A stretch of 64,000 bases of DNA from Lineus longissimus (taxonomy: Eukaryota > Nemertea > Pilidiophora > Heteronemertea > Lineidae), in assembly GCF_910592395.1 (NCBI RefSeq), contig NC_088313.1, positions 11,322,937 through 11,386,936 on the forward strand, read 5' to 3'. A program made the translations under genes and the position numbers. This document shows positions 1-64,000 of the stretch, piece by piece; the stretch's first letter is position 1; each line of letters starts with the position of its first letter. The notes under the pieces are model-generated. The model was not told the origin of the DNA, searched no databases, and saw nothing but the letters and a program-made list of their open reading frames with translations.

Positions 1-95
1 TTAGAGCTTGCACTTAACATATGCTCGTAGGGGGGTTCGGGGGAGCTCCCCCGACCTAAAGGGGGGCTCACTAAGTCCTTGACTTTACATATTAA
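1..95. repeat. 95 bp direct repeat, copy 1
   Basis: This segment recurs essentially unchanged at 1063-1157. It contains a small G-run/C-run hairpin (GGGGGGTTCGGGGGAGC followed by CCCCCGACC). The second copy follows another G/C-run hairpin at about 957-1045. Two near-identical copies about 1.06 kb apart suggest the ends of an inserted element or a recent local duplication. No coding capacity is supported between them. Confidence 0.75.
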
Positions 96-690
96 GCCCC
101 CCTATAGGAGGGGCTCTTAAGATACACGTGTGTGTGGGAGTATATACTGATTTGATGAGAAATAAAGAGAGTAACTATTGTATATCCTACAAACAATTTT
201 TTTTGGTATTTTTCTGAATTAACTCCGTTGAGTTTACCGATTTCTCCGCGATCTTCCGGTGGTGGTTGCTATCCCATTGGTTGAAATTAATTTAAATCTT
301 CATAGGAATTCGCTACATCATATGCCTAAGAAATTGGCCAATTATATTAATATTTTTATTAGAGAAATATCCGTCCTAAATAATGACAGAAAAGGGTGGT
401 TTATTTCAATTTTGTGTCGACATGATCGAGCTAGTCACGTGACATAAAAACAAAACAATCGCACACACCCGTCCAAAAAAGGCACTTTAAGAAAAACAAA
501 TACGTTTTTCCAGCTTAAAACCACACTGACGACTAAGTTATTTTAGTCTACTACCCAAATCTGAAGTATCAAAATGAATTACAAACTAGAACTAGCTCTA
601 TATAGCAAAAGTTGCGTGAAAAATTCGGGTGAGCGACATTCTGAACCCTAGCGGCCAATAATTAAACTACTTTCAGCCGTCTGCTCCGGT
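96..690. other. Non-coding stretch, nothing recognised
   Basis: AT-rich sequence with only short open frames that look random. No repeat partner, splice-linked frame or RNA gene was recognised. Confidence 0.5.
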
Positions 691-845
691 CTCGTTAGGG
701 AGTTTTTCCCAAATGTACGCGATGATGACGTGCCCATTAACAGGACGTAACATCTATTTTAAAATGCGTTTCCAAAGTGAATGCATGAGGACAATCCATT
801 TAAGTGTCGTATATCACTGGAAACGCCCGATTCCCGTGAATAAGG
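691..845 (+). repeat. Solo terminal fragment of the 17.9 kb long-TIR element
   Basis: About 150 bp beginning GGTCTCGTTAGGGAGTTTTT match the left terminal inverted repeat of the element at 17926-19298, with a few substitutions. The similarity stops near 845. This is a truncated or rearranged relative of that DNA element. The short frame across it is not a gene. Confidence 0.7.
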
Positions 846-1062
846 ACAATCACAATGTTATACATTACCAAAACAATGCGTCGGGAGGAACTATATGGAT
901 GGTCCCATCGCACCCCCCCCTCCAGCAGTATGACACAGAAGGGCTAGTTGACTGTCCACGGGGGGGGGGTTGGGGGGGAGCTTCCCCCAACGCACTGGTA
1001 AAAACCTATGTCGACGGAAGGGGGTTTGGGGGGTGTCCCCCCATTGTAACAGCTGTAGTTGT

Positions 1063-1157
1063 TAGAGCTTGCACTTAACATATGCTCGTAGGGGGGTTCG
1101 GGGGAGCTCCCCCGACCTAAAGGGGGGCTCACTAAGTCCTTGACTTTACATATTAAT
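1063..1157. repeat. 95 bp direct repeat, copy 2
   Basis: Second copy of the segment at 1-95, same orientation. It lies directly after a G-rich hairpin (GGGGGGTGTCCCCCC type). The unit may end in TACATATTAA. Confidence 0.75.
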
Positions 1158-1426
1158 AACTAAACATATAATATATAATTAAGATGGAAGTGTAGTAAGA
1201 CTTCTAAGCATTACATCTTATGTCTGACAACCCACTTCAATGTGTTACATCTAGTGTATAATAAAGCGTCCAGCATCATGTATATGAATCACACGAGTTG
1301 CATTCTTTACAGGTACATAGATACATAATCACAAGACATTTGATTGCAATCCGATCATAAGTTTCATTCAAGAGCGGTGGCCATATTGGTTATCGGATTT
1401 GATTGAAACGAAGAGATGTTGTAGAA

Positions 1427-1506
1427 GGATGGATGGGCCCTGTTTGTTACTTGTGTGAACCCCTATGGATGGATGGGCCCTGTTTGTTACTTGTGTGAAC
1501 CCCTAT
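1427..1506. repeat. Two-copy 40 bp tandem duplication
   Basis: A 40 bp unit starting GGATGGATGGGCCC and ending ACCCCTAT is repeated exactly twice, head to tail. The identity suggests a recent replication-slippage event. Confidence 0.9.
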
Positions 1507-1661
1507 GCTCTGGTGGACCCTTTTTAGCGTCTTTTTGAGATCTCCACCATTTTGATTTTGCTTTCCTCCAACTCATTTTCTAGTTTTACCAGTTTCAAGT
1601 TATGATTTTCCTTGGGGTAGCTCCCCTTGTATCACTCAGCACACAAATCGTTTGGTAAGCT

Positions 1662-2431
1662 TAATGCAAGTATCAATGCGTATCTTTCCCCCCCCCCCTC
1701 CTCAAGGGTTCGACACCTTTACGACAATATACCCAATGCACTTCACCTAAGCTACGGCAGGAGTTCATTAGACACTAATGGAAAATCGTCAGGTTATCAC
1801 TTGCTATTATCCAATGATGTGGAAAGATTTCGACACCTAACCACCTTTTCCTAAGATGTTCGACATGCTATCACCTTTTTAGGTCAGAAATCACCAAAGA
1901 TGTTCGACCACCACAACTCGGCACTGCACTAGCAGCACAGCAGAAATAGGGTTGCAGGGGCTAAAAATCTAGGCCATTATATCGATAACCTCAGGGCTTC
2001 AGCGAGTCCTTGGTCTCCAAATCTTACGATGATATGATACAAAGAAAATGAAACACAAATTACCTGCAAAGTATGCCCGAAAGTATGCGAGAACACACGA
2101 CACACGCGTTCACTACAACAGCATGAAAAGCGTGACAGCGTCGAAAAATTGCGTACCACGCATGCGCAAGGGGGAATCCCCAATCCGGCAAGATTACGAC
2201 GATGACCCCGCCGGGTCTTCGCCAAGATTACGGCAAACAAAACACGGCTGATCCAATCTTGTCGTTAAGCTTTCGGCGCAATATCACAACGACCTCGCAC
2301 TTCATCGCCAAGAATACGACAATTCCAGGAAGAAAATACCTCAAGCTTCGGCAGAGAAACGGCGCCGAATCTTGTCGACCCTTGAGGAGGGGGGGGGGGG
2401 GGGGGGGAGATACGCATTGATACTTGCATAA
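1662..2431. mobile_element. Inverted-repeat (MITE-like) element with C/G-run termini
   Basis: The left end (AATGCAAGTATCAATGCG, then a C run and CTCCTCAAGGGT) is the inverse of the right end (ACCCTTGAGGAG, a long G run, then CGCATTGATACTTGCA). Arms of about 50 bp bracket about 680 bp without credible coding potential. The homopolymer length differs between the arms, as expected from slippage. The class is not assignable from these ends. Confidence 0.7.
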
Positions 2432-2673
2432 ATAACATGTACATTGTATAGAATCCTTAGAACCCTTCTTTTAATATGATTTATGTATAAACGGTCTGCA
2501 GGAAGGATTCTTGTGCCTCTCTGTGCAGCCCTAAATCCCTTTCCAGTGCCCATGTTCTCAGACAGCCCTGCAGAGCATGCGTTTCCTTTATGTGTCAACT
2601 GGCATGGTACCCGTCGGTGACGGGTTTGGGCGTGCCAGCAGTTTACCTGTGTGGTGTCGATGTAGCGTTTCTT

Positions 2674-4592
2674 GCTATTGAAGTACCTCTGGATAAACCA
2701 TGTTCATTGTCTTTGTTCCGTTTGCGTGATAGCATAGGGCAGACGATTGGCCAGCTCTGGAGCATGCTACATAAAGCTGTCCGTGGGAGAAGCATGGTGT
2801 GGATAACGATAGTCCAACGACTTTTAGTGTCTGTCCTTGGGCTTAACTCACTGTCATAGCGAAGGAGAGTGTCACGGGAAATTTGAGTCGCCTGAACTGA
2901 AATTGACAGTCACTTGGAATGAGCGGTACTATCCGGGGGATTAACCCTTTTGCTGCCAACTTCGCATTTCTGCACAATGACTTTTGTTCCTTTTGCTGCC
3001 AACTTCGCATTTTGGCGAAATTTTCCTATGTGGTGAAAATACATTGATTTTTCGTCTGCTAGCGTCGTTTATGGTATATACCTATAGATGGCGTGGTAGA
3101 GGAGTTACCACGCTACGTTTCTACTGTACATGTTATATATCGATTTGCTGAGATTTCGGGTGAAAATCACTTCCAAAAGTTCACAAAATGGCGAATCGGA
3201 TGTCATTATCACAGGTACTCGATGAATTGGATATCATGCATGATTCAAAGAACTGTTTCGAAAGGTACCAAGCAGTTGTCAATTATTAGAATAGAGTTAT
3301 CTGACTGCTACATACATTCTATGACAGGACATTTGGCTGAGAAACTTTGAACTTTCATGTTTAGTTGAGGAAACCCTGAATTTTAGCTGTTTTATACCAG
3401 GCCCCCTCCATAGGGACCCCTGACCCCCCTATCTACTATTAGTTCTCTGGTAGCACTAAAAAGGAGCTCTAGGGAGTGAAGGTATGTAATTTAGTCCCAA
3501 CATATTACCATAAGTAGTAATTTTTCGTCTACAAAGTAAATGGCTGATCATTGAATTTTGAAGAATTTTGCTCGATTTCTGTAAATAACGCATCGGTATT
3601 TCTTGGCAATTTTGTTACAAAGCAATACAAATTCAGGGTTTACAAGGTTATGGACTTAGAAAGGAAAGAGTAAAGAAACATGCAGATGCATAAAAATAGT
3701 TTTATTAGTTGTATTATTACATTTATTCCAAATTACAGTGGTTTATTCTACAAAATCTTCAATTCTCATTAGTTATTCAAGATGGCGGCATGCAAATTAG
3801 GGCGTGACCTACTTTTTAAAAATTTTAATTTGAAGTCCAGGTCATACTGAACAACTTCCATGTGCATTGTTTTGACATGTCTCCAATAGTTTTCTCAGGA
3901 AAAATATTTAAATTGATCATATCAATTTTTTTCAATTTAACCTAAAATTGCTTGGCACTGAGGACTCAAAAAAAAAAATTTGCTTGGCAGCAAAAGGGCT
4001 AAGACTGTTGATCCTGCATATTCGCCGATGGCAATGGTAGCTTCAATGATGTTGCTTAGAAGCCGTGAAACGATGAGGCGTGTCACGTTGCACAATCTTG
4101 GGGCATCGAGGTTGCGGCGGAGCATTATTTGGCAGCCAACTTTCAATATGAGGTCATGTGGGGGCATGCCACTTGGTTGGAGTGAATTGAGGAATTTCGA
4201 CTGGATAGTGAACGGTTTGATCGATGTCGGGTACAGTGTCTATGGATGTGTACAGCTTCTCGTGTAGGAAGACGTTGAAGGAGCGTGTTGTTGAGGTGTC
4301 TGACGGCATCATTTCGTGGGGCTAAAATCGCTCTCTCGGACAACCAATTACGACTGGTGTAGTTGGTGGCGAAGTTTGGGAACACATCAAGCATCAGTTC
4401 TATTGGACTATTCTGGTTGAACCTCAAACAGGGAGAGTACAGGTACCAACTGGCGCCACCAGATGGCAGCGTACGATGTGTTGGAATCCCTTGAACTATA
4501 AATAGATTTGCAAGCCAAGAAGGGAATTCCCTTGCCAAAGGCAACTTTCTGGTGATTTCATTGCAACGGAATATAGAAAACAACCTTCCCAT
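2674..4592 (-). pseudogene. PIF1-like helicase C-terminal region (Helitron-type), decayed and split by a MITE
   Basis: Read on the minus strand, 4592-4003 and then 2940-2674 give the conserved C-terminal PIF1 helicase block. It contains MPPHDLILKVGCQIML, TRLIV, a LIPRI/LIPSD stretch, FRRLKFPV, SFAMTVS, QGQTL and SHGQLYVACSRA. The Helitron-type helicase places these motifs in the same order. The copy is broken in three ways: a TAA near 2843 sits in the conserved stretch before QGQT, a frame change near 4150 separates two readable parts, and a 1.06 kb element (2945-3999) interrupts the reading. Excluding that element and one copy of its TAA duplication makes the codons continuous. The Rep domain and Helitron ends were not seen. 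I take it as a remnant and not a host PIF1 gene because of the decay. Confidence 0.8.
2945..3999. mobile_element. Harbinger-like MITE with TAA target duplication
   Basis: The ends are inverted (CCCTTTTGCTGCCAAC on the left, TTGGCAGCAAAAGGG on the right) and flanked by TAA at 2942-2944 and 4000-4002. The insertion splits a PIF1-like helicase frame, and removing the element plus one TAA restores codon continuity. That makes the 3 bp duplication convincing. A second partial copy of the terminal motif lies at about 2992-3017. No transposase is encoded. A 3 bp TAA/TTA duplication is typical of PIF/Harbinger-mobilised elements. Confidence 0.8.
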
Positions 4593-5220
4593 TCATAATA
4601 GCGATGTTCCAGAGGCAAAGTATATGCTGTAGAGTTCGAGACAACAGAGAGTAGGCCGGACAAACTATGATAACTCTCCTTTAGGTATCTAGATTTACAT
4701 GGGGGTTTCCTCGGGATTTCCCTCATTATCATGCAAATCGTTGGGAATTCCTAGCTCTGGCTTTTTGCCACCTGGTTTGTTTACAAACAATAATGTACAA
4801 TGTACTTTAGGTGTGGTGGGGGAATTTACTGTAAAACCGTATAGGAGACGTTAGGTTTTTTTCTTTTCTCTGGTCTTTGGTCTTTCTAGTGTTTATTTTC
4901 TGTACTTGTTGGCTAATATTTCTGTACTTGTTGGCTATTATTTCACATGTTGATGTTGTACTTGTATTTACTTGTCTATTTGTATTTTCAGTAAATCTCT
5001 ATAATCAAGGGAATTTTCTACGTTTGTGTTGTTTTTTGAGCTGCCCCAATAAGGTACATACATATATGATCACATGAAAATTTGGTTGCAATCTGATCAT
5101 TAGTTTCCGAGTAATAGGACTTTGTTTAATTCACAAGATGGCCGCCTGTCAGCCATATTTGATGTCGGAGCAGTCCTATTTTTTTCGGTAGAAGAGAGGG
5201 TACCTAGATACATCTCCACA
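4593..5220. other. Non-coding, no gene recognised
   Basis: T-rich sequence with a short internal duplication (CTGTACTTGTTGGCTA twice near 4901-4937). No coding or RNA feature could be supported. Confidence 0.45.
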
Positions 5221-5249
5221 CCAGTTTAGAACCTTCTAGCTAAAAAAGA

Positions 5250-5415
5250 AACAAAACGTGCCACCAATCGGTGATTTAGCAAACTTAATGACCTCTGTGG
5301 CCTTGAAAAGTAGCTCAAATCTAAAACCCAGAAAATCCGACCAAAATCACGTCCTATTGCATTTTCTATTTTTTTGCATTACACCCCCTGGTGGCCAAAC
5401 AAAGAATAGTTTTGT
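5250..5415 (+). repeat. Fragment of the AAACGTGCC / CCCCCTGGTGGC repeat family
   Basis: It shares the ordered words AAACGTGCCAC, TGACCTCTGTGGCCTTGAAAAGTAG and CCCCCTGGTGGCCAA with the tandem array at 9870-10795. It is a diverged, single partial unit. Confidence 0.65.
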
Positions 5416-5937
5416 ACCGTATTTATGTGTGTTTAGGCCCACTGCGCTTATATTCAGGGTGCGCTTATCTCCCGAATATATGAGCGGATGCGTTTAACAA
5501 TGAGAAAAAAAAAAGAGAAGATAACTTACAAAACCTGTGTTGCTTATTGTTCTAAGTACACGAATGTTGGTTATATTTAATCTAAGTTCTACTGTTAATA
5601 ATCCAAAATGAACATATGTATGTGTAATCCAATAATAAAACCCCAACCTGGCGGGGACCGCACAGTGTGCGAGGTAAAGCAGTTCCTTTGGCCATACAAG
5701 AATCCCACACTTCTGGGACACTGCGCAGTAACATGCACACCACACAGTATAAGAAACAGTATAGTATAGAGTTGACCCCACGAAATTTATAGGCGCATGC
5801 GCAAACTTGACCAGGTAAAACACGGGTGAAAACAAGCAGTTTTCGTTTATAAGCGCATGTGCCTAAATACGCATAAATACGCTACGAAATTTGGTGCGAA
5901 TCGCCCCAGGGCCTAAGGGTACCAAGTTCTAAGCACA

Positions 5938-6012
5938 GACCTAAAGCGGTGACGAAACGTGCCGCGCTAACATACATCGACGACAGACGCCACGTCATCG
6001 CATAGACTCACC
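5938..6012 (+). repeat. Terminal motif of the same dispersed repeat family
   Basis: GACGAAACGTGCCGC, a GACGAC-rich piece and CGCATAGACTCACCAGGTGAGCC resemble the end of the array at 10795-10880 and, inverted, 55413-55500. All copies end in a TATAGACTC..GGTGAGCC-type motif, so this looks like one terminus of a dispersed element. Confidence 0.5.
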
Positions 6013-6136
6013 AGGTGAGCCTTAGAGCTCATTGTATAGATATTTGGTAGTTAGGAATTCATGCTGGGTAGGAAACATGCTACATGTATAGACTCGACTA
6101 GAGGCCTACGGCCAGAGAGCTTCGCATGGTCAGTCA

Positions 6137-6600
6137 CGTTGTACGATTTGAAGGTAATGTCACAACCCAGTAGATGAATGGTCACAACCAGTAACTGCAG
6201 TCTGGACCATTACACCGAGACAAACCAGGCCAGTCAAAACATAGGGACGCCCAGTAAATGCAGTCTGGACCTTTATAAGAATTCCTTAGAAATGTAGGTT
6301 GTGAAAAACAAGTCCAAACTATACATGGGTACCACCTTGAGGCAAGCTGTAAAGGCAGTCTGGACGTATCAAATCCTTTGAAGTTTACATCAAATCCTTA
6401 ATGAAGTGCAGGTTGAGACAAAGCAGCTCAGATGCACAGTCACAAACTAGGGACAACCAGTAAAAGTCTGGGCCTGTACATCAATTCCTTTGAAGTGTAC
6501 GTAGGTTGTGACAAACTAGTCCAGTGAACATGGTCCAGCCTAGGCCGGGGGCAAACTTTACATCAGAGACAACCAACCAGTAAATGCAAGGTCCGGAGCA
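6137..6600. repeat. Diverged ~100 bp tandem repeat
   Basis: The words CCAGTAAATGCAGTCTGGAC, GGTTGTGACAAACTAGTCCA and ATCAAATCCTTTGAAG recur in order four to five times with substitutions and indels. This is an old tandem array without coding potential. Confidence 0.65.
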
Positions 6601-6704
6601 AGTCCAAAGCCCATATTGATAGCGAGTAAAACTCAACAGATACACTGATATTTTTATAAATCAACTGCCACATAATGTTTTCTTTATTGAGTTATAAGTA
6701 TTAA

Positions 6705-6840
6705 GGCCGGTTTACACATGCAACTTTTTAGGAGAAACACATAGAAACTAAGACTAGTAAGAGAAACTTGACTGACAGGCTATGTAATTTGAACCATGAA
6801 ACCTAAAGGTTTCTTCATGTTGCATGTGTGAACTGGTCAA
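6705..6840. repeat. Short inverted repeat, MITE-like
   Basis: GTTTACACATGCAAC near the left end is matched inversely by GTTGCATGTGTGAAC about 100 bp to the right. Internal words of the AGGAGAAACATGAAAC type repeat out to about 6910. Probably a degenerate small DNA element. Confidence 0.45.
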
Positions 6841-7104
6841 GAAACATGAAAAAACATGATAAAACCCCTTTCCTGAAACCTTGTGAAACTAGGAGAAACA
6901 TGAAACAATTTATGAACATGCTCGTAAATTCTGGACAGGTTTCATCAAGTTTCTACAAGTGTGAAATTGATTTATTAGGCACTTACTGAGCCGTTGGGCT
7001 GGAATCACATGCCAATTGATGGAATTTTGTGGAAGAAAAAGATGGGAAAACATTTTCCTTGCTAGTGATTTCAATAGAGACCCCACTGAGTGAGTAGTGG
7101 GGTT

Positions 7105-7335
7105 TATGATGACTCGTTTTTGATAACATTTTTATGGTAGGTTATCCTAGCAAGCCAAGGATACATCATCATAAAGGTTTTAAAATGGTAAAAGGTGCAA
7201 TATCTCGCTTATTATTGACTTGTTTTCGATGATATTTTTATGGTTAGTTCTCCGAGCAAGAATTCATCACATATTGCTGCGGGTTTTGAATATGATCTAC
7301 TTTTCAAGGTCTCGGCGGTCAATTGGCTTAAATTG
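7105..7335 (-). repeat. Inverted copy of the ~300 bp repeat unit
   Basis: ATCTCGCTTATTATTGACTT, GATGATATTTTTATGGT and CAAGGATACATCATCAT are the reverse complement of the words in the units at 9870-10770. Two partial copies lie in succession here. The small open frame at 7220-7405 falls in this repeat and is not a gene. Confidence 0.6.
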
Positions 7336-8160
7336 GCATACATGGTACAATTCTGTTAAATTATCATCAAAGGAATTGAATCTATATTCTCAATCATATC
7401 AATGAACTTCCTTGATCATTAGCACCTAATTAGTATAGATTTCATAGTTTAGGTCAGGTTTGTATTCAGTGCTTGCAAGGGAATCTTTTTTTCAAAATCT
7501 CAACAGGAGTCATGACTTTGAAGCGATTTTCTTTCATTTATCACCATAAGATTTTATTTTGATGCCTTCAAACTTCCTTTAAACCTGATGGATGCACAGA
7601 CGAAGCTGATGTGTTTTGAGATCCTTAGTCATTCTCCAGGCCAGATGATCAGCGATTATTTATACCAGAAAATTCCATATGATATTGATCCCCACCTCAA
7701 CTCAAATTTATCAATCCTTTCTTCAGAGAGTTATGAATCTTTCCAGTGTCAAAATAAGTTATTTTGCAAAATGCGAATAACGCCGTCACAAATCCCGCAA
7801 TGCAACACAAATCGTCTGTCGGATGTTCGGATACCTGATTCCGGCCAACTTTGAATTTCTTGAAATTCGCTTTTAGGGCAAACTTAACAATTTCATCATC
7901 ACTTAAATGCGACTTAATAAGTACCCAATACGTCATCAGTCTTATCAAACAATGGCTTCCTATGAAAGAAAAATTAACCATCCCTTACAGAGCCATTTCA
8001 TGGTATTTTGGAAGTGGTATCAAAAATATAAATGTTGGAATCTTAGCAAAATATCAATTGGACATGTTAGAGAGATGTCTGAACCTACTGGAAATCAAAA
8101 ATCTGGGTCAAAATTTCCACTTCTTCATTATGCAAATTCAGTTTTTTACACGAAACATTG
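7336..8160. other. Non-coding, no gene recognised
   Basis: Overlapping short open frames occur on both strands (7588-8189), but none shows a domain, biased composition or splice-linked neighbour. They are treated as chance. Confidence 0.4.
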
Positions 8161-9689
8161 AAAATCAGTGTGTCGGACAGGACACTTGATTTTCTTAATT
8201 CTCTCCAGTTGTATTTGATTTCTGATACTTTTTTCTTGTTGACAGGTTAGGTTTCATGTCTAAGTAGATAACACACCAAGTTTTTTTTCAGTTTCCAATT
8301 TCAATGCCCTCTTAATTTCAACTCGTAGTAGTCAAGTGTCCTGTCTGACACAACTCAGGTGTAAAAAGTTTTGTTTTTTTCCAAACTAAGAGACTTATGA
8401 AAACAGGATTCATTTTCCTCCTACCTAAGGCAGTATACAGTAATATCATGAAGAAATTTTTAAAGAAAAATGACACACCTCTTGGGAAATTTAAAACCAA
8501 TTTTGTCCTGTCCGACACGCAGAACGTGTCGGACAGGACAAAAGCATGGCGGACAGGGCACAAATCCTCCTTTGGTTGACTAATGACTACTTGTTTTAAT
8601 TGCTATTGCATGTTTCACAATGAATAACCTTATCCAAGGTTATTTTGACCTTTTTGATTAAATCAGGAACCTCCAAGGATGATTAAATTGCCAATAAATG
8701 GCATCTAAAAAAGGGAAAATGGCTTCCAAATAAAATCGGGTTGGAAGACATATCGTTGGAGTTTGAATGGTTTCTTCCTTTCTGTTTTTGGATGTCTGAC
8801 ATATTTGAGTCAATGAAATCATATTAGCTACCTTGAAACTATATAAAGGACTCTGAAAAAACTGTGTTTTCGTTCAAAACAAATGACAATTCTTGGGTTG
8901 ATGAAAACGATGTCGTCAGAAAGTTAGAAGCACCAGTCATGGATAATCGCGGGCGATGTTCATTTGATGAATCGATTCCAGTTGTTGAATGAAATAGACA
9001 GTTGACAAAGAAACTGATGTGGCCTTCAAATCCAAATACCGAGACAATGAACCGGTACAATTTGCATTTCTGCTTGTCCTGGTCTTCAAGTTGGGGGGGG
9101 GGGGGGGGGTTCTAAACTGTGACCCTAGTATATTATTGTAAGCATGAAGCTTCTTGTAGTATTGTGTCTACCACTTTAGTTTTTACTATGAATATAATGA
9201 AATTGATTTCATACAATAATGAAACGGCCAGGGGCCATTGTGCTCACCGTAAGTATTTTTAGGAGACAGTTACAGAAAGTGCTACAGTATGTAGGCCTCT
9301 CATAATTTATACATGCATCTGTGACCAGTTCAGAGCCGGCCCTGGCCAAGTGGTGAATCCGAGACTCGTGGTTCCAAGCTTGTAGAGTCTAGGTGAAAAT
9401 GATAGTGAAGAAACGTGCCACTCCATGACAATGGTGAATATATTTTTAACTTTGACCTCAGTGACCCTGACAGGTAGGTAAAATAACAAACCAGGGTGAT
9501 ATGTGATGTAGACACATCCACCTGACCATAACAATTTCATCACTCGTTACACCACAGCAATCGGCAAAAAACGATTTCCAAGATGGCCGCCTAATTAAAT
9601 CTATGGCACCAAATAAATCAAAAAATGAAGAAAATGTAAGATAGAACTCAGAAAAGAAAAAAGGAAAAGATGAAAAATAAAAATATTTT

Positions 9690-9740
9690 TGGCTGTCCTT
9701 GACCGGGGTTTGAACTCACGACCTTTGGATTGCCACAATA
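9690..9740 (-). other. Possible tRNA-derived SINE fragment (B-box-like)
   Basis: On the minus strand the segment reads GGTCGTGAGTTCAAACCCCGG, which resembles a tRNA T-arm with a B-box-like GAGTTCAAACC core. No matching A box or cloverleaf was found. It is best read as a remnant, not a functional tRNA. Confidence 0.3.
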
Positions 9741-9869
9741 CGAGGAAAAACCCACAAAACAAACATGCAATTTCGGCCATATTTGAATTTCGATCTGGCT
9801 GAAACTTGGCATACAAATAGTGGCTTCTCAGATGCATCATTACACAAAATTAAAACTCTTTACATTGAA

Positions 9870-10795
9870 CAACGACAAAACGTACCAAGAACGGTAAAGT
9901 TTTCAACTTTTACCTCTGTGAACTTGAAAGGTGGGTCAAATCAAAAACCCGTAAGATATGTGATGTATCCTTGCTGGGAGTACCTACCATGAAACTTTTA
10001 TCAAAAACAAATCAGTAATAAGCGAGAAATCACATATTTTGAGTTTTGAGTTTGGGCCCCCTGGTGGCCAAGTCAATAATCAGACCGAACCAAAATTCAG
10101 AGTAAAAGGTCAACTGACCTAGGGGGTCATTTGTTCAAAGCTTCAAGTTCATAATTGTTGCGGTTGAGAAACGTGCCATAGTTACACTCAAACGGCAAAT
10201 TTACGCCATTTGACCTCTGCGACCTTAAAAAGTAGGTCAAATCCGAAAAATCGTGCCACATCTGAGGTAACCTTGCTAGGGGTCCCTGCCATAAAAATTT
10301 CATCAAAAACAATTTGCTAATAAGCAGGCTATTGCACTTCTTACTTTTTCTGTTTTGGCCCCCTGGTGGCAAAGTCAAGAATCAGATCAGGCTGAAATTC
10401 AGCACCAGAGGTTATCTGATATAGGGGGTTATATGTACCAAGTTTCAAGCTCATAGCTTTGGTGGTTGAGAAACGTGCCATAGTTACACTCAAACGGCCA
10501 ATTCACGCCATTTGACCTCTGCGACCTTGAAAAGTAGATCAAATTAAAAACCTGTAAGATATATGATGTATCCTTGCTATGAGTACCTACCACAAAAGTT
10601 TTATCGAAAACAAGTCACTAATAAGCGAGATATCACACTTTTTAGATATCCACATTTGGCCCCCTGGTGGCCAAGTAGAGAATCAGATCGGACAGAAATT
10701 TAGTGTCACTGGTCATCTGACCTAGGGGGTCATGTGTACAAAGTTTTAAGTTTATAGGCCTTGCGGTTAAAAAACGTGCCACTGTTTTTGAACTA
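9870..10795 (+). repeat. Three tandem units of a ~300 bp repeat
   Basis: Each unit carries in order AAACGTGCCATAG, TTTGACCTCTGCGACCTT, ATCCTTGCT..GTACCTACCA, AATAAGCGAGA, GGCCCCCTGGTGGCC, AATCAGATCGGA and CCTAGGGGGTCA. The junction GAGAAACGTGCCATAGTTACACTC is at 10167 and 10468, so the period is 301 bp. Partial copies occur at 5250, 7105 (inverted), 9408, 11430 and 62800. Confidence 0.85.
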
Positions 10796-10809
10796 GGATA
10801 CGACGGACA

Positions 10810-10843
<34 letters not shown>

Positions 10844-10880
10844 ACACTGCGGTATCGTATAGACTCCCCTACGGTGAGCC
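10796..10880 (+). repeat. (GAC)n microsatellite plus repeat terminus
   Basis: A CGACGACGAC run of about 40 bp is followed by GGACACTGCGGTATCGTATA and GACTCCCCTACGGTGAGCC. The same end motif, diverged, closes the partial copy at 11561-11622. It marks the 3' boundary of the family. Confidence 0.75.
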
Positions 10881-11429
10881 AAAAAGTGTTTTTTCAGTCA
10901 TTTTTGCCAAAAGGGAAAAAGTGTCCTGTCGACACGTCCTGTCCGACACGCTACCCACTTGAGAACAAATTACCCCCACTCGGCTATCCCTGGAGATTTT
11001 GAAACCAAACTTTTTATAAAAGCTACCTAAGGTACTAGGGTACATAACTAGCTAGCTTGATTTGAAATAAATCATGTAATAGAGCAGAACTTTTGACTTC
11101 CCTAACATACCGAAAATCCCACTTCCTTTTTCTGTCCTGTCCGACACGAGGCTTCTGGCCTCATTTTGAATTGGAAAAAATAATTTCAGAGATTGAATTT
11201 TTTTACCATGTCAAGTTGTTCTATAGCACTTGCCTAAAACAAGTTCAAAGTTTTAAATAATTACCCTGAATTAATTTTATTGAGGGGAAAAGGCCTGCAA
11301 ATGTCCTGTCCGACACGAAACAATTATACCATGAAATGGCCCTACACCATTATCCAGTGTTGGGGCTATCAAATTTGCTGTCAAGCAAGTTTCACAACTT
11401 TAGTTGAGAGATCAAACAGATTTCCACCT

Positions 11430-11622
11430 TTGGCCCCCTGCCCAAGTCAAGAATCAGATCGGACCAAAATTCAGAGTAAGAGGTCACCTGACCTTGGGGG
11501 TCCTGTGGACATACAAAGTTTCATGTTCATAGAAACATGCCACTTTTTTTTAAACCGGATACAGATGATGATGACGGACGACACTGTGGTATTGTATAGA
11601 CTCCCCTATGGTGAACCAAAAA
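11430..11622 (+). repeat. Partial copy of the ~300 bp repeat with its terminus
   Basis: CCCAAGTCAAGAATCAGATC, GAGGTCACCTGACCTTGGGG, AAACATGCCAC and the GATGATGACGGACGACACTG..TATAGACTCCCCTATGGTGA terminus match the 10.4-10.9 kb copy. Confidence 0.75.
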
Positions 11623-11930
11623 TGAGAGTTAAATCTATAAGGGTTCTCAATTTATAGCCCCGGATGCACGACGCACAACTCATGACAGGCCCATGCAATA
11701 ATATGTCTGTCTTGCGACGGGCGTATAAAAAGCAAGCTTGTACATGTAATGTATACTGCATCGTCTGCATTCTTTGCCCTTTTCCTCCGTAAAAGTACAA
11801 TGTAGTATACAATGTTATGTAGTGCTAGACAGCTGCAACAAATCCCAAGAAAAGCCATTTGATCAGTTATATTCTGTAATCATCCCAACTTATGACAGTT
11901 GTGTACATAAGAATGAATAGAGCTCCTTTC

Positions 11931-12334
11931 TTAACTCTTTCAGTGCCTAACCCAGGATTTGGGCATTTTCACCACCAAATATCTCACAAAAAGAATTGAG
12001 ATATACACTCATCAAAATTCTTCAAAACCATCGTCTTTACCCCCAGTTTCAATAAAGCTGTGCAAATAGGGGCATATATTGGGATTATTTTCTACCAAGT
12101 GGTATGGTATTTTTGACTGATTTTCACCATTTTTCACGTTAAATAAGGAGTGGCACTGGCAGACCCCACCCCACCCTCTCAGTTGAAAAAAATTATTCAA
12201 TTTGGTCGCCGCAGGCCAGAGAAACCATATAAAACACATTAAAGTAGCTGGGGACATCTGGTGTCGTCTGGGGGACTAAAATACAGCTACAAAAATTGAG
12301 GTCATACATACATGATCTTGGCACTGAGAGTTAA
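11931..12334. mobile_element. MITE with TTAACTCTTTCAGTGCC-type TIRs
   Basis: TTAACTCTTTCAGTGCC at the left is inverted at the right as GGCACTGAGAGTTAA. About 400 bp long, with no transposase. The TAA at both ends is consistent with a 3 bp target duplication. The end resembles that of the MITE at 2945-3999 in position and style, but the core differs. Confidence 0.65.
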
Positions 12335-13155
12335 AAGGCAGATTAAAATCCACAAATGAAACTCGCACACTCTAATGAAATAGAAACGAAGTCAACAGTT
12401 ACTTTTCTCCTTACACTTTACTAGTACAAGCAGGCAATCAAAGCGACTTGGACACTTTTTTGGCTTCAGCATAGCGATTGTAATACCTAGATAGTTCTAT
12501 GTTTTCGTGGATGACTACTTTATCACTCACAATGATTTCAAAACAAAGTACCAGAACGTCTTGAAAGACTGATTGCATTGTTAAATACGACTTACAAATC
12601 TTTTAAATATTCTAACCAAAGAAGCGGACTGACGACAGGGGAATTAAATATGACATGAATGACCCTTGATTGTCGCATTGTGCTGGACTGGGTTGGTTGC
12701 AGGGTCTTCCACCTGCATGACAAAACAACAAGAAAACGACGACAGACAAACTTCAGACTGGCCAATGTCAAAGTATACTTTGTCAAGAGGAAATAACGTT
12801 GGACCTGGATGTTCTTTGGATATAGGCAGCAAGGTCATTCTCAGCAAATTATTAATAAATTCCCCAAAGGTAATCGATATCAACTAAAATCGTGGCTGCT
12901 ACATGTTGAATTTGTGCTAAACAAACATACTTGTTGGCAGTAAAATCAACTAAATCAATTGACGCCATGTTTGGAAAAATCATTCAGAGAATGTTGGTTG
13001 TCATGCCACTGAAATCGATTCTGATGTGAGTGAATGCCCTGCAAGGTAAAATTTGGTTGTCATTTTTCAAAAATTCTGTTTGAATGATGCCACCTTGGCC
13101 TGGTACTCGTAGTGGTAGTACTTAACCCTCCTACGTTATTTCCTCTTGACTTGGT
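12335..13155. other. Non-coding; likely 3' flank of the PPP1R3-type gene
   Basis: No protein-like frame on either strand. On the minus strand this is downstream of the stop codon at 13156 and may hold the 3' UTR. No polyadenylation site could be fixed. Confidence 0.4.
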
Positions 13156-14211
13156 TTAATAGTACGGCGTTTCTCGATTGACATGACTCCAACTTGAATA
13201 TTCAGACCAAGAATCCACATAGTCAAAATTTGGCTTGAAGTCAGAAGTGTATGGCTTGTCACTTGGTAGCGTCAACTGTGTATCCACCGACATAACTGAA
13301 TAGGTCGAGACAACCTTGTAATTCCTGCCCTCCGCACTATCCCAGAATTGTCCCTCATCACATTCGTAACAAATACAGAACTCCACTGCCTGGTTAAGCT
13401 TTAATGTTGATGGTACTGTGATTTCGAATGAGAAAGTGTCATACATAACTTGTGCAGAACTATCATCTGCACCACAGGGCACATATGTTGCTACAATGTC
13501 CATGCTACTTTTCCAAGAATCAAAACTGCACCGTACAAAAACATTTTTGTTAAACGATAAATTCTTAACTTTAATGGTCCCCATCACGTTATAGTCTTTT
13601 AGAATTACATTTTCAAGTGAGACATTTTGTGTGTTCAATTTTAGTCGAAAGTTCATGTAATCTGAAGCTGGTTGTGGAAACTCAAGTGATAGCGGGGGTG
13701 CCTGAGAAACACCTGCTGAAGCCCCTTGTGTCAGTGAAGCCAAAAGTTGCGGCTGCAATTTGGGTGGCATGTCAGATGATTCAGTCATTACTTTCACCTT
13801 CGTTAGGGACAAGCCCCTCGCGTCTGCAAATGTCACTCTCTTTTTTGACATATTTCTTTGTGATATTTCCGATTGCGTTAGACCAGAACTGAAGATGAAA
13901 TCCGAGGTCTCATCTTCCTCGTCTGAACTGCATTCTGATGTTGGAGAACTCATAAGAGACGTCGATTCAGAATCATCAAATGTTTTTGGTTTCATAATGA
14001 TGATGGGCTTCAGAGGGCGACAAGCAACGCGGCATTTCACACTGTATCCTTTGTTGTGGAACTCATCATCATATCCGAAGAAATCAAGATGAGGGGGGCT
14101 TGCAGCGAGCAAATATGAAGCAAAATCGACAGGCATTTTCAGAGAGTTAAAGTGGTCCGTTGCACAATCAAAATAATTTGATGGACCGTGACTGAGAACT
14201 TGTAACATCAC
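13156..14211 (-). CDS. Protein phosphatase 1 regulatory subunit 3 (glycogen-targeting, CBM21)
   Basis: This 351 aa single-exon frame is a glycogen-targeting subunit of protein phosphatase 1. Such proteins bring the PP1 catalytic subunit to glycogen and glycogen synthase in the cytosol, favouring glycogen storage. Residues 26-40 (MPVDFASYLLAASPP) match the conserved N-terminal patch of the vertebrate B/C-type subunits. KKRVTFAD at about 123-130 is the RVxF docking motif for PP1. Residues ~185-302 form a CBM21 glycogen-binding domain, with the WDSAEGRNY signature at 290-298. A Ser/Glu-rich acidic linker lies at 80-104. Intronless coding is also seen in some vertebrate paralogues. The first ATG is taken as the start; an internal Met at residue 26 is an alternative. 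No disruption is visible. B, C or D orthology cannot be decided here, so no symbol is given. Confidence 0.93.
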   Translation of the reverse strand: MMLQVLSHGPSNYFDCATDHFNSLKMPVDFASYLLAASPPHLDFFGYDDEFHNKGYSVKCRVACRPLKPIIIMKPKTFDDSESTSLMSSPTSECSSDEEDETSDFIFSSGLTQSEISQRNMSKKRVTFADARGLSLTKVKVMTESSDMPPKLQPQLLASLTQGASAGVSQAPPLSLEFPQPASDYMNFRLKLNTQNVSLENVILKDYNVMGTIKVKNLSFNKNVFVRCSFDSWKSSMDIVATYVPCGADDSSAQVMYDTFSFEITVPSTLKLNQAVEFCICYECDEGQFWDSAEGRNYKVVSTYSVMSVDTQLTLPSDKPYTSDFKPNFDYVDSWSEYSSWSHVNRETPYY

Positions 14212-15455
14212 CTTCCTTATTGTCGTATCCCAGCATGATTGTATGGACCCCGAGGAAAGCTACACGACACTGCAGGCTGCAGCAATATACCACTACTTTA
14301 GTACTAAAATACCTCACCAGCACTTGCACTAGCAGCTAATTTAACCGTGTAACAATGCCTTATCGTTGAAATCGTGGCGACCTATGCAATTGAAACGACT
14401 TTTGGGACACTTGAATGTCAGTTGAGTTGTGCATGCACAGACTAGAGCGGATGGCGTACAGATAATGTACTGTTTTGCTATTGTGTGCATGTGTGTCCTA
14501 CATGTACTGCCCTGGTGTGTCGTCACTTCCTGCACGTGAGTTTCTGCACCAGCCTATCGCAGCACATCGAATAATGCAAGGTAACCAATCAGTGTACTGA
14601 ATTACAATTTCTATGCATAAACAATCACATGTGCTTGCTGCGCTCAGCTGATTTCTGCCAAAGCGATAGCTCCGTCTTAGTTACTATAATGGCTCTACTG
14701 TAGCTTATATATTCATACGCGCGGGTGAATTAAGGGAATATATGTCTTCCGATGCCTCGTCAGTGCCCCCCCCCCCGGCATCCCGATTCTCCCGGGCGGT
14801 TGGTTGGGTTAGGGGTAGCATTATATATAGCACTAATGCCACTAGTATAAGCTAAGCTATAGTGAATATAATATGGTGGCACTACACAGTGCGGAGGACG
14901 TTGTCAAGAGGAGCGTAGGCCCCGGGCAACCGACAGGAGGTAGTCTTTCCTGATGAGGCCTAATCATACATGATACATCATAGGCGCCATAATCCATACA
15001 TTTCTGGGTTCATATGAATCCAAATAAGAAGTCAGCAGCATTTTCATTGCATTTAATTCCCTTTGACACCACTTGGACCCTGAAAATGGTAAACAATTGA
15101 CCACGAAATGGCATGATATTTGGGATCTTCAAACGGGCCTCAATCGGTTCAAAATGAATGATTTGGGAATGCTATTACCACCGGCGGATAACCAAATGCA
15201 TCTAGTTTCTTTATTTGATGTGAAAACTTAGGGTCATCTCGGCTATTTTTTGCTATATGGCCTAGAATTTGGACGAGCGTAATTGACACTCGCACAACTA
15301 CGCCCCATGGCAGATGGAAGGTGTTACATATTAAGGCCAAACTGGGGATTGAGACTCGCTTCAGATGACACAGATTCTAGGCTCATAAAATCGCCAAAGA
15401 TCCCTCTGCATATAGAAACTAAGACCAGGGCGTCAAAGTAAATAGTATTTGGAAC
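14212..15455. other. Upstream flank of the PPP1R3-type gene; no gene recognised
   Basis: The sequence immediately upstream of the minus-strand start probably carries its promoter and 5' UTR, but no TATA box or initiator could be assigned. A C-run lies at about 14767-14777. No other feature was identified. Confidence 0.35.
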
Positions 15456-15549
15456 GGCAGGCGGTATTTGCACCACGCCACCACGGGCACCACGCGACCA
15501 CCACGCCACCACGCGAACAGGCGGAGCGATCATAATGACGATATCAAAA
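15456..15549 (+). repeat. 94 bp inverted repeat, left arm
   Basis: This arm is the reverse complement of 17460-17553 over its whole length with no mismatch seen. It contains nested CACCACG-type direct words (CCACGCCACCACGGGC, CCACCACGCCACCACGCG) and ends CGATATCAAAA. Perfect identity of arms 1.9 kb apart points to a recent element or to gene-conversion pairing. Confidence 0.85.
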
Positions 15550-17459
15550 TAGCGGTCGATTCATTGGATCATGGTTTCTTGGAACAATTATAGATGGCGT
15601 TGGCTGCTATCCTAGCCTCTCTGATGCCCGTTCTTGGGATTATTGGAATAAAGGCGTACGCCAACTACGGAAATACGTACTGAATTACCGTTGAGTAACT
15701 AGACCTACTCCAACTGACGACTGACCTGCAAAAACCATACGAGTACGAGTGGGTTATATAGTCTCCCTTTAAAGGGGTGGCCGTTCGTTTGGGTGGGGTG
15801 GGTTGGGGGGGGGGGGAGTTAGATTTATCACTCACTCGAACACGTGTGCATAGTTTCAACATACTGTTGTGTGAGAGACCCTTATTGGCGACTTTGTGTA
15901 ACTTTATCTTGCCTACCTAGCTGTTGCCTATAGTTTCCCATTAAAGGGGGACTATGTAGGAGCAGGGGGTCAAATTGGCCAACTTTAGCTGACTTATAAA
16001 CAGAGTAAGGGCATTAGGTCTTATTTGATTCATCACTGAATGTATCCCTGTTACAGGCGTGACTAGGTTAGGACAAACTGTGAGAGGTGAGAGACTCACT
16101 GGCTACTTTGTGTAACTTTATGTTGCCTACCAAGATGCTGCCTATAGTGCCCCTTTAATGGACATGTCTCGAATCTTATGCATTCTTTAGGGAAGGTGAA
16201 TCACTAGGCTTCCCAAGCCAACAAGCTTGGGAATTCTTCTTCTTATCTTCGATATTGTGATCATTATTATACATTGTATATTATTATTATAATCGACGCG
16301 CCCGCCTGACCTTTGAAGACCTTTGTTCAATGGACACCAAAGCCTAAGTTGCATTCTGTCATCTGTAGCTGTGACTAATGACACATCTACAAAATAAGTC
16401 AGTTTGATGAGAAAGTAAAGGTTTCAAACCAAAACAGGTGCCCTCTGTAATGGAACTCTTGTAAAATAAACAATCCGTCGTTGTTAAAACACTCCCGCAA
16501 TGATTTTATTTGAACGCAATATGTTGCGTAATGACTTTGGTTATAATCATGCGGAGTATGAAAGGCTGGGCTGTATCCGTCAGTACCTGACTGACGATTG
16601 GACGCATCGTTTGCATTTGGTAACCCCCCGTTTTTTTGAGAGATACAGGCAAAAGGTAAGAAAAATCTTATTTTTTATTTTCGATTTTAAGATACATCTT
16701 TATATCAATTTCTTATAAAGGAAGGACGCTATTCATGATGCTTACAACAACTTGACAGTCAAATGCATTTTCCTCGGTACACATTTTTGTCGGATGGAGG
16801 TAGCATCGTAGGCCTATTGCCCCATGATCAGCATACGTGTAGAACTACATGCTTGTACGAACAATGATTATTTGTCATTTTTTTTACTTTTAGGGCAGTA
16901 TAAAATCTTTTCTTAAAACCCCTATATTGGAAAAACACCATCCACTGAAAAAAACTTACCGAAGTTTTTCATCATCGGGCAGGCGTGGTCCTTTAATAGT
17001 AAAAATTAAAAAATACCATGGTGTTTCATATGAATATATAAATGACGTCACCCTTCATATTCAACGATGTCGCGGCTTCAAAATGATTTATTGCACCATA
17101 AGAATGTCATTTGACTCGTTCAGCGCGTTTGTAGCGCGTAGGGCCGACATGACACTAGTCAGTAGGCCCTAATGATGTATTTTAGTGACCAGGACTGTAA
17201 CTCTTTTGTGACCAGGACTGTAGCAAAATAATTTAGGGTGAGAAAATCCTTATATTTGGCCTAACAGCACCTGTTCAGAAAGTAAAAGAGTTGGACACGG
17301 ATGTGTAGCGGCTTAATAATATCCCTGCTTTTTGCGAATGCCATTAACAAGTAATAAATACTCGTAAATCCCGTCAGGCAACAACGCAGTATACCAACAT
17401 GCCATCTATAATTGGTAGGTGTAACCACAACTCTCAAGTGTCTGTGGTCTGATGGTCTG
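15550..17459. other. Interior of the 94 bp inverted-repeat pair
   Basis: No transposase is visible. A repeated ~80 bp segment (GTGTAACTTTATNTTGCCTACC and GCCTATAGT..CCCNTTTAA words) occurs at about 15870-15950 and 16082-16160. A frame at 16500-16718 runs into AAAAGGTAAGA and could include an exon end, but it has no recognisable family. Confidence 0.4.
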
Positions 17460-17553
17460 TTTTGATATCGTCATTATGATCGCTCCGCCTGTTCGCGTGG
17501 TGGCGTGGTGGTCGCGTGGTGCCCGTGGTGGCGTGGTGCAAATACCGCCTGCC
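17460..17553 (-). repeat. 94 bp inverted repeat, right arm
   Basis: Exact inverse partner of 15456-15549. Outside the arms the flanks (GGTCTG versus GGTCGA) are no longer complementary. Confidence 0.85.
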
Positions 17554-17925
17554 ATTTGGAACAGGTTGGACGGCCCATTCATGAACATTGAAACGGCCTG
17601 CGTCTTAAGAACTACATTTCTCTAGGGCGGGGACAAAACGGACCCCGACCCCACTGTGTAGGGCCACCTATATTGACATTTTGGGTTATGACTTTTGAAC
17701 ACAGACTTATTCGATTTTCCCGGTAGTGGCGCCGCTGTCTAATCGTGAAAAATATGACAAGTCCATAGCCATTGTAATATTCACCGAGCATTATCCATGA
17801 GTTATATGAAAAAAATATCTAAATACAAAAGATGTATTTTTTTGGCATAAAGAATACAATACAATACATGATGAAAAAAATCATTGCTCTCTTGGAGAGC
17901 GCACATGATGAAATTCTTCGGGGTT

Positions 17926-19298
17926 AAGGTCTCGTTAGGGAGTTTTTCCCAAATGTACGCGATGATGACGTGCCCCGTTAACAGGACGTAACATCTATTT
18001 TAAAATGTGTTTCCAAAGTGAATGCATTAGGACAACCCATTTGTGTCGTATATCACTGGAAACGCCCGATTCCCCTGATTCTGCAGGATGTTAAATCGGG
18101 CATTTTATTTCTTTAAATAAATCATAAGCGTCGCATTTGCTCCTAGCTCTGTTCACCATCCCAAATGGCAATATTGCCAATTGGGCCGGACAATCACGAA
18201 AACCCCAAAATATTATACATTTCTTCCTGAATAATTCTTACAGAGACCATTCTCCCATGAAAGACAGTTGCTTACGCTACAGAAAAAAAAAAAATCGAGG
18301 GTCAACCATTGAACTTTTGAGATATGTTGAATTTTGCACAAATCAGCGAAAAACGCACCAACTGGCACTGGACGGCATTTCAACACAGGCCCGACGCACA
18401 TCCCAACAACAGTATAAATGCGTAGTTTCTTGTTAGCCGCCTATTGAGTAGCGCTCTAGGTTTCAGAAACTCAAAAAAACATGTCTTTGCCAAAACAACT
18501 CCTGAATCAACACTGACATACTCTAAGGACCGAGAAATCAATGATTTTAGGAACTACGGTCAGGGCTTGGCCGCGCATGAATAAAAAAAACAACTCCCTA
18601 ATGAGACCTAAAGGGGCTCAGTACACAATTAAATCTGCTGTAGGGTCCGTGTACACTCATACATTTTCGTGATTTAAAAATAATTCAATGCTGCAAATTT
18701 GATCAAACTTTGGAGAAGTTTAGTCCTATATCGTGTCAATGTCATAAGTGAATTTTAGAAAGTTCCAGTGATTTTAAATTGTTTTATTAGAGTTTTTGTG
18801 AGACATGCCAGAATATGACACGATGCGTGGCCGTGTTTACTGTCAGTGAGAGAATATCTTTCCGACCCCGAAAAATCTAGAAAAGGAGTTCCTATTTCAA
18901 AAGCGACCTGAACCGTGTTAGTTGATATCATTCAAAATCGATAAAGCTTAAAATTATGTTTGCAAACCAAATAACTAACATTCCAGGCAGTATTTAGGCA
19001 TGACAGGACTTTTTTGTACTATGGTACCACGGTTACCACGCATCCTCTATGCAATATTGCTAAATGGGATGGTGAACAAAGCTAGGAGCAAATGCGACGC
19101 TTATGATTTATTTAAAGAAATAAAATGCCCAATTTAACATCTTGCAGAATCAGAGGAATCGGGCGTTTCCAGTGATATACGACACAAATTGGTTGTCCTC
19201 ATGCAATCACTTTGGAAACGCATTTTAGATGTTACGTCCTGTTTAATGGGGCGCGTCATCATCGCGTACAGTTGGGAAAAACTCCCTAACGAGACCTT
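17926..19298. mobile_element. 1.37 kb non-autonomous DNA transposon with ~250 bp TIRs
   Basis: AAGGTCTCGTTAGGGAGTTT at 17926 is inverted at 19298, and similarity between the arms extends about 250 bp inward (to ~18180 and from ~19050), including a region around TTGCTCCTAGCTCTGTTCAC. Arm identity is high but imperfect. An additional inverted end-like motif (CTCCCTAATGAGACC) lies internally at about 18593-18609, so a related element may be nested inside. No transposase is encoded. TTAA on the left against TTAT on the right leaves the target duplication unclear. A truncated relative lies at 691-845. Confidence 0.8.
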
Positions 19299-19339
19299 AT
19301 AAGGTTTTATGAATCCCAGGAAAAAATTAATCATTAACT

Positions 19340-19800
19340 TTGATAGTAGAATTATTAACTCTTTAATGATTTAAGCATTAAAACTTAAAAGTTGCATCAT
19401 TAACTTGTTGATGATTTGATTCTTAAAGATAATGATTTGATTCTTAAAGATAATGATTTGAACACTAAAGGTTAAAAGTTATTTCGCCGCATTTAATAGT
19501 TGATTACCAAATTTTAATGATCAAATCACCACTTAATAATCGATTCTTAAATGATCGATCATCAAATGCCTGAAGCCATAATGATCGATCACTAAATGAT
19601 TTTAATGATCAATTCCTTAATGATGATTATCAACGTTCTTTGATAATCATCATTAAAATTTTAATGAGTGATTGTAAAAGGCATTTAATGATCGATCATA
19701 AAATTTTTTGGATTTGATTATTAAGTTAGAACTTTAATGATCAAATCCGTAAAATTTCATGATCGATCATTGAATGCCTTTTACACAATCACTCACTTTA
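19340..19800. repeat. AT-rich palindromic tract built on ATGATCGATCAT
   Basis: ATGATCGATCAT-like palindromes, TTAATGAT words and their variants recur many times across about 460 bp. A longer inverted pair (TGAGTGATTGTAAAAGGCAT near 19663 and its inverse near 19778-19797) could extrude as a cruciform. It has no coding potential. Confidence 0.75.
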
Positions 19801-20171
19801 AAAAAGCAATGAAACAATACATTTCTTGTTTAGCTTACAGCTTTATTGATGTAAGGGTAATCGAAGGTAAAAGTCGGTGTATACCGAGGTTGAAGATGAA
19901 AGGACCAGGGTAAAATAAAATTTAACACGACCACTGTGAAAAGCCACAGAAATACAGCAACAATAATTGTCCAAGGTAAATTCAACACTTTTAAGCATAT
20001 TCTTGATTTACAATACACATGGAAGTCAGCTTATAACGAGGTTGAAGACCAAGGGTAAAATAAAATTTAACACAACCACAGACTGTGAAAAGCCACAGAA
20101 ATACAGCAACAATAAAATTTCCCTAGGTAAATTCAACACTTTTAAGCATATAGTCATGGAAAGAAGTTACA

Positions 20172-20368
20172 GGGCTAGACAAGTAGATTAACTTTCTTCC
20201 CTGTGCTGTACAAAAATGGCATTCAATGTCAGCTAGTTCCCACTTTACACGGATAAGGTAATCCTTAGGCACTAGTAGCTATGTAAAGTAGGAATTATTG
20301 CCAACATTAGACCCCATTTTTCCAGTATTGGGCAACACGGGGAGGAAAGTAATTTACTTGTCTAGCCC
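20172..20368. mobile_element. MITE inside tandem unit, copy 1
   Basis: GGGCTAGACAAGTAGATTAA at the left is matched inversely by AATTTACTTGTCTAGCCC at the right. It is about 197 bp, non-coding, and almost identical to the copy at 20568-20763. Confidence 0.75.
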
Positions 20369-20567
20369 AAAAAACATTTTACCACGACTGTATGCTTGAT
20401 TTGCAATACACATGAAAGTCAGTGTATACCGAGGTTGAAGATGAAGGGACCAGGGTAAAATAAAATTTAACACCACCACTGTGAAAAGCCACAGAAATAC
20501 AGCAACAATAAAATTGTCCTAGGTAAATTCAACACTTTTAAGCATATAGTCATGGAAAGAAGTTACA

Positions 20568-20763
20568 GGGCTAGACAAGTAGATTAACTTTCTTCCCTGT
20601 GCTGTACAAAAATTGCATTCAATGTCAGCTAGTTCCCACTTTACACGGATAAGGTAATCCTTAGGCACTAGTAGCTATGTAAAGTAGGAACTATTGCCGA
20701 CATTAGACCCCATTTTTCCAGTATTGGCAACACGGGGAGGAAAGTAATTTACTTGTCTAGCCC
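20568..20763. mobile_element. MITE inside tandem unit, copy 2
   Basis: Same TIRs and interior as 20172-20368, with only scattered differences. The flanking tandem-unit sequence is shared too, so it was duplicated together with the unit and not inserted twice. Confidence 0.75.
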
Positions 20764-20929
20764 AAAAAACATTTTACCACGACTGTATGCTTGATTTGTA
20801 TGAAAGTCAGTGTATACCGAGGTTGAAGACCAAGGGCGGGTAAAATAAAATTTAACACAACCACTGTGAAAAGCCACAGAAGTACAGCAACAATTGTCCA
20901 CTCCTAGTCCTACATGAACGTATTTACAA

Positions 20930-21161
20930 CCACTGTTTACTACCAGACGAGGGTAATTGCAGTAACTATCGTCAAAATGGCGGAGGAGTCGGTCTTGCTT
21001 AGATTATTTGCTAGATAGCAATCTACGAGATAAGTTGCAATATCCATACTATGCATTTAGATCCGAGGTTGAAATATATAGTCTCCATTTGGTTTGGTGT
21101 CGACACTTGCCGCCATTTTGATGAGGGTACTGACTTACCCTCGTCCGGTAGTCCACAGTGG
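20930..21161. mobile_element. 232 bp MITE 3' of the BEN-domain gene
   Basis: CCACTGTTTACTACC..ACGAGGGTAA on the left is the inverse of TTACCCTCGTCCGGTAGTCCACAGTGG-type sequence on the right. An inner second pair is formed by AAAATGGCGG and CCGCCATTTT. It lies just beyond the stop codon (21184) of the minus-strand gene, probably in or near its 3' UTR. Confidence 0.8.
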
Positions 21162-21183
21162 CATCACAAACATGTCCAATCAT

Positions 21184-23209
21184 TTATTTGTCTGTGGTGA
21201 TGGCGTCTTCATTATCAATATCGTTTTCCTTGTCCTTTGAAACGAGCGGCTGGGCTATCCTTTTCGAATTGTTAAACTTAGATGTAAAGAAACTGCTCTT
21301 CCATTGATGGCCAGGAAAGTGCTCTTCCGTTATCTCTGAAATCATAGCGAAAAATGTGTTATAATTCATAAATGTCTGAGCTTTTTGTCACGAAATTCAT
21401 CCCTCGCCGAGATTTGAATTTAGGTCTTGTCATTAGCAATGAAGCCTTAATTTGGTACACCCTTAAAGGGAGCCTATTGGCAGTTTGCTAGCCGTCTGAA
21501 CTGGTCTGATTATCTTACCAAGTTGGTGCCATCAGGGTCTAATTTTGCCATAGATTGCAAGTAAAATGCATAATATTCGCATATGAACCATAATTTTGTT
21601 GTTCTTAAATGCTGGCGCCACCTGTTGGTGTAGATTCTGTTCTAACATGAGCCTACTTAATTAGCAAGCTCGCAATAGGGACCCTTCAAAATTTGCCAAT
21701 AGGTGCCAAAGTAGGTGACAAGTTTTTGAAACAATCAACGTCAAATAGGGGGCGCTTATCAAAATGGTCCCTATCTTAGGCCCATATATATAAATTACCT
21801 CAAAGAGTCAACCTGGCCTGGCCTGGCCTGGCCTGGCCTAGTCTTAGAGCAACAGACACAACAATAATAGCTCACTGTGCGACCATGTAAACTACATGAA
21901 ATATCTCTAGAAACTTTACTAGTGTCAACAATATCTGCCACTAAGAATTACATCTATAATTTCCTCTTTGGGCAGATCCCCAGAGTGCCTAACCACTGCT
22001 GGTGATTGGTTATGTTACATGCAGATGCTCGATTTGCACTGATACTGAATGTTTATGTGCCTTGCCCTGTAGACTATATACGTAGACCCGATATGACTGC
22101 ATCTTGATAGTAGTTCGGATTTGTTTCCTTCAGTTAGTCCAGTTTTCTTGCTCACCCTTGACAGTAAAACCTGAAGTTACAAACATTTTTTTCTATTATT
22201 TTATTAGAATTTTAATCATGAGCTTTTTTTTACCTTTGATCTTCATAATAAGACCTTTGTCTGCAGCTGGCTTAACCTCTTCACCTGCTTTTACTTTTGG
22301 ACCCTTCTTTCCACTCATACTATGGTTCTGCAAGTATTCCCTGCCAAACACAGCCTCTGTCAGGTCGCCACAGAATCTCGACATACTGGTTACAACCTGG
22401 ATCATCTCCCATGCCTTCTTGGGAACTTTCAAATCACCTGAGGGTGCATGGAGGACCTAAAACATACATACAAATAAAAACATGATTTGTGAGAATATTG
22501 AATGGACGATATTGAATACCGGTACCAAAAACTGATTTGATGTGATCAATTTCACCAATCACCTATACCAGCTGATTGAGATTCAGACACCAGGCTCATG
22601 GCATACAGTACCACTCACCCATTCAAAGTCACCTTAAATACGGCTGGTATCAAATTGTGGCATTCACAAGGCACAAGAGCTATGACCAATCACTCACCAG
22701 CCGATTCAGACCCCAGGCTAATGGCAATACCACTTACCCAGGATTCCTTATACAGCAATCACTTTTGTAAATATGAATGCACAAAATTATGTAACAGTTC
22801 GCTTACAATATATCCCAATTTTCAGCCACAACCAAAGGGTTAAGTTGCAGCCCCTATGGGAAATTGATGGTGGTTGCTACAGTAATGATACTCACAATCT
22901 TCTCTCCCTTGACTGTATGTAATACAGTGTCAGCTTGCTTGGCCTTAGGACCGGGAGTTGCAGCCACATGTATCGGTTTTGCTGGAGTTGCTACTGTGCC
23001 TACTTGGGTCTGCAAAGTTGGTTGTAATGGTTGTTTGTTGGCTACCACAAAATCCACTGGACTTTGACGACTGGCAACTACGGAATTGGCTGGACTACGT
23101 TGAACTGGTTTAGCTGTATTAGACTTCATTGGAATGATCTCCATTTCCCTGTTCTTCTTTTTCAAAACATGTACAGTTTTTTTCAGGTCATCAACAACTC
23201 TTGTCAAAT
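21184..23209 (-). CDS. BEN-domain protein, last three exons (partial gene)
   Basis: Three minus-strand exons join in frame: 23209-22896, 22456-22234 and 21335-21184 (stop TAA). Each intron has GT-AG borders and the phases agree (0 and 1). The first exon encodes a short Lys-rich coiled-coil-like stretch (DLKKTVHVLKKKNREME) and a Pro/Val/Ala-rich linker. The second and third encode a BEN domain: GDLKVPKKAWEMI, SRFCGDLTEAVFGREYL, NHSMSG and, after the last intron, EITEEHFPGHQWKSS. BEN domains bind DNA or chromatin partners, usually in transcriptional repression. The C-terminal tail is acidic. Five-prime exons are missing and must lie to the right of 23209. The MITE-rich tract begins right after the stop. 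The product cannot be placed in a named BEND subfamily. Confidence 0.75.
21808..21840. repeat. (GGCCT)n microsatellite
   Basis: Five consecutive GGCCT units in the second intron of the BEN-domain gene. Confidence 0.85.
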
Positions 23210-23252
23210 CTAGGAAAACAGATGTACAATTATGTTAATTTTGTTGTTGTAG

Positions 23253-23360
23253 GAAAGTGAGCAGGATTTTGCAATTGGCCACAAAGATGGTTCATCATCT
23301 GCCTGAGGATATGGAAGACAAAGTTGTACCGGCAAGCGCACAAACAGAGAAATGAGTGAA
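23253..23360 (+). pseudogene. Decayed duplicate of the exon at 24166-24273
   Basis: It is 108 bp, preceded by TTGTTGTTGTAG and followed by GTAAGT, and closely similar to the exon 913 bp downstream (both start GAAAGTGAGCA and end near AACAGAGAAATGAG). Its frame has a TGA where the downstream copy is open. The flanking intron sequence, including ATTCCGGATGATA and TTGTCCAATT words, is also repeated, so exon and intron were duplicated as a block. Confidence 0.6.
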
Positions 23361-24165
23361 GTAAGTAACACTGGAGTCGAGTGCATGTGGTTGTGACTGG
23401 GATTGAATCTTGAAGCAACACAACTTCAGACAGAAGTGGGTATGGTTGATGTTTATGGCTTCCTGCCTCAAGTGAGGCGGTAAATGTGTTTAATTGCCCC
23501 AGTCGTCCATGCATCGGTCTATTGTCCATGCGTATGTGAACTTTTACATTCCGGGTGATAGAGATCTTATGCCATGTCCAATTTTAAGCTCAAATCTTTT
23601 GTGTGGGTAGGGACCACTAGAGGAAGTTCCACTCAGATTTGGGCATACCGGTGTAACATCTGTGGTTGTTTCCCATGTGTCAGTGTTTCCAAACAATAGG
23701 CAGCTAGAGAGACCACGACTTTTCAATAGGGGGATACACAGAAAAACTTGTCAATCTATTTTTGAGCGTTCCCAAACAATGAGGGGAAACACTCAAAAAC
23801 AGAAACACTCAAAAACATTACACCGGTAATCTGATTTAGTGATTATCGTATGGGGCCACTGGCCGATATGTGAATTTCTATGCGCATATTTGTATTCCGG
23901 ATGATATCCGGAGAGATTTCCTTGTCCAATTGAACTGCATTTTTGGTGTGAGTAGGGAATCACTAAAGTAAGGTTTCTTTTGAAATTGGGCATAATCCAA
24001 TTATGGTAGGTGGCACCACTGGGCAATATGTGAATTTCTTTTCCTGGATGATATCTAGAGAACGCCTTGTCCAATTGTCCTCAAATCTTCTTCTGTGTGG
24101 GTAGGACTAGGAGACCACTACACTGTAGTTACAAGGCACTTAACTTTTTATAATTTTTGTTGTAG

Positions 24166-25024
24166 GAAAGTGAGCAAGATTTCGCATTGAAGGACAAATA
24201 TCGCTCATCATCTGACTGCACAAGACAAAGTGGTAGGAATTCGGTCAAGCGCACAAACAGAGAAATGAGCGATGTAAGTAACGACTGGGATTGCATCTAG
24301 AAGCAGCACAACTTCAGACATAAATGGATGGTTGATTCTTATGGCCACACCACCACCATCTCGAATGAAGAGACGGATCATGTTTTCGCCTTGGTCATCT
24401 GTGCGTCGGTCTGTCTGTGGGTTCCTTAACTTTTCTATTCCGGATGATAACTTAGCTACATGTAATGCCTTGATTATAACTTATAGTTGATGAACGGTTG
24501 TGCTTTAGGTTGAATAAGGGGACTGTGGTTTGTCATTCTTCCTCTCCAGAATTGTGGTTCATCGGAATATGACAAAATGTGTAGAGCAGACTTAGGGGAA
24601 GCTGCTTACCATGAAGTGCTGGTAATCAGTGATGCTGAGGACAGAGGACTTGACTATGGAGAGAACAGATTGAACAATAACTATTTTGACACTGATACTG
24701 AATCTGGGGCCTTATTCACAAAAGCCTCGCAAACGCTTCGCAATCGCAAACACCTCGCCTAGCAAAATTTTCTAATCACAAAAGCCTCGCTACGCAATCG
24801 CTTCGCCAGGTCGTCGGTAATTTAGCGAATTCACAGTGTCTTCACAAACTCCTCGCACGCATTGCGGGTGATTTCATGAAGACATCGCTCACGCTTCGCA
24901 ATCGCAGTGTGGTCGCTCAACCCTCGTTAACTCCATAATTAAGTTAGCGATTGCGCATGGGTTTCGCAAACGCTTCGCTTCGCAAATACTTAGCGAGACT
25001 TTTGTGAATAAGGCCCCTGAATCG
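24166..25024 (+). CDS. Two exons of an unrecognised gene, second split by a MITE
   Basis: Exon 24166-24273 (108 bp, 36 codons, open) has a TTTTTGTTGTAG acceptor and a GTAAGT donor. Exon 24550-25024 follows a CTCTCCAG acceptor and continues in the same phase with a protein-like, Asp/Glu-rich sequence (for example AAYHEVLVISDAEDRG). The second exon is interrupted at 24705-25016 by a MITE. Outside it, the coding sequence ends TCG|GTAGGT, a good donor. The splice-linked open frame suggests a real gene, perhaps now disabled because the MITE brings in stop codons. No domain was recognised. It is divergently oriented to the BEN-domain gene and begins within 50 bp of that gene's exon, so antisense overlap is likely. 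Confidence 0.5.
24705..25016. mobile_element. Hairpin MITE inserted in an exon, 7 bp target duplication
   Basis: GGGGCCTTATTCACAAAAG is inverted at the right as CTTTTGTGAATAAGGCCCC. The interior is full of CTTCGCAATCGC/CGCTTCGC words that can fold back. CTGAATC flanks both sides (24698-24704 and 25017-25023), a clear target duplication. It is inserted eight bases upstream of an exon's donor site. Confidence 0.85.
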
Positions 25025-25251
25025 GTAGGTACATTTTTGGTCGTCGCTGTGGGACTGTTCTTGTTAAGAGTTGGGCATGTGGCTGTGTCTGTTTACGGCC
25101 AGTACTCAGGCATCTCACAACTGATGCTGACGATATTTGGGTGGTTGATTCATTATATAAAAAAGAATAAATATATATGATGGGGGTGTGCACGTTTAAT
25201 CATGATCTGCTGGTGTAACTTAGCTAATAGATGTTCAGCTTATACTATAAT

Positions 25252-25469
25252 TGTGATGTATAAATAGCACAATATTTAGAGCAGGCCCAGACTCCTTTAA
25301 TTAGGGCACGGGTTGTGTAGACCCTGTTCATCCGGGGATCTTCCGAGAAGGAGCGACGCGCTCAGCTTGTTCATGTGGTGGAGATTGTCATTTCGAATAA
25401 TAAAGTGATGTTCTACGATAAACCAGGACTTGCCTCTATTGAATGAAATGGAACCAGGAAAACATAACA
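25252..25469 (+). repeat. 5' LTR
   Basis: It starts TGTGATGTATAAATAGC, giving a TATAAATA box six bases in. An AATAAA lies at about 25400, consistent with a short LTR promoter/terminator. It matches 47871-48088 apart from two A/G differences. Confidence 0.95.
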
Positions 25470-25486
25470 TGGTGCCGAACACCGGG
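25470..25486 (+). promoter_or_regulatory. Primer binding site
   Basis: TGGTGCCGAACACCGGG abuts the 5' LTR and has the TGG start expected for pairing with a tRNA CCA 3' end. The tRNA species was not identified. Confidence 0.7.
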
Positions 25487-26728
25487 CAATAGTGAGTTAA
25501 TTTAACGGTAGTTTTCGTTTTCATCCGAACGTTTCAAGTTTGCGGATGGCGTGCTCGATCGGGGACACTCAAATGTAGAGTGTGTACTGACTACTGTGTT
25601 GTGTACATTTGGCACTTGGTGGTGGCTGGTGCACTCAATCGTGACCTGGTTGTTGACGATAACATTTTGTTATCATTTCTTCATCGGATCGGAGAGAGGT
25701 GACTGAAACTATCCGTGTACATGGTGTACCTGCTTATACGTTACGTTGCAGCACATACTCGGATACTGATGATGCTTTACTGATAGGGAGTGATGAGTGC
25801 AATGTTGGAACACTGATAGTGATATGTTTCATGAGATAGGAAGTAAGTGTAAACTCCTCCAAACTGTCTATACCTACGCTAGATCTGGTCTCACCAGACT
25901 CCAACCACCAGGAATGGTATTTGTCAACTCGAACTGTGCATGATCTATAGTGAAACTCGTACTGGTCTATGTCTTATCGTCTCGTGATCGTCAATCTGCG
26001 GTTTACGAAGTTCATGTTGCCAGTGTATGCGAGTGTCGACGTCATCAGTGACGGTGTTTTGATAGCCAGTAACCAGGTGATGGTTATCTACTGCAGTACT
26101 ACCTACAAGGATTGTCGGAGGTTTCAACGTGATCAACCCCTCGTCAAACAGTGATGGACATTGTTACCCGCTATGCAGTTATCTTCAGGAGTGATCCTTA
26201 GATGTCTTCGAATAATGCACACTGTTTTTGTGTATGAGAGACTAGTTTACTTCTACTGTTTCTAGATCATTATTGTTGTTTGTATAATGTTCCATCTTCA
26301 TAGACAATCGGTATCAAGTTACAGATATGTGGTATCTTTTAGTCGCATTATTGCATATGTTTGTGTCAACATTGTAATGTTTGTGTCAACTTTTTGCTCG
26401 CTATAATTTTCTTGATTTCCAGCTTTGCCAGTTTTCCTTGTCCGGTAGCGATACTTAGTCCTATCTTAAATTGATTTACTAGGAGGAATAGGCCTACTTA
26501 TTACCAAGTTAGCTTTTCATTTTGAGGCGTGGTAGTGCAAGGGAACTTCATGCATTACTCCTAACCATTGGCATGCTATACTCACGGTCATTTCATTTCT
26601 AATTTTAAACTCTGGGAAGACTTAATGTGTTGACACTGCGTGTAGTTATAGTTTGTGATGCGTTGCCATTTCAAATACTAGGATTTCTACTTGTCAACTC
26701 TTAGTTTTTCAGTTTTATAGCACTACAG
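25487..26728 (+). other. Untranslated leader of the LTR retrotransposon
   Basis: About 1.24 kb between the primer binding site and the gag ATG, without a credible reading frame. It presumably contains the packaging signal. Such a long leader is unusual but not unique. Confidence 0.6.
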
Positions 26729-27949
26729 ATGGCAGACCCAGCTCCAGGTGCAGCCCCAGCCGCAGCTCCAGCTCCAGCTCCAGCTCCAGCCCCAGCTCCA
26801 GCTCCAGCTCCAGGTGCAGCCCCAGCTCAACCAGTACTTAGACCAGCAGATTTTCTTCCAGACCCTAAGTTTACTGGTGAAGATGTATCTAATGAGAAAG
26901 CGATCAGTCATTGGTATCTCTTTACAGACTATTTGCAGGTCCATGGATTAGACAACCCCAATGCTGCAGCAATGCCAGCCGTAACGGTTAGGTTTAGATT
27001 GTCCCTAGCAGGAAATGCAAGATTGTGGGCACATGGTCGCATGTTTACAGACCTGAATGATATGAGAGACTCATTCATCCAGCGGTTTAGCCAACACCAT
27101 AGCGAGTTTGCCAATGTCAAATACTTTGACAACATTGTTTACAAAACAGGTGAATCTGCAGAGCAGTTCTTGCAGAAGATAAGAATTGCAGGGCAGATGA
27201 TAAACTACAATGATCAACAGATCCGAACAAAGTTTTTACACTCTCTGCCAGAAGAATGCCAGAGAGCAGTTGTCATGGCCGCTCCAGTTGGAGCCAATGC
27301 CTAAGTTCTTGCCAATCTAGCCCAAAAGTACTTAGATATGATGCCGAAAAGTGTATCCTTTACAGATCAGGTGCATGTAGCAGCTCCCTCCCAAGATGTA
27401 AGGGACATCAAGAGTGACATTCACGAACTAGAAGCAAGCATCAAAGACCTATAGGTGCAGTTTGCCAGCAATGCAGCAGGAAGTTGTCGTCATGATGATC
27501 ATAGGCCCAATAGTCGGAGTCCCAGAAGACAGAGAATGAGGAATGGGTTCGGACACGGGTATCGTCATCGATCTAATAGCCCCTCTCGTCCTCGTACTCC
27601 CACCCAGGATCAACAACGAGAACCCAGTCCTAGAAGGTCAACTGATCGCCCGCAAAACAAGGGATACCGTCCGTTCCAGTGTCATTTCTGTGGGAAGTTT
27701 GGTCATGGATGGAGAAAGTGTTGGAGTTACCTCAAGATGGCACAAGGTCAACAGGGACAGTCCTCTCGATTTTAAGCTCAACAGGGACAACCCTCTCCAT
27801 TTCCAGCCCAACAAGGTCAGCACCCTATGTTCCAGACGCAAGCCGATCACATGATGAACCAGTCTTCCTTTCAGCAAGACCAAGGCTCAGGTAGGTCAGG
27901 ACAGTCATGGCGACCCAGACAACCCAATAGAGATCAGAATTTTCAGTAG
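26729..27949 (+). pseudogene. gag of the LTR retrotransposon, with in-frame stops
   Basis: The frame opens at ATG 26729 with a low-complexity Ala/Pro tract from GCTCCA repeats, followed by a retrotransposon gag core (HWYLFTDYLQVHG, ARLWAHGRMF, RDSFIQRFSQHH, EQFLQKIRIAGQMI). A basic Arg/Ser region leads to one CCHC zinc knuckle (CHFCGKFGHGWRKC, ~27680-27721) and a Gln-rich repeat tail. In-frame stops are at 27302-27304 (TAA), 27452-27454 (TAG) and 27773-27775 (TAA). The terminal TAG is near 27947. Gag packages the RNA into a cytoplasmic particle. The pol frame follows in the -1 register. Confidence 0.88.
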
Positions 27950-30900
27950 GGGGTGGTTCAGAAGGACCAACTGAGTTACCCCGAGAAACTGTTAGAAAAG
28001 CTGAAGACCCATCTGAATTTTTAGGTACTGACACTACAGCCATACAGTTAACAGCTAATAATTATGCCAAAGGCTATCTTGATAGTAAAGAGGGTATTCT
28101 CTTATTGTTTGATTCAGGAGCAACTTCTAGTCTTATTTCAGGTTCTTGTATACAGAAATCGAAGTTTCTTAGTAGCTTGCCAGCATTTGATATTGCACCA
28201 CGTTGCTTCAAAATTGGTAATGGAGAATATCTACAGACTAATCAAGCACTATCATTCGAAGTTTCTATTCAGGGTTGTAGGTTGAGAATTTATGTCTGCA
28301 TAGTAGACAACCTGACTGGCCCAGATGTGTTGGTAGGAGCCTCTACGTTGTCCGCTTTGAATGGTTCATTAGATTTTGCAACCCGTACTTTTACTGTGAG
28401 ACCAAAGAAGGTTTGGTTCACACCTGTCAACCGTAGTATCATCAAACCCGGAGAAACAAAACATGTATTGGTGAAAGGTAAGTTGCCAAAAGTATTGAAA
28501 ATTTCTGAGATCCTTCTACACTCTGGTAAATATTTGACCAGATTTTGTCCATCTCATATACTTTTAAAGCTTAAGAAGGGCACGGGTACTGTTCAGGTCA
28601 CTAATACGGGGAAAAGATCAATTTCTCTAAGTTCTGATAAACCAGTAGCGTTTACTGACTTGGGTGAGTTTTCTCATACTTTCAGGCAAGTTCCACAGGA
28701 GATGTTACAGACGCATTTGACAAGAGCTTCTTGTGAGTCAGATGTCCAGTATAAAAACCTGAAAAAGTATCCCCACCTTGAATGTACTGATCCCCTTTCC
28801 AGGAAGACACCTCAAGAGATTTTAAAGGATACCATTGATCTTGATTCGGACACTTGTATTTTAGACACAGAAGGGAAACAAAGAGTAAGGGAGATGATTT
28901 TAAAGCACAAAGATGCTTTTAGTCTTTATGGTGAGATAGGACATTGTCCAAACATTGAAGTGGATATTGAATTGAAGGACACAACTCCATTTTATATCAA
29001 ACCATATCCAATTCCAGATGTACAGAAACCCATAATGGATAGAGAACTACGGAAGTTGGTGAAGTTAGGGATTCTCAAGAAGGGTTGTTCCGCCTACAGT
29101 TCGCCGTGTTTGTTAATCAAGAAGCCCAATTCAGATCAATTTAGATTTGTTTCAGATTTTAGGTTTCTCAACCGGAAAGTTGTGACAGCTCAACAGAATT
29201 ATCTCTCGTTGCAGAATGTTCTTTCTAGATTAGGAAAATCAGAGTGTCGAGTTCTTTCTGTTATAGATTAAAAATCTGCTTTTCATACTCTACCCCTATC
29301 TAAAAAATCGCAGAGATACACAGGGATTTGCCCCTATCCGGGCGCACCGATGTATATGTACCAACGGTTACCAATGGGAATGAACATGTCACCAGCCAAG
29401 TGGCAACAACAGATTAATGAGATATTAGCTACAATTCCAGATAAAGATGACTTTTGTGTTGCTATACATGACGATTGTTTGATTTTTAGCCGTAATGAGT
29501 CTGAGCACATGGGTCATCTTCAATGTATTCTGCAGGTTTTTCAGGAACATGGATTAAAGCTGTCAGCCCAAAAATGCCGTTTGTTTCGATCAAGTTGTAC
29601 ATATATTGGTCATGAAATTTCCATTTCAGAACCAGACGGAATTGTTCAAGTCCGAGCGATGATGGACAAGTGCGCAGCGATTAGAAACATGAGGAAACCC
29701 TCTAACCAGCGAGAGTTGAGACGCTTTATTGGAGCCGTCACGTTTCTTTCTATGTATTTACCGAAACTCCAGATTCTCTTCAAACCCCTTCATTCTCTTT
29801 CTAGGAAAAATCAGAGATTTCTTTGGACTGAGGAACATGACGACAGATTTGAGAAGATCAGAGAACTTCTTGTATCACCTCCAATCTTATGTGCCCCTCA
29901 AGGCACTGGTGATTTCCATTTGTACAGCGATACTTCTAGGTGTGCCACCGGTTCAGTGTTAATGCAAGATATTTGTGGACAACAGCGTGTTGTTGGCTAT
30001 TACAGCAAAATCTTGCCCAGCGCCGCACAAAGGTACAGTGTCAGTGAACTTGAATTGACAGGTCTTCTCATGAATGTTACAGCTTGGAAATATTACTTAC
30101 AATCTACGACATTTCATTGCTATGTTGACCACTCCTCTCTAGTCCAGATGTACAAGTCAAAACACCAGCCACCTACTCTTAGGTTGCAGAAGCTATGGGA
30201 ACGACTATCTCAGTATTCTTTTGACATTTCTTACTGTAAAGGGTCCGATATGGTCATTTCAGATTTCCTCAGCAGAGCAGCAAGGGAAGACGATGATGAC
30301 CTTGAAAGGATTATGCCAATAGCCCTTCCAGCCCAGCTAGTACAATTCTGCCCATTGTCTGCAGATGATCACGCCTTTCCTTTCAGAGCAGCCCCAGTAG
30401 AAAGGCCAGTGACGCGAGCGTTCGCGAGACAGATGAACATTCCTGTCAAGCCACTTTTTCCGGAGAGACCACCCGTACCCAAAGATGCTGAGGTCCCTGA
30501 AGTTGAGGCTAACCAGGACCAGCCGATTCCAGATGCTCCAGATGTTCCAGATGCTCAAGATGTCAATCCACAGGAGGACGTCTTAGACCCGCCTTTGCAG
30601 AACGAGAATAATGATCAACACCCCCTGCAGGCCGACAACCAACCCCGACCAGGTGAATTGAGAGACTTCGAACCAATGATACCGGGGGACATCTTCTACC
30701 CACCGCCAAAGACAAAACCTGCGAAACCCAGAAAGCCAATACCAGAAGAACCAAGACTGGTGGACCGAGTTGTCAAGAAACCGGCTAAAGAGGATTCAAA
30801 CAAAGAGGAATTTCTGGAGTTTCTTCGCAAGCCAGAGCCTCTGATCACCAAGATCGAGGATTTGACGGCTCGTCATATCCCCAACCAGTCTGAGCTTAAC

Positions 30901-32226
30901 AGAGTTTTGAATATCATAAAACGGAAAGTCATCAGAGATTACAATTTACCTTTTGAAGCACAACAATTCAAGGCAGCCCAACAGTCTTCTCCAAACTTTA
31001 AACCTATTTATGATTATCTGGCCTACCAAATTTTACCCAATTATAAGAAAGCAGCAAGAGTGATAATGCTTAGAGCAGAACAATATTTATTATGCAATGA
31101 TATTCTTTTCAGAATATTCTTTCCGTCTAATAGTGATCATTTCTGTTTTCAGCGTGTGATCCCTGACCAGTTCATTGATCCGTTGATAGCCAAGTATCAT
31201 GATTCTCTATTGAGCAATCACCAAGGTTGTGTTAGAACTTACCTCACAATGAGGAAATTGTTCTATTTTCATGGCATGTATCAACGCATTGTATCTTATA
31301 TCCAGTCTTGTGCTCAATGCCAGCAATTCAAAGGAAGAGCTGAAATGCTGAGGCCATTCCATGAGCGAATTCCTTTTGATTATTCACCATTTCAGACTAT
31401 TTCTTTAGATTTCAAGAAGATGGTGACGTCAAAATCGGGATATTCCTGGCTGATGGTTGTTACCTGTGCTATAACGAGATATACTGTGTGTGTTCCAATG
31501 AAGACATTGGATGCTCCAGCTATCAGTGAGGCCCTTATCCAGCGCGTATTTTGCTGTTATGGCATCCCAGATGTCCTAGTTACAGATGCCCAGTCGTCGT
31601 TGATAGGTAAAGTCATGGAGATTGTGTGTACTGCACTTGGTATCAGCCAGAAAGTTGTGTCTGTTATGAATCACGGTTCGCTACATGTAGAAAGACAGAT
31701 TAAATCAGTCGCTGATTTGATAAAAGTGAATTTAGATCAGTATGGTGACGATTGGATACAGTATCATTCGGTTGCGCAATACTCTTATAACACATTTTGT
31801 TCGCCCCAGTTAGGGAATCATTCCCCCTATTATTTGTTATTTTACAGGGAACCGAAAGATGTTAGTGGTTTAAATTTCAGGCCACTTTTGGGATTGACCA
31901 AGTCCCAACAGGAGTATATTGAACAGTTAAAACACCGATTTGATAGTGTATCTAAGTTCATGTTACAGTTGCAGGAACACCAGCAGAAAACCCAGAATGA
32001 GAAGATCTCACAACGATTGTCAAAGAGTCCAACATATGCCCAAGGACAGCTTGTTTATTTGCATAAACCCAGCAGTTCTAGTCTTAGATCCAATGCTAAG
32101 AAGTTCACTGCTAAGTATGTGGGTCCGTTTGTTGTTCATCAAGTGTTGGATCCTAGCCATGTATTGCTTGCAGATATCAAGGGTAGAATATTGAGAGATG
32201 TGTTTCATGTAAACCGATCGAATTAA
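27950..32226 (+). pseudogene. pol of the LTR retrotransposon (protease, RT, RNase H, integrase), one internal stop
   Basis: The frame is -1 relative to gag and overlaps its end, so frameshift expression is likely. The aspartic protease has LFDSGATSSLIS near 28105-28140. RT runs from ~28950; its first Asp region is followed at once by a TAA at 29269-29271, after which the same frame continues (LPMGMNMSPAKWQ). The catalytic pair reads IHDD instead of the usual aromatic-x-DD. RNase H (YSDTSRCATGSVLM, YVDHSSLVQM) is near 29920-30150. A long acidic/Pro-rich spacer occupies ~30300-30760. Integrase has an HHCC finger (CAQCQQFK, ~31310), a D,D,E core (SLDFKKM, VTDAQSS, LHVERQI) and a GPF-type C-terminus. 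The copy is probably not expressed as one polyprotein. Confidence 0.93.
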
Positions 32227-32384
32227 GCCGGCATTTATGAGAGCCACTGAGTGTAGTAATATCTCTAACTTGCAAAAGTTGAGAGAAGCTTTGGCTATGA
32301 ACGAACCAAAGATTGATGTTGAAGAGGACAAGTGTCATCTTAACAGCGAGGACACACCTAAGTATCATTTTGTTGATGAGACAG

Positions 32385-34835
32385 GTAAAGAAATAAGTAA
32401 TGTTATTCACAATGTGATCTTATTTCTGTTCCTGAAAAGTTGTTTTCAGTGTATTTTCTCCTTGAAATCGATCACTTCAGGTACTATTACTGTGCATACC
32501 TAGCTAAATTAGTGTCTAGTTTCGTCTCTGATGACATTTATTTCGTAAAAATCGCTGTTTTTTTCTAAAAAGGTGTTTTTGTGGTCATTTTGGCTGTTTA
32601 TTTCGAGGGTGCGGTAGGAGGTCATCGTTCACTCGATAACTCTTTTTAAAATGAAATAAAAGCGTTTTAAGATACATGATATGAATTGATATTAATATTC
32701 GTTAAGTGGGATTGTCGGTGGACGTTCATTGTTGAACAGTTGTGCTGGAATTACGAAAATATATCGATATCGTTGAGAGTTCATTCATTAGGGGCCTGCT
32801 CTCAATTTTCCTTACAACGCCTCTAGCACTGGGCAATTGCCACCATCTTGAAAAGCAGTGCCGCGGATGGCTATCGCATCGCCACTACGCATGAGAACAC
32901 GATGGCTGCCCTGCGCTGCATTGATAGTTCGTAATAAATTCACATAAAAACACACCAGAAGATCTCCGATTTTATTTACAAAGATCATATTTTGTTATTT
33001 ATTGATAAAACTAGCCATTTCACCACAGCAGGTGACACATATTAGGCCTGAATAAGACTTTAGAATTTGAAGTGGTGGTGACGATGCCGATATCCAAGAT
33101 GGCGGAATTATACCAGTGGTCAAATCTCATCTATTTTGGGTAATTGCATCATTATTTCTTTTTGTGATTGGTGATTTGTAAAATTGAGAATGATTGAAAA
33201 ATCAGTATTTTTTCACCCAAAGGCATGAGGGAACATTTGATAAGTTTATTGTGATTTAATTGGTAATTTGGTCGACATTTTGACAATTATATTTAGCAAT
33301 ATTTCGATAAATGCGGACCTGCTTCTTCCTCTTTTCGTAGTGACGGTGTTTCGATAACTCAGGTCAGTTTCACGGCAAAAATAAGTGGTAGTTTTGAATT
33401 TCGAATGTGCATTTATTGATGTAACGATAAAGTACATTTCGGAGAATAATTAGTGAAAGTTTCAGTAGGTGTCGATTTTTGTAAAGTAGTGTATAGGCGA
33501 TGGATTGGCTCAGCCATGTGCTCGTCGTGTCAGCGGGGCGCAAGCCGTCATGGGGGATGTACACTACAATGCACGTGATTGATGGTTGAACATTCACTCT
33601 CCTCTCGTTGGCAGTGTATTATTGAAATATTTGATTGTGATGATGGTGTATTGTACTAGGCCTTGCATGCTCCCAACGTGTGGCATATTTCACATTGATA
33701 CTACCAGTATCAATTACAAAAAAATAGATTGTGAGTAACAATAGGCCTACAATCAATGCTACATGTCATGAGGGTGGGAACGGGGAAGGGGGGGGGGGGT
33801 AACTGTCTCGACGTCCTGTTAGGAAAAAAGGCTTATCCCGTTTCCCAATACGCAATTTCAGCCGAATCGTGACGCAAAACACGGCTTGTCTCGAATCCCG
33901 CTAAAATAAGGGTGTCTATCCCGAATCCCGACAGTTATTTTCGGCCCATCCCAGTGTCCGGAAAATACCCGTTCTCCCCCTCATACATAGTAGACCATAT
34001 TGTCACATTGATGTTTTCTTTCATTACAGTTAGACTTCGAGATCTACATTTTCGACAAAGGCCTGGTGTAATATTACGTACTTGATGAAGGTAATATTAA
34101 TTTCTTCAAATTTGAAGCATGACGTTAATGGGGTACCAGCACAACTTCATTGACTGCTACGTGGCGCTGGTGGTAACTAAGGTATTGCATCGCTCATATC
34201 ACTTGAAAAAAACATTTACCCTAGTTACGACCAAAGCTGCTCAGCAGAAGGCGATACCTCATCAGGAGCGCCACAATCATATCATTGGTGTGAAAGCATT
34301 TGATTGAAGTTTTTCAGTTCTCAATGTGTTCAAAACCTTAATTGTGAAATTGTGCACTTCGAATTCAAATTTACGTCACTACGTTAGTTTGACATCCATT
34401 GATGTCACGGTAATTTCACTGTTATGCTGTGCTGCTTTCAGGTTTAATGACACGAATGAGTACAAGTACATTACATTTTTCGACGAAGGCCTTCTGTAAT
34501 TTCATACGCTTCTTACGGTTAGTATTGATTCATAATTTCTAGTAAAAAAGTTAATTTTGAAAGTGAAAAATATGTTACAATACAATAGACCTGCAAATAC
34601 CATATACGCAAGTTTTGAACAAATATCACACATATTCCCCAGTTGACTTGTGATGATATTGATAATGGTGGTGGTGGTGTTATCATGTACATGGCTTCTA
34701 ACGTAGTAAATGTTTTCTTTTCAGCAACCTTCAATAGATTTATTTACTGTATTATCATTTCGACCAAGGCGAATTCGACACTTCAATTACACAAGGTTAG
34801 TAACTTTTGTTCACAAAATCCAAATGGAGGCAAAT
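32385..34835. other. Non-coding interior of the LTR element (inferred intron)
   Basis: No domain-bearing frame. A poly-G run lies at ~33789. The segment around TTTCGACAAAGGCCTGGTGTAAT near 34050 recurs diverged at ~34480 and ~34760, with a spacing of a few hundred bases. It may contain sequence acquired after insertion, but no termini were found. Confidence 0.4.
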
Positions 34836-35400
34836 ACAGAACAATCAAACTTAGTCATTCCAGTCAGTTACTGAAGCACAGTGAAAACTGTCGGGAGCAG
34901 TGCAACTGATGGCATGTCAAACTTCCAGTGACTGTCCCTGTCCATATATTTCAAGACAGTACAAATCTTGTAATCATTTTGTTTATGCAATGTACGTTAT
35001 CATGTATCATTTCAGCACAATCAAACTTAGTCATTCCAGTCAGTTACTGAAGCACAGCGAAAACTGTCTGAATTAGTGCTGCTGATGGCATGTAATTACT
35101 CTACTACCACTACCAGTGACAGTCAATGTCCATATATTTTCAAGTGTGCGAAATTAGTACTCGTCTACTTCTTAGTGTTGAATGCAATGTATGTTATAAA
35201 AATATTTTTTCAACACTATATCAACATTCTCATTCCTGTCAGTTTCTGAAAATCAGCTAAAGCAATCGCTACCAATGCAGCTGATAACAGCAATTCTTTT
35301 TGTTCCCAATGCCCATCCATGACAATATATTTCACGCATGTGACAATCATGGTATCATCCTGTTTTTTGTGTTCTATTCATGCAATAAATAAATTCAGTA
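34836..35400. repeat. Three diverged ~190 bp tandem repeats
   Basis: ACAATCAAACTTAGTCATTC and CAGTCAGTTACTGAAGCACAG start units at ~34846 and ~35020, and a weaker third at ~35226. Each continues through GATGGCATGT, CAGTGAC and GTCCATATATTT words. Confidence 0.7.
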
Positions 35401-35569
35401 TTTTCAAATCATTGGTGCTACAAAACTATTCTCATTATAGATTATTCATATTTTATAAAATGCTGTCATGTCAAATTTTGTGTCCTATAAATCATTATGA
35501 AGTCGGCATTTTATATACAACTTTTGTACTCCTAAATAAACATACAAATCTTGTTTTATGTAAACTTTG

Positions 35570-35767
35570 TATATGTGACCCGTCACAGCAAAACCAGGCG
35601 CATGTCGCTCTGAGCTTGGCAGGTTGAGACGGACTGTTTGTTCATTTATCTATTGTCTGCCTTTTGTAAAATATGAGCACATCAATTTCTTCCATTATCT
35701 CCTGGTGTCATTTAGGCTCATCTTCTGTGCGACATGTACCTGGTTTTGCTGTGACGGGTCACATATT
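35570..35767. mobile_element. ~198 bp MITE with TATGTGACCCGTCACAGC ends
   Basis: TATGTGACCCGTCACAGCAA at the left is inverted exactly at the right (ending TGACGGGTCACATA), with arms of about 35 bp and a GCGACATG/CATGTCGC inner pair. The TA at the ends may be the target duplication. It is non-coding. Confidence 0.85.
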
Positions 35768-36414
35768 CTATAGATATACAACACTCTAATGTCACAATGC
35801 CTCTCTCACTCGCTTTTATAGAGCAAGATGTATGAATAAACATGACACACCAACTATGTACAAAATTGCTAACAAACTGCACCATTTGTCAGTACACCAC
35901 ATGAAATACAGAGATATGTCTTAATTCTAATCTTTCATTAGCGACACCATTTCTTACCCGAGTGCCTCCTTCATTCATACATCTTGTACTTTAACTCGAG
36001 ATACCCATCTTTGAATATTTTTAGTATACCAAGTACTACAATGTCAATGTATTGAAGTCATGTTCTTGTAGTGTTATTGGCTTTCTATTATCTTGTCAAA
36101 ATACCACTTGGTTCTCGCAAAATCTCAATGAAAACAAATGCTATTGCATGTATTGCATATTCTAACAGCTATCCACTGTATCGATTTATCCATCATCTGT
36201 ACTATTTGTCACAAAAATGTTATATTATGTAAATCATATTTCATTACATAATGCACACTGCCAATTACTGCTGAACCATTCATATGTCATTTAAATAAAT
36301 AATTTTCAACTTTTTAAAACCGTCTTATAGTACTGTTCTTGTCACTTAGCTGAACCTATTGCTCTATAGCATGAAATTTCCAGAAATGCCCCAGGGACTG
36401 AAAAGTGCTGTTTT

Positions 36415-37035
36415 AACAGAGAGGTGTCCTAAACTGAGAAGTCGAGTTGAATGGAAACAACCAATTTGGAACCAAAAACTACTGTCCTTATTAAAGAGGT
36501 TGTCCTCAATAGGAAGGTGTCCACAAAAAGTAGGTCCACTGTATATGAAAGTACAAACCCTGGTACATGTAGTGACATCATCTACTCCTCGATGTGGACA
36601 CCTGCAAATGCAGCGACAATGTCACATCAGTTATTTAATTCATCGTCCTTTGTGCAGATGGCACCACCCATCAAGCATGTTGGTGACGAATAGTGTCGCA
36701 GCATTTCGTCACCGAGCTTACACGAAAATGCACTGTCATTCATTCAGCCATAAGTGTAAGACTGTAGGGTTGTTTCCAACCAAAACATGTTCGAAATGTG
36801 TCAAGCATTCGGAACACCCAAAGACTGATTAGAGAAGTCAAAATTGAATGGAAAAAACCAATTTGGGACCAAAACTAGTGTCCTTATTGGAAAGGTTGTC
36901 TTTAATAGAGAGGTGTCTACTAACGGAGGTTCCACTGTATATAATGTAGGAACCCTGGTTGTGACATTGTCCACTCCTCCAGCTGCACACCACCAAATCC
37001 ACAACAATGTCACACCAGTTATTTAGTTCATCATG
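36415..37035. repeat. Two-copy diverged tandem repeat
   Basis: The segment ~36420-36655 (AGAGGTGTCCTAAACTGAG .. AATGTCACATCAGTTATTTA) recurs at ~36830-37030 with about 80% similarity by eye. Words include CCAATTTGGGACCAAAACTA, CCTTATTGGAAAGGTTGTC and GTTCCACTGTATAT. The 157-codon frame at 36359 runs through it and is judged spurious. Confidence 0.7.
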
Positions 37036-37639
37036 CTTATGGTCATTGTACTTTCATCTGATGTAAAATGTAACTTTTTACACGGTTTCAATAAACGATT
37101 TGTAATTTGTAATTTGTAAATTATAAATTTCACTAATAATTTGACGCCGCCAATTCCACTGGTCTTCGAAATACGTAAGCTACACTGTTGACGACTATGA
37201 CACTCCTCACAAACCACATTGTGAATCAGACGCCGATAGGCTTGTTTGTTCTTGTAATGAGTCTGATTTCGTCTTTTCAGCACAGGGCCAGCCCATCGAT
37301 CTGTCGGTGCACAAGGAGAATCTAGAGGTGAATAATGGGTTTGCCGCCCCGGTTCCTATGTCAAGGGAGCAACAGGTGCGCTTGGTGCAGAAATTGCAGA
37401 TGGCGCCTCCGTCTCACACAGACTATACTGTTGTCAGAGCCAAGTTTTGAGCAGGACAATTGCGAATTTTGTTGTCTCTTCCATTGCAGTCTGGTATTTT
37501 CAGGTTCTGGTGGGATCCTCACAGTGTACGAAACTGTGCCGAGGTTGTTAGCGAGATCCTTGGACAAGATAGTAAAGTGAGATGTTCGGGTTCACCCGAA
37601 AGGTTTGCCAGACATCTTTATGGAATGGTTCGACCATAG

Positions 37640-38132
37640 CCATTCTACTTGATAACTGTGCATTGAGCCTAACAGAAAGTGCATCTAGGTTCATATTTGT
37701 AGAATTTGTTTTATAGTTACTAATCGTTCATTCTGTAATTTTCAGTCTTATGACGTTGTTGTTTGTATTGTACGGTATGTCTTTTACAGACTATTTTGAT
37801 TGTAGTACAACTTTCCTTCCCAAGGGGGATGGAATAGACGCAATTCTGGTAAACATCCTTTCTCTGTGTGACAAAATATACTACTGTCTGTGTTCAGAAC
37901 AGTGTTTTGCTACATTAAGTGCATATTGCACAGGGATAATAGTATTACCATTTTACATTCCAGGTTTTCAGCTCCTAGAGGTAGGATTGAAGCCATTTCA
38001 AGAAGAACTAGTATAGTACTTCCATTGCTAAACCATGTATATGTTTATATTGGTCCTAAACATTCTATGTGGTTTGAAATGGCGACTGTCTCTCAGTCTT
38101 GTGTGCACATTGTGTTTGTGTATTGAGTTTTC
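37640..38132. other. LTR element 3' region left of the DIRS insertion
   Basis: No credible coding frame; two TTTTCAG words could be splice acceptors. The last bases (GTATTGAGTTTTC) and the bases right of the DIRS element (TCATAAGG) can be read as one interrupted target without duplication. Confidence 0.5.
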
Positions 38133-38149
38133 CATTTTGTGTCATTCAA

Positions 38150-38322
38150 ACTTACCTATGGAACACTTTTGCATGTTACTCCATTTGGGCTCAAACACAA
38201 GAGTATCCCTTTAATTTTCTAAAGGGAGAACTGAGTTAACAACTCGGCCGCCAGGCGGCGCCCTGACCGATCCCGCGAGATCGCGCCGATCTCATGCCGC
38301 CATATTCAGTCTTTACTCTTGT
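38150..38322 (+). repeat. DIRS left inverted terminal repeat
   Basis: Starts CTTACCTATGGAACACTTTT and ends near TCTTTACTCTTG. Contains a GC-rich palindromic core (GGCCGCCAGGCGGCGCC, CGCGAGATCGCG). Inverse of 46386-46556. Confidence 0.9.
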
Positions 38323-39287
38323 GCTTCTACGAAGCACATCGTTTTTTCAAAGCTGCCGTGAATTCGATTTAAAACCAAATTCAACCAGCCAAGTCTAGAC
38401 GATTTTTGGGTTCATTCACCTACGGAGTAGACCGCCAAACTAATCTTGGCATTAGTATTGTCCAGTCTATTTAATTATAGACATTTTCTTAGCTAGCTTA
38501 GTCGACCCGGCTCCATTATTTTGATCTTGGTAGGGTAGAGTTAAGTAGGCTATTCTCCGCTCTATTGTAATGAACAAGACTCAGATCCATTGCAATAGTG
38601 TTTATTTCAAGTAGGCATGTTTTCCTTTCCATTAATTATTGCGTCCTTTCTGGCCTACTTGGGGTTCCCAGTGTTTTTATTGTCATTGGTACCATTTTTT
38701 ATATGGCGTACCCCTCCGACGGCATCCTTTGTCTCACCACAAAGGAATGCGTCTGGTGGCGGGAAACGGACCGCGAAGACGCCTAAACCCTCTTCCGGTT
38801 CCGTTTCCGGGCATACAACCCGGAGGTCTAGCAAACCTCCCGCCACCACCCCTTCCGTCAGCCGAGTTCCGGTTCCGGCCGCGGCTGCGAAGGATGCGGG
38901 ATCTGACATTATTAATGTCTGTGGTCCCAAGGGAGACTTACATCCAATAAGTCTCCAAGGGTTTATTAGGTCTGTCTCATTATAGAACGTTAGGGACGGA
39001 CGGGAACCAAAATCAACGTCCATGGACGCGTAGTAGGATTAATCTAATAGGCCTTCACATGTCACGTGGAGCACGTTTGCGTTCCAAGTTCTGAATGGAG
39101 GCCGGCCATGTAACAATGATCTTTGCACTGGATAATTGCATTCAATGGCAATAGACCGCCCATATGGGAAGGTTCATGTAATTTTCCTTTATCATGCATC
39201 TAGCTTTATCCCTGTGGTGACATGATTAGACACGCATTGAAAATGGTCAATAAAATATCATTCCTTTGTCCGAAATTGAATTGATTA

Positions 39288-40076
39288 TTGATAACATTTA
39301 ATTGCCATGGTTTGTGTTGGCCAGCAGTCGCTTGGCCTCACACTACTGTCATCATGGAGAGAATTAGGATGATTTTGTTCGCTGCTCCGCCGCCCATACC
39401 ACCGCCCATACCACCGCCCATACCACCGCCCATACCACCGCCCATACCACCGCCACCAGTTTTGCTTACACCAGCATTTCATAATTTAGAAGTGCGTCCG
39501 CCTCCGTTGCCTCAAAGACTTGATGAAGTTCTCACCAATCAACCAAATGGTCCATACGGTGGTAACGAAGTCTTTACCAGATTTATAAACCACCAGATGG
39601 ACTTTTGGTGTCTATCAGGTGAGACAGTGGCCTCTTTCCAGCACCTCGTAGAGGACATTACTCCCCTTCTGGAAAACAGGCCAGGACGGTACCGAGATCA
39701 TTTGCTGTCGGTGGAGAACCGTTCACTACTTTTTTTCTATTGGATCAAGAAATATCCGGACATTGCTGCGATGAGTGCAATGTTTGATATCAGCAAGCAA
39801 TCTGTTTGCAGGGAACTTTATTTTATGACAGATGTTTTGTGGACTTATTTTCAAGACGGTATAACATGGCCGACCGATGAAGAGTGGGAACAACTGCGGG
39901 GCAACTGGGATACTCTTCCAGATGCTGTTGGGGCGATAGATGGAACGGTACACGCAATCGAGATCCCAGAGACTGAGGATCCCCACCTGTTCTACAGTGG
40001 CCATGTCCACAAATATTGTATCAGCACTCAGGTCATTATCGACAATTGTGGAATGAGTTGTGCTCCCCTTGAATAA
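39288..40076 (+). pseudogene. HARBI1-like DDE nuclease, C-terminally truncated
   Basis: The frame carries a PPPI repeat (five 12 bp CCACCGCCCATA units, ~39388-39450). It is followed by a Harbinger transposase N-terminal helical region (MFDISKQSVCRELYFMTDVLW) and the start of the DDE_Tnp_4 nuclease (DAVGAIDGTVHAIEIPE, FYSGHVHKYCISTQVI), giving the first catalytic Asp. It stops before the second Asp and the Glu, so only about two thirds of the enzyme remains. ATG 39354 is the more likely start, since the 22 residues before it look unrelated. The intact family excises and inserts DNA at TWA targets. This copy should be inactive. Confidence 0.85.
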
Positions 40077-40186
40077 TCGGTATATGGAAGTGGCCCCTTT
40101 GTTACTGTGCTACTGTTGTGTGGGGTGCGGGTGCATTTGTGGAGGGGGGGGGGGGGGGTATACGATACATGTACTAACTCAGCAAT

Positions 40187-40444
40187 TTATCTTGCAATAA
40201 CTTCTCTTATCCTTCGTCGGAGTTGTTTTGCGGTTCGCCTAGCGTATAATGCCCTTGTGCGTTCCGGCAAACGGTTGACATTTTGCCGGATGTGGCCTAG
40301 AATGCGAACATAATTATTTCTATGTCGCTGGTACCCTTCCCGGAGAAGGGCCATCTCCTCCATGCGAACAAGCACTCTATCACACATGACTGTTCGTTCA
40401 CTTCGACAACACTGTACTAAAAATCGCGCTAAAACTAGACCCAT
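40187..40444 (-). CDS. Hypothetical basic protein inside the Harbinger element
   Basis: An 85-codon Arg-rich frame (for example RNNYVRILGHIRQNV and LPERTRALYARRTAKQL) lies opposite the nuclease. Harbinger elements carry a second, Myb/SANT-like gene. Position and basic composition fit, but no Trp-rich Myb repeat is seen. It could equally be a remnant or chance frame. Confidence 0.3.
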   Translation of the reverse strand: MGLVLARFLVQCCRSERTVMCDRVLVRMEEMALLREGYQRHRNNYVRILGHIRQNVNRLPERTRALYARRTAKQLRRRIREVIAR

Positions 40445-42759
40445 ATCATAGTCATAACTTGTTACTGTTACTCAGCCACTGTCCAACAATGGACCGGTTT
40501 CTTTTGCATAGTAACTGCTTAGATAATAAAAAGGCACTCAATTTGGTTAATACGAGCCAACCAGGCTTTTATCAATAATTTATCGCTTGTCTATAACAAG
40601 GCCTATTCGGTAACATCGGTAACATCGATTTCCCTTCATTGACAGTTAACCAACGCTGGTTGTCAAAAAGCTATTGTATGTATAGGTGGGCGTTCCTAGT
40701 GTGCTTTGGTGACCACCAATCAGAAGAAGGACCTTACATATGTATTCATCACAGCAGCGCAGCCCTGGTGGTAATGCTCGTGTAACCAATAGCATCAAAG
40801 TTAACAAGCATGGTACGTTGAATTAGGTACTTCTTAGGTTCCCGTCTGTCCCTAACGTTCTATCATGAGACAGACCTAATATACCCCGGACCTCAGGGAA
40901 CCTTCCGGTTCCCCTGTCGTCCGCTCCCCCGAGTACAAGCCCTTTGTACCCGCGGGAGCACCCTGCTTCCGGTCCGCCGATTGCAGTTCCGGTTACTGAC
41001 GCGGGTTCCCGTTTTTCAGTAACCGAAGACTCTACTGGGGGTTTTTCTCAGTCTTTACTGCGAAATAACCCCAGTCCTCACGGACACAGTAGAGTAGGGC
41101 CGGACCTTATAACGCCACCTCCGAAACGCCATGCGTCTTCGGTAACAGCGTTTCCGCCCTCCGTACCTCCTTCTAAAAGGGCTTCCGGTAGCTCCATACC
41201 GGCGAAGGAGTTACGGGCATTTCCGGTTTCGGACTTCGTCCTACCGGAAATGCAGGCACCTTCCTACGTTGGCCAACCTCTTGGGTGGAACCAACCGGAA
41301 GTGCCACCCCCTCCTCGTAGCAGAGGCGTCGTTCCCATGGAACGAGCTACGCAGAGAGGACATCTGAACTCTGGTTCAGAATATGGGCATCTTCCGCTTC
41401 CGGAAGACCCATTCGCCCGCACATACGGCTTCCAGGGTTCGCTTATGCGCTCACCCTCGCCTCAACCGCCCGTCGTTGAGAGAAGCCGCACGTCGGGTCC
41501 GGAACCCGAGTCGGGACAGCAACTGTCCCAGCTCATCCAGATGGTAGCAGGTCTTTCTGATAGACTCAGCCATCTGGAGCAGGGTTCCGGTTCCTCTGGT
41601 GCGCCTGGTCCCATCGGATACCCACCATCCGACTCCTCTATTTTAGAGGAATTTTCTGAGAACGAGAGTTCTCAGCCAGGCTACCGCTCCCCCAATCAGG
41701 AGGAGCTGTCACCAGAGGAGGCCAGTATCTTGTCGGATATGAGGACACTCAGATCCTTGATCAGAGCGTACCTCCCGCAGGATCTGTGCCCTACCCCGCC
41801 GGAACTGCCAGCCTTGTCAACACCGACCTTTTCACTCTGGGGACAGGAAGTGGATCCCAATCCACAGGTTTCTCAAGGCTCCACTCGGGCACTTGAATTC
41901 CTTCCTCCCTCCCCGTCGGTGGTAGCAGTCTCTGAACTTTTGGAGCGTACAATCAGAGACTCACAAGGCGCCCACCAACGTACTTCCATCCCTGTCCTTC
42001 CGGCAGTCGGACCGGAAGCTTGGTGTAAACCGGGGAAGTTGTTCACGGCACAACTTCCTCCCGTTAGGCAGTACCGCGCTGACTATTATCGAGTCAGCTC
42101 GGCCGGCTGTCCAGCTGCAGCATCGACTTCCATATTAAAGGACGATGTACAGTTGGACCAACTCGTGCCTAGGGTGACCTCCTCCTCGGCTTACCGAGAC
42201 CTTAGAGCACAAGAGGGTCTGGCCAAAAACACGTTAGCGGTGCTCTCCTACGCAGAGCACACTAACCTGGCCCTAGCCAGATCCCTAAAAGATAATGAGT
42301 CACTATCTGATGACACAAAATCGCTTGTGACATCCTTGTCACATTCGATTAGGCACGCTATTGCGCTGTCCGCCAAGACCGCAGCAAATAGCGTCCTACT
42401 CCGTAGAGACGCCGCACTGGGCTCTCTCAATGTCATCAGATCCCTCCAGCTGGAAGGGGCCTTAAGAACCGCTCCTATGGACGGTTCTTTCCTGTTCGCA
42501 GATTCTGTACAAGAGGCGGCTCAAGCACAGAAAGATTGGGACAAATTATATGCCCCCACTGCGACACAGAGGGCCAAGACCTCTCTACCTAACGCTAGAA
42601 AGATAGAGAGGCCCAAGTAGGCATCGGGTTCAATCCCGTACGCCAGGCAGGTCCTGCCTAGGCCTACCCCGACTAGTCAGCCTGCTCCTGCTGGATCCTT
42701 CCGACGGGAAGCGGAGGGTCGCCGGACTGGAAAGAGGAAAAATACTTCCTCTAACCAGG

Positions 42760-44922
42760 GTGGATCTGGTCCGACTAAGCACTCCTTTCGCCCAAGGGGT
42801 GCTGGCCGAAAGAGGTGACTCCCCCCTCCTTTCTCCTCCCGGACGCAAAAAGGAGCCGACTCCCGTAGTCGGGGGCCGTCTGCAAAAATTTGCAGACATT
42901 TGGGACGATTGGTGCCCAAAGGGGTCCCCAGTCCCAAACATGTTGAGGTACGGAGTGAAACTAGATTTCAACCGTACCCCCCCGACTACCATATATCCAA
43001 CCCCAGTTCAGCCACCGAAGGACCCAGTCAAGGCCTCTGCCCTCCAAGCAGAGGTCGCGACATTACTGGAGAAGCAAGCTATCCAGGTCCTTCAAGATCC
43101 ATGCTCCACCGGCTTTTACAGCCACGTTTTCTTGGTTCCCAAGAAAGCAGGGACATGGAGGCTGATCATAGACCTTTCCAGGTTAAACACCTTCTTGAAT
43201 GTTCCTCATTTCAAGATGGAAACCACCAGGTCTATAGCAACGGCGATACAGCCCAACGATTGGGCGGTATCGATGGATTTAATGGATGCGTACTTACATG
43301 TACCGATCCATCCAGACTATCAACACTTCCTTCGATTCCATTACGAAGGAAAGACGTATCAATTCAGGGCCCTGCCGTTCGGTCTGGCATCGGCACCCCT
43401 AATTTTTACGATGATAGTCACAGCCTTCGTCGCTCCCTTTCACGTGATGGGGTTCAAGCTCCATCACTACCTAGACGATTGGCTACTCCGTTGCAAATCG
43501 CGGGAACTACTACTGCAACAACTTCAGGTTCTAAAGCAAAAAGTAGTTTCCGCAGGTTGGATTATCAACGAAACAAAGTCAGAATTCATACCATCCCAAG
43601 ACTTCGTTTACGTTGGAGTTCGGTTCCTTACGGCCATAGGGAAAATGCTGCCCCCCTAGACAGGATAAAGAAAATTCTTCATCTCGTCGCAGAATTCAGA
43701 GGAAGGACTCAAGCTCCCGCAAGGCGATGCTTGAGCCTTTTGGGGACTTCTGAATTCGGCAGCAGACCAAATCCCCCTTGGCCGTCTATATATGCGTCCC
43801 ATCCAGATGTTTCTAATGTCTCTATGGAAACCCCACAGGGACCCATTAGACAAGTTGGTATTGATACCTCAATACCTACTCAAGAACGTCTGGAACTTCT
43901 GGGAATCGGAGACTCGTCTCCAAAGCGGTGTAGATCTTGCTCCACCGCCCCCAGAAGTGTCCCTGTTCACAGATGCTTCCCTACTAGGGTGGGGAGCACA
44001 TCTGAACAACGGGGACATGTCCGTAAGAGGTCTATGGACAAGGGAGGAGACCATTCTTCCAATAAATATATTGGAAATGAAGGCTGTCCTTCTTGCCGTG
44101 AGGGCTCTTTCCCTTCGCCTGAAGAATCGGAGAGTAACCCTGTTCTCCGACAATTCTACAGTAGTAGCATATGTCAGGAGACAGGGAGGCACAAAGTCCG
44201 GCATTCTTTGCCAGCTAACTTGGGAGCTTTACCATCTTTGTGCCGACCTTGGAGTATCGATATGTGCCAGACACATACCGGGCAATCGCAACATCCTTGC
44301 CGACGCCCTGTCCCGTCAGAACAAGCTAGTTCAGACAGAGTGGACACTCCATCAGGAGATTGTAGACGACCTTTGTCGCCTTTGGCGATCTCCGAAGGTA
44401 GATCTGTTCGCCACCAGGCTGAACAATCGCCTTCCCATCTATTACTCTCCACTTCCGGACGAAGAGGCCCTGGAAGTCGACAGCCTTACAGCCTCTTGGG
44501 TCGGGCTGAACGCATATGCGTTTCCACCCCTCCCTCTCATCCAACCAGTCCTGAACAAGATCTTGACCAGCCATCCGGTGAGAATAACTCTCATCGCACC
44601 TTGCTGGCTAAATCAGGCCTGGTTCCCAGCCTTGCTGGAGCTCCTGATAGATCACCCCAGGAGTCTTCCTACTTGGAAGCACCTCCTGTGGCACCCCCTG
44701 GGGAGATGCTACCACCAGAACCCTGGATTTTTCAAGTTTCACGCCTGGAACTTATCCAGTTGCATCTCCACCAGAGAGGCTTTTCGGACATCGCTGTCAA
44801 GCGCATGTCCGCACCTCAAAGGGGGTCTACCCTTGATGTGTATCAAGGAAAGTGGTCTACCTTCACTTCCTGGTGCAGGGAGAACGGAGTTAATCCGATC
44901 TCTCCCTCTATATACAGATTAG
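42760..44922 (+). pseudogene. DIRS reverse transcriptase - RNase H ORF
   Basis: RT spans ~42900-43650: WRLIIDLSRLNTFL, VSMDLMDAYLHVPIH, FRALPFGLASAPLIFT and the catalytic YLDDWLL. RNase H follows at ~43960-44330 (LFTDASLLGWGAHL, ILEMKAVLLAVRAL, LFSDNSTVVAYV, NILADALSRQN). The DIRS-specific C-terminal region comes next (PKVDLFATRLNNRLP, GLNAYAFPPLPLI, LIAPCWLNQAWFP). Frame 1 is broken at a C-run near 43650 (stop 43657-43659); the expected connecting sequence lies in frame 3 until ~43750, then returns to frame 1. Two compensating indels explain this. It overlaps the recombinase frame at its 3' end. Confidence 0.9.
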
Positions 44923-45812
44923 TTGATTTCCTTATTGAATTATTCACGGAAAGACAACTATCTGTCACGGCTATAAAAGGGTACAAGTCCGCCATCGCTT
45001 CTACCCTCCGTGTTTTAAGCACCTGGGATCTTCGTTGGGAGGACCAAATAACCCCTCTTTTCAGAGGAATGTTATTAGAGCGTCCTAGACCGGTTCACAA
45101 CACCCCTAAATGGGACCTTTCTGTTGTCCTTAAGGTGCTCATGAGGCATCCTTTTGAACCCATGTCTATTTCATCCATGAAATATCTGACACTCAAAACG
45201 GTCTTTCTAGTAGCCTTGGCTACCGCCCAACGGAGATCAGAGCTCCATGCACTTTCTTTTAAGAAGCTGGCTTTTAGAGAGGGAGGGGAGGTTATCCTGG
45301 CTTTTATACCAGGATTTCTGGCGAAGAACCAGGGACCGGCCGCCTCTCGGCCCCCGGTTACTATTCCCTCTCTGTCAGGAACGATCTCTTATGATCTTCC
45401 TGACAGAACTTTATGTCCCGTCAGGGCCCTAAAGTTCTACATAAATAGGACAAAACCTCCCGGTATCCGCCAGGGGAGAGAGCGTTTGTTTTTGTCCTAT
45501 AAGGAGGGAAATAAACGAGAGATAGCGGCCGCCACTATTTCAAGGTGGATTGTGGAGACTATTCGTCTTTCCTACAACACCTTGAAGACTTCCTCTGATC
45601 TTCGTGCGCTAGCTAACATCTCAGCGCACGAAGTTAGAGCACTAGCCACCTCCTGGGCTAACTACCGAGGAGTTGCTCTTCAAGAAGTCGTTTCCGCTGC
45701 ATGTTGGAGTAATCACTCCACATTCTCTCGTTTCTATCTACGAGACGTTTCTTCCCTCGTAGATGGCATGCACACAATCGGCCCGATTGTGTCTGCGGGG
45801 CATGTTGTTTGA
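44690..45812 (+). CDS. DIRS tyrosine recombinase
   Basis: The C-terminal third of a 970-codon open frame (42900-45812) is a tyrosine recombinase. An N-terminal SAM-like/core-binding region (STLDVYQGKWSTFTSWC, SVTAIKGYKSAIASTL) leads into the catalytic domain with Arg in TAQRRSELHAL, the HxxR box in SAHEVRALATSW and the nucleophile in STFSRFYLRDVS, ending at TGA 45812. It integrates the circular DNA form. The true start is uncertain: the frame stays open far upstream, across the RT region, where its translation is Ser/Arg/Pro-rich and looks like overprinting. No lesion is seen in the domain. Confidence 0.9.
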
Positions 45813-46240
45813 TCCTGGCTAGATCAAAAAAGGGGGGGAAGCCCGATTGAAGAGTCAAACGCGCATCTTGCGCCATTTTTGATATGCCCTATCTTCAACA
45901 TCCAGGCAACCCCTAGTAGACTAGAAAGGACGCAATTTCTTATTGTTGTTTAGCAATAACTCATTCTACACCCTTCAACATGCCTTACTTGCTCTAAGCT
46001 CTGTTGCCGGAAAGAAGATGGTTTTATTACGCAATTCTAGCGCTTTCCGGAGAATGGGTCTATTACTCTCTATAATATGATTGTAATACCGAGCTCAAAA
46101 TACCGGTCCTCCGGTTCTCCCCATTTCTTTCCCCTGGCGGTCCTCCTTAGCTAATATGCCGGTGGTGCCTCCTGGATGGAACAACAGCTCAGCCTTAGGT
46201 AAGTCCTCGTTTCCCACCTCCAATAGGTTGCTGGGATTCG

Positions 46241-46338
46241 ATGCAAAAGTGTTCCATAGGTAAGTTTGAATGACACAAAATGCCCATTTCCTTACAGGAA
46301 ATGGCCATTTTGTTAGTTCATACTTACCTATGGAACAC
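46241..46338. repeat. DIRS internal complementary region
   Basis: ATGCAAAAGTGTTCCATAGG, TAAGTTTGAATGACACAAAA and then CATTTCCTTACAGGAAATGG reach CTTACCTATGGAACAC. Its reverse complement reads through the right tip of the element into the left tip, sharing GGGCATTTT at the junction. This is the template thought to guide circle formation in DIRS1-like elements. Confidence 0.9.
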
Positions 46339-46385
46339 GGCCCTCCCGCCGTCCCCACAAACGGGACATACTCTTTATTAACGCT

Positions 46386-46556
46386 CAAGAGTAAAGACTA
46401 AATATGGCGGCATGAGATCGGCGCGATCTCGCGGGATCGGTCAGGGCGCCGCCTGGCGGCCGAGCTGTTAACTCAGTTCTCCCTTTAGAAAATTAAAGGG
46501 ATACTCTTGTGTTTGAGCCCAAATGGAGTAACATGCAAAAGTGTTCCATAGGTAAG
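46386..46556 (-). repeat. DIRS right inverted terminal repeat
   Basis: Inverse of 38150-38322 with about two substitutions. Followed by the unique right tip up to ~46602. Confidence 0.9.
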
Positions 46557-47138
46557 TATGAACTAACAAAATGGCCATTTCTTGTAAGGAAATGGGCATT
46601 TTTCATAAGGATAATGTAGGTATTGTGAGTGTAGAGTGTTGTTGATGATTTTGTGGTAATGTTTTTATCTTGTGGTTGTACCCAAATGCTCGATGCCTCA
46701 TGGTGTTAAGGTGATCATTTTGAGTAAATGAGCAAGTTGTTTTCTAAGTTCCAGTTGCATCAATTGAGTTTCGTATAGAATTTAACTCGACAGTCGTTTT
46801 AAAGTGTTAATGTGACGTTATGTGATGCAGCAATATCTTGTGTGAAATACAGGTATCTGTCTGGTAGTTGACTTTATCCAGAGAGGTGAATTAGGCCAAG
46901 TTCACATTTCAAGCAGGAAGGAACAAGTACAGTAAGAAGTGATGTCTTGTCTAATAATACATTCTAAAAGGCCTTAGTCACAGTATATCATTGTTTCTAA
47001 TACAAAATACATTACGCCTCGTTTTGATCGGAGCGGTCTTGGTATCGTAACCAATGACCGCCTGGGTAGGTATAAAATTATGAATTTTAGCAGACGAATT
47101 ATTTTCACCAAGAAGCAACGACTCAGCCCCACAAAACA

Positions 47139-47627
47139 ATGTCAAGAACACGAGATTTTGAAGTATTCCCCGATATTGGGATTTGTGAAGTAGGGAGGAT
47201 ACCCGAGGACTCTTTCGAGGTCGTCAGTCAGGATTCAGAAGAGGTCAAAGACGAGGAAATGGTAGAAATCGAGCTAGCAGACTGGGAATTCCCTTGCTGC
47301 GTGACGTCATCTTCACAAGCAACAATATGGCGGAGTTCCGGACACCAGGCTGGATCATTCTTTGACGAAAACGGAACATATATACCTTTCAAATCGTATT
47401 TAATTTGTTTAATTTTGAAACCTTTTAGAATAGAAATTAATACCTCGCTGTTGGTCATTGGTTGTATAATCAAGACCGCTCGGGTAGACCTCAAATTACG
47501 TCCAAAACCCTCGGCGAAGCGCCTCGGGTTTTGGACTGCATTTTCGGTCTACCCAAGCGGTCTTGATTATACAACCAATGACCGCCAGCTCGGTATTAAT
47601 TCCTTAAATATTAGTAATATTGTATAG
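47139..47627 (+). CDS. Hypothetical acidic ORF near the 3' LTR
   Basis: A 162-codon frame whose N-terminal half is acidic (EVVSQDSEEVKDEEMVEIE) and preceded by GGTAGGTATAAAATTATG at ~47066. Its C-terminal half is encoded by the hairpin at 47452-47592. The composition suggests either a genuine small ORF extended by a MITE or a chance frame. No family recognised. Confidence 0.25.
   Translation: MSRTRDFEVFPDIGICEVGRIPEDSFEVVSQDSEEVKDEEMVEIELADWEFPCCVTSSSQATIWRSSGHQAGSFFDENGTYIPFKSYLICLILKPFRIEINTSLLVIGCIIKTARVDLKLRPKPSAKRLGFWTAFSVYPSGLDYTTNDRQLGINSLNISNIV
47452..47592. repeat. Foldback hairpin repeat
   Basis: GGTCATTGGTTGTATAATCA, AGACCGCTCGGGTAGACC and CCAAAACCC are inverted across a GGCGAAGCGCC centre to 47592. 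A further piece of the same end (AGCGGTCTTGG..AACCAATGACCGCC) lies at 47033-47063, so the element may be a larger, rearranged MITE. Confidence 0.75.
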
Positions 47628-47870
47628 TAATTATGTAAGTTTCTAGCTATATTGTTGTAAAACAGAAGTACATGTAATTGGTTGCATTGATATGTAACTT
47701 TGATACATGTTATAAGCTATTTTTGAATCCAGGTACTTTGAATCTAGGTACATGTAATCTTAGTTAGACTTCAGTGTAACTTCATAAACAGGACAGGTTA
47801 AGAAGTAAAGTAGGTTGTTTAGTTAAAAATCCAAAATCTTTGTTAAAGATTTTTTAGTAAATAAGGGGGA

Positions 47871-48088
47871 TGTGATGTATAAATAGCACAATATTTAGAG
47901 CAGGCCCAGACTCCTTTAATTAGGGCACGGGTTGTGTAGACCCTGTTCATCCGGGGATCTTCCGAGAAGAAGCGACGCGCTCAGCTTGTTCATGTGGTGG
48001 AGATTGTCATTTCGAATAATAAAGTGATATTCTACGATAAACCAGGACTTGCCTCTATTGAATGAAATGGAACCAGGAAAACATAACA
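47871..48088 (+). repeat. 3' LTR
   Basis: Identical to 25252-25469 except A for G at two sites. Followed by TAAT, the copy of the target duplication. Confidence 0.95.
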
Positions 48089-48181
48089 TAATACAAGTCT
48101 AAAACCATACTGTAGAGCACTTTACAGTACTGAACGGACTTGGATATGAATTGCAATAACATTGTTTATTCGCAACGCTAA

Positions 48182-48665
48182 AGCTTGCAGCACACTGGAC
48201 GCCAACTCCGGCGGCAAGGCGCGTTTTTTGCCGCAAGAGTCCTGAACGCCTGAAAAATCCGTAGTGTGCTACGGCCGGCGTCAGGCAAACGCCACTTGCC
48301 GCCACTTGCCGCCACTTGCCGCCAGATATCTAGCATGTTTGATTTTTGACGCCTGTAGCGGCGTCTGAATGCCAGTGAACGCAAGAAGAATCCAGGTGTG
48401 CTACGGATCGCCGCCAGAGTTGGCGTCAACCAGCGTCAACGGCGAGGCTTTGGCCAATCAGCTTGCGTCTTGACATCACATGATATCAAAATGGCAGCCC
48501 CCACGATTCTTGGAAGTGGCGGAAAAGACGCTACTGGACGCCAATTCTGAGTAGGTGTGCTATGATTGCGATCCACTGCCGTCAACTCTGGCGTCGAGCG
48601 GCGTTCAGTCGCGTTCAGTCTGACGCGCCTTGCCGCCGAAGTTGGCGTCCAGTGTGCTGCAAGCT
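48182..48665. mobile_element. ~484 bp MITE, TAA target duplication
   Basis: AGCTTGCAGCACACTGGACG, then CCAACTCCGGCGGCAAGGCGC, is inverted at the right end (GCGCCTTGCCGCCGAAGTTGG, CGTCCAGTGTGCTGCAAGCT). TAA flanks both sides (about 48179-48181 and 48666-48668). Internal GCCACTTGCC and GGCGTC words repeat, giving subterminal repeats. It has no coding capacity. Fits a PIF/Harbinger-mobilised MITE. The insertion lies just outside the LTR element. Confidence 0.8.
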
Positions 48666-48941
48666 TAAGAACGAACATCGGTGTTCAGCAAGGTATCAAG
48701 TTATTTCAGCACGAACAAATTACATGAATTATGGTACGACGTAGACTTTCACAGATATGGCGTTCAGACATTTAGTTGAAACGTTCAGATTAACGATTAT
48801 GCTTATTAAAAAAGCTCTATGAACACTTACCTTTCACTAACAGTTGATTTTGTTTTTTGTAGTCATTGTGGGCCACTTCTCTTCTATTAATATTAGGATA
48901 AGAATTGCAATAAAAATTGATGTGTAATGTTTTGATTACAG

Positions 48942-51360
48942 GGAGGTAGTGAATATGGCCCTGGTGATGACCCTGATGAATTCCAACCAGATGATATCCA
49001 AGAAAATCTCGCTAATGGTGCTGAAGAAAATAATGCTGGTGTTGCAGGTGTTGCAGAAAATATGGATTACAATGATGGTGTGCCTCATGAAATGGTAAGA
49101 TATTTAAACTAATGGCTCCACAAATAATATTGAATGAACGGTTTGATGGTTGAATACTTGAATTTAATTGCCAGTTCACTAGCAGTGGGCGGCATTTCGA
49201 GTTAATTAACCCCCCCCCCTGCAGTCTGTCTTGTGGGGGGGGGGGGGCAGTATTAGGAACCATGAGGAACTGGCAGACTGGTTGGGTGCGCTGCTGAGAA
49301 ATACAATTCAGGATGTCGGGCGGCCAGCATTATGAAGTAGTATGAAGACGTTATCTATTCTGCTGTTGATGGGGCAAATATTGAGCTGTCATGACTGAGT
49401 GACCGGCACACTGTGGTTTTAGATCCGCCAGTTCCTCATGAAAGCATTGGGAAAATACTTATCAGTATAAGTCGCCTAATCTTGTCTTTTTGAGAACCAT
49501 GCTTATACTACATTTCCAAATAATGAAAAAGAGGAAGCTGACTTCGTTTCACATGTTTGTATTTCAGATTACTACCTCAAACAATTACGAGAGGGTAAAA
49601 TATCTCAAGATGATTTCACTCTGATCTTAAATGTGGATGGTGTTCCACTCTTTTCTTCCAGCAAGGCATCCATGACTCCAATTCAATGTGCCCTTTTGGA
49701 GGTGAAAAATACTAGGAGTCAGATTTTTATGTGTGGTATGTGGTTTGGTGCAGAAAAGCCCAACACAGATGTTTTACTTGAACCTTTTGTAGATGAGTGT
49801 GGCACCCTCTCTGAAACAGGTGTGCAGTGGACAAACTCATTGGGCGAACAGGTTGTAACCAAAGTTCATCTTTTTGTTTGTACATCAGATGCTGTTGCCC
49901 GTCCAGTTCTTAGAAATTGCCAACAGTATAATGGTTATTTTGGTTGTGATTGGTGCTTGCAACGGGGAAGATATGTGCCGAAAGGAGGTGGAAATGTGAT
50001 GTGCTATCCTTACCAGGCTAATGCGGTGAAGCGGGTAAAGGTAGGATATGAACAAGATGCCTTAAGGGCTGTAAGAGAAAGAAACTTGATTAATGGTGTG
50101 AAGGGACCAAGTCTGCTGAGTTTACGTCCCACATTTGATATTGTGGAATCATTCGTGCCAGACTATATGCACTCGGTGCTTCTCGGTGTAATTCGATTTC
50201 TAGTTAATCTTTGGTTAGATCCAAAAAACGCTGCTGAGACCTACTATATTGATCTGGATGACCTTGCCAAAGTTAACCGTCGCCTCCTGAAAATCAAAGC
50301 ACCAACTGGCATTGCCAGGGCACCCAGATCTCTTGCAGAAAGAAAACATTGGAAAGCAACGGAGTGGCGAAATTTCCTCCTGTACTATTGCCTTCCAGTT
50401 CTTACAGGTGTGCTGCCAAGACCATATATTCAACATTTGTTCTTGTTGAGTAATTCAATAAATCTCCTTCTCCAAGATAAAATTCCACGAGATTCCCTTG
50501 TTGATATAGACCTTGCTCTCTGCAAGTTCGTGATAGGTATGGAAGATCTATATGGGGAAGAAAACTGCACGTTCAATGTTCATCAGCTAACACATATGGT
50601 GGATTCTGTGAGAAACTATGGGCCCATTTCAAATGTGTCCGCATTCATGTTTGAAGCGAATAATGGCAATTTGAAAAAAATGGTATCGGGAACACGCCAC
50701 ATTTCTTCACAAATTGCAGGCAAGTTCACTCTCTGGCGCAATCTCCCAGTCATGGCTAGGAAATGTCAAATTGAGCAGGCCAGAGTACCTGTACTAAATC
50801 TCTATGAACGTCTCCTAACTACAAAACGAAAGGTTCGCATATCTGTGCATATCAATGATGGATCAGTTGCTCTTGGTAGACCAAAAACGCGTGATCTAGA
50901 TGCTGCTGAGTTACTGGCTCTTGATACTTTTTTAGGGGTGATTGATGTTAGAATTCACAAGGTTAATTTCTACAAGAAGGTGTTGTTTGTTGGGATTGTG
51001 TATCAATCATCATCATATTGTGCTGGTTACAAGAGAGATAATTCTGTGGTACTGACAAATAATGGCACCTATGGTAGAATCAATGAAATGGTTGTTGTAG
51101 AAGTGTGTATTTGTGACAATGAATTGTGTCAGTGTGATCCACAGCCTATGCGTATTGTTTTCTTGAAAGAGTTCGCTGTACATTCTAGTCGCCTTTTCAC
51201 TGATAGGCAAGTAGGAATAACCCAATCAAGATTTCTTGCTACTGTAGCAGAAACAAATAGAACAATTGCTTGCAGAATATCTGATGTTCATAGAAAGTGT
51301 GTCCTTATGAGGATTGTTCCATCAGTATACGGCACCAATTATAAAGACAGAAGAAGGTGA
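48942..51360 (+). CDS. EnSpm/CACTA-like transposase (tnp2-type), two visible exons
   Basis: A 153 bp acidic exon (48942-49094; TTGATTACAG acceptor, GTAAGA donor) precedes a long exon from ~49568 (TTTGTATTTCAG acceptor) to TGA 51360. The long exon reads as a tnp2/DUF4218-type transposase: DFTLILNVDGVPLF, QIFMCGMWFGAEKP, a CDWC motif after CQQYNGYFG, the helical block FVPDYMHSVLLGVIRFL, and the DUF4218-like segment NVHQLTHMVDSVRNYG then FEANNGNLKKMVSG. Such enzymes excise CACTA elements. No CACTA termini were found within the window and the N-terminal zinc-finger exons are missing or in the poorly readable interval 49095-49567, so this may be incomplete. Intron 1 contains opposing C/G homopolymers at 49210-49247. 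Confidence 0.8.
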
Positions 51361-51878
51361 CTGAATAAACAGTTAATACTGTGTTAGCCCTGCTGTTACA
51401 TGATTGTGCTATGGTTTTTGTCCACGAAACCACTGTATAAAAACACTGACAGAATTGAAATACTGTGAAACCCTTTATTTTCATTGCCCTAAACTTTCAT
51501 GATATGGTAACTCATGACTTTTCCAATAAAAGTTGGCGATGACCATGGAAATATAATAGAAAATATGCATTTTAATACTACTAGAGAATTAATTTTCCCT
51601 TGATCGCAAAAACTTTTGTAAAATTCCCTCTGACCCCCTCTGTCCCGCCAGTCACCGTTACGATCAAGTCCCATTTATAAGGATTGTTACATCGTTTGCA
51701 TCTAATTCCTCTTGATATATTGAAAGACAAATGTGTTACGGGCACTTGGAGAGGGCCCTAGTGTGTTTCCTGAAAATACTAACATATTTTTACCTAGATT
51801 CATTTAGTCCTTGCAACTGGTGGGGCAGGCGAAATCCTACAGTATTGGGCTTGCAAAAATAAAGAGGGTTTCTTTTAT
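51361..51878. other. Non-coding; 3' flank of the CACTA-like gene
   Basis: ACTGTGAAACCCTTTATTTT at 51459 recurs inverted near 63588-63613, just outside the right 21 bp array. CAAAAATAAAGAGGGTTTC at 51854 lies just outside the left array and matches the same right-hand flank in direct orientation. A dispersed repeat therefore seems to abut both arrays. Confidence 0.5.
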
Positions 51879-52262
51879 GCGAGTTGCGAGTTGCGAGTTA
51901 CAAAGTGCGAGTTGCGAGTTACAAAGTGCGAGTTGCGAGTTAAAAAATGCGAGTTGCGAGTTACAAAGTGCGAGTTGCGAGTTAAAAAATGCGAGTTGCG
52001 AGTTACAAAGTGCGAGTTGCGAGTTAAAAAATGCGAGTTGCGAGTTACAAAGTGCGAGTTGCGAGTTAAAAAATGCGAGTTGCGAGTTACAAAGTGCGAG
52101 TTGCGAGTTAAAAAATGCGAGTTGCGAGTTACAAAGTGCGAGTTGCGAGTTAAAAAATGCGAGTTGCGAGTTACAAAGTGCGAGTTGCGAGTTACAAAAT
52201 GCGAGTTGCGAGTTACAAAGTGCGAGTTGCGAGTTACAAAGTGCGAGTTGCGAGTTACAAAG
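51879..52262 (+). repeat. Left inverted 21 bp minisatellite array
   Basis: About 18 units. Each is three heptamers: GCGAGTT, GCGAGTT, then ACAAAGT or AAAAAAT, with the two variants alternating over most of the array. Because 21 is a multiple of three, several frames stay open on both strands. These are not genes. Confidence 0.95.
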
Positions 52263-53320
52263 CAACTCCAGGTTCCGCCTCCTGAACATAATCAAGTATG
52301 GATGTCTTTATCAGTTATGGCTCTGGGTTGACCTCCTGTGGTGAAAGTTCAAGAATCTTTTTACAGCACATGTGGCATTACTTGGTATCAGTCCTGCACA
52401 AACAATAGTAAACATCACTGTGTACTACAGGATGTTGGTCCATTTTTAAATTAACCCAATCAACGCTATCAATGAACTGTTAGGCCATGGACCTTTGAAC
52501 TGTTAGGCCATGGACCTTTATACTATAAAGGTCCATGGGCATGGTATAGGCGTATATCGAATGAGTTTTCATTGCTGCAGATTACTAGGGTCAAATTTGC
52601 TCGTAATGGGCCTTAGCCCACAGGGCTCCAATTTTTAATTAATGGGCCTACTTTTAGTAACAAAACAATCATACATTTACAAAACAGGTTTCTTTTTATA
52701 ACAATATAAAATGTGGTTGTCAATGATCAACTGACATGACTGATATGACTGACAGACCCGTCCGTAATCTCACTTTGACAAGGCACTAGGCCTATATAGA
52801 GGCATATTGTGATAGCAAAGTCAAAGGCCAAGGCCAACTAATAACGGTAATGGGTTAATTCTAGCTATCGGGTATATTCCTTTCTAATGTCAATGATGTC
52901 CAGCTAGCTGCCCTTATATTAGTTAGACTGAACAATCTAGCCTCCAGTTTTTGGTTATTTTCCTAAAACTTTCCAACTAAAATTCTCAAGACCCTGCAAA
53001 AATCAGAAACAGTCAACATGTATGATGTCTATAAGACATGGAGCTTCACCAACATCACTGAAACTGTATACACCAGCTTATAAATGCACACTGTGTATCA
53101 AATCATAAACAGTCACCCAGCTGAGAAAAATTAGGGCTCACCAAGTGGCTGGTGATAAGGTTGATGAGATGGACCACTGACACATGTTTCAAGGACCATG
53201 ATCTTTGCAACTGGATATACATCAGCTGTAGCTTCAGGATAGCACCCATGATCCTTTCTGGCTTCTCACGTTGTTTTATTTGGCGTTTGGTGTTTCCAGC
53301 TTTGAATCCTGTCATTTTAT
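52263..53320. other. 5' region of the kinase-transposase gene
   Basis: No coding frame. CTGTTAGGCCATGGACCTTT is repeated twice at ~52479-52520 and followed by its partial inverse (AAAGGTCCATGG), forming a hairpin. The promoter of the downstream gene should lie here, but no TATA box was assigned. Confidence 0.5.
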
Positions 53321-54384
53321 GTGTACAAAATGTTCAAACTTCCATCAATCGGGATATCAAATAAACACGAGCCTTTGTTTGCTGGGATACCACGCTTTCG
53401 GTACCATGATCTCAAAGGAAAGGAGGAGATAGGCAGTGGCGGCTTTGGGAAAGTCTTGAAGTGTTGTCATTCTAATGAAACTGTGGCTGTTAAAGTATCA
53501 CATGAAGAGGATGATTATTCCATGCGGAACATGGCAAAGGAGGCACGACTTCTTCATGGACTTCGTAGTCCTCACATTGCCAATTTCAGATCAGTGTGCC
53601 TTGATCCGCCTTCCATAATGCTGGACTTCGAATGTTTCAGTTTTCGTCTTTTCGGTATTGATAGGGAATTCTATAACCTCAAAGAGTATCTGAATTTTCT
53701 GAACAAATTAGATGACGCGTCGTTCTTCTTCGAATTCCTTCCCAATACTTTGGACGACATTGTGCAAGGCCTCGGTTATCTCCATGGAAAGGGAGTGGCC
53801 CATCGGGATTTGAAGCCCCATAACATTCTAGTTTCGAACCAAAACTATGCTCATGTTCGAGCGGATGACCCTGGGTTCGCGCGTGTCTTTAAAGATCGAC
53901 CAATAACATGCAAATTGACCGATTTTGGAGAGAGTCGGTCAGACTTAATTCAGACTCGAACACTTGCAAATGCGAACACACGCACTGTTGAAAGAGGTAC
54001 GAATCCGTACCTTGCTCCAGAGGCAATAGTGCCAAGTCTAATGCTGAAATCTGCAACATCGGCTGATCTCTTCAAAATCGACATTTGGGCACTCGGCATG
54101 ACCATATTCGGCATTCTTAATCCAGGTCTCCCATTCCCGTTTCGCGAAGAATTCGAGGCTTTGCCGAAAGCAAAAGATGTTAGGGCTGACCCAACTGAGC
54201 AATTTAAGCAACACATCATAAATAAGCTTGAGAAAGGACAACGGCCCTCACCATCGATGAAGTATGCGAACCTCCAAAATACAGACTGGAGCAGTATAAG
54301 GAAAATATACAGGATGTGCACACTACAAAGCCCAGCAGCACGGCCGCTTGTTCAGGATATAATTCAGATGGTTCAGAACACAAG
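53321..54384 (+). other. Exon 1: protein kinase domain
   Basis: All main catalytic motifs are present: glycine loop IGSGGFGKV (about residues 37-45), VAVKVS with Lys58, a helix-C Glu near 74 (MAKEARLLHGL), HRDLKPHNILV with HRD at 161-163, DFGESR with DFG at 201-203, TNPYLAPEA with APE at 232-234, and IDIWALGMTIF. The family is Ser/Thr-like (Lys after HRDL; Leu-Ala-Pro-Glu). A subfamily could not be assigned. It looks catalytically competent. The exon ends CACAAG|GTAAGG; without splicing the frame would stop two bases later, which is why the last codons alone could suggest a complete gene. Confidence 0.92.
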
Positions 54385-57300
54385 GTAAGGCATTTTCATC
54401 CCGTAAACATCTCGGGTAAAATTCAATATAATTTGTGGTACGACTGGACATTGAGTATGGAGAATAACATTATAAAGACACATACATATCTATTTCAGGC
54501 ATCAAGGAAATTTAGGAAGTCATCATGCTGAGCAACCAGGGCCCAGTTACCTCGAAAGAAGGTCAGAAACAGCTGGGACTCATTGTGATGTAAACAGACC
54601 TCAACCAGGGCCGGATGATAGGTAACTAATAAAACTAATATATAACTATTTCAATCCCTGATGAAGCCCAAAAAAAAGTTTAATGGACCCTTGAAATGCA
54701 GTTTAAATGGCCATCAAACATTGTGTCAAATGAGTTCCATTATTTCATGTTTGCCAGGATGTGACATCTTTCATTAAATAGATATGAAGAAGAGCGGATA
54801 ACATATAAATATGTATTCGTATGTTACATGTGAAATATTTATTGATGTGTTATCCGGGTTCGACTTGAAGATTCCCGTCCATCAGAAAATAGATTCATCC
54901 GCTACAATTTATTATTGGTTGTAAATTGGTTCATTACCAGCGACATCGGGAGTCTTCCATTGAATATAAACAATAACTTCTTCGGTACCAAGTTAACTGA
55001 CGAAGTGGCCATCTTAATTGATCAACAGACAAACATGTTAATTTTTACAGAATTTAACATATTTCCACTGCCACCCCCCCCCCCCCCGAATCCAAACGCA
55101 GTCCATCACAACAATGCATATTTCCTATGGCTACTTGTACATTTCATGAACATAACCAAGATCCGTTATGCTTTCAGAAAGTCCTCTATCGTGCCAACAG
55201 AACCCAATTCTGACAATACCAATAACTTGACATTGGTAAGTAAATTATTTCTTTTGCTTTTTTGGGTTGATAGAACATCAGAGGCAGCCCTACAAAGAGA
55301 GAAATGACTAAAGTTTGTTAATTGTTGGGAGTTCTGACAAAAATATTAGCCCTAAACTCCCTTACTTGGCCTACAGCTCAGTCAACAGATAAATAGTCTA
55401 GTTGTTAGCTCACCTCTCAAGGCGAGCTTATACAATGACGTGGCGTCCGTCGTCGTCGTCCGTTGTCCGTTTATAGCGGAGCACGTTTCGTCACCGGTGG
55501 GCTATATATATGACTGAAATTCGGGTTACAAATTCATGACCAGGTCACCGCAGCGCACGTACCGAAAGGGTTTTAAGTCGCTTTTTTGTCATTAGTCTTT
55601 TAAATTTTATCTCTTTTCAGGTCGATTGGGAATATGTCGTTATGGGAGACTTTCACCAGGCCTCTGATAACATGTCTTATGACCAGTTTACTGGTTCACA
55701 GTGCAGTTCCATGTGTGTGATGGCGATAGTGTTTGCTCTTCTCGAAGCACCCGATGAGTGGACTAAATCAACAATTCACGAAATACTTATTCAGGGGAAC
55801 CAGGCACATGAAAAAGCACTGAGAGGACTAGGATGGCCAGAACTAAGGGCAGTCATGACAGTAGATATAGATGAGATTCCTGTCAACCAGTCTTGCATAG
55901 TCGATGGACAGCACATTGAAGCAAAAATTGATGTGTTAACTGGGGCAAAATTCGGATTTGATATGCAGGAAATACTAAATGACTCATTGCAGCCAACTTC
56001 TGATTGCTCATACGTGCTGAGAGTTGGTGATAGATCTAATGCGCTCTTGCGAGGACGGAATGGGACATGGTGTGTTTTTGACAGCCATGCCTGCGATGCA
56101 AATGGACAATGTGACCCAGACGGTAGCGCATGTCTTACAGTATTTGGATCAATAGGAAAGCTTGTCCGGAACCTCTCAAAACGATATCCTGATAATGGAC
56201 AGCAGATCGATTTGTTTCAAGTGGACGCAGTTATTTTGGCAGAACACGGTGAGTATTTAAGGTGATTTGATAACTGAATACCTGGGTCCTATCGCCTAGC
56301 TGTAGGATGCTTACAGTAACATAACATGCCGCTAGTTAGCTACTGGTCACACAATGATGTGCTAGACTTGGGATTGACGTGACAGCCTCCAATACAGACC
56401 CGAAGGAACGGGGCAGGGGGGGGGGGGGGGGTATAGGCTACGACTGGCATGACTTAATTCATATTGAATTTAAAGGCAAAATCTAAAACAGTAATCATTG
56501 CTTTCAGTTACTGGTCACAGAGAAAGCGAAGATAGAGAAGAGGGATCACTTGGTGGTGGTGGTGGTGGTGATGATACAGGTAAGATGATGTTATTCTTAT
56601 TGTATATTAGGTTCCCTATCGTCAAGGTTTGGAGTCATCTTGTTCAATCGTAGCGCACTATAGATGCATTTTGGCTTCTTTGTGTATACAGGTATTTTCC
56701 CTCAATGCAATGTCCCAGAGAAATTATAGTCCATCCCGATGGTCCATGGACCACGTGCATAGTTTGAGATCTTGAATGCCAGTTCATTGTGACCATGCAA
56801 TCCCCCTTTTAAAAAGGAGGACTGACTTCGTTTTGCGAGAAGTCACCAGTCGTTCGTTTCGAGCTCAGCTGTTTCTCACTTTTTATACAGACCAAAGGAG
56901 AAATGATATGAGGCCGCGATTAGGTGTCTTGAGTAGCATCATCAAGAGGCATTATGTATTGAATAACGCGTTTATAGATCCATGATTGAATGAATGAATG
57001 AAATCAGCTTATATATCGCCTTTCCAACGAAAACAATGTTCAAAATGTTCTTGGAGAGGAGAGTTCTCAAGTGTCTTCCGGAAGTTTCTTTCCTCAGGTC
57101 ATAGTTGCTCAGTGAGTTCCACATTCGTGGGGCATGCACTGAGAATGCCCTTACCCCAAATACAACATCATTTTGAGCTTTATCTCTAATTTTGTATTTA
57201 CAGGGTCCAACTCTATGGGAGGTGAGAGCATTCAAAAACATGACGAGCAGGATGTCCAGCTGTCATCAAGTTTAGAAAATGGACTTCAAAATGGACTTTC

Positions 57301-59883
57301 AGGTACTATATTTTGAATGTCTCAGGCAGTGCATGTTGTTTAAAAAAATGATGGAGATTTCAACTTTTGCATCCAGTAAATTTTGATAAATAAAAGGCTC
57401 TGGGGACTGCCAGATGGTGGCAACAGAAATAAACATTAACAATTAACATTTTAATTGATACCCCTGGATATTTGCCCTCTGTCCCGAAGGGCATTATCAT
57501 GCCACCTCTCTATCAATTTAAGAAATGTTAATATATACCTTGTGCCGGCAACCTGAAACAAAATTGCTCGGTCGAAGCTACCTTGGACATGATTGCCCGC
57601 TTATTTTTTGGTAACGCAGCGACCTGGCACACGATGTTGTCCTCCTGTAAAAGACACCAGCAAACTAGAACGCTAACGACGACATGGGACATGTTTTTTT
57701 CCTGGAACAACATGAGGCAACACAGAATTTGCTAAGGTTAATTAGTGCTTATGAAACACTTGGGTTTGATGATCAAATAGCTTCTTTCATATTTTTTTTC
57801 AGATGGGGTTTTGGTGCAGTCAAATGGTATGGTTACAGATTGCTTTGTCAGCTCCTCAAAGAAGAAAACATTCAAGAACACCAAGTATGATGTAAAGCAC
57901 TGGGCTAGGTGCCAAGCAAAGAAGGTAGACACGCTACCATTCGATATCAATGGTCTTCAAATTTACCAAATCCCTTGTGAAAAAAAGGAGGACATGATGA
58001 AAGTTGCAAGAGATGGGAGACCATGGGAGCGATACTGCAAAAGCTCAAGAGTCGGATTCAAAGGGACGCGGCGGATTGCACACTGCAGGGGTTCCCCAGT
58101 GTGCAGGAACAACGACTGTATGTACACTAAGATGTACGGATGTCAAAACAGACGACAATTTATAAAGGAAAATGGAACTTTTGTGTGTCGCACTTGCAGT
58201 ATGCCAGTGAATAAAATTGACTGCAACGCCACCAAAGTATGGGAATACTTCAAAGACCATGTTGTTGTTATGCATATCGGCGACCATACATGCGCAGCAA
58301 AGAAGCCGAAAATTTCGGTCGAATCGCTTAAGCTGGATATTCAGCAGAATCCAGGGATCAGGCCTAGTAATATTGTGAGTGGGAAAATGATGCAGATATT
58401 ATCATCAGAAGCTTTCAAATGGGAGGATTTGGAGGATGTGGCTGATAAGTACACGGACATGAAGCGGCTGCACAACGCAAAAGAACGACTGAAGAAAACT
58501 CTGTCCCCATATGGAGAGAATTTCGAAGCCCTTGCAGACTTTAAACAGAAATGTGACGAGAAAGACCGTTTTTTCATATTTAAGATCAACAACAGGGCCT
58601 TAAATGGTGAACATTCCTTTGTGTTCAAGTCAAGTTCTCAGATGGCAGAACTATGTCTCTCTATGGACAGGGACAATGATGGAATATTGGCAGAGGAGTA
58701 CGCATATGTTGATGGAAAACATGATCACTGTCGAGGTTATATCACCATTACGCTGTGGGTATACCATCCGGTCTTAAGGAGGGTTGTGCGGCTGGCAGTT
58801 TCAGATGCAGAGAAGGAAGACACCACCAATCTGACTACGTTCTGGCAAGTCCTCAATCAGATGCTGTCTGAGGCAGCTGGAAAGAGTGTAAAATTTAATC
58901 CATCTGGGTTCGTAGCGGATGAAAATCATGCAAATTGGAGGAGCATCAGCGATGTTTTTGGTCAAGATGCAATTCGTAGGACAGTCTCCTGTGAGTTTCA
59001 TTTCAAACAAAGCGTGCAGCGACATGCAAAGAAAGTATCGTCAGAGCATTGTGCACAGTTCATTGATATGGCACATGCTATGCTTACTGCATACACCATT
59101 CCTGAGTTCGACTCCGCATGTGAAAGGATGCAACAATTCAAAGAGAAGTACAGCGATCTGAAGAGTTGGTACAACTGGTGGTATCAGAGGCGAAGCCACA
59201 TATTCAGAGCCTTTAAACAGAGTGACGCCCCTGTGTCCAACCTGGCCGAGGTTGGGCACTCCAAGATGAGTAGTGCAAAACCAAAGATGTCCCTTTTAGA
59301 GGCCGCCCGGCAAGACGTCATTGACGCCATTCGGCAGGAAGCAGAGATCAACAGCTTTCAAGATGGTGGCTACAAGGGAGGAAGAGGAAGGTCTGTGAAC
59401 CAGAAGAATGCCGAAAGATTCCAAAAAGACAAGAAAAGAGTCGCAGAATATGGTCGAGAGTTGGACATTTACATCCCAAAGAAAGGAAGCCATCGGCCAC
59501 CTGAAGCAAAGAAAAGGAAAGTAAGTGCTCCTCCTACATGTGCGAAGAAAAGCGATGACCAGCCTCTCTCGGTATGCTTCTCAACACCCATTCCGAACCT
59601 GAAGTCATGCTATGGTTGCAAGAAAACATTTGCCATGAAGTACAAGAAGAAACCAGATGATGTCATTTTGAAAACGCACCTTAAGAGGAGATATGTGGCA
59701 AGTGGTGGTGAAGAATGTGTTGCCCCAAAGTCATCTGCAGCCTACTTCCACCTCAATATGAATTGTGTGCGGATTGAAAAACCGTACGCAGAACTGAATG
59801 AAATAATAATTCACAATGAAGTGAAATACCATTTAACAGAGGCCAACAAAAATGTGTTGAGAAACTTTGGCATAAATATATAA
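53321..59883 (+). CDS. Seven-exon fusion gene: protein kinase + C76-like cysteine protease + MULE transposase
   Basis: Exons: 53321-54384, 54499-54621, 55178-55235, 55621-56248, 56508-56579, 57204-57302 and 57803-59883 (TAA). All six introns are GT-AG and the phases (2, 2, 0, 1, 1, 1) match across every junction. The open frame of ~1,374 codons has no internal stop. Order: kinase 1-354; linker rich in Pro/His/Glu (exons 2-3); cysteine protease ~416-624; Gly/Ser/Glu linker with a GGGGGG run (exons 5-6); transposase ~683-1374. The linkers lack domain features but stay open, which supports the splice chain. The gene lies between inverted 21 bp arrays, so it probably belongs to a transposon. The transcript start may be upstream; ATG 53321 or 53330 is chosen as the first in frame. 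A separate kinase gene ending at exon 1 is the main alternative. Confidence 0.75.
55413..55500 (-). repeat. Inverted terminus of the AAACGTGCC repeat family in intron 3
   Basis: GCTCACCTCTCAAGGCGAGC, GTCGTCGTCGTCCG and GCACGTTTCGTCACCGG are the inverse of the terminal block at 5938-6012 and 10796-10880. Confidence 0.55.
55621..56248 (+). other. Exon 4: papain-like cysteine protease domain (C76/herpes-tegument-N-like)
   Basis: The exon begins after CTCTTTTCAG and ends GAACACG|GTGAGT. Predicted catalytic elements are a Gln-Cys pair in FTGSQCSSMCVMAIVFALL (Cys ~443 of the fusion) and an Asp-x-His in WCVFDSHACDANG (~569-571), followed by a DGSACLTVF strand. A ubiquitin-specific papain-like fold with this Q-C and D-x-H layout is known from the peptidase C76 family, and similar domains occur in many metazoan transposon proteins. 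The assignment rests on motif layout, not on a database search. OTU-like protease is an alternative. A ubiquitin- or UBL-deconjugating role is inference. Confidence 0.6.
56985..57200 (-). mobile_element. 3' fragment of a CR1/L2-type LINE in intron 5
   Basis: On the minus strand the frame reads a typical LINE RT C-terminus (NDVVFGVRAFSVHAPRMW, NSLSNYDLRKE), followed by sequence ending in an ATTC-type microsatellite (CATTCATTCATTCAATC at ~56985-57001). Only the last ~200 bp of a LINE are present, consistent with a 5'-truncated insertion into the intron between exons 5 and 6. Confidence 0.75.
57803..59883 (+). other. Exon 7: Mutator-like transposase with GCM1/WRKY-like zinc finger
   Basis: The exon opens after TTTTTTTTCAG. 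A Cys/His cluster (CRGSPVCRNNDCMY, GCQNRRQF, CRTCSMPVNKIDC, MHIGDHTC) resembles the WRKY-GCM1 zinc fingers found in MULE transposases. The nuclease core follows: AYVDGKHDHCRGY (first Asp), AVSDAEKEDTTNLTTFW, GFVADENHANW (second Asp), CEFHFKQS (the C-x2-H that precedes helical insertion) and SNLAEVGHSKM with a candidate Glu. A basic KKRK stretch could be a nuclear signal. The C-terminus has another Cys/His set (CYGCKKTF, HLKRRYVASGG, FHLNMNC). No lesion is seen in 692 codons. It should cut and reinsert the element's DNA. Confidence 0.88.
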
Positions 59884-60514
59884 TGTTCACATGGATAATT
59901 GATCAGTTTGTCCTTAGACAAAACAGTGACGGTCTGCCATCAAAATAGCATTTAGCATAACATTTAGGTTAGTGTCGATATGATGCACTTAGCTCATTTT
60001 CACATTACTAACTTTTGATACATGCACGTATATCATTTTGTTGCGCATAACTCAACATAACTTCAACATGAATGCAACTCGTCTGATGTATTTCATACCA
60101 AAGCAAGATAGGGATGAAATCACCATCAAAAAAACAAAATTAGGACATTTCTTGTGCATATTATAGACAACGGTGATTGAAAACTGGGGAAAGAAAGATG
60201 GGTTTTATATGACACAGTTTATGTCTGCCCTGATAACCCACTTTTGGGTACCGTATTTCTATTATCTACTGATCTAGGGACAGTTTCCAGGATCTGCTGT
60301 TCTGATCTCCTCCTTGGATTCAAGGTGAATCTGGGATAAGTAAAGTATTCGGTGGGTTCTACCATACTGCAAAAGAGAAGGAACACTTGTTTTGTTCGAT
60401 CCTCATACAGCATACTTTTTAAATTAAATTGTATTATAACTTGCATGTCATGTCACTTATTACACAATAGGTAATTTCACTTTTTATGTCGACCGCATGT
60501 TGTTTCATTATAGG
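59884..60514. other. 3' flank of the fusion gene, no gene recognised
   Basis: AT-rich, no coding frame with domain features. Presumed 3' UTR and interior of the mobile element. Confidence 0.45.
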
Positions 60515-61412
60515 ATGCAAAATGATTTTGTTACTCCTTTAATTTTCGAGAAGAAGTTTCCCCGGGGAGTTACGAAGTAATTTGAACAATATATCTATAA
60601 GCATTGCTATAACAAAGGAAGTAGTAACTTCATTTTCGATAATACACACACTAAAATACTCTACCTGAAAAATATACTAGTCAGATAATTACAAAGTTTG
60701 GTATTTTTCTAATTTTAATTTTCAAATACTTCTCTCCACATTGATAAAAAACTTACTTTGTTCGAATCCGCCAAGTAGTTTTGAAGCTAGCACCCTGAAC
60801 GACTTGGACATGACTGGTTTTACAGTAATTTTGTCACTCCTTCAACTTTCGAGCGGGAGCTTCCTTCAACTTTTGAGAAGGAATTTTCGAAGTTATTTGA
60901 ACAATACAACGTATATCTATAACAAATCTTTTCGATGATACACAAACTAAAATACTCTACCAGTCAAATCATTACAAAGTTTGGTATTTTTCTAATTTTA
61001 ATTTTCAAACACGTCTCTCTACATTGATAAAAACTTACTTTGTTGGAATCCGCCAAGTAGCTTTGAGGCTGGCACCCAACGACTTGGACATGACTGGTTT
61101 TACAGTAATTTTGTTATTCCTTCAACTTTCGAGAGGAAGTTTCCCTTTAACTTTCGAGAAGGAGTTTCGAAGTTATTTAAACAATAGGGGCCTATATCTA
61201 TAACAAAGTAAGTAGTAATTACATTTTCGATGATACACAAACTAAAATACTCTACTAGAAATATACCGGTCAGATTATTACGAAGTTTGGTATTTTTCTA
61301 ATTTTAATTTTCAAACACTTCTCTCCACATTGATAAAAAACTTACTTTGTTCGAATCCGCCAAGTAGCTTTAAGGCTAGCACCCGAACGACTTGGGAAAA
61401 ATGACTGGTTTT
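60515..61412. repeat. Three-copy ~290-300 bp tandem repeat
   Basis: Each unit holds CCTTTAACTTTCGAGAAG, a TTATTTGAACAATA word, GATGATACACAAACTAAAAT, CAAAGTTTGGTATTTTTCTA, TCTCCACATTGATAAAAA, and CTTACTTTGTTCGAATCCGC ending in GACTGGTTTTACA. Starts are near 60520, 60825 and 61110. It is a moderately diverged array within the candidate mobile element. Confidence 0.8.
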
Positions 61413-63001
61413 ACATTCTGTGAATGCCTCTTTGCATTGGTCATCTTATGACTGGGATTAATCGTTGGCTTGCTGAAAGGTTTAGGTTCAGGTTTGCAGT
61501 AAGCAATATTGCCAATGCTGATGCAAGGTTTTCAGAACATTTTTTTGAAATATATATGATTGTTGCTTAATATGAAGCATGGGCTGTATTGCACACGGTA
61601 ACAGGTGTGGACAACCCGCAAGGTATATAATATAAACCCAACATATGGGAGTTAGTCCAGAATCGTCTGCAGGAGTGTCTCCTCCCTTTCGTGCATCATT
61701 CATTTTGATGCACCGGACCGTCCTTTTATTCCTTGATTTATATACTGATTATTCTAAGATTGATCAGGCATAATGTCTGGTGCATTGGATTGTGCATTTC
61801 ACATTATATATCATAATAATTGTACCATTTCATGAAACTTCTACCTTGTGAACAGCCCCTTGTGCCAGAGTATCATTTTTATCGATTTATTGTTTGATTG
61901 GTATTTAATACTGGATCAATCATACCTGCTGATATACTGGTGCGATGGACTGGGCACATATAGGGTTCAGGGTTTTATTATCATTGTTATTGCTTTTTTT
62001 TCTCGTCTTGCTAGCCTTTCTGTTACTTACAGACCTGTCAGCAAATGTGTACAGAACTTATAAAAAGGTTTGGCCTAACTTTGTAAAGGACCAATCATAA
62101 AATGCAAAATTACTGTTCGTTTGAAAAATTGATCTTCTGCAATAAAGCCTATAATTCTCGACAAGCCCTCTTAATCTACTGTTGTAACATTATTGCCATG
62201 TCGATTCATTGTAGAAAAAAATCAAATTTATACTGATATGAATTTGTACTCTTAAGTTTTTTGCTCAATTTCATGCAAGGTGTTCCTCTGTGATCTGTGG
62301 TGGACAAAACAAACCAGTGTGCAGCCTGCCATTTGCTGGTCCCACTTGAATAAATTGTCCCTTTTTCAGCTGAGATACTCATATTATTATATTCAAAGAT
62401 CTATCCAAAAAGGAGATCTTCCCTATCATTGGGGCAGTTAAATCGATAGCAAAAGTACTCCCTTCCCTCTCCAAGCGCCCCATCACTGAGGACACGGAAA
62501 GTGATCCCTGAAGAACGTCATTCAGTAATCAACAAGCATAGCAATGAATGTCCCCCGTCGCTGTTGGGGTGTTTATTGAAAAATGTGTAGTTTGAAACCT
62601 CTCTGGGCAGTCTACCTTGAAACTGTGTCAGCGTAGGGATGTTCAAACACGAAATGGTCACAATCAGACATGTTCTGACTATGGGGCCATCCACTTAGTA
62701 TGTAAGCACTGCGGGGGGGTCTATGAATTTGGACCTCTAAAGTCGAGAATCAAACACGATCTGACGAATATTAAGCGAGTTCTAACACTTTAAGTGTTTT
62801 TGGTTTTGGCCCCCTGGTGGCCAACTCGAGAATCAAACTCGGCCGATTTTTCGACGTGACACACCTTTGGCCCGCCCTCTATCAGCAGACCAAATTTCAA
62901 CCCAAAATATTGTGTCGTTCAGAAGTTACAGAGGGGAAGGGAACAGCAGCGAGCGGCACCGCAGACTGTCGGGCTCAATAAGCTTAATCACTACCATCAA
63001 T
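61413..63001. other. Non-coding right interior of the candidate element
   Basis: No domain-bearing frame. TGGTTTTGGCCCCCTGGTGG near 62797 and the words around it are a partial copy of the ~300 bp repeat family of 9.9-10.8 kb. Confidence 0.45.
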
Positions 63002-63578
63002 CGCACTTTGTAACTCGCAACTCGCATTTTGTAACTCGCAACTCGCATTTTTTAACTCGCAACTCGCATTTTTTAACTCGCAACTCGCATTTTTTAACTC
63101 GCAACTCGCATTTTTTAACTCGCAACTCACACTTTGTAACTCGCAACTCGCATTTTGTAACTCGCAACTCGCACTTTGTAACTCACAACTCGCACTTTGT
63201 AACTCGCAACTCGCATTTTGTAACTCGCAACTCGCATTTTTTAACTCGCAACTCGCATTTTTTAACTCGCAACTCGCATTTTTTAACTCGCAACTCGCAC
63301 TTTGTAACTCGCAACTCGCACTTTGTAACTCGCAACTCGCACTTTGTAACTCGCAACTCGCATTTTGTAACTCGCAACTCGCATTTTTTAACTCGCAACT
63401 CGCACATTGTAACTCGCAACTCGCACTTTGTAACTCGCAACTCGCACTTTGTAACTCGCAACTCGCACTTTGTAACTCGCAACTCGCATTTTGTAACTCG
63501 CAACTCGCATTTTTTAACTCGCAACTCGCACATTGTAACTCGCAACTCGCATTTTGTAACTCGCAACTCGCAACTCGC
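63002..63578 (-). repeat. Right inverted 21 bp minisatellite array
   Basis: About 27 units of the same 21 bp repeat as at 51879-52262 but on the other strand (ACTCGCAACTCGC with CATTTTTTA, CACTTTGTA, CATTTTGTA and CACATTGTA variants). A larger-order period is visible: a block with CATTTT, CATTTTTT and CACATTG variants recurs, so the array also grew by block duplication. Confidence 0.95.
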
Positions 63579-64000
63579 ACTAAAGTAACACTCAAAAATA
63601 AAAGGGTTTCACAGTACATCATGGCTCTGCTCATCTTCATTGAAAGAGGGGCATTATTAATCGATTAATGCTCTCAGCATGCTCTCTGCGTCTGCATATT
63701 TGCGTGTCCGGTCTGTAACTCTGCAACTCTGAAAGATATTTGAGTAGAATTTCCATGGGTGATGTATCAGGTGACAAAGATGTGTCGTGGTGTAGAATCA
63801 GTCTGATCCAGAATTAAATTTTTGGCCAATAGGGGGTATTGTTACTCGGAAACAATGAGAATTGTAGTGGATGGGTATAAACATGTGCTATACATAATAA
63901 AAATACTACTAGTATATTGTATAACTTTTGAATTAAAAGAAGCTGGTATTCTGAAATATCTCCAATATCACCAATTCCAATGAAATGAAATCATTTTCAT
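63579..64000. other. Right flank, no gene recognised
   Basis: Begins with ACTCAAAAATAAAAGGGTTT, the flanking repeat also seen at 51459 (inverted) and 51854. The remainder is unremarkable and runs off the window. Confidence 0.45.

Follow-up and report, generated by a model that had tools for sequence, protein, structure and literature searches.

Can a protein kinase, a cysteine protease and a transposase be encoded by a single gene, and if so, what kind of genetic unit does such a gene belong to? The question is raised by a locus of Lineus longissimus, which was analysed within a window of 64,000 nt (assembly GCF_910592395.1, NC_088313.1:11,322,937-11,386,936, forward strand; all coordinates below are window positions). 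DNA transposons are usually viewed as carrying a transposase, accompanied at most by a DNA-binding helper or a protease. We consider it highly probable that the locus is a Mutator-like (MULE / IS256-related) cut-and-paste transposon that is complete and has been mobile recently, and that its single gene encodes a kinase, a protease of the VTD (viral tegument-like) type that is very likely a deubiquitinase, and a zinc-finger/DDE transposase. The presence of a kinase, a C76/VTD-type protease and a MULE-like transposase in one gene is supported by the splice model, by single-frame homologs of the same domain order, by the ends and target-site duplication of the element and by the predicted fold of a relative.

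Gene Structure

The gene lies on the forward strand and comprises seven exons, as the initial annotation had proposed. All borders are GT-AG and the phases fit, giving a spliced reading frame at 53330-59883 of 4,116 nt, i.e., 1,371 residues plus stop; the ATG is found at 53330 instead of 53321, and the former figure of about 1,374 codons is revised. Exon 1 (53330-54384) holds the start codon and the kinase domain, exon 4 (55621-56248) the VTD protease domain, and exon 7 (57803-59883, stop codon at 59881-59883) the transposase. These are joined by four linker exons with GT-AG borders, all in frame: exon 2 (54499-54621, 123 bp), exon 3 (55178-55235, 58 bp), the Gly-rich exon 5 (56508-56579, 72 bp) and exon 6 (57204-57302, 99 bp). 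The linker lengths stand as first described, but the statement that each linker is open only in the required phase does not hold for exon 5, which is open in two of the three frames.

Kinase, Protease, and Transposase Domains

Intact catalytic centers had been proposed for all three parts, namely the kinase motifs GSGGFG, HRD, DFG, and APE, a protease layout of Q-C and D-x-H, and the D,D,E core of a MULE transposase, and each of them could be located. Exon 1 matches the Pfam kinase family PF00069 with an E-value of 4e-35, and the Gly loop, the VAIK Lys (K55), E71, HRD (D160), DFG (D198), and APE are all present. The catalytic motifs are intact in all nine kinases compared (the window kinase and eight homologous proteins). 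Among the best 60 of 812 PDB matches (phmmer), RIPK1 (51.5 bits) and MLK4 (50.3 bits) rank highest and are too close to separate, whereas the kinases of other elements reach 155-200 bits with BLASTP.

In exon 4, the protease residues are Q425, C440, and D566-S-H568, and Q, C, and D-x-H are invariant in the four aligned members. A glutamine at the oxyanion position is a feature of VTD (C76-like) deubiquitinases. A Pfam check, which had been suggested for exons 4 and 7, succeeded for exon 4 only in part: PF04843 (Herpes_teg_N) was matched with E-values of 7.5e-4 and 4.6e-4, the latter corresponding to 20.3 bits and thus lying under the curated cut-off of 25. The family was matched in all four aligned members (best E 4.6e-4). 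Comparisons with the PDB gave 8adb (E 0.84) and, as the sole profile match, 8add, a Helitron VTD (E 0.063); both are VTD structures (PMC9741609). A structure of exon 4 predicted from the single sequence reached a pLDDT of 36. The exon 4 protease is very likely a deubiquitinase.

This assignment has to be weighed against a role as a processing protease, which would split a polyprotein into kinase and transposase. We regard the latter as unlikely. VTDs that were tested and share this layout include active deubiquitinases (PMC9741609), and two relatives, P0003 and P0009, lack the protease domain as judged by eye. Furthermore, 2 of 60 further related transposases carry OTU domains in place of the VTD, which points to ubiquitin rather than to self-cleavage.

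In a profile comparison, the window VTD and the middle domain of the P0001 type did not match (probability 0.4%, E 0.14), so the link between them rests on the residue layout and on the fold of P0013, not on sequence. A PDB profile search with the P0001-type middle domain retrieved GTPase Der and designed proteins, and in Pfam three of four such domains matched nothing and one gave a chance-level match. P0060 is labeled PF04843, yet a Pfam scan at E<=0.1 did not reproduce the label, because its VTD is incomplete.

Exon 7 contains an N-terminal Cys/His (WRKY/GCM-like) region followed by the D982-D1051-CxxH-E1161 core. A C(2)H motif between the second D and the E of such a core is a trait of the MULE superfamily, and D982, D1051, C1075-x2-H, and E1161 are kept in all 17 aligned sequences. 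The Pfam check of exon 7 gave no match at E<0.05, PF10551 (MULE) included. PF10551 was matched in 2 of 16 homologs (best E 0.032) and, going by E-value, in 5 of 60 further relatives (best E 2.6e-4). The predicted fold of P0013 was compared with known structures and aligned with ISCth4 (Z 13.8, rmsd 8.9, 290 aligned residues), the M48 DUB (Z 9.9, rmsd 5.0, 162 aligned), Wc-VTD (Z 9.7, rmsd 4.1, 155 aligned), and WRKY (Z 8.1, rmsd 2.4, 73 aligned). In its modeled fold, this relative is similar to IS256-type transposases, WRKY/GCM fingers, and VTD/AvrPphB-type proteases.

The Transposable Element

The gene is enclosed by an element of 11,730 bp (51864-63593, + strand). Its 5' terminus, GAGGGTTTCTTTTATGCGAG (51864-51883, + strand), is shared with copies C8a and C13a, whose flanks diverge at this point, and its 3' terminus, ending in CTAAAGTAACACTC (63574-63593, - strand), is shared with C8a, C13a, and C6b; by hand count, the 5' terminus matches the inverted 3' terminus at 16 of 20 positions. 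Inside the termini, Tandem Repeats Finder identified a left subterminal array of 18 copies of a 21-bp unit (51885-52262, + strand) and a right array of 27 copies of the same unit in inverted form (63001-63572, - strand), the inverted match between the arrays being 93-96%. The element is flanked by a perfect 9-bp target-site duplication (TSD), AAAAATAAA, at 51855-51863 and, identically, at 63594-63602. Copy C8a has a TSD of 8 bp and C13a one of 8-9 bp that includes one indel; in C8b, which belongs to a second family, 8 of 9 positions match. TSDs of 8-11 bp and long terminal repeats are traits of MULEs (PMC6446971).

Copy C8a is 98.8% identical to the element across 11,531 bp that begin within one array and end within the other, and another insertion is 99.2% identical over 7.2 kb. 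Substitution counts between element copies showed no selection. The earlier proposal of one fusion gene was right as to the fusion, but did not include the element ends and arrays; the fusion also extends beyond this one gene to several families.

An alternative reading is a domesticated host gene, in which a host immune-type kinase gene was accidentally joined to an inserted transposase and retained for the host. In metazoans, TRADD-N immune genes have been reported as fused to Mutator/MULE transposons (PMC8195603), and RIPK1 ranks first among the PDB matches listed, at only 51 bits. A fixed, domesticated host gene is nevertheless disfavored and would be very improbable, as terminal repeats and a perfect TSD enclose the gene, near-identical copies are dispersed at other sites, and kinases of other elements score 155-200 bits against it (BLASTP), the best PDB kinase 51 bits (phmmer).

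Homologs Combining Kinase and Transposase

The initial annotation had asked whether kinase and transposase ever co-occur in homologs, and in the same order. They do: half of the proteins found with the transposase of a relative (8 of 16) have a kinase at their start, and a single unbroken frame covers kinase and transposase. P0001 unites the kinase, the transposase, and, between them, a region with C and D-x-H in a single uninterrupted frame of 1,379 residues; its BLASTP alignment with the window protein covers the kinase and transposase parts only. In the same genome, a second family (C8b/C15/C20) with its own termini encodes kinase, VTD, and transposase in this order, its transposase being 47-59% identical. 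At two further loci, C3 and C14, a kinase and a protease lie near a different MULE-like transposase; at C3, both share one frame of 614 residues, and the C14 locus matches PF04843 with an E-value of 3.8e-4.

Short linker exons, one of them open in two frames, might raise the suspicion that unrelated exons were joined by the gene model. This is practically excluded and, as to the domain combination, rejected, because single-frame homologs (P0001 and the 8 of 16 proteins) and the second family of the same genome show the fusion in the same order. Splice borders are kept as well: the phases of the VTD-exon borders and of the transposase-exon acceptor are the same in the diverged family, as read from the splice-border comparison. 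That the gene at 53330-59883 combines kinase, VTD, and transposase is confirmed, whereas its exact linker exons are predicted.

A different division would place two genes in one transposon, with one transcript for the kinase that stops behind exon 1, a separate VTD-transposase transcript and a merely fortuitous joined frame. Exons 2, 3, 5, and 6 are short and have no clear counterpart in the alignment, in which the middle of the window protein also aligned poorly; moreover, a gap of about 4 kb lies between the exons for kinase and VTD in C8b/C15/C20, and the kinase donor phase of this family differs from that of the window. Against two genes stand the uninterrupted kinase-transposase frames of the homologs and the kinase-protease frame at C3, and we consider the division improbable.

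For the kinase label to fit the transposase tree, eight changes are required, and 41 of the 500 shuffled labelings fit equally well. We attribute this scatter to many proteins being shortened: all eight database proteins in which at least 430 residues precede the transposase core have a kinase, but P0013, with 413 residues, has none. The kinase tree, with 9 of its 13 inner branches open, disagrees with the transposase tree, and the kinase-protease module seems to have been shuffled. No kinase was found in the 60 further relatives among the 25 Pfam families listed (of 27) or among the labels, although in most of these relatives only a short stretch precedes the core. Searches of viral contigs and of prokaryote genome contigs retrieved no relatives.

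Comparison With Known Systems

As in MULEs carrying Ulp1 proteases and in Ginger1, which carries OTU or Ulp1 (PMC2836005), a DDE transposase is fused here to a cysteine protease that belongs to the ubiquitin/SUMO system. Unlike in these systems, the window protease is of the VTD type, N-terminal, and preceded by a full protein kinase; the main texts of the MULE survey (PMC6446971) and of the Ginger paper (PMC2836005) do not contain the word "kinase." VTD deubiquitinases with a D-x-H motif also occur within Helitrons and Helentrons, but these are rolling-circle elements with a Rep-helicase, whereas the window element is of the DDE cut-and-paste type (PMC9741609). The same study describes fusions of cnidarian VTDs with transposon-associated domains, but its main text mentions neither "kinase" nor "Mutator" (PMC9741609).

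The MULE-like Rehavkus group resembles the window element in having a TSD of 9 bp and a minisatellite close to the terminus, but there the minisatellite sits ahead of the 3' TIR, and a PHD finger is described (PMC6446971). The window element has arrays at both ends, and no PHD finger was found in exon 7 by Pfam at E<=1, a search that short fingers can escape. TRADD-N-Mutator/MULE fusions likewise join an immune-type gene to a metazoan MULE transposase; the domain named for them is an adaptor domain, and they are treated as conflict-related genes (PMC8195603). No kinase-transposase fusion was found in the literature searched with a kinase term, Repbase being outside the scope of this search.

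Functional Implications

The transposase would bind the terminal arrays and cut and paste the element. The protease may free the transposase or its partners of ubiquitin chains, thereby shielding them from the proteasome, and the kinase may phosphorylate the transposase or a host protein of silencing or damage signaling; these substrates are inferred. A role of both enzymes in the self-control of transposition or in the escape from host turnover, as originally suggested, is plausible. Since kinase and protease occur together, with mostly intact catalytic residues, beside two different MULE-like transposases, we read them as one accessory module, which could help the element to survive host control. 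More tentatively, and with somewhat less than even confidence, animal DNA transposons may hold a portable counter-defense module of a signaling kinase and a VTD deubiquitinase, which is swapped among MULE transposase lineages and acts on host innate immune, silencing, or damage signaling, comparable to the kinases and tegument deubiquitinases of large DNA viruses.

Relatives both within this genome and outside it show the make-up of kinase, protease, and transposase as well, an indication that some jumping genes carry their own signaling enzymes. That a kinase whose catalytic residues are intact and a protease of the deubiquitinase type are kept together in diverged families, and occur near two lineages of transposase, suggests active manipulation of host signaling by some eukaryotic transposons. 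The long-standing question whether animal cut-and-paste elements possess dedicated anti-host functions can thereby be put to the test with defined proteins, and such elements may offer kinase-deubiquitinase sets a way to travel from genome to genome and to enter viruses.

A single gene for kinase, protease and transposase

The gene carried by this Mutator-like element (MULE) comprises seven exons, bordered throughout by GT-AG, which join in one frame of 1,371 residues (53330-59883), bearing out the gene model of the initial annotation. Its description of the short linker exons as open only in the required phase does not hold for exon 5, in which two frames are open. Exon 1 encodes a protein kinase (PF00069, E 4e-35) whose motifs, previously described as intact, are indeed present, including the Gly loop, K55, E71, D160 of HRD and D198 of DFG. 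In exon 4, where a C76-like cysteine protease had been proposed, Pfam gives a weak but steady match to Herpes_teg_N (PF04843), a viral tegument-like deubiquitinase domain (VTD), with the window at E 7.5e-4 in one scan, its score below the curated cut-off, and all four aligned VTD members matched (best E 4.6e-4). The Mutator-like transposase assigned to exon 7 retains its core of D982, D1051, C1075-x2-H and E1161, kept in 17/17 aligned sequences, although Pfam returns nothing for this exon at E<0.05.

A complete and recently moved element

Arrays of a 21-bp unit bracket the gene in opposite orientation (51885-52262 and 63001-63572). Comparison of the flanks of copies gives the exact ends of the element, which starts at 51864 with GAGGGTTTCTTTTATGCGAG and finishes at 63593 with CTAAAGTAACACTC, the terminal bases being inverted-matching at 16 of 20 positions by hand count. 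A perfect 9-bp target duplication, AAAAATAAA, lies on each side, and duplications of 8-11 bp have been described for MULEs (PMC6446971).

In the worm's genome, which amounts to 391 Mb in 30 contigs, copies of the transposase exon at 99% occur on C13 and C8. The C8 copy (C8a) aligns with the window at 98.8% identity across 11,531 bp, a stretch that begins within one array and ends within the other, and its duplication is 8 bp long; the C13 copy (C13a) is 99.2% identical over 7,151 bp, with additional sequence past the left end, the 3' part absent and a single-base indel in its duplication. A partial copy on C6 is 96.7-98.3% identical across the right half. The reading frame of the window copy is open from end to end; exons 2, 4 and 7 of C8a contain indels, and C13a, whose match stops close to the 3' end of exon 7, has an indel at that point. 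The kinds of substitution among the copies are near neutral, and the comparison thus indicates recent movement rather than current selection. This is a complete mobile element that has recently moved.

About 500 bp ahead of it ends a 626-residue open frame (49480-51360, forward strand) with a weak match to Transposase_21 (CACTA tnp2; E 1.4e-5, under the curated cut-off), and the two are possibly a nested insertion. Elsewhere in the window, forward-strand frames for retroviral-type protease, reverse transcriptase, RNase H and integrase form a Ty3/gypsy-like element (27931-32226), and a reverse-strand frame with a starch-binding CBM_21 domain (13156-14259, E 9.5e-32) is probably a host glycogen-targeting gene. 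Two forward-strand frames of 583 and 997 codons (40869-42620 and 42819-45812), in a G+C-rich stretch (50-52%), match nothing in Pfam at E<=0.001.

The fusion in other proteins

The whole-protein query returned one database protein, P0001, a single unbroken frame of 1,379 residues, whose kinase and transposase are 35% and 48% identical to those of the window; its middle region contains NACSF and DTH, and BLASTP gave no alignment between it and the window's middle region. The transposase of P0001 in turn retrieved 16 proteins, itself included, eight of which carry a kinase N-terminal of the transposase, so that the co-occurrence in homologues on which the initial annotation had hinged is found. 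The catalytic motifs checked are kept in all nine kinases (the window and these eight proteins). Six of the nine retain a middle domain bearing C and D-x-H; it is degenerate in P0011 and, by eye, seemingly missing in P0003 and P0009. Judged from these sequence comparisons, the fusion is conserved.

A query with the transposase alignment yielded 73 proteins, 60 of them new, among which are P0044 from Oculina patagonica, P0067 from Dendronephthya gigantea and P0060 from the crinoid Anneissia japonica, the last 52% identical over window residues 446-1023 (the VTD end plus transposase). SWIM fingers occur in six of the 60, weak MULE matches in five and an OTU protease (PF02338) in two (best E 5e-7). 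An OTU or OTU-like N-terminal domain, which is another deubiquitinase class in the same position, is found in P0044, P0056 and P0073, the last so labeled and the other two judged by eye.

The transposase tree has 67 rows (the 64 of 76 database proteins with sufficiently long cores, P0060, C20 from the same genome and the window). All ten kinase-bearing rows fall within a single 28-row clade (support 99/96), in which the window and P0060 are a sister pair (100/95) joined next by C20 (100/100). Within this clade the kinase label is scattered, with eight changes, equaled by 41 of 500 shuffles, which we attribute to proteins being cut short.

Several families in one genome

The loci C20, C8b and C15, mutually 98-99% identical in shared stretches of >1 kb, constitute a second family, with kinase (33-34% identical to the window), VTD (60%) and transposase (47-59%) in identical order. 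The kinase frames are intact at C8b and C15; the C20 frame is truncated at the start, with DFS in place of DFG. C8b (contig C8, 13570089-13589614) has window-type termini, GAGTGTTGC and GAAACCCTC, with a 9-bp duplication matching at eight positions, and shares the splice phases of the VTD exon borders and the transposase exon acceptor, whereas its kinase donor differs. Its subterminal array units read AACTTGCA, compared with AACTCGCA in the window, and the array unit changes along with the element.

A kinase query of the genome gave 37 matches. At C3, one 614-residue frame holds kinase and protease, with near-identical kinases at C11 and C13 and a comparable match at 15.8 Mb on C8; at C14, a VTD with 41% identity to that of the window comes after the kinase, and a near-identical kinase lies on C1. 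The transposase is a separate downstream frame at both loci, separated from the protease by about 4.8 kb at C3 and 2 kb at C14. These transposases, which could not be aligned with that of the window, belong to a different lineage of MULE-like type (PF10551 at E 8.9e-5 and 2.6e-4, under the cut-off) and have a SWIM-like CQC...CKH motif, read by eye, on which Pfam made no call. The loci (L044/L046 at C3, L045/L047 at C14) represent families separate from the window's. The recurring order suggests that kinase, protease and transposase travel jointly here as well, and the genome appears to harbor several kinase-VTD-transposase families.

In the kinase tree, which took in three of four additional loci tried, the window clusters with C14, C1, C3, C11 and C13 (100/100), away from C8b and C15, whereas the transposases of the window and C20 are close. 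We read this as a kinase-protease part that may have been exchanged between elements. The best solved relative of the kinase, RIPK1, is not close (51 phmmer bits), and kinases of other elements score 155-200 BLASTP bits against it; the kinase has thus probably long been resident inside transposons.

Relation to known elements and proposed mechanism

Mutator elements with Ulp1 domains and Ginger1 with OTU or Ulp1 (PMC2836005), Helitrons with VTDs (PMC9741609) and TRADD-N-MULE fusions (PMC8195603) have been published. The word "kinase" is absent from the main text of a MULE survey (PMC6446971) and an arthropod survey (PMC13359780), and no kinase-transposase fusion was named among the papers listed by searches of the open-access literature. 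We regard the elements described here as being of MULE type and carrying a kinase-VTD module.

From the domains, residues, ends, copies and recurrence observed here, we infer the following steps. The finger region would bind the terminal arrays, and the DDE core would cut and insert with a 9-bp stagger. The VTD may strip ubiquitin from the transposase or from proteins that partner it, ubiquitin removal being the role proposed for Helitron VTDs (PMC9741609), and the kinase may modify either the transposase itself or a protein of the host's defences.
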